DNA from: a virus
Virus record (IMG/VR): IMGVR_UViG_3300021960_000608
Coordinates: 1 to 21,495 of that record
Reading direction: 5' to 3' (one strand)
Length of the DNA: 21,495 bases
Below, in pieces: positions 1 to 21,495 of this stretch; position 1 is the first letter of the stretch; every line of letters starts with the position of its first letter. A model generated the notes under the pieces. That model was not told the DNA's origin. It worked only from the letters and a program-made list of their open reading frames with translations, and made no database searches. Made by a program: the position numbers and the translations under genes.

Positions 1-1713
1 CTTGAAAAGCAAAGAGATGCGGCTCTTAAGGTCTTTGATGATCAACTTGAGACTATTGATAAATTGGGTCAGGCTGAGGAATCTCTTATGCGTGAGAGAG
101 AGCATATTGCTAACAGAAAGAAGATGCTTGATGAAAGAGAACTCAATAGGCAAAACTATGTTAGAAATCGTGCGCTAGCAATTTATGAAGGTCGTATTGA
201 CGATGCCAGAATGCTTGATCTTGAAGAGCAGAAGAATCGAATGGATTCGGCTCAAAGTCTTACTGATCTTGAAGCTAAGAAAAACGATGAACTTCGTAAA
301 GAAAATCTTGAGTTCTTAAAAGAGCAAATTAAAGAGACTCGCAAAGAAGCAGATGATTTCTTTAAAGAGCAAGCAAAGGCTTTTAAAGAGTCAGCAAAGG
401 AAATAACTAGATTTGCTCCTCAGACTGTCGAGGACTACGAAAGACAACTTAATGAACTTAGATCTCTAGCAACTCGTTTCGCTGGGTCTAATGCTGAGGA
501 GTTTGCCACTACGTTCCAGAAAATGAGGAACAAGATTATTACTGGTATGCCTAATGATGTTGGTGGCGTATTTAGTGAAAATCTTGATGTTCTTATTGAT
601 GAGGCTAGAAGAAAGTATGGTTTGAATGATGAGAGCGATAGCATTATTGGTGCTACCGCATCAATGCTTTCTGCTGTTGGTGACACTATTGGTTCTGATA
701 TTGGTGTTTCTACTAACTGGACCGGTCTACTTGTTGGTTTAGCAAGAGAAGTCGCAATCGTTGGAACTACAACTATTTTTGATGCTATCAGAGATAGGGG
801 TCCACAGGAAATTCTACGTCAAGCGATTGAGTTTGCTGAAGAGACAATTCTCCATGCTTGGAGGGGAACTCTTGACCATATTATTTCAGAAGTAGATTAT
901 CTTGCTGGGTTTATGGACCCTGTGATTGCAGATATTCTTAAGGCTCAGTTGGCATTTGAGGCTTTGGAGCAGGCCGCTAAAGATGCAGCTGCCGCTGCTG
1001 CTAATGCTGGTGGCACTTCTGCTAGACAACCTGCACCAGCACCTGCAAAAGCACCAGCGCCTGCTCCAGCGCCTGCTCCTAAACCTTCACCTTCGGCTGC
1101 TGGTCAAGCAGTTGCTGACAGAATTTATCCTATTGAATCTGCTGTCAATCCTACAATCGCTGGATACATCACTAAGCCTAAAGTTGAGGCTGCTGAGCGA
1201 GCCGCAGCTGCCGCAGCTGCCGCCGCTGCGGCAGAAGCAGCAGCGAGAAAGGCTGCTCTTGCTGATGCCGAAAGAAGAGCAAGGCAGCAGGCTACTGTTG
1301 TCAAAAAGCCCACCCCAGCGCCAGCAGCTGCTGGTGGTCGTATGTTGATGAGGGCTTATGGTGGTTTTGTGTCGGGTCGTGGTGGAATGGTTCCTGGTTT
1401 TGGCAATCGTGGTGTTCCTGCAATGCTTCATGGTGGAGAGTATGTGTTAAACTCTAAGGCTGTTCAAAATATTGGTATGGCTGCTCTTCAGGTAATGAAT
1501 AACTTAAGGTTCTCTGCTCCTAAGGGTTACAGCGGCGGATCTGGTGGGATGACAACTGTAAATAATACGGAAAACATCAATATTTATGTTGATACATTTA
1601 TTGGTGAAGAGAAGTGGTTTGAAAGCATGATGTCTGATTACAACATGAAGGTTCAGCCTAATATTGATAAGAGAAGGGGTCGTCAAGGCAGGACAGTAAC
1701 GGCCTATGTCTGA
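1..1713 (+). CDS. Tail tape measure protein, C-terminal part (5' end outside window)
   Basis: The tape measure protein sets tail length by spanning the tail tube lumen during assembly and is ejected with the DNA. The frame is open from base 1, so the true start lies upstream and the TTG at 64 is not the start. The N-terminal visible half is charged and heptad-like (many Glu/Lys/Arg, bases 1-480), consistent with coiled coil. A hydrophobic, Gly-rich stretch follows (about 640-950), then Ala/Pro-rich linkers (1020-1110 and 1185-1340). Near the C-terminus lies the motif VPAMLHGGEYVLNSKAV (about 1413-1463), a hallmark of tape measure C-termini. The last 45 residues are a mixed beta/charged tail. 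The protein precedes small tail proteins and a large baseplate-like protein, the usual order. The family identification is strong; the exact domain borders are my estimate. Confidence 0.88.
   Translation, partial: LEKQRDAALKVFDDQLETIDKLGQAEESLMREREHIANRKKMLDERELNRQNYVRNRALAIYEGRIDDARMLDLEEQKNRMDSAQSLTDLEAKKNDELRKENLEFLKEQIKETRKEADDFFKEQAKAFKESAKEITRFAPQTVEDYERQLNELRSLATRFAGSNAEEFATTFQKMRNKIITGMPNDVGGVFSENLDVLIDEARRKYGLNDESDSIIGATASMLSAVGDTIGSDIGVSTNWTGLLVGLAREVAIVGTTTIFDAIRDRGPQEILRQAIEFAEETILHAWRGTLDHIISEVDYLAGFMDPVIADILKAQLAFEALEQAAKDAAAAAANAGGTSARQPAPAPAKAPAPAPAPAPKPSPSAAGQAVADRIYPIESAVNPTIAGYITKPKVEAAERAAAAAAAAAAAEAAARKAALADAERRARQQATVVKKPTPAPAAAGGRMLMRAYGGFVSGRGGMVPGFGNRGVPAMLHGGEYVLNSKAVQNIGMAALQVMNNLRFSAPKGYSGGSGGMTTVNNTENINIYVDTFIGEEKWFESMMSDYNMKVQPNIDKRRGRQGRTVTAYV
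1020..1340 (+). repeat. Ala/Pro low-complexity region in the tape measure gene, with a strong hairpin
   Basis: This stretch encodes alternating Ala-Pro (1030-1085) and a run of 11 Ala plus further Ala-rich helix (1201-1260). Within it, 1208-1217 and 1225-1234 form a perfect 10-bp GC-rich inverted repeat with a 7-base loop. The protein segment is probably a flexible linker followed by a helix. The hairpin may be only a by-product of GCN alanine codons. Confidence 0.7.
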
Positions 1714-1728
1714 TGTTGAGGTTTTACA

Positions 1729-2148
1729 ATGGTAGCAATTCAAAATCAGCAAACATCTTTAGCAGTCTTTGTGTCTATCAATGGAACTGAAATCACTAAT
1801 CATGGCAGGTCTGCATCAATTACAGAAGAGCTAAACGCTTCTGATGTTGAAACTTCCTCTGGTCGTCTTAGGAGATTTTATCAACCGAATAAAAAAAGTT
1901 TATCTTTAGATTTTACATATTTACCAAATACATCAGAAAAAACTGTTGATGGTCGTGTTGGTAGGAACTTTTTAGAGAATCTTGCCGTTTCGTCCCCCAG
2001 AGTTCTTGTTAGTTATAAAGATGAACCAACTAGAGCAAATAAGCAATTTTATGGTTTTATATCTTCGTACTCAGAAACTATTGTAAGAAGAGATTTACTT
2101 ACACAATGTACTTATTATGATGTACAGTTGGTTATAGAGGAAGAATAA
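1729..2148 (+). CDS. Small tail protein, paralogue of the C-terminal domain of the next gene
   Basis: 139 residues, probably beta-rich, function not recognised by name. It starts 15 bases after the tape measure stop, with GAGG at 1717-1720 as ribosome site. It aligns along nearly its whole length with residues about 222-354 of the following protein. Shared positions include ING/LDGK near the N-terminus, the run RRFYQPNKKSLSLDF against SRYYKTESPRKTFSI, LPN-TVDGRVGRNFLENLA against LPS-TVDLKFGRDKIRELA, and the ending SYSETIVRRD against SYNESLIRRD, with EE near both C-termini. Position just after the tape measure suggests a distal tail or tail-tip component. The stop overlaps the next start by one base (TAATG), implying translational coupling. 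Confidence 0.7.
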   Translation: MVAIQNQQTSLAVFVSINGTEITNHGRSASITEELNASDVETSSGRLRRFYQPNKKSLSLDFTYLPNTSEKTVDGRVGRNFLENLAVSSPRVLVSYKDEPTRANKQFYGFISSYSETIVRRDLLTQCTYYDVQLVIEEE

Positions 2149-3212
2149 TGAGCAGGTGGACTAATCCTACATATTCTTTAACACTTGATGTTACTGGTGT
2201 AAAGTTTTATGGTGGCGACGTAAACGTTGTTACCGCAGAAGCATCGCTTTCTGCTGAATGTAATGTTTCTGTCAGTGCAGACGAAAGACTGCTTGGTCGG
2301 ATTGACATTTCTGCTAATTCCAACGTAACCGTTTCTGGTACCGAGATTCTTTATGCAACTTCTAGCATTGATGCCGGTACTATTGTAGTAACTGTTGGTC
2401 TTGAAATTGCAGAGGCTGTGATTTCTGCTTCTGGCGATGTATCTGTATCAACAACAGCGTACAAGTTTGGTTATGCTAATTCTCAAGTAAGTGGAGAAGG
2501 TACAACTTCTGGAACTTCATATAAGTTTGCCTATTCAAACGCAACACCTTCTGCTGAACTTATTACAACTCCAACAGCCTACAAGTTTGCTTACTCTGAG
2601 AGCGAAATCGCTGCTGAATCTTCTGCAACTACGACTGCTCTAGAAATACTTTATGCCTCCGTACAAACTAGTGGTTTAGCAATCACTGTAACTGTCGGTA
2701 AGGAAATTCTTTATATTAATCCACAGCCCACAGGCGCAGCGACCGTTCTGTCTGTCAGCGCAGTTCGTTTCAGCGACAATATTGTTGAAGATACCGAGCA
2801 GATTCGTCCGCTACTTATACTTGATGGTAAACCTTTGACTGAACATAATAGGCAGTCTAGTATTTCTGTAGTTCATAGTTATGCTGAAAATAGGAACTGG
2901 AAGGCTTCAAGATCTAGATACTACAAAACTGAATCTCCCAGAAAGACTTTCTCTATAAGTTGGTCAAATCTACCAAGTGATAGAACTCAAACTGTAGATC
3001 TTAAGTTTGGCAGGGATAAGATTAGGGAACTAGCGAGCGACCCAGACATCCATGTTCTAAAGTTTTTAAACATGGACTCTGACGGAACTACTCCTTACAC
3101 TGAAACAGTATATAATGTTGTAGTGAGGTCTTACAATGAAAGTCTTATCAGGCGAGATGTTGATACTGATCTTTACTTGTGGGATTGTAGTCTTGAGTTG
3201 GAGGAAGTGTAA
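2148..3212 (+). CDS. Tail protein with 20-residue tandem repeats and a duplicated tail domain
   Basis: 354 residues with two visible parts. Residues 45-204 are a tandem array of eight units of exactly 20 residues, each starting with an aromatic/hydrophobic strand such as YKFAYS or EILYA and ending in Thr/Val-rich TVTVG- or TTT-like sequence. Residues about 222-354 are homologous to the whole preceding protein, so this gene probably arose by duplication of that gene plus gain of the repeat stalk. The array is rich in Ser/Thr/Ala/Val with alternating hydrophobic residues, so repeated beta strands are likely. I infer a tail-tip or stalk-like structural protein. The ATG at 2148 overlaps the previous stop and has AGAGG at 2136-2140. 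No named family is recognised. Confidence 0.72.
   Translation: MSRWTNPTYSLTLDVTGVKFYGGDVNVVTAEASLSAECNVSVSADERLLGRIDISANSNVTVSGTEILYATSSIDAGTIVVTVGLEIAEAVISASGDVSVSTTAYKFGYANSQVSGEGTTSGTSYKFAYSNATPSAELITTPTAYKFAYSESEIAAESSATTTALEILYASVQTSGLAITVTVGKEILYINPQPTGAATVLSVSAVRFSDNIVEDTEQIRPLLILDGKPLTEHNRQSSISVVHSYAENRNWKASRSRYYKTESPRKTFSISWSNLPSDRTQTVDLKFGRDKIRELASDPDIHVLKFLNMDSDGTTPYTETVYNVVVRSYNESLIRRDVDTDLYLWDCSLELEEV
2280..2759 (+). repeat. In-frame 60-bp (20-residue) tandem repeat array, eight diverged units
   Basis: The motif starts recur at protein residues 46, 66, 86, 106, 126, 146, 166 and 186 with no insertion or deletion. Motif cores in order are ERLLG, EILYA, EIAEA, KFGYA, KFAYS, KFAYS, EILYA, EILYI. 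The three central units are the most alike (YKF-x-Y). DNA identity between units is modest, so these are old or selected repeats, not recent copies. Confidence 0.75.
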
Positions 3213-6200
3213 ATGCTTACTAAAGATATTTATAACAACACTTTAACTTCAACTTTTACATCGAAGACTTCTGCTGCTTCTCAAAGATTAAAGCCTAAAG
3301 TTGTGATTGATTGGATGGATAGCAGACATCTTACAAACTTGACGGCTTCAACTACTGACGCTCATTCAAGCAACTCTCAGGGTGATTCTGGCTATTTTTT
3401 TGCCCCAAAGCAGGCAGTGAATGGTATTGAAAGGCAGTCTTACACTTGGGGGGTTGCTGGTGCCAAAGATGCTAATGGGAAGGTGATTAGAGCAGATGGC
3501 AACTGGTTTGCTATGCCATCAGACAACTCTGACAACTATGAATTTGGTTGGTGGTCGGGCACTGCGTCTACTGCCAACACTCATTCTACTTATTCTGGAT
3601 ATGAGTTTGCTTCAAATCCCACTGTATCTTTTGAATTTGATTCTCGCAGATGTAATATTGTTAGGGTTGTAACATCTGAATACTATGGTCAGATTGACAC
3701 ATATAGAGTTACTGTAAGAAGCAATGACTCTGGGGCGGCAGACCCGGTTTACACAGCCGTTGGCACAATTGCTGATGGTTCGTATTATAGGGATCATGTT
3801 ATTGCACCTGAGGCTTCAACTCAAACTATATACAGAGTCGAGATTGAAGTTATTACAACTAAGAATCCAGAAGATTTTGCAAGAATTCAGGAAGTAAATA
3901 TTTTACTTAAAGAGGATATTTCTGATTTTGTAATTGATTATTCCTCTTCTAAAATTAGGGATTTGCATCAAACAAGTTTGCCTATTGGTGGATCTAGCTC
4001 TGGCGGATTAAACTTTACTTTTGACAATGCGGGTAAAGATTTTAATATCTACGGGTCTTCCAGCACCTACGGCCCTTTAATGAAAAAAGACTTAAAAATT
4101 TATGCTACAACTGGGTGGCAAATTGTAAAGTCGCCATACGATTACATTGATAAGACCTTGCGTTCTGCACTCAATGCTTCGGACACATCTATATCAGTTG
4201 ACAATGTTGATGATCTACCAGATGGCGGGGCTGGTAATTATTTTGTAATGATTATTGAGCCAGACAGCTCCAACCAAGAATATGTTCTATGTTCAGGAAC
4301 AACTGGTACATACACAATAAATGTGGTTGAAAGAGGCTACAACAACTCAGTTGCTCGCACTCATGCAGTAGACAGTTTGATTAGATTTGAGACTTTTGAG
4401 TATCCTGCTTTTATGGAATCTTATATTGATGAATGGAGTTCATCTAGTCAGAATATGACTGTTGCTGCAAACGCTATTGATTGGACAAAGTTTATGTCTG
4501 AAAAGGTAGTCTCTAGGGGGTTCTTTTTAGATAAGACAACTGTATCTGATGCTTGCGAAAGTTTGCTCATGATGACCAACTTTCCAAAAGCAGATATTGA
4601 TAGTATAAATAGATTTGACATTTCTGCTGCAAAAGGTGAGTCAATTCTTCACTTTGATTTTAACGAAGAGACTAGAGATAGATCAAACAACACCATCACT
4701 GTTTCTGACGGGCTTCGAGGAAGATTCTTTTCAATGCCATCGGATGCTCTGAATCAAGTTAAAGATATTAAGGCTGATGCACTAGACAGGAAGTTGACAG
4801 AACTTGAAAAAGCTTTAGGGGTGACCGTTTCTATATCTCCAGACTTTGTGGGCAATTCTTCAAACATATCTAGCAACACCAGTCTTGCTGTTGATTTACA
4901 AAACTTTACTTATACCGACAATGGCGGTGAAACTGTCTCAACTTATTACAACGGTGTTTTTGATGGATTTTATATACCAATAGAAACTGGTGATCAACTT
5001 CTTTCTGTAGACATTTCTCATGGCGGAGTTAGAATCTATTTAGACGATACTTTGATTTTAAATGAGTGGAGAAACCATGTCACTAATCCCGCGACTCCAG
5101 AAACAGTTCAATCTGATTTAGTAAATTTGACTGCCGGTCGTGCTTATAAGATAAGGATTGAATTTTTCCATACTAAAGCTTTTGTTTCTGGTGAGAACTT
5201 TTCGATGGCTCTCAACTATCAACTAGACGGTGGTTCGGTTTCACCAGTTCTTGCATCAGACTGTAGAACAATTTCTGTTTTAGACAAAATCGGTTCAAGA
5301 GATGCCTCATACCAGGCTCTTACTAGTGGAAGTCCCACTCCAGATAGAAATAAGCAATCAAATTATGCTTTGTATCTTGGTGGCGGAGAAATTGGTTTAG
5401 AAGGCGGACTGGTTTCCTCTGAGCAGAACTACTCTTGTTTATTAGGATCTAATAAGTACATAAGACTTCCTTATGATTCTTCTTGGAATGTAATGAATTC
5501 TTCAAGCAATAACTATACTGGTGAATGGTCATTTGAAATGTACATAAAGCCTACTGCTGCATTTTCTGGTGATGGTGAATACTTAAGCACTTGGGCTAAC
5601 GCTTCTCCTACTGCTGGTTTTGAATTCTATTCTAATGCTGCATCTAATGGGTTTAAAGTTATCACCTCGTCAGGCACAGAGTCTGTATCATCTACAACTT
5701 CATTGTCTACTTCCGCATGGTCCCACATAGCCACGACTTTTGACGGAACAACGCTCTCGTACTACGTGAATGGCGTTTTAGAGGATTCTACGGCGTTGTC
5801 GGGAACGATAGCGGATTGGTCGGGGTCGGATGCGACATTTGGTGGTCGTGGTGCAAGTTTTACTGAATTGGTTGGCGAAACTGCACCTTCAACTATAAGA
5901 GATATCTACTTTGACGAATTTCTTATTTACAGAAAAGCGATGTCTGCTTCCGAAATTGCTGACAGGTACACAGAAGCTGTAATGCAGCCTCTGACCATTT
6001 ACCCGTTCCTTTATGGTAATGAAGCGTCAATTAGGGAAATTGCAGATCAAATAACTCTTGCCGATCTTGGTCGATTGTATCTGGATGAAGAAAATAAAGC
6101 CAGATATGAGCACTTCTATAGATTCTTTGAGTCATCTATTGATCAACATGCTAATACTCAAGTTTCTATAAATGATGACAATCATATAATATCTGCTGAT

Positions 6201-7112
6201 TATAATGTGCAATTACAAGCGAATAGGGTTGTCGTAAAGATTGCTGGGTTGTCTTCCAATTTGGTTGGAGTCCAAGGGCTGTGGCGTGCAGAAGATCCTA
6301 CAACTCTGGCTGTTGTAAATCTTGAAGAATCATTGACTGATTCAGATGTCAGTATGTATGTGTCTACAACTACTAATCCGCCTTTCTTTAAAACTGGGTA
6401 TCTTGTTATTGATGATGAAATTATTAAGTATACCAACAAGACGCCCAATTCGTTTTTGACTTTAGAGAGAGGTCAGTTTGGAACAACTGCTGCTGCTCAC
6501 ACTGCAAATACCGCTGTCAGGGAGGCAAGGTATTGGGATCTTACATATGATAAAGCTCCTGCGTATCAGGTAAAAAATCCTTTTATTACAGGTATTAGAT
6601 TTGAAGAACCAGACCGGATTGACATTTTAAAATGGGTTGCCGGTAATTATGGAGCAGAACTTATAATTGCTGCTAATGCAACGGTTGATAAGAATACAGT
6701 TGTTTTTGCTGAGGGCACGAATCCATTAACGCAAAAGGTTGCATTTACTTCTGTTGCTGGAATACCAGTTGTGCTTACAGAGCAGTCTAGTCAGATTAAA
6801 GAACAAGTTGCTGAACTTGAGGATAATATTAGACTTTATGGATTAAAAGAAGTTGTAATTGAAAACATATTTATTACAGATTTTGATCACGGCCAGAAGA
6901 TTGCAAACTTTATTATTGAGAAAATGGGTGACCCTGTACCTATTTTAACTATTTCAACCGTTCCTACGCCTCAAGTAAAAGTTGGTGATCGTATTCGTAT
7001 TACTGAACTTGATGCTTTTGATATAATTAATGGTGACTATTGGGTTCTCTCTAGGGATTACACTTTTAGCACATCACCTAGTCAAACCATGATGCTTAGG
7101 AAGGTCACATGA
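3213..7112 (+). CDS. Large baseplate/minor tail protein with discoidin-, PA14- and LamG-like domains
   Basis: 1299 residues, the largest protein here. Visible order: residues about 50-235 resemble an F5/8-type C (discoidin) beta domain. About 318-392 is a small module ending in ERGYNNSVARTHAVD. About 565-680 resembles PA14 (GGVRIYLDDTLILNEW, then LTAGRAYKIRIEFF). About 740-925 is a LamG/concanavalin-like jelly roll (WSFEMYIKP, WSHIATTFDGTTLSYYVNG, IYFDEFLIYRKAMS). About 1040-1103 repeats the small module (DDEIIKY, LERGQFGTTAAAHT). The last 150 residues (DPVPILTISTVPTPQVKVGDR) look like the C-terminal part of minor tail/hub proteins. The role is probably a tail-tip or baseplate protein that also binds cell-surface glycans. 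ATG directly follows the previous stop with GGAGG upstream. Domain calls are by eye; PA14 and LamG are the firmest. Confidence 0.75.
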   Translation: MLTKDIYNNTLTSTFTSKTSAASQRLKPKVVIDWMDSRHLTNLTASTTDAHSSNSQGDSGYFFAPKQAVNGIERQSYTWGVAGAKDANGKVIRADGNWFAMPSDNSDNYEFGWWSGTASTANTHSTYSGYEFASNPTVSFEFDSRRCNIVRVVTSEYYGQIDTYRVTVRSNDSGAADPVYTAVGTIADGSYYRDHVIAPEASTQTIYRVEIEVITTKNPEDFARIQEVNILLKEDISDFVIDYSSSKIRDLHQTSLPIGGSSSGGLNFTFDNAGKDFNIYGSSSTYGPLMKKDLKIYATTGWQIVKSPYDYIDKTLRSALNASDTSISVDNVDDLPDGGAGNYFVMIIEPDSSNQEYVLCSGTTGTYTINVVERGYNNSVARTHAVDSLIRFETFEYPAFMESYIDEWSSSSQNMTVAANAIDWTKFMSEKVVSRGFFLDKTTVSDACESLLMMTNFPKADIDSINRFDISAAKGESILHFDFNEETRDRSNNTITVSDGLRGRFFSMPSDALNQVKDIKADALDRKLTELEKALGVTVSISPDFVGNSSNISSNTSLAVDLQNFTYTDNGGETVSTYYNGVFDGFYIPIETGDQLLSVDISHGGVRIYLDDTLILNEWRNHVTNPATPETVQSDLVNLTAGRAYKIRIEFFHTKAFVSGENFSMALNYQLDGGSVSPVLASDCRTISVLDKIGSRDASYQALTSGSPTPDRNKQSNYALYLGGGEIGLEGGLVSSEQNYSCLLGSNKYIRLPYDSSWNVMNSSSNNYTGEWSFEMYIKPTAAFSGDGEYLSTWANASPTAGFEFYSNAASNGFKVITSSGTESVSSTTSLSTSAWSHIATTFDGTTLSYYVNGVLEDSTALSGTIADWSGSDATFGGRGASFTELVGETAPSTIRDIYFDEFLIYRKAMSASEIADRYTEAVMQPLTIYPFLYGNEASIREIADQITLADLGRLYLDEENKARYEHFYRFFESSIDQHANTQVSINDDNHIISADYNVQLQANRVVVKIAGLSSNLVGVQGLWRAEDPTTLAVVNLEESLTDSDVSMYVSTTTNPPFFKTGYLVIDDEIIKYTNKTPNSFLTLERGQFGTTAAAHTANTAVREARYWDLTYDKAPAYQVKNPFITGIRFEEPDRIDILKWVAGNYGAELIIAANATVDKNTVVFAEGTNPLTQKVAFTSVAGIPVVLTEQSSQIKEQVAELEDNIRLYGLKEVVIENIFITDFDHGQKIANFIIEKMGDPVPILTISTVPTPQVKVGDRIRITELDAFDIINGDYWVLSRDYTFSTSPSQTMMLRKVT

Positions 7113-8839
7113 GACAATCAAGTTATTCTTCAACTTCAACTTCAGAGTCTAATATTGTTTATTTTTCTGCTGGTGGACATAATCATGATGGGTCAAATTC
7201 TACTTTAATTGATGGCTCAAAGTATTCTATATATGACTTTGATCAAGGCTTTATTCCTTCTAATACACAAAGAGCTCAGACTCAGCAAAAGAACAGAAAC
7301 ATCTTTGTTGATAATGTAAAAGATATTTTGCGTACTGCTGGTGTGGAACTTGGTGAAAATGTTATCAAATCTGAAAACATTATTGCCGGTTCTATTACTG
7401 CTGATCTTCTGTCTACTGATGCTATCAAATCTCGTAACTATGTAGACAACAGTGGGGCTGTTTTCCCAGACAGTATTATTTATTCTAATACTGGTACTTT
7501 TATTGATCTTGCGACGGGCCAGATTCAAACACCAAACTTTGGTCTTAGAGAAAACGGAACTGCTTATTTCAAAGGTGAGTTGCAGGCGGCTGGAGGCAGT
7601 CTTGCTAGTTTTGTTATTAATAATAATGGTTTAAGTACTGGTGCTGTTTTTATTGGTGGAGAAATTGATGATCCAGAGCAGGCAAAGTTTAATGTTTCTG
7701 GTGAAATAAATATTAATAATTTTGGTGAAATAAGAATTACTACGGAAGATCAAGATGGATATCTTGCTGGTGAGACTCATAAAGTTACTTTAAATGGTCA
7801 ATTTTTTGCTATAGATAAGCTTTATGCTAATGGTGATATTAACAATAATTATGGATTGTTTGCTGGCCCTGTGGGGTCTTATAGTAGTCAGCCTGGTCAG
7901 TATAAAGTCGTTGTTAGATCTAATACTAACGGTACATACTCTGCAATTCTTGCTGAAGAAAGGGGCGGAGTTGTTGAGTCTGCTATAAATGATCCCACCA
8001 ATCTTACTTTACGAAGCAACTATATGGTCGCAAGGGCAGGAGAAGTTTTTACCACACTGTATACTGGTGAACTTGATTATGAAGCAATTCTGACTACTAC
8101 GACTGCTGGCGGTGGAGCCATATATATTGGTAATTCAAGTTTACCTGCAAGTGGAGCTAATGGACCATACTATGTTGGTGAAGTTGACATTTATGCAAAC
8201 GGATTGATTACATCATCTGAAATTATTAGGTTTAATCAAACAATTAAACCTCTTTGGGGCATTGATGTTCAAAGCTCTGGTGGCGGTAGCGGTATTATTG
8301 GAATTTATGACAGTCCAAATGGTACTTTTAGACAACTTTATTGGGACAACTCTTCGTCCTATTTAAGATTGCAGGAAAACAATGGCCTTGGTTACAAAGT
8401 ACTGACATCTAGAGATATTAACTCTGGTACTGCGACTAATGTAAAAAGCTTTGTAATCAATCACCCGCTGGATAAAGACAAGTATCTTGTTCATGCTGCA
8501 ACTGAAGGCCCAACTTCAGATGTTTTCTATCGCGGTAAAAGTAAAACAAGAAATGGTGTGGCAATGATTGAGTTGCCTGAGTACTTTGATGCTCTTACAG
8601 AGGATGAAGGTGTTACTGTTCATTTAACTCCTTTATCGGATGGGCCTGTCGATTACATACTCAGTGCTTCTGCTGTGAAAGATGGACGTTTTTTCGTATA
8701 TTCGTCAAATAAAGGTTTGGAAAACGAGTTTTACTGGAGAGTTGACGCTATAAGAAAAGATACGAACTTTGATGTTGAGCCTGTAAAGAAAGATGTTGTT
8801 TTGCATGGTCATGGACCATATACTTACTTAACAAAGTAA
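7109..8839 (+). CDS. Tail fibre protein with conserved C-terminal FVINHPLD domain
   Basis: 576 residues, overlapping the previous gene by four bases (ATGA). The N-terminus is Ser/Thr-rich and then has YFSAGGHNHDG and YSIYDF, a pattern seen at the base of some phage fibres. About residues 88-160 carry the SITADLLSTDAIKS and TGQIQTPNFGLRENGTAYFKGEL type repeat common in tail-tip/fibre proteins. The middle (160-440) is Gly/Asn/Thr-rich and beta-like. From residue 446 a distinct domain begins with KSFVINHPLDKDKYLVHA, then EGP, VFYRGK, IELPEYF, VHLTPL and FYWRVDAIRKD. I know this C-terminal pattern from assorted phage and bacterial surface proteins, in the place where other fibres carry a chaperone domain. 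Its function is not known to me. Receptor binding is the likely overall role. Confidence 0.75.
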   Translation: MRQSSYSSTSTSESNIVYFSAGGHNHDGSNSTLIDGSKYSIYDFDQGFIPSNTQRAQTQQKNRNIFVDNVKDILRTAGVELGENVIKSENIIAGSITADLLSTDAIKSRNYVDNSGAVFPDSIIYSNTGTFIDLATGQIQTPNFGLRENGTAYFKGELQAAGGSLASFVINNNGLSTGAVFIGGEIDDPEQAKFNVSGEININNFGEIRITTEDQDGYLAGETHKVTLNGQFFAIDKLYANGDINNNYGLFAGPVGSYSSQPGQYKVVVRSNTNGTYSAILAEERGGVVESAINDPTNLTLRSNYMVARAGEVFTTLYTGELDYEAILTTTTAGGGAIYIGNSSLPASGANGPYYVGEVDIYANGLITSSEIIRFNQTIKPLWGIDVQSSGGGSGIIGIYDSPNGTFRQLYWDNSSSYLRLQENNGLGYKVLTSRDINSGTATNVKSFVINHPLDKDKYLVHAATEGPTSDVFYRGKSKTRNGVAMIELPEYFDALTEDEGVTVHLTPLSDGPVDYILSASAVKDGRFFVYSSNKGLENEFYWRVDAIRKDTNFDVEPVKKDVVLHGHGPYTYLTK

Positions 8840-8861
8840 GTTTTAAAATGAAAGGATAAGA

Positions 8862-9125
8862 ATGTATAATAGAATTATGAGCAGATTGCAGTCAATATTG
8901 ACAAGAGTTCTTGCCGTATTTGCGGCTTCAGGCTTAAGTGTTATTGGTGCTGGAGCTATTGCTGGCGTTGAATTATGGAAGGCCGTTCTTATGGCTGGTA
9001 TTGGGGGTGTCGCTACTGTTGTTGAGGCACTTTCTAGGGCTTATATGGATGACGGGGTTCTGGATGACGAAGAAATAAACGCTGCTTTTAGTAAGGTCGA
9101 TAAGAAGTACACTTCAGAAACCTGA
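8862..9125 (+). CDS. Small two-helix membrane protein, possible holin
   Basis: 87 residues. Two hydrophobic segments at about 13-35 and 38-56 (Ala/Gly/Val/Ile-rich), then an acidic C-terminus (DDGVLDDEEINAAF) ending in a Lys-rich tail. This is the size and topology of small phage holins, which make membrane lesions at lysis. It lies just after the fibre gene, a frequent place for lysis genes. I chose ATG at 8862 because AAAGGA lies 5 bases upstream (8851-8856). A second in-frame ATG at 8877 is preceded by TATAAT with a 6-base gap and could be a leaderless start giving an 82-residue protein. No catalytic lysin lies beside it, so the holin role is inferred from size and topology only. Confidence 0.55.
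   Translation: MYNRIMSRLQSILTRVLAVFAASGLSVIGAGAIAGVELWKAVLMAGIGGVATVVEALSRAYMDDGVLDDEEINAAFSKVDKKYTSET
8865..8870 (+). promoter_or_regulatory. Possible -10 box (TATAAT) for a leaderless start at 8877
   Basis: A perfect TATAAT sits 6 bases before the internal ATG at 8877, the same geometry as the candidate promoter at 11729. No -35 consensus is visible. It lies inside codons 2-3 of the longer reading frame, so it could be chance. Confidence 0.25.
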
Positions 9126-9131
9126 GTAGTG

Positions 9132-9137
9132 TATAAT
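9132..9137 (+). promoter_or_regulatory. Possible -10 box (TATAAT) before the gene at 9148
   Basis: A perfect TATAAT lies in the 22-base gap between two genes, ending 10 bases before the ATG at 9148. A transcript would begin within a few bases of the start codon. No convincing -35 box is visible. The AGG at 9141-9143 is only a weak ribosome site. Confidence 0.35.
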
Positions 9138-9147
9138 ATTAGGTAGT

Positions 9148-9804
9148 ATGGCCTACGAAAACTATAGCTTTGTATCTTGGACCACGGGGACGCCTATCAC
9201 TGGTGAGCGTCTTGGTCAAATGTCCACAAATATTGAGCAAGTAAAAGACGCTACTGACGACAAACCTCAGGGTATTCTTAAGTTCAAGCAGGACTCTGCT
9301 AGCACATCTACTTTTTCTGATTATGATGAGCATGAGCTCATTAAACTTGCTGACGAATCCGGTAGCAGTGGGCCTGATAATCGTGTAAGTGTGGATGGAA
9401 ACAGATACTATAAATTGATATTAAACTTCCCAGGCTTTAGCATTAAAAATAAGGGTATGGAAGACTCTACTTACAAGATTAGAATATATTCTGGTGAGTT
9501 TGGTTCAGCAAATACTTTGATTACCACTTGGGCTGTAACTCCACACACTTTTGACTTTTACAACACTGCTGCTAATGCCAGCACAACCTCTACTACTGTA
9601 AAATCAATTGGATATGATACCGTTGTTGGAACCGGTACCTATTCTTATGTTCTTTCATCTAATGCTTCGGGTCTTACTGGAGAATCTTTTTTTGTCACGG
9701 TAGACAGAGATGCAGGATCAAATACTACTAATGCACCTGATTATGTTATTAGGGGGAACACTTCTACAATTCAGTTTTATGTTGAAGACGCTGGCGGAGT
9801 TTGA
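9148..9804 (+). CDS. Putative minor tail/fibre-associated structural protein
   Basis: 218 residues. The N-terminus (WTTGTPITGERLGQMSTNIE, then KPQGIL) matches a short leader I know from minor tail or fibre proteins of actinobacterial phages, where a W-x2-GTPIT-x3-L-x-QM pattern precedes a beta-rich body. Residues 85-215 are rich in Ser/Thr/Tyr/Val with alternating hydrophobics (YYKLILNF, YKIRIYSG, STIQFYVEDAGG), suggesting a beta-sandwich. No enzyme motif is present. It follows the fibre and membrane protein genes, fitting an accessory fibre or decoration role. The stop overlaps the next start by one base (TGATG). Function is inferred from the N-terminal pattern and context. Confidence 0.6.
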   Translation: MAYENYSFVSWTTGTPITGERLGQMSTNIEQVKDATDDKPQGILKFKQDSASTSTFSDYDEHELIKLADESGSSGPDNRVSVDGNRYYKLILNFPGFSIKNKGMEDSTYKIRIYSGEFGSANTLITTWAVTPHTFDFYNTAANASTTSTTVKSIGYDTVVGTGTYSYVLSSNASGLTGESFFVTVDRDAGSNTTNAPDYVIRGNTSTIQFYVEDAGGV

Positions 9805-10238
9805 TGTCTGACGATTCTTTGCTTGTATCACAAAGGACCGACATAAACTGGAACAAGACTGGTAAGACCGGTAAAGATAATGCTAATTATGGTACTGGTA
9901 AGTACATAGACAATAAAGGTTATGTCAAGGTTTTAAGACCTGAACACCCTAAAAGTATTAAGGGTTATATCTATGAGCACAGGGCTGTAATGGAAGAGTA
10001 TCTTGGTAGATATTTGGAAAACTGGGAGACTGTTCATCACATTAACGAAATCAAAGTTGATAATCGTTTAGATAATCTTTTTCTTTGTACAGTAAGTGAG
10101 CATAGCGCTATTCATCGTGAAGGCCGTAAGATTTCAATGAAACAGAAAGATAAGGCTAGAGCTATGGCTAAAAAGAATAAGCCTCATTTACATCGTAGAA
10201 ATCCGGCAAGAAAATTTCCTAGTGAGAAATCTCTCTAA
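9804..10238 (+). CDS. HNH homing-type endonuclease
   Basis: 144 residues. The order is GYVKVLRPEHP, GYIYEHRAVMEEYLGR, then VHHINEIKVDNRLDNLFLC, the classic HNH nuclease core found in free-standing phage homing endonucleases. Visible catalytic/metal residues are His78, His79, Asn81, Asn87 and Asn91. The C-terminal 40 residues are very basic (KKNKPHLHRRNPARK) and probably bind DNA. I place the start at ATG 9804, overlapping the previous stop, with GGAG at 9796-9799; a TTG one codon upstream is less likely. It sits between a fibre-like gene and the phosphoesterase and has no obvious link to either, as expected of a mobile nuclease gene. It is not near a terminase in this window. Confidence 0.85.
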   Translation: MSDDSLLVSQRTDINWNKTGKTGKDNANYGTGKYIDNKGYVKVLRPEHPKSIKGYIYEHRAVMEEYLGRYLENWETVHHINEIKVDNRLDNLFLCTVSEHSAIHREGRKISMKQKDKARAMAKKNKPHLHRRNPARKFPSEKSL

Positions 10239-10305
10239 TCGCCCACACGGGCCGTCAGAGTCTGATACCATTTCTAAAATCCGCTAACCGTAAGGAAATC
10301 GTTCA
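10239..10305 (+). other. 67-base intergenic spacer with a short hairpin and a ribosome site
   Basis: Holds a 4-bp GCCC/GGGC hairpin (10241-10252) without a following T-run, so it is at best a weak terminator. TAAGGA at 10291-10296 serves the next gene. TAAAAT at 10275-10280 could be a -10 box but has no partner. Confidence 0.35.
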
Positions 10306-11475
10306 ATGAGATTTTGTGAAGCAGACGGGTGTAACGTAGAGTTCACGCCTAACTCGTCTAACCAGAAGTATGCACACCCTACTTGTCGCAAGACTTTGGA
10401 TAGTCTTGGGGTTTGTAGATATCGTAAAGAGAATGGATTGGTAGAAATGCCTAAAGATATTATTTCTGGTGACACACCAGAATCAGATTCAGAATTGCGT
10501 ATTGCTTACGCTAAACTTCTTCAGGAGTACGAGAAGGTCAAAACTAAGAAGGATGATCTTGTTGATGCTGTTTATCGGGCAGCTCTTGATGATGGAGTCA
10601 ACACTCAACTGAAGCCTGTCAAGGCTCCGCCTAAGGATAAGAGAAAGGGTAAAACTGAAGAGGTCGCTGTTGCTGTAATTGCTGACTGGCAGTTAGCAAA
10701 GGTGACTCCTGATTACAACTCGCAGGTCTGCGAGGAGCGTATCGAACAGTATGCTCAAAAGGTTATTGATCTTACTGAGATTCAGCGGGCTGACCATCCG
10801 GTAAAGAAGATTCATGTCTGGGCCTTGGGTGATATTGTTGAAGGTGAACTTATCTTCCCTGGTCAGTCTTTCTTGGTAGATGGGGGTCTTTACAGACAGG
10901 TTACAGTTGATGGTCCTCGTATCATTAAAAATTTCCTGACAAAAATGTTGGAAAACTTTGATGAAGTCGTATTTACAGGCGTAATTGGTAATCACGGAGC
11001 CATTGGCGGCAGGTCTAGGCGTGACCATGACCCCGAGACAAATGCTGACAGAATGCTATATCGTATAGTACAATGGATGTTTGAGAAGGAAAAACGGATT
11101 TCTTTTAATATTCCAGACGGTCGGGGCGAAAAGCATTGGTTTGCAGTTCCGCAGATCGGAAACTATAGAAGTCTATTATGCCACGGAGACCAGTTCAATG
11201 GATTATCCTCTTTCTACTCATTCCAAAAGAAAGTTTACGGGTGGAAAGTTGGAGCACTTGGGGAGGACTTTGACGATGTATACCTTGGACACTGGCACAC
11301 GCCAACTAAGATGACATTTAATACTATCCAAGTAAGAGTCTCAGGCAGTCCTGAATCTACAAACACCTATGCTATGGAAAGTCTAGCCGCTATTGGTAGG
11401 CCATCCCAGCCTTTGATGTTTGTTCACCCTGATAAGGGTATAGTCACCGCAGAATATAACTGCTGGTTGGACTAA
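10306..11475 (+). CDS. Calcineurin-like metallophosphoesterase with N-terminal zinc motif
   Basis: 389 residues. The C-terminal 270 carry the phosphoesterase motifs in order: ADWQ (Asp127), GDIVEGE (Asp176), GNHG (Asn229, His230), CHGD (His293) and GHWHTP (His329, His331). These bind two metal ions and cleave phosphoester bonds, in phages probably of nucleic acid, as in SbcD/Mre11-type nucleases. The usual D-x-H of motif I is D-x-Q here (Asp127, Gln129). Residues 4-27 hold Cys4, Cys9, His24 and Cys27, a likely zinc-binding fold. Residues 60-115 are charged and may be helical. The start ATG has TAAGGA upstream. A nuclease acting on DNA or RNA is the most likely role, but a substrate cannot be read from sequence. 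Confidence 0.82.
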   Translation: MRFCEADGCNVEFTPNSSNQKYAHPTCRKTLDSLGVCRYRKENGLVEMPKDIISGDTPESDSELRIAYAKLLQEYEKVKTKKDDLVDAVYRAALDDGVNTQLKPVKAPPKDKRKGKTEEVAVAVIADWQLAKVTPDYNSQVCEERIEQYAQKVIDLTEIQRADHPVKKIHVWALGDIVEGELIFPGQSFLVDGGLYRQVTVDGPRIIKNFLTKMLENFDEVVFTGVIGNHGAIGGRSRRDHDPETNADRMLYRIVQWMFEKEKRISFNIPDGRGEKHWFAVPQIGNYRSLLCHGDQFNGLSSFYSFQKKVYGWKVGALGEDFDDVYLGHWHTPTKMTFNTIQVRVSGSPESTNTYAMESLAAIGRPSQPLMFVHPDKGIVTAEYNCWLD

Positions 11476-11480
11476 GGAGG
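11474..11480 (+). promoter_or_regulatory. Consensus ribosome binding site AAGGAGG
   Basis: A full match to the anti-Shine-Dalgarno core, 7 bases before ATG 11488 and overlapping the phosphoesterase stop codon. It is the strongest ribosome site I saw in the window, implying high translation of the small membrane protein that follows. Confidence 0.8.
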
Positions 11481-11487
11481 AAAACAT

Positions 11488-11682
11488 ATGAATTTATCAG
11501 CGGCACACAAGAGGCTTATTGCCTCATACGGGCGTAGCGTTCTAGGCGCTGCGCTAGCAACGTACACCGCAACTAGCGATTGGAAGATGGCTCTTAACGC
11601 TCTCTGGGCGGCTCTCGTTCCTGTTGCTATGAGGTTCTTGAATCCTGCCGATACTTCGTTCGGTAAGAATTCTCAAGCCTGA
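11488..11682 (+). CDS. Second small membrane protein, possible holin
   Basis: 64 residues. Two hydrophobic stretches (about 13-29 and 33-50) separated by a short turn with Asp and Lys (SDWK), then NPADTSFGK and a polar tail. Size and topology fit a small holin or another membrane-active phage protein. It is the last gene of the structural module and has a very strong ribosome site, consistent with high late expression. A second small membrane protein is encoded at 8862, so a holin/antiholin pair is possible. No named family is assigned. Confidence 0.5.
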   Translation: MNLSAAHKRLIASYGRSVLGAALATYTATSDWKMALNALWAALVPVAMRFLNPADTSFGKNSQA

Positions 11683-11725
11683 TAACTAAAAACTGAATGT
11701 AGATAGCCCCTTCGCTTGAAAGGCA

Positions 11726-11734
11726 TGGTAAAAT
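11726..11734 (+). promoter_or_regulatory. Extended -10 promoter element (TGGTAAAAT), leaderless geometry
   Basis: TGG-TAAAAT lies in the 58-base gap between the structural and replication modules. The hexamer ends 6 bases before ATG 11741, so transcription would begin at or next to the A of the start codon. There is no Shine-Dalgarno sequence before that ATG, as expected for a leaderless message. No -35 consensus is seen, which an extended -10 can tolerate. This is a plausible promoter for the regulator/replication operon. Confidence 0.5.
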
Positions 11735-11740
11735 AATCAT

Positions 11741-11938
11741 ATGGATATTAAATCCAAAGTACCGTTAAAATGCTCTTCTTGCGGAGGGGCTAAATACATT
11801 GATGAGCCTTTTTTGATTCATGACACTTGGTTTGTTGATGTTGTCTGTCTTGCTTGTGGACACTCAAAAGACATTGAGGTAACAAGACTAAGAGAACTTT
11901 TGGACAAGTTAGAGAAGGCGAGCAAAGTTGTTAACTGA
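11741..11938 (+). CDS. Small zinc-ribbon protein
   Basis: 65 residues. Two CxxC knuckles, Cys11/Cys14 (CSSC) and Cys36/Cys39 (CLAC), separated by 21 residues, make a typical zinc ribbon. A Leu/Lys/Glu helix follows (residues 45-62). Such small proteins often bind nucleic acid or RNA polymerase, but no target can be named. It is probably the first gene of the right-hand operon and appears to lack a ribosome site. It overlaps the next gene by 11 bases. Confidence 0.72.
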   Translation: MDIKSKVPLKCSSCGGAKYIDEPFLIHDTWFVDVVCLACGHSKDIEVTRLRELLDKLEKASKVVN

Positions 11939-12377
11939 TAAGATAATTGCAAATAAAATCTATCTTTATGCTGATGTCTTGCATAAGGTAAAAAAGATAC
12001 ACAAGTCTAAAAATAAAGTTGTACTTCAGAGCATGAGGGATTCTGAAGAGATTTCGATTCCTCTGGGTGGGGCAGATATTTTGCTCTCCCGTGTGTACAC
12101 TATTGGTGAGGTCGCTAAGATTGTTGAGCGCCGGTCTGATACAATTCGCAAGTACGAAAGGAACGGACTCATACCTAAGCCAGTACTAATTGGAGATGAG
12201 TATCCTTCATACAAAAATTGGAGGTTCTACACATCTCCAGATGTTTATGAGATTGTTGAGTTCTTTTCAAATAGATCGCCGGGTAGACCGACGAAGAAAG
12301 ATTCTGTTTCTGGAAGGATTCAGAACTTAAACCAAAAAGTAAAACTTACGAACAGGAGTTTTGTAAATGCAAAGTGA
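11928..12377 (+). CDS. MerR-like DNA-binding regulator
   Basis: 149 residues. Residues 57-86 (YTIGEVAKIVERRSDTIRKY, then ERNGLIPKP) are a MerR-type helix-turn-helix, followed by the wing and helix WRFYTSPDVYEIVEFF (98-113). A basic tail with RSPGRPTKK follows. The N-terminal 55 residues are not recognised and contain many Lys. There is no MerR effector domain or dimer coiled coil, as is usual for phage regulators and excisionase-like proteins. The start is TTG at 11928, with AGAGAAGG upstream; the next in-frame Met is 35 codons in. It probably controls phage promoters; an excisionase role is possible but no integrase is in the window. Confidence 0.75.
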   Translation: MLTDKIIANKIYLYADVLHKVKKIHKSKNKVVLQSMRDSEEISIPLGGADILLSRVYTIGEVAKIVERRSDTIRKYERNGLIPKPVLIGDEYPSYKNWRFYTSPDVYEIVEFFSNRSPGRPTKKDSVSGRIQNLNQKVKLTNRSFVNAK

Positions 12378-12567
12378 AGTAGAAATTTGGGCATCTATCG
12401 GGATTACAAAAAATCTTGGTAACTACGAGTCACTAAGGCTTGATGCCGGTGCAAGAGTAAAGGCTTCATCTGAAAACGATGAGCAGGCTTGGGCTAATCT
12501 GTGGAGTGCTGTTGACGAGCAGATTGAGGCTAAGCTTCGGGAGTTAGATAGTGAGTCAGGACAATGA
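12367..12567 (+). CDS. Small acidic protein of unknown function
   Basis: 66 residues, not recognised. It begins with a short strand-like segment (VEIWASIGITKNLGNYESLRLDAG) followed by an acidic, probably helical C-terminus (NLWSAVDEQIEAKLREL). AGGAG at 12354-12358 lies 8 bases before ATG 12367. The gene overlaps the MerR-like gene by 11 bases and the WhiB-like gene by 17 bases, so it is translated within the regulator cluster. Confidence 0.65.
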   Translation: MQSEVEIWASIGITKNLGNYESLRLDAGARVKASSENDEQAWANLWSAVDEQIEAKLRELDSESGQ

Positions 12568-12853
12568 TTGGACAAGAAGAGCCTTATGTAGAAGAGACGC
12601 CCACCCCGAGCGATGGGTCTCAGCCAGAAGGTCAGACATTGAATATAGCAGGTCAACCTGTGCAAAATGTACAGAACGACCAGAATGTCTCTGGTCAGCA
12701 GTCTACTCGACGGAGGGATTCGTAGGAGTAAATGCTGGTATCACAGAGATTGAATTCCTGATGAAGACTTGGGAAGAGGTAGAATTTGAGCATGAAACTA
12801 ACTGGCCAGGATCTGATAAACTTATTCAAGACTTATTCAGAGAAATCCTCTAA
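12551..12853 (+). CDS. WhiB-like iron-sulphur regulator
   Basis: 100 residues. Cys13, Cys37, Cys40 and Cys46 give the C-x23-C-x2-C-x5-C layout of WhiB proteins, with DW before the first Cys and CLWSAV following the last. GFVGVNAGITEIE occupies the place of the G[VI]WGG turn that binds the primary sigma factor, but the WGG is changed to NAG. WhiB proteins bind a 4Fe-4S cluster and steer transcription, and are known only from Actinobacteria and their phages. The C-terminal 30 residues are acidic, unlike the basic DNA-binding tail of many cellular WhiB proteins. GTG start, with GGGAG at 12539-12543. It probably redirects host transcription. The family call rests on the Cys spacing and flanking residues. 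Confidence 0.72.
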   Translation: MSQDNDWTRRALCRRDAHPERWVSARRSDIEYSRSTCAKCTERPECLWSAVYSTEGFVGVNAGITEIEFLMKTWEEVEFEHETNWPGSDKLIQDLFREIL

Positions 12854-13097
12854 GCTCTTTATACCGGATTCGCCCCGTCAGGACGATGTTGCCGATAGTC
12901 TGGCAAAACATTACGACGGCGACCTGTTGAGGAAGGCGGTGATGTGGTATATTGACAACAGGCCGGGGCCATTTCTCATTTTTGACTTTGCAATTGAGTC
13001 TAGGGAGATGGTTGATAAGGTCAAGTATGAAAACGAGGCTAAGTCTCGCTTTCAAGATATCGTAGCCGAAACTCGTAAGAGAATGGAAAATTCTTGA
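12792..13097 (+). CDS. Unknown protein just upstream of the replicative helicase
   Basis: 101 residues, not recognised. It is mixed charged and helical, with a conserved-looking core DSPRQDDVADSLAKHYDGDL, then WYIDNRPGPFLIFDFAIE, and a basic amphipathic C-terminal helix ending KRMENS. It overlaps the WhiB-like gene by 62 bases and ends within the helicase start. Its place directly before a DnaB-type helicase is where some phages carry a helicase loader or cofactor, but no ATPase motif is present, so this is only a suggestion. I prefer ATG 12792; TTG 12786, two codons upstream, is better spaced from GAGGT at 12776-12780. Confidence 0.6.
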   Translation: MKLTGQDLINLFKTYSEKSSKLFIPDSPRQDDVADSLAKHYDGDLLRKAVMWYIDNRPGPFLIFDFAIESREMVDKVKYENEAKSRFQDIVAETRKRMENS

Positions 13098-14314
13098 ACT
13101 ACGAAATAAAATTACTTAATTCCATTATTGACACAGGCGATTATGTAGATGCAGTCAATAGTGGTGTTGAAAATGTATTCATTGAATACAGAGATGTTTG
13201 GAACTTTATTGTAAGTCACTACGATGATCACAGCAAGGTTCCTTCTAAAGACACTGTAAAGTCACACTTCTCTGACTTTGAGTTCTTCAATACTCCTGAG
13301 CCGATGGCTTATTATGTTGATGAAGCAAGGAAAGAGTCTCTGGCTTTTCAGACTCGTCAGATTGTTGCTAAGGCTCATTCGCTTATTGCCGAGGTCGGCC
13401 CTAAAGATGCTTTATCGTATCTTATGGAGCATACGTCTAAGTTGTATAAGTTTTCCAGCAGTCTTAAAGACACAGACCTAGTTAGTGAGTGGCGTGATCG
13501 CTACGAAGACCTTAAAGAGCGTTCACTCAATCCTGATAAGCAGTATGTAGGTATCCCCAGCGGCATTGAGGTTATTGATAAAACTTTTGGTGGCTGGCAG
13601 GAGGGCGACTTTATTGTCCTTCTGGGCTGGACGGGAGTAGGTAAGTCTTTTATTGCCAGACTCTTTGCTGTAAATGCTTGGAAGGCTGGATATCGGCCTA
13701 TGATCATTTCTTTGGAAATGAATAAGAAGCAAGAGGGCCAGCGGCTAGACACTCTTCTGAATAACGGCGAGGGGTACTTTACCAATACGGATTTGATTAA
13801 AGCGAATCCTGCCATTGTTGATACCTATGAAGGTTGGGCTGAAGCTACATTCACAGGTAAGCAACCTATTTATCTAGTCACATCAGAAGGACTAGAGACT
13901 GCCGACCAAAACATGGTTCAGGCTAAGATTGATCAGTATCAGCCAGACATGGTGATTCTTGATTATCATGGACTGTTTGATGACGCATCAGGAGCAAGAA
14001 ATGAAACTGAGAAAGCTAAGAATCTTTCTAAGGCGTTCAAGCGGATTGCTGTTAAGAACAACATCCCTATTATCGACGTTGCTGCTGTTACTATGGCTGA
14101 CGGTCACGGTGATAGGCCACCTGAGTTGGAAGAAGTGGCATGGTCAAAGCAGTTAGCTTATGACGCCGACCTTGTTCTTGCCATCCATAGGGAATTCAAC
14201 TCTGACCTCTTTCAAGTTGTTTCTCGTAAAGTGAGAAGGGCAACACACTTTGGTTTCTATTTACGATGGAATCTTGAGACAGGAAAGTGGGGTGAAGAGT
14301 GGGACGTAGGGTGA
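13094..14314 (+). CDS. dnaB: DnaB-type replicative helicase
   Basis: 406 residues. The C-terminal RecA-like ATPase begins at about residue 150. Walker A is GWTGVGKS (178-185), followed by SLEMN (206-210), the DnaB-type H1a region. Walker B is MVILDY (286-291, Asp290), and a later AAVTMADGHGD/VAWSKQLAYDADL block resembles the H3/H4 region. The N-terminal 140 residues are helical and look like a reduced DnaB N-terminal domain, giving a shorter protein than bacterial DnaB (about 450-470). It unwinds DNA ahead of the polymerase encoded downstream. The start is TTG at 13094, overlapping the previous stop; the first in-frame ATG is 70 codons in. RadA/Sak4-like recombinase is an alternative but the context favours helicase. 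Confidence 0.85.
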   Translation: MNYEIKLLNSIIDTGDYVDAVNSGVENVFIEYRDVWNFIVSHYDDHSKVPSKDTVKSHFSDFEFFNTPEPMAYYVDEARKESLAFQTRQIVAKAHSLIAEVGPKDALSYLMEHTSKLYKFSSSLKDTDLVSEWRDRYEDLKERSLNPDKQYVGIPSGIEVIDKTFGGWQEGDFIVLLGWTGVGKSFIARLFAVNAWKAGYRPMIISLEMNKKQEGQRLDTLLNNGEGYFTNTDLIKANPAIVDTYEGWAEATFTGKQPIYLVTSEGLETADQNMVQAKIDQYQPDMVILDYHGLFDDASGARNETEKAKNLSKAFKRIAVKNNIPIIDVAAVTMADGHGDRPPELEEVAWSKQLAYDADLVLAIHREFNSDLFQVVSRKVRRATHFGFYLRWNLETGKWGEEWDVG

Positions 14315-14496
14315 TGGAAGACATTTTGTATACTCTAAACGGTCAAGCTGCTGATATAGAAACAATCGCTAGACTTCGACCTTGGATGGAAGACGAAGTT
14401 CGCATTAAGCAAGGTTCGTTTTCTAAGACACAACTGTACACCGACTACATTCAGGATAGAGAAATCTTTGAGTTCAAGATCGTTTTCTACAGGTAA
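14314..14496 (+). CDS. Small protein of unknown function between helicase and primase
   Basis: 60 residues, not recognised. Acidic N-terminal half (EDILYTLNGQAADIETIARL) and a mixed C-terminal half ending EIFEFKIVFYR. ATG 14314 overlaps the helicase stop by one base; GTG 14299 is an alternative start 5 codons upstream. It overlaps the primase frame by 29 bases if the primase starts at 14468. Position suggests a link to the helicase-primase pair, but nothing in the sequence shows it. Confidence 0.6.
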   Translation: MEDILYTLNGQAADIETIARLRPWMEDEVRIKQGSFSKTQLYTDYIQDREIFEFKIVFYR

Positions 14497-15397
14497 TATA
14501 GAAAAGGCTGTCCTTGATCTTTTAAATACTCAAGGCGTTGAGGTTCATAATCAGTCAGGTAGCGAAGTTGCTATCTATTGTCCGTTTCACGACAACCACA
14601 ATAGCCCTGCCTGCTACATAAACACTAAGACAGGGCTGTGGCAGTGCTTTAATCCTTCTTGCGGAAAGAAGGGGAATTTTAGGCAACTGTACAAGCACAT
14701 GACCGGTAAGACTTACGGTCGTGAATGGATATTAGATCCAGTAAATCTGCAAAGAGAGTTGGATCTGGCTTTAGTACCTAAGGGTGAAGAAGAACTGAGT
14801 CTGGACAACGTAGAGGTTGATTATGAGTCAGATGAAGTTCAGAATCTACAGTCAATTGTGGACAGGGGTTATACTCTAGAGACTTTAGAATATTTTGAAA
14901 TTGGATACTCTAAGGTTAAAGATCGTATTGTGATTCCTGTGAGGGATACTCAATACAAACTTGTCGGCCTGATAGGTCGTGCAATACATGAATGGCAGGA
15001 GCCTAGATATCTCTACAATAAGGGATTTCGTCGTGCTGACGTTTTATTCAATATTCAGAACGCTAAAGCTCACGATTCCGTTATTGTATGTGAAGGTAGT
15101 CTTGATGCCATCAAGGTAGCTCAGGCTGGTCACAAGAATGTTGTGGCAACGCTGGGGGCTAAGATATCTGCTAACCAGTCGAAGATGATTCGGAAATTTT
15201 TTGACTCTGTGGTCGTTTTTTCCGACGCAGATGACGCTGGGGCGGAGATGAGGGATGCTATAATTGATGAATGTCGTGGCAAGGAAATTTACACCGTCAG
15301 GATTCCTGATGGTCTTAAAGATCCAGGTGACATGACAGAACAACAAATTATGCAAGCCCTTGAAAGCAAGCAATTATACACAGGAGATTATAAATGA
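14468..15397 (+). CDS. DnaG-type primase
   Basis: 309 residues. Zinc-binding domain at 38-65 with Cys38, His41, Cys60 and Cys65 (CPFH, then WQCFNPSC). The TOPRIM domain at about 203-275 has CEGSLDAI (Glu209) and VFSDADDAGAEM (Asp253, Asp255), the acidic metal-binding triad of primases. RIVIPVRD and LIGRAI before it match the RNA-polymerase subdomain of DnaG. It makes RNA primers for the phage polymerase. It is shorter than bacterial DnaG (about 580-640), lacking the helicase-binding C-terminal domain, which is common in phages. The start is uncertain: TTG 14468 has only a weak ribosome site and overlaps the previous gene; the next Met is 78 codons in, after the zinc motif. Confidence 0.85.
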   Translation: MSSRSFSTGNIEKAVLDLLNTQGVEVHNQSGSEVAIYCPFHDNHNSPACYINTKTGLWQCFNPSCGKKGNFRQLYKHMTGKTYGREWILDPVNLQRELDLALVPKGEEELSLDNVEVDYESDEVQNLQSIVDRGYTLETLEYFEIGYSKVKDRIVIPVRDTQYKLVGLIGRAIHEWQEPRYLYNKGFRRADVLFNIQNAKAHDSVIVCEGSLDAIKVAQAGHKNVVATLGAKISANQSKMIRKFFDSVVVFSDADDAGAEMRDAIIDECRGKEIYTVRIPDGLKDPGDMTEQQIMQALESKQLYTGDYK

Positions 15398-16038
15398 CAT
15401 TTCAAACGATTAAATCATTAAAAGATATTGAGAAGAATATTCCACAGAAGTCCGGTGGCGGTGGGGGAGCGAAGAAGTTCTTCAACCTTCAGTCGGGCGA
15501 TACGTATAAGATTAGATTCCGTCAGGAACTTACTGAGGACTCTAAGAACTTTGATGAAGAGGTTGGAACTGGGATTATTGTTCCGGTTGTGACTTCACCA
15601 ATTAACTGGAAGTGGCGCTGTGCTTCTACTGCGCAGTCCGCCGAGCATGGCTACCGCTGTTGGGCCACTGAGCAGATTTCTCAGGATGGCCGATGGAAGC
15701 CTAAGCCCCACCTATTGATCAACATTGCTGTTGAGATTGACGGAACTTGGGAGCCTCGTATCCTTGATACGACCTTTAATCAGAGACACATTGGTCTCAT
15801 TCTTATGGAGTATGCTAAGGAATTCGGTAGCATTGTGAATCAGAACTTTAAGTACAGCCGTACTGGCTCTGGAGCGCAGGATACCAACTATAGCCTTATT
15901 CCTCTTGGTGAGAGTGAGCCTGATGCTTCAATTGCTGATCTTACGATGCATCAGTTGGACAATGTGTACATGACCCTTGGTTATGATAAGCAGAAGCAGT
16001 TCCTCACTACTGGTGAGCTAACCTCTGACGGTTGGTGA
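15394..16038 (+). CDS. Probable single-stranded DNA-binding protein
   Basis: 214 residues. After a basic N-terminus and a Gly run (GGGGG, 21-25), residues 30-130 look like an OB-type beta fold: YKIRFRQEL, WKWRC, RWKPKPHLLINIAVEIDG. Cys76, His85 and Cys89 (RCAS to YRCW) may bind zinc, as in T4 gp32-like proteins. Such proteins coat exposed single strands during replication. Place at the end of helicase-primase fits. ATG 15394 overlaps the primase stop by four bases, with AGGAG 5-6 bases upstream. The C-terminal tail is weakly acidic and ends SDGW, not the classic DDDIPF tip. The call leans on context as much as on motifs. Confidence 0.6.
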   Translation: MTFQTIKSLKDIEKNIPQKSGGGGGAKKFFNLQSGDTYKIRFRQELTEDSKNFDEEVGTGIIVPVVTSPINWKWRCASTAQSAEHGYRCWATEQISQDGRWKPKPHLLINIAVEIDGTWEPRILDTTFNQRHIGLILMEYAKEFGSIVNQNFKYSRTGSGAQDTNYSLIPLGESEPDASIADLTMHQLDNVYMTLGYDKQKQFLTTGELTSDGW

Positions 16039-16061
16039 TTCCGACAGTGCGATTGTGATTT

Positions 16062-16115
16062 TAAGGGGCGGTGCGTTCTTGCATTGTTCGCTTTGTCCAG
16101 TTGGAACGCCCCTTA
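16062..16115 (+). other. Perfect 9-bp inverted repeat in the 96-base gap after the SSB-like gene
   Basis: TAAGGGGCG at 16062-16070 is the exact reverse complement of 16107-16115, with a 36-base loop. A further TTC/GAA pairing (16076-16078 with 16104-16106) is possible with a 5-base bulge. There is no T-run, so it is not a standard terminator. It could be an operator, a structured leader, or an RNA element. TTGTCC (16093) and TATATC (16114) may form a weak promoter with 15-base spacing. Confidence 0.5.
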
Positions 16116-16134
16116 TATCACTAGAAAGGTTGTG

Positions 16135-16653
16135 ATGGCTAATATTTGTCTTGATATTGATGGCGTCGTTGCCGATTTGGTTGGCGGGATCAATAGAGAA
16201 CTAGATAAGCGTGGCTTGTCGGATTTTGATTATGCTCATTGGATTGTGGGTGTGTTTGAGGATGAGTTGACGCAGGAGATTTTTGGTGAGGCTACGTTCT
16301 GGAAGAATTTGAAGCCTTTTGTTGATTCGTGGTATCAGTTGGGTGAGTGGTGGGCTGATGGTCATGATATTTTTTTGGTGACTGCTCGTTATTCTGATGC
16401 GGCTAGGCGTGTGTTGTTGCCGTGGTTGGATGATTGGAGGTTGCAGTATTCTCAGGTGTTTTTTGCTGAGATGGGTTCTAAGTTGGAGGTTGTTCGTGAG
16501 CTTGATCCTGTGGTGATGGTTGAGGATAATCCTTATGAGGTTCGTGCGTTGAGGGAGGGTGGTGTTGATTGTTTGTTGATGCGGGCTTGGTATAATTCGG
16601 AGTTTTGGGAGGATTTTCCTTCTGTTGGTGCTTTGTCGGAGGTTGTTCTGTGA
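16135..16653 (+). CDS. 5'(3')-deoxyribonucleotidase, HAD superfamily
   Basis: 172 residues. HAD motif I is DIDGVVAD (Asp7 nucleophile, Asp9), motif II is VTAR (Thr83), motif III Lys is in SKLEVV (Lys117), and motif IV is MVEDNPYEV (Glu130, Asp131). Together with the length and the FWKNLKPF segment this fits the NT5C-type 5'-nucleotidase family, which removes phosphate from deoxynucleoside monophosphates. In a phage it could adjust nucleotide pools. I start at ATG 16135 with AGAAAGG upstream; the longer frame from TTG 16084 runs through the inverted repeat and lacks family residues. From codon 28 on, only 1 of 145 codons ends in A or C. It overlaps the methyltransferase start by four bases (GTGA). 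Confidence 0.82.
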   Translation: MANICLDIDGVVADLVGGINRELDKRGLSDFDYAHWIVGVFEDELTQEIFGEATFWKNLKPFVDSWYQLGEWWADGHDIFLVTARYSDAARRVLLPWLDDWRLQYSQVFFAEMGSKLEVVRELDPVVMVEDNPYEVRALREGGVDCLLMRAWYNSEFWEDFPSVGALSEVVL

Positions 16654-17699
16654 AGTTTGGTTCGTTGTTTGCTGGTGTTGGTGGTTTTGATTTGGGTTTT
16701 GAGGCTGCTGGTTTTGAGTGTTGCTGGCAGGTTGAGTGGGATAAGTATTGTCAGGAGGTGTTGAGGTTTAGGTGGCCTGATGTTCCGAAGTTGAAGGATG
16801 TTCGGGATGTTTCTGGTTATGATTTGGAGCCTGTGGATGTTATTACGTATGGGTTTCCTTGTCAGGATTTGAGTATTGCTGGCTATCAGGCTGGTCTTGA
16901 TGGTGATCGTTCTGGTTTGTTTTTTGAAGCTATTCGTATTATTAAGGAGATGAGAGATGCAACAGATGGACAATTCCCAAGGGTCGCTATCGCAGAGAAC
17001 GTCACAGGTTTGCTCTCTGCCGACGGAGGATCTGCGATGGGGAGATGCCTTGACACGCTGGCCGAAGCAGGGGCATTGGCAATCGAGTGGTGTGTCTTGG
17101 ACTCGCAGTGGTTCGGAGTTCCCCAGAGACGGAAGCGGGTTTTCCTTGCCTCTGTCTTCGATTCTGTTGCAGCCGGAAGATGTGCCGGAGAAATTTTCTC
17201 TCTCGCAGAAAGCGGCGCAGGGTATCCTGAACAGGTCGGAGCGGAGGGGGAAGCCGTTGCCGGAGGCGTTGAGGGTGGCTCTGGAAATGTTGGTTCGTAC
17301 CGAATGTTAGGGTTTGGTCATTATACTGATGATGATTCTGCTTCTACGTTGAAGGCTAGGGATTATAAGGATGCTACTGATTTGGTGGCGTTTGTTAAGG
17401 CTAAGAGGGCGCAGTCGTCTTCTGATACTGAGTCTTGGGTTGCTGGTGGTCCTGCTCCTACGTTGAATTGTTTTGATCAGGGTGATGTTCGTGCGACGGT
17501 GTTGGTGTCGTCGGATGTTGCTTTGCGTAGGTTGTCTCCTGTGGAGTGTGAGCGTTTGATGGGGTGGCCTGATGATCATACGAAGTTTCGGGCTGATGGT
17601 AAGTTAACTTCTGATTCTCAGAGGTTTAAGATGTGTGGTAATGGGGTTGTTGCTCCTGTTGCTAGTTGGGTTGCTAAGAGTATTGCGAGGGTTTTGTGA
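16650..17699 (+). CDS. C5-cytosine DNA methyltransferase
   Basis: 349 residues from GTG 16650, overlapping the previous stop. All key motifs are present: I FAGVGGFDLG (7-16), IV GFPCQDLS (catalytic Cys71), VI ENV (116-118), VIII QRRKRVF (159-165), IX RRLSPVECERLMGW (293-306) and X CGNGV (329-333). It moves a methyl group from S-adenosylmethionine to carbon 5 of cytosine. The target-recognition region lies between motifs VIII and IX, about 170-290, and its sequence specificity cannot be read. No cognate restriction nuclease lies beside it, so protecting phage DNA from host restriction is the likely role. Codons 102-220 differ sharply in codon use from both flanks, suggesting a mosaic gene. The frame is unbroken throughout. 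Confidence 0.92.
   Translation: MKFGSLFAGVGGFDLGFEAAGFECCWQVEWDKYCQEVLRFRWPDVPKLKDVRDVSGYDLEPVDVITYGFPCQDLSIAGYQAGLDGDRSGLFFEAIRIIKEMRDATDGQFPRVAIAENVTGLLSADGGSAMGRCLDTLAEAGALAIEWCVLDSQWFGVPQRRKRVFLASVFDSVAAGRCAGEIFSLAESGAGYPEQVGAEGEAVAGGVEGGSGNVGSYRMLGFGHYTDDDSASTLKARDYKDATDLVAFVKAKRAQSSSDTESWVAGGPAPTLNCFDQGDVRATVLVSSDVALRRLSPVECERLMGWPDDHTKFRADGKLTSDSQRFKMCGNGVVAPVASWVAKSIARVL
16953..17309 (+). other. Mosaic segment inside the methyltransferase gene
   Basis: 64 of 119 codons end in A or C, against 4 of 230 in the two flanks of the same gene. Both edges are abrupt. Bases 17101-17160 are A8 C17 G18 T17. The segment covers motifs VI and VIII and the first part of the target-recognition region. 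I saw no flanking repeats. Confidence 0.7.
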
Positions 17700-20600
17700 C
17701 GGATTTTGTTCATTTGCATTGTCATAGCGAGTATTCGCTTTTGGATGGTATGTCTCGTCCTGAGGATATTGCTCGTATTGCGTCGTCTAATGGCCAGTTT
17801 GCGGCGGCTATTACTGATCATGGGACGATGGGGGGTGTGTTGAAGTTTCAGGATGCTTGTGATGCGTCTGGTGTGCGTCCGTTGTTTGGTATTGAGGCGT
17901 ATTTTGTGCCGTCTATTGAGTCGGATTCTGATTCTAAGTATGAGCGGTTTCATTTGATTTTGCTGGCGAAGAATAATGCTGGTTTGCAGAAGTTGTTTAA
18001 GGCGAATCAGGTGGGCTGGAAGGATAACTTTTATTATAAGCCTCGTATGGATTTTGCTTTGCTGGAAGAGCTTGTTGATGGCGATATTGTGGCTTTGTCT
18101 GGTTGTATGGGTGGTGCGATTTCTAAGGCGATTGAGCGTGGTGATGATGCTGAGGCGGAGCGTTTGTCTGAGCGGTTTATTAACATTTTTGGTGACGACT
18201 TCTATTATGAGGTGCAAGCCTGGAATCCTGTGTCGTTGAATGAGAAGTTGATTGATCTTGCCGGTTCGTTCGGTAAGAAGGTTGTTGCTACTGCTGATTG
18301 CCATTTCCCTTCTGCTCATGATGCTCATGATGAGGAAGTTTTGTTGATGGTTTCTCAGTATCCGTCGTTGAATGCTGGTCAGGTTCGTCATGCTAAGGAG
18401 AACCTGTCTGGTGGTGGTACTGTGACGGATAAGATGAACAGGATGTATCCTGACAGGTTTTTGCGGTTTGATGAGATTAAGCCGTATGTTGCTCCTGCCG
18501 ACGAAGTATTGTCTTGGTTTTCGGATAAAGGTTTTAATAATCCTGAGTACCTTGAAAATACGGTTGAGGTTGCTGATAAGTGTTCGGCTCGTATTGAGAA
18601 GCGCAAGAATTTGTTGCCGAAGTATATTAAGGCTTTGGATTCTGATGATTATCTTCGTGAGATATGCGAGTTTGCTCTGTCAGAGAAGGGGTTGGATGAT
18701 GATGTGTATCGTGAGCGTCTTGCTTCTGAGTTGGAGATTATTAAGGGGCTTGGTTTCTCTGACTATTTCTTGATGGTTTGGGATTTGGTTAAGTGGGCTG
18801 ACGCTAATGATGTTGGTCGTGGTACTGGTCGTGGTTCGGTCGGTGGTAGCTTGATCGCTTTCGTCTTAGATATTTCTAAGGTTGACCCCATCAAGTACAA
18901 TCTGTTGTTTGCTCGCTTCATTAACCCTGATCGTAATGACTATCCTGATATTGACTTGGACTTTGAGGATAAGCAGCGTGATCGTATTAAGCAGTATCTT
19001 GCTGAGCGGTGGGGTGAGGATAATGTTGCGGCTATTGCGACTTATGGTGTGTTTAAGCCGAAGTCTGTGATTAAAGATGTTGCCCGTGTCTTTCAGGTTC
19101 CTTTTGATGAGACGAATAGTGTGACTCCGTTCTTTGAGACGTTGGAAGAGTTGCAGGCTACTGATAAGGGTAAGACGTTTATTAAGAAGTATCCTGAGGT
19201 GTTGCCGGTTGCTCAGAAGTTGGAGGGCCGTATTCGTAATACTGGTATTCATGCGGCTGGTATGGTGGTGTCTTCGGTTCCTTTGACTGAGATTTGTCCT
19301 GTGGAGACTCGTAAAGGCACTACTGGTGAGGGTCGTGCTCCTGTCACTTCTTTTGATATGGAGGACGCTGAGGCGGTCGGTTTGATCAAGGTTGATATTC
19401 TTGGTTTGAAGACTGTTTCTGTGATTAAGGATTGTATTGCTAAGATTAAGGAGATTCATGGTGTTGATGTTACTGAAGCATCGCTGGGTCTTGATGATCC
19501 AAAGGTATTCACGAATTTCAATGAGGGCAACACTGTTGGTGTGTTTCAAGCTGATGCTGCTGCTTATAGGAACCTTATTGAGCGTATGGGGATTGATGAT
19601 TTTAATGATCTGGTTGTTTCTAATGCGCTAGTTAGACCAGGGGCTTTGCTTTCTCAGGGCCAGACTTATATTGACTGTAAGAAGGGCGAGGCTACACCTA
19701 AGTATCCTCATGAGGTTGTAAAAGATATTCTTGAAGATACTTACGGCACAGTTATTTTTCAGGAGCAGTTGATGCAGATGGCTGTTGTGCTAGCAGGTTT
19801 CTCCTGGTCTGAGGCTGACAAGCTTCGTAAGATTATTGGTAAGAAGCGTGATGCGGCTGGGTTTGATGAGTACAAGGAGAAGTTCTGTAACAACGAGTAT
19901 TTGACTCGTAAGCAGTCTGAGAAGATTTGGGCTGACTTTGAACTTGCGGCTTTGTATATGTTTAACAAGTCGCACGCTGTCGCTTACTCGATGTTGTCGT
20001 ACCAGACTATGTGGTTGAAAATTAACTACCCAAAGGAATTTGTGTGGTCAATGCTTTACAACGAGTCTGAGAAAGGCAAGATTACTGCTTATCTTATGGA
20101 GGCAAGCCGTCTTGGTATCGCTGTTCTGCCACCAGATGTAAACCTATCAGATGAGTCTTTCTCTATTGATGAAGATGGTATTCGATTTGGTTTAAGAAAC
20201 GTTTTGAGCTGCGGAAATACAGCCATTGAGGAAATATTTAAGCATCGGCCATTTGGTTCTTTTGATGAGTTTACTAACAAATGTAGTAAGCGTCATGTTA
20301 AGGCTCCGCTTAGGGAGAACTTGGATAAGGTGGGTGCTTTTGCAAGTATGGATTACGAGTCTGCTTACGATCATGAGCGGTACTATCTCCCAATTCTAGG
20401 GTTTGCTATCGGTATGGGTTCATCGTCTAATGAGATGGATGAGGTGGTAGAGCCGATTGAGGGCTTCCATGAGATTTACTCAGAACTGCGTCTGGTGAAG
20501 GCTGTGGTCCGTTCTACGAAGAAGACGCCCAAATACCTCAGGGTAGAAATAGAAGATCAGACTGCCTCTACGACTGTGTTTTGTGACAGGAACTCTGAGA

Positions 20601-21076
20601 TTGCTAACAGAGACTTCATGTACTGTCTCATCGGTGACAGAACGATGCATATGTTCTGTGATGCCTATGATTATGTCGGTACAGATCTTTACGATCTGAC
20701 TATGCTTGTTCGTAAAGGTAAAGATCATGAGTATTCATGGCTTTATGAGACTGGTCTTGGTGATGCTTCAGATGAGCGTAGTCTGTTGTATATCTTTAGC
20801 ACAAGGACGTTTACAACGGCTAAGGGCAAAGATATGTGCAACTTCTATGCTTGGGATGGGGAGAAGATTATCAAGGTCGTAGTTTTCCCGTTCTTGTACG
20901 GAAAAATGCGTCATTTACTCGGAAAAACCGGATGGCACGCTGCTAAACTAAAAGGAGTGAAGGACTTGGAAGCGGCGGCTCGTCTCGATTCGTACACTTT
21001 AGATAACGAGAACTCACTCATCACTATTGACAACTACATCGAAAGAAAAGGTTTGGTGAGACAGGGTGTCAGTTGA
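17696..21076 (+). CDS. dnaE: DNA polymerase III alpha subunit
   Basis: 1126 residues, near the usual 1150-1180. The N-terminal PHP domain has HLHCHSEYSLLDG (5-18), ITDHGTMGG, LSGCMGG and TADCHF, so its metal site, used for proofreading in many relatives, looks intact. The polymerase core has GRGTGRGSVGG (374-384), YPDIDLDF (416-423) and IKVDILGLKT with Asp567; these supply the three catalytic Asp. NKSHAVAYSMLSYQTMWLK is the typical fingers/C-terminal signature, followed by a helix-hairpin-helix region and a divergent OB domain (about 930-1040). It is the phage's own replicative polymerase, as in several actinobacterial phages. GTG 17696 overlaps the methyltransferase stop by four bases. Codon use is T/G-ending in the first half and ordinary after about 19470. 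No beta clamp or tau gene is in the window. Confidence 0.95.
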   Translation: MTDFVHLHCHSEYSLLDGMSRPEDIARIASSNGQFAAAITDHGTMGGVLKFQDACDASGVRPLFGIEAYFVPSIESDSDSKYERFHLILLAKNNAGLQKLFKANQVGWKDNFYYKPRMDFALLEELVDGDIVALSGCMGGAISKAIERGDDAEAERLSERFINIFGDDFYYEVQAWNPVSLNEKLIDLAGSFGKKVVATADCHFPSAHDAHDEEVLLMVSQYPSLNAGQVRHAKENLSGGGTVTDKMNRMYPDRFLRFDEIKPYVAPADEVLSWFSDKGFNNPEYLENTVEVADKCSARIEKRKNLLPKYIKALDSDDYLREICEFALSEKGLDDDVYRERLASELEIIKGLGFSDYFLMVWDLVKWADANDVGRGTGRGSVGGSLIAFVLDISKVDPIKYNLLFARFINPDRNDYPDIDLDFEDKQRDRIKQYLAERWGEDNVAAIATYGVFKPKSVIKDVARVFQVPFDETNSVTPFFETLEELQATDKGKTFIKKYPEVLPVAQKLEGRIRNTGIHAAGMVVSSVPLTEICPVETRKGTTGEGRAPVTSFDMEDAEAVGLIKVDILGLKTVSVIKDCIAKIKEIHGVDVTEASLGLDDPKVFTNFNEGNTVGVFQADAAAYRNLIERMGIDDFNDLVVSNALVRPGALLSQGQTYIDCKKGEATPKYPHEVVKDILEDTYGTVIFQEQLMQMAVVLAGFSWSEADKLRKIIGKKRDAAGFDEYKEKFCNNEYLTRKQSEKIWADFELAALYMFNKSHAVAYSMLSYQTMWLKINYPKEFVWSMLYNESEKGKITAYLMEASRLGIAVLPPDVNLSDESFSIDEDGIRFGLRNVLSCGNTAIEEIFKHRPFGSFDEFTNKCSKRHVKAPLRENLDKVGAFASMDYESAYDHERYYLPILGFAIGMGSSSNEMDEVVEPIEGFHEIYSELRLVKAVVRSTKKTPKYLRVEIEDQTASTTVFCDRNSEIANRDFMYCLIGDRTMHMFCDAYDYVGTDLYDLTMLVRKGKDHEYSWLYETGLGDASDERSLLYIFSTRTFTTAKGKDMCNFYAWDGEKIIKVVVFPFLYGKMRHLLGKTGWHAAKLKGVKDLEAAARLDSYTLDNENSLITIDNYIERKGLVRQGVS
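18845..18961 (+). other. Short segment of different codon use over the polymerase active site
   Basis: 15 of 39 codons end in A or C here, while the next 37 codons have none. It covers the end of the GRGSVGG region up to the PDIDLD catalytic motif. Confidence 0.5.
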
Positions 21077-21495
21077 TTCTTTCAGGATCACTAACAATTA
21101 CGGTAGCATTGACTACTATACAAACGATCAGGAAATGGTGAAGCAAATCCTGCCCAACCTTTTTTTTGAACAGCAATACGTTGAAGAGTGGTTGATTCCA
21201 CATATTCAAAATTCAACTGTTGCTTTGGATATTGGCGCTCATTGTGGCTCTCACACCTTGATGTATAAGAAGATTAAACCTGACTTGATTGTTTACGCTT
21301 TTGAACCACAATCTATGATGCACGACTTGTTGTGTAAAAATGTTGTGATGAATCAACTTGATAATGTATGGTGCTTTAACAAAGCTGTAGGCAACATCAA
21401 TGGTGAGGTTGAGATGAATGACTCTGTTGCTGATGGTCACAATCCGACAGAGAGAATTCAGTATGGAACCAAAGATCTTTACAATCTTGCTGGTT
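21066..21495 (+). CDS. FkbM-family methyltransferase, N-terminal part (3' end outside window)
   Basis: 143 codons are visible before the window ends. The S-adenosylmethionine-binding motif I is ALDIGAHCGSHTLM (around residues 53-66), followed by VYAFEPQSMMHDLLCKN and VMNQLDNV, the FEP-x-N/L pattern typical of FkbM-type methyltransferases. These usually methylate oxygen atoms on sugars or small molecules. The start is inferred as GTG 21066, overlapping the polymerase end by 11 bases; the frame opens after a stop at 21057-21059. In a phage it may modify a glycan on the virion or host surface, or nucleic acid-linked sugar. The substrate is unknown and the missing C-terminus could change the call. 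Confidence 0.78.
   Translation, partial: MSVDSFRITNNYGSIDYYTNDQEMVKQILPNLFFEQQYVEEWLIPHIQNSTVALDIGAHCGSHTLMYKKIKPDLIVYAFEPQSMMHDLLCKNVVMNQLDNVWCFNKAVGNINGEVEMNDSVADGHNPTERIQYGTKDLYNLAG

Follow-up and report, generated by a model that had tools for sequence, protein, structure and literature searches.

A second copy of a small tail-ring protein is encoded in the viral DNA analysed here (21,495 nucleotides, called the window throughout). It probably bears a rigid arm at the tip of the tail, and evolution would lengthen or shorten this arm by steps of constant size. The features on which this reading rests are the following:

1-1713, plus strand: C-terminal part of the tape measure protein, assigned by its position and its long coiled, Ala/Pro-rich sequence; the window begins inside the gene
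1729-2148, plus strand: repeat-free tube-fold protein of 139 amino acids, paralogous to the C-terminal domain of the repeat protein
2148-3212, plus strand: repeat-bearing gene, 354 amino acids
2160-2219, plus strand: conserved N-terminal cap, residues 5-24 (TNPTYSLTLDVTGVKFYGGD), a conserved anchor in relatives with differing unit numbers
2220-2759, plus strand: nine 20-residue units, residues 25-204, 60 nucleotides each, starting at 2220, 2280, 2340, 2400, 2460, 2520, 2580, 2640 and 2700
2760-2819, plus strand: transitional tenth unit, residues 205-224, in phase with the other units and running into the tube-like domain
2808-3209, plus strand: predicted tail-tube-like C-terminal domain, residues 221-354 (the last ~135), delimited by the AF2 block pLDDT and fold matches
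3213-7112, plus strand: tip/hub-like protein of 1299 amino acids, the central part of which contains PA14 and laminin-G-like domains

The ATG of the repeat gene overlaps the stop codon of the gene at 1729-2148. A previous sequence-only reading had described eight exact 20-residue repeats at 2280-2759. Their spacing is indeed exactly 20 residues over residues 45-204, all eight units are present and the proposed array boundaries coincide exactly with unit boundaries, but the word exact applies to the period only: the units of the window are strongly divergent, with a mean pairwise identity of 24% (range 5-55%). Furthermore, a ninth unit directly in front (2220-2279, residues 25-44) had been missed, as had the transitional tenth one. 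The autocorrelation of the sequence peaks at a lag of 20 with 0.74, followed by 0.26 at lag 40 (BLOSUM62, residues 1-222); 1000 shuffled controls did not exceed 0.11 at any lag between 8 and 44. A scan with a unit scoring matrix also found all nine units spaced exactly 20 residues apart. As units of the window itself had served as seeds for this matrix, the autocorrelation is the independent test of periodicity. Tandem Repeats Finder detected no DNA-level tandem array at the repeat region of the window, which rules out recent slippage there.

From 357 units of 36 distinct proteins a consensus of approximately T-[KE]-I-A-[YF]-A-S-S-S-[IL]-S-x-x-S-x-[VL]-x-[TV]-x-[AG] was obtained, and conservation inside the 20-residue unit is position-specific. 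The composition of the array is rich in S, T, A and V. The earlier reading had assigned to each unit an aromatic strand (YKFAYS/EILYA) and a Thr/Val-rich strand. Two strands per unit are present in the low-confidence structural model described below; the YKFAYS/EILYA motif can be recognised clearly in some of the window's nine units only.

As previously supposed, the array precedes a tail domain within one fused protein. Residues 221-354 form a tail-tube-like domain according to the predicted fold. The monomer AF2 model of this part reached a block pLDDT of 58-92 and gave 11 PDB matches at E <= 0.001, comprising tail-tube and distal-tail proteins. The Z-score was 9.9 for a baseplate chain of 80alpha and 9.1 for the SPP1 tube as well as for a tail-tip chain of lambda, and a 131-aa protein of the Streptomyces phage Yaboi was matched with a TMt of 0.80. 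The repeat protein ends at the tube-like domain, with nothing after it. No Pfam match to a galectin domain, the peripheral domain of classical Dit proteins, was found in the repeat protein; lambda gpM, too, is not known to have one. The 139-aa protein encoded directly upstream is 28% identical to the repeat protein over residues 220-353 of the latter (E 6.5e-10) and matches phrog_1194 (E 8e-4), so the window carries the tube-fold protein twice, once plain and once with the repeats.

Tube-like domains of this kind were matched in 37 cultured phage records, 35 from Streptomyces and 2 from Rhodococcus phages. In the two that were inspected, TunaTartare and Trina, the homolog is a single protein without repeats, encoded directly after the tape measure gene and before that of a large minor tail protein. 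These small proteins of Streptomyces phages (Stanwilliamsviridae) and the Rhodococcus phage Trina, for example TunaTartare gp39, thus share a homologous domain in the same position, but with 133-137 amino acids, in single copy and repeat-free they differ from the pair found in the window.

In the window the tape measure gene is followed by those of the plain tube-fold protein, its repeat-bearing paralog and the 1299-aa tip protein, an order that is found repeatedly on contigs of uncultured phages. PHROG matches of the tape measure were weak only. Its C-terminus contains an Ala/Pro-rich low-complexity stretch (1000-1330), where DNA matches to unrelated phages occur. The 1299-aa protein is matched by PF13385 (E 2.9e-16) and PF07691 (E 1.2e-12), and a weak, partly colinear similarity connects it with the protein encoded at the corresponding place in TunaTartare (E 1e-4). 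It had no match at E 1e-5 in 50,697 phage records, and therefore no cultured member of the group was found. The pair of tube-fold genes occupies the position typical of a Dit-type gene, with the repeat gene second, not first, after the tape measure. Over the ~4 kb that precede the tape measure gene in two relatives, a major tail protein is encoded in both and a head-tail adaptor in one, and no sheath-sized ORF was found in this region. These upstream genes are consistent with a long non-contractile tail. Gene order by itself would place the repeat protein at the tail tip.

A search with the tip protein yielded 65 virus contig loci. Eight were dropped as their tip match did not start at residue 1, and in 51 of the 57 loci used a repeat gene of >= 250 aa lies directly upstream of the tip gene; the remaining six are cut by the contig end (two without an upstream ORF, four with a cut ORF). 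It was through this search that the variation in unit number first surfaced. A profile search gave 209 relatives, of which 80 were kept, so the frequencies of unit numbers are not a census, and several loci are duplicates in which one contig has two ids (flank 5000 and 10000). Altogether 74 distinct repeat proteins were collected. The plain paralog is encoded immediately upstream in 65 of the 67 that have at least 600 nt of upstream sequence, and the units are confined to ORFs with the tube domain (181/181). One locus (L003) encodes the same protein as the window and another (L004) a protein with 82% identity, both with an equal unit number. Match spans of 1433-1442 nt, which might have indicated extra repeats, turned out in the alignment to include the upstream paralog. 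Seven stretches with the repeat pattern were found in cellular genomes, none of them confirmed as a relative. With tblastn the window array gave no match in cultured phages, a search in which low-complexity filtering may miss distant arrays, and the array of the relative L054 matched two Gordonia phage records at E 10. Among the open-licence articles listed in a literature search, none dealt with the repeat protein.

For the array, AF2 was run as a monomer with an alignment of 57 in-register arrays. The resulting model has regular strands, two per unit and joined by a Gly/Ser/Asn-rich turn, but a mean pLDDT of only 48. With an alignment of mixed unit numbers the array block had a pLDDT of ~28-46. 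Foldseek found nothing for the array model at E <= 0.001 (best 0.58). The top VIA-align rows were parallel beta-helices, namely 3lyc (Z 13.6, 178 aligned, 4.2 A), 3p4g (12.9), 4opw (12.9) and 3ljy (12.2), where a Z under ~13 may reflect only a common arrangement of repeats. Independently of the model, the array sequence profile was compared to all PDB chains at E <= 10, and the only matches, both weak, were the putative adhesins 4opw (0.093) and 3ljy (0.72), which we take to be of the DUF2807 type. These two and MpAFP (3p4g) are beta-solenoids with a coil arrangement similar to that of the low-confidence array model; they differ in being non-phage proteins without a tube domain and in lacking significant homology.

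The earlier remark that the repeat belongs to no recognised family agrees with our searches: Pfam, PHROGs and NCBIfam gave no family above the cut-off for the array. DUF2807 (PF10988) stayed below its cut-off, with two of the 57 arrays at E <= 1 (best 0.008), and was not among the matches listed for the window sequence. The filamentous haemagglutinin repeat (Fil_haemagg, PF05594) shows a weak profile likeness to residues 41-101 of the window protein, below the cut-off (12.5 bits vs 21.5, E 0.26). When scanned singly, the 57 arrays gave weak matches to 48 Pfam families, most of them unrelated, with Fil_haemagg in three members.

AF2 produces confident but unrealistic solenoids for perfect repeats, and for diverged natural repeat families different methods agreed, as described in PMC11795689. 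Unlike perfect repeats, the units of our array are diverged, yet the confidence of AF2 is low. The two strands per unit, the adhesin matches of the profile and the beta-helix rows make a parallel beta-solenoid, already suggested from the sequence, our best guess for the fold of the array, tempered by its pLDDT. A rather unlikely alternative is an intertwined oligomeric beta shaft (a triple beta-spiral or beta-prism, as in fibre shafts) with strands pairing between chains. The low confidence of the monomer model despite an in-register alignment is what would be seen if the fold needed partner chains, two strands per unit with a Gly/Ser/Asn-rich turn would suit such a shaft as well, and tip proteins are often trimeric. 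Against this, the class of tube-like domains normally builds a six-fold ring, the PDB search with the sequence profile returned putative adhesins and not shafts, and the strict period of 20 leaves no variable-length loop in the unit.

Array length was determined as the distance from the N-terminal cap to the tube domain, which was obtained for 63 of the 74 distinct proteins (60 automatically, 3 added by hand); the other 11 were truncated, carried a double array or had an unmatched anchor. In 45 of the 63 this distance was 198-202 residues, and in the other 18 it was 122, 141, 179, 280, 286, 297, 380, 401, 445 or 583 residues. This corresponds to unit numbers of ~6, 7, 9, 10 (the commonest), 14, 15, 19, 20, 22 and 29. 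The best period of the distances was 20.0 (12 to 39.5 scanned, one value per class), and an equal concentration arose at random in 13 of 10,000 sets. Small offsets of the distances match spacings of 21 or 43 residues inside some arrays. Array length is thus quantised: a comparison of unit number in relatives had been recommended at the outset, and the number varies in whole 20-residue steps.

These data also bear on a further possibility, a Ser/Thr/Ala-rich low-complexity linker without defined fold in which the period is a by-product of duplication. Such a linker would agree with the low pLDDT and the S/T/A/V-rich composition of the array, but it would tolerate indels of any length. The strict spacing of 20 residues is kept across diverged units and relatives, and the position-specific conservation in the unit and the regular strands of the model likewise speak against it, so that we regard a linker as very improbable.

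A tree of the tube domain requires at least 13 changes of unit number. The clade of the window (6 rows, support 100/97) alone includes proteins with 10, 14 and 19 units. Eleven unit-number labels of the tree were set by hand; one, left blank, was not used, and the double-array relative L085 was marked 99. In this relative (2808-5927, 1040 aa) two 20-residue arrays follow each other in series, each with its own cap. Further towards its N-terminus L085 has a short repeat rich in Arg, Thr, Ser and Gly (RTAS.SGTGTQSA type) and another domain. In L054 (3968-5326), blocks of 150 nt with 60-81% identity reappear at intervals of 300 nt (five units); from this 300-nt super-repeat it follows that multi-unit blocks were duplicated in the past.

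A function of the array as a ruler of tail length was considered and is not supported. Tape-measure ORF homologs range from 1798 to 2265 aa, stop to stop, at the 16 loci with a complete ORF. The lengths are 1870-2238 aa with 19 units, 1883-1940 with 10, 1798 with 9, 2265 with 14 and 2111 with 15. At these 16 loci the length of the tape measure hence does not strictly follow the unit number, and the independent points are not numerous enough to discount a weak trend.

In a unit-by-unit comparison of the window protein with its relative L019, the cap is orthologous and so are the last three units (15, 17 and 14 of 20 residues identical), while most middle units were gained, lost or can no longer be recognised. 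In 180 pairwise comparisons of 10-unit proteins, conservation was highest in the junction unit (0.71) and dropped to 0.41-0.43 in middle units, although the sixth and seventh units counted from the C-terminal end were also fairly conserved (0.55 and 0.53). In all 18 pairs listed, which compare the first member of each group with the others only, the array has a higher dN than the tube domain, by up to ~10-fold. The dN/dS of the array is ~0.13-0.44 in the same 18 pairs, rough values given that several dS exceed 1. The array therefore is a selected protein part, and its amino-acid change is fast yet constrained.

Fast change, with the middle units the least conserved, might also be expected if the array were a receptor- or glycan-binding surface, to which coils add area and whose change tracks the host surface. 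Parallel beta-helices serve as adhesins and tailspikes, in agreement with the fold rows. Decorated distal tail proteins bind host saccharides, according to PMC7291167. Still, no catalytic or carbohydrate-binding family exceeded its cut-off (for CBM families this covers the window protein and six relatives), a dN/dS below 0.5 gives no sign of positive selection, and the adjoining 1299-aa protein already has PA14 and laminin-G-like domains. We consider a binding surface improbable.

With moderate confidence, we interpret the repeat protein as a distal-tail-ring protein that originated by duplication and has solenoid arms, in which the unit number sets the arm length. The small tube-fold protein after the tape measure would have been duplicated to give a second distal-tail-ring protein. 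Gene order and fold suggest that its C-terminal domain is probably part of a ring at the far end of a long tail, with the plain paralog on one side and the 1299-aa tip protein on the other. The cap and the repeats would fold as a parallel beta-solenoid with one unit per coil, resulting in a stiff arm presumably formed by one chain each. The rise of a beta-solenoid coil is ~0.5 nm. Accordingly sized, the arm would grow by ~0.5 nm per unit and measure ~5 nm in the window protein and ~14 nm in the longest single-array relatives. It may act as a spacer or as a presenter, whether for components of the tip or in the direction of the cell surface. A farther-reaching version is proposed only tentatively: the ring-protein copy could have turned into an adjustable mechanical part with capped beta-solenoid arms that project from the ring at the tail tip and change by whole coils (~6-29 units) between an invariant cap and junction, so that reach would be a modular, evolvable parameter of host contact. 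The two capped arrays of L085 would be a further case of this.

In the so-called evolved Dit, carbohydrate-binding modules are inserted in distal tail proteins, as PMC7291167 reports. Both cases concern a distal-tail protein, a probable one here, with an accessory surface module, encoded between tape measure and tip. They differ in that the evolved Dit has a globular CBM in a loop of the galectin domain, whereas an N-terminal array of variable unit number is found here; moreover the array sits on a second, paralogous copy, and binding is only hypothetical in our case. Decorated distal tail proteins as such are already known, and a paralog with a variable-number repeat array would extend them by a further variety. 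If our reading is true, it adds a kind of decoration other than CBMs to the module of tape measure, distal tail and tip. Arrays between two fixed anchors offer a natural experiment on the tuning of tail-tip reach, as the same ring domain comes with anything from ~6 to 29 units and, in the neighbouring paralog, with no repeats at all. Should the arms be solenoids, unit number could be related to the host envelope or the architecture of the tip.

Downstream of the tail genes, an HNH endonuclease gene (9801-10238) overlaps the end of a gene encoding 218 amino acids. A replication block at 13094-21076 comprises a DnaB-like helicase, a primase, a single-strand binding protein, a DNA methyltransferase and a DNA polymerase, the latter matching phrog_405 with E 1.4e-300. 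At 21066-21495 lies the start of a gene cut by the end of the window, which appears methyltransferase-like by eye (DIGAHCGSHTLMY).
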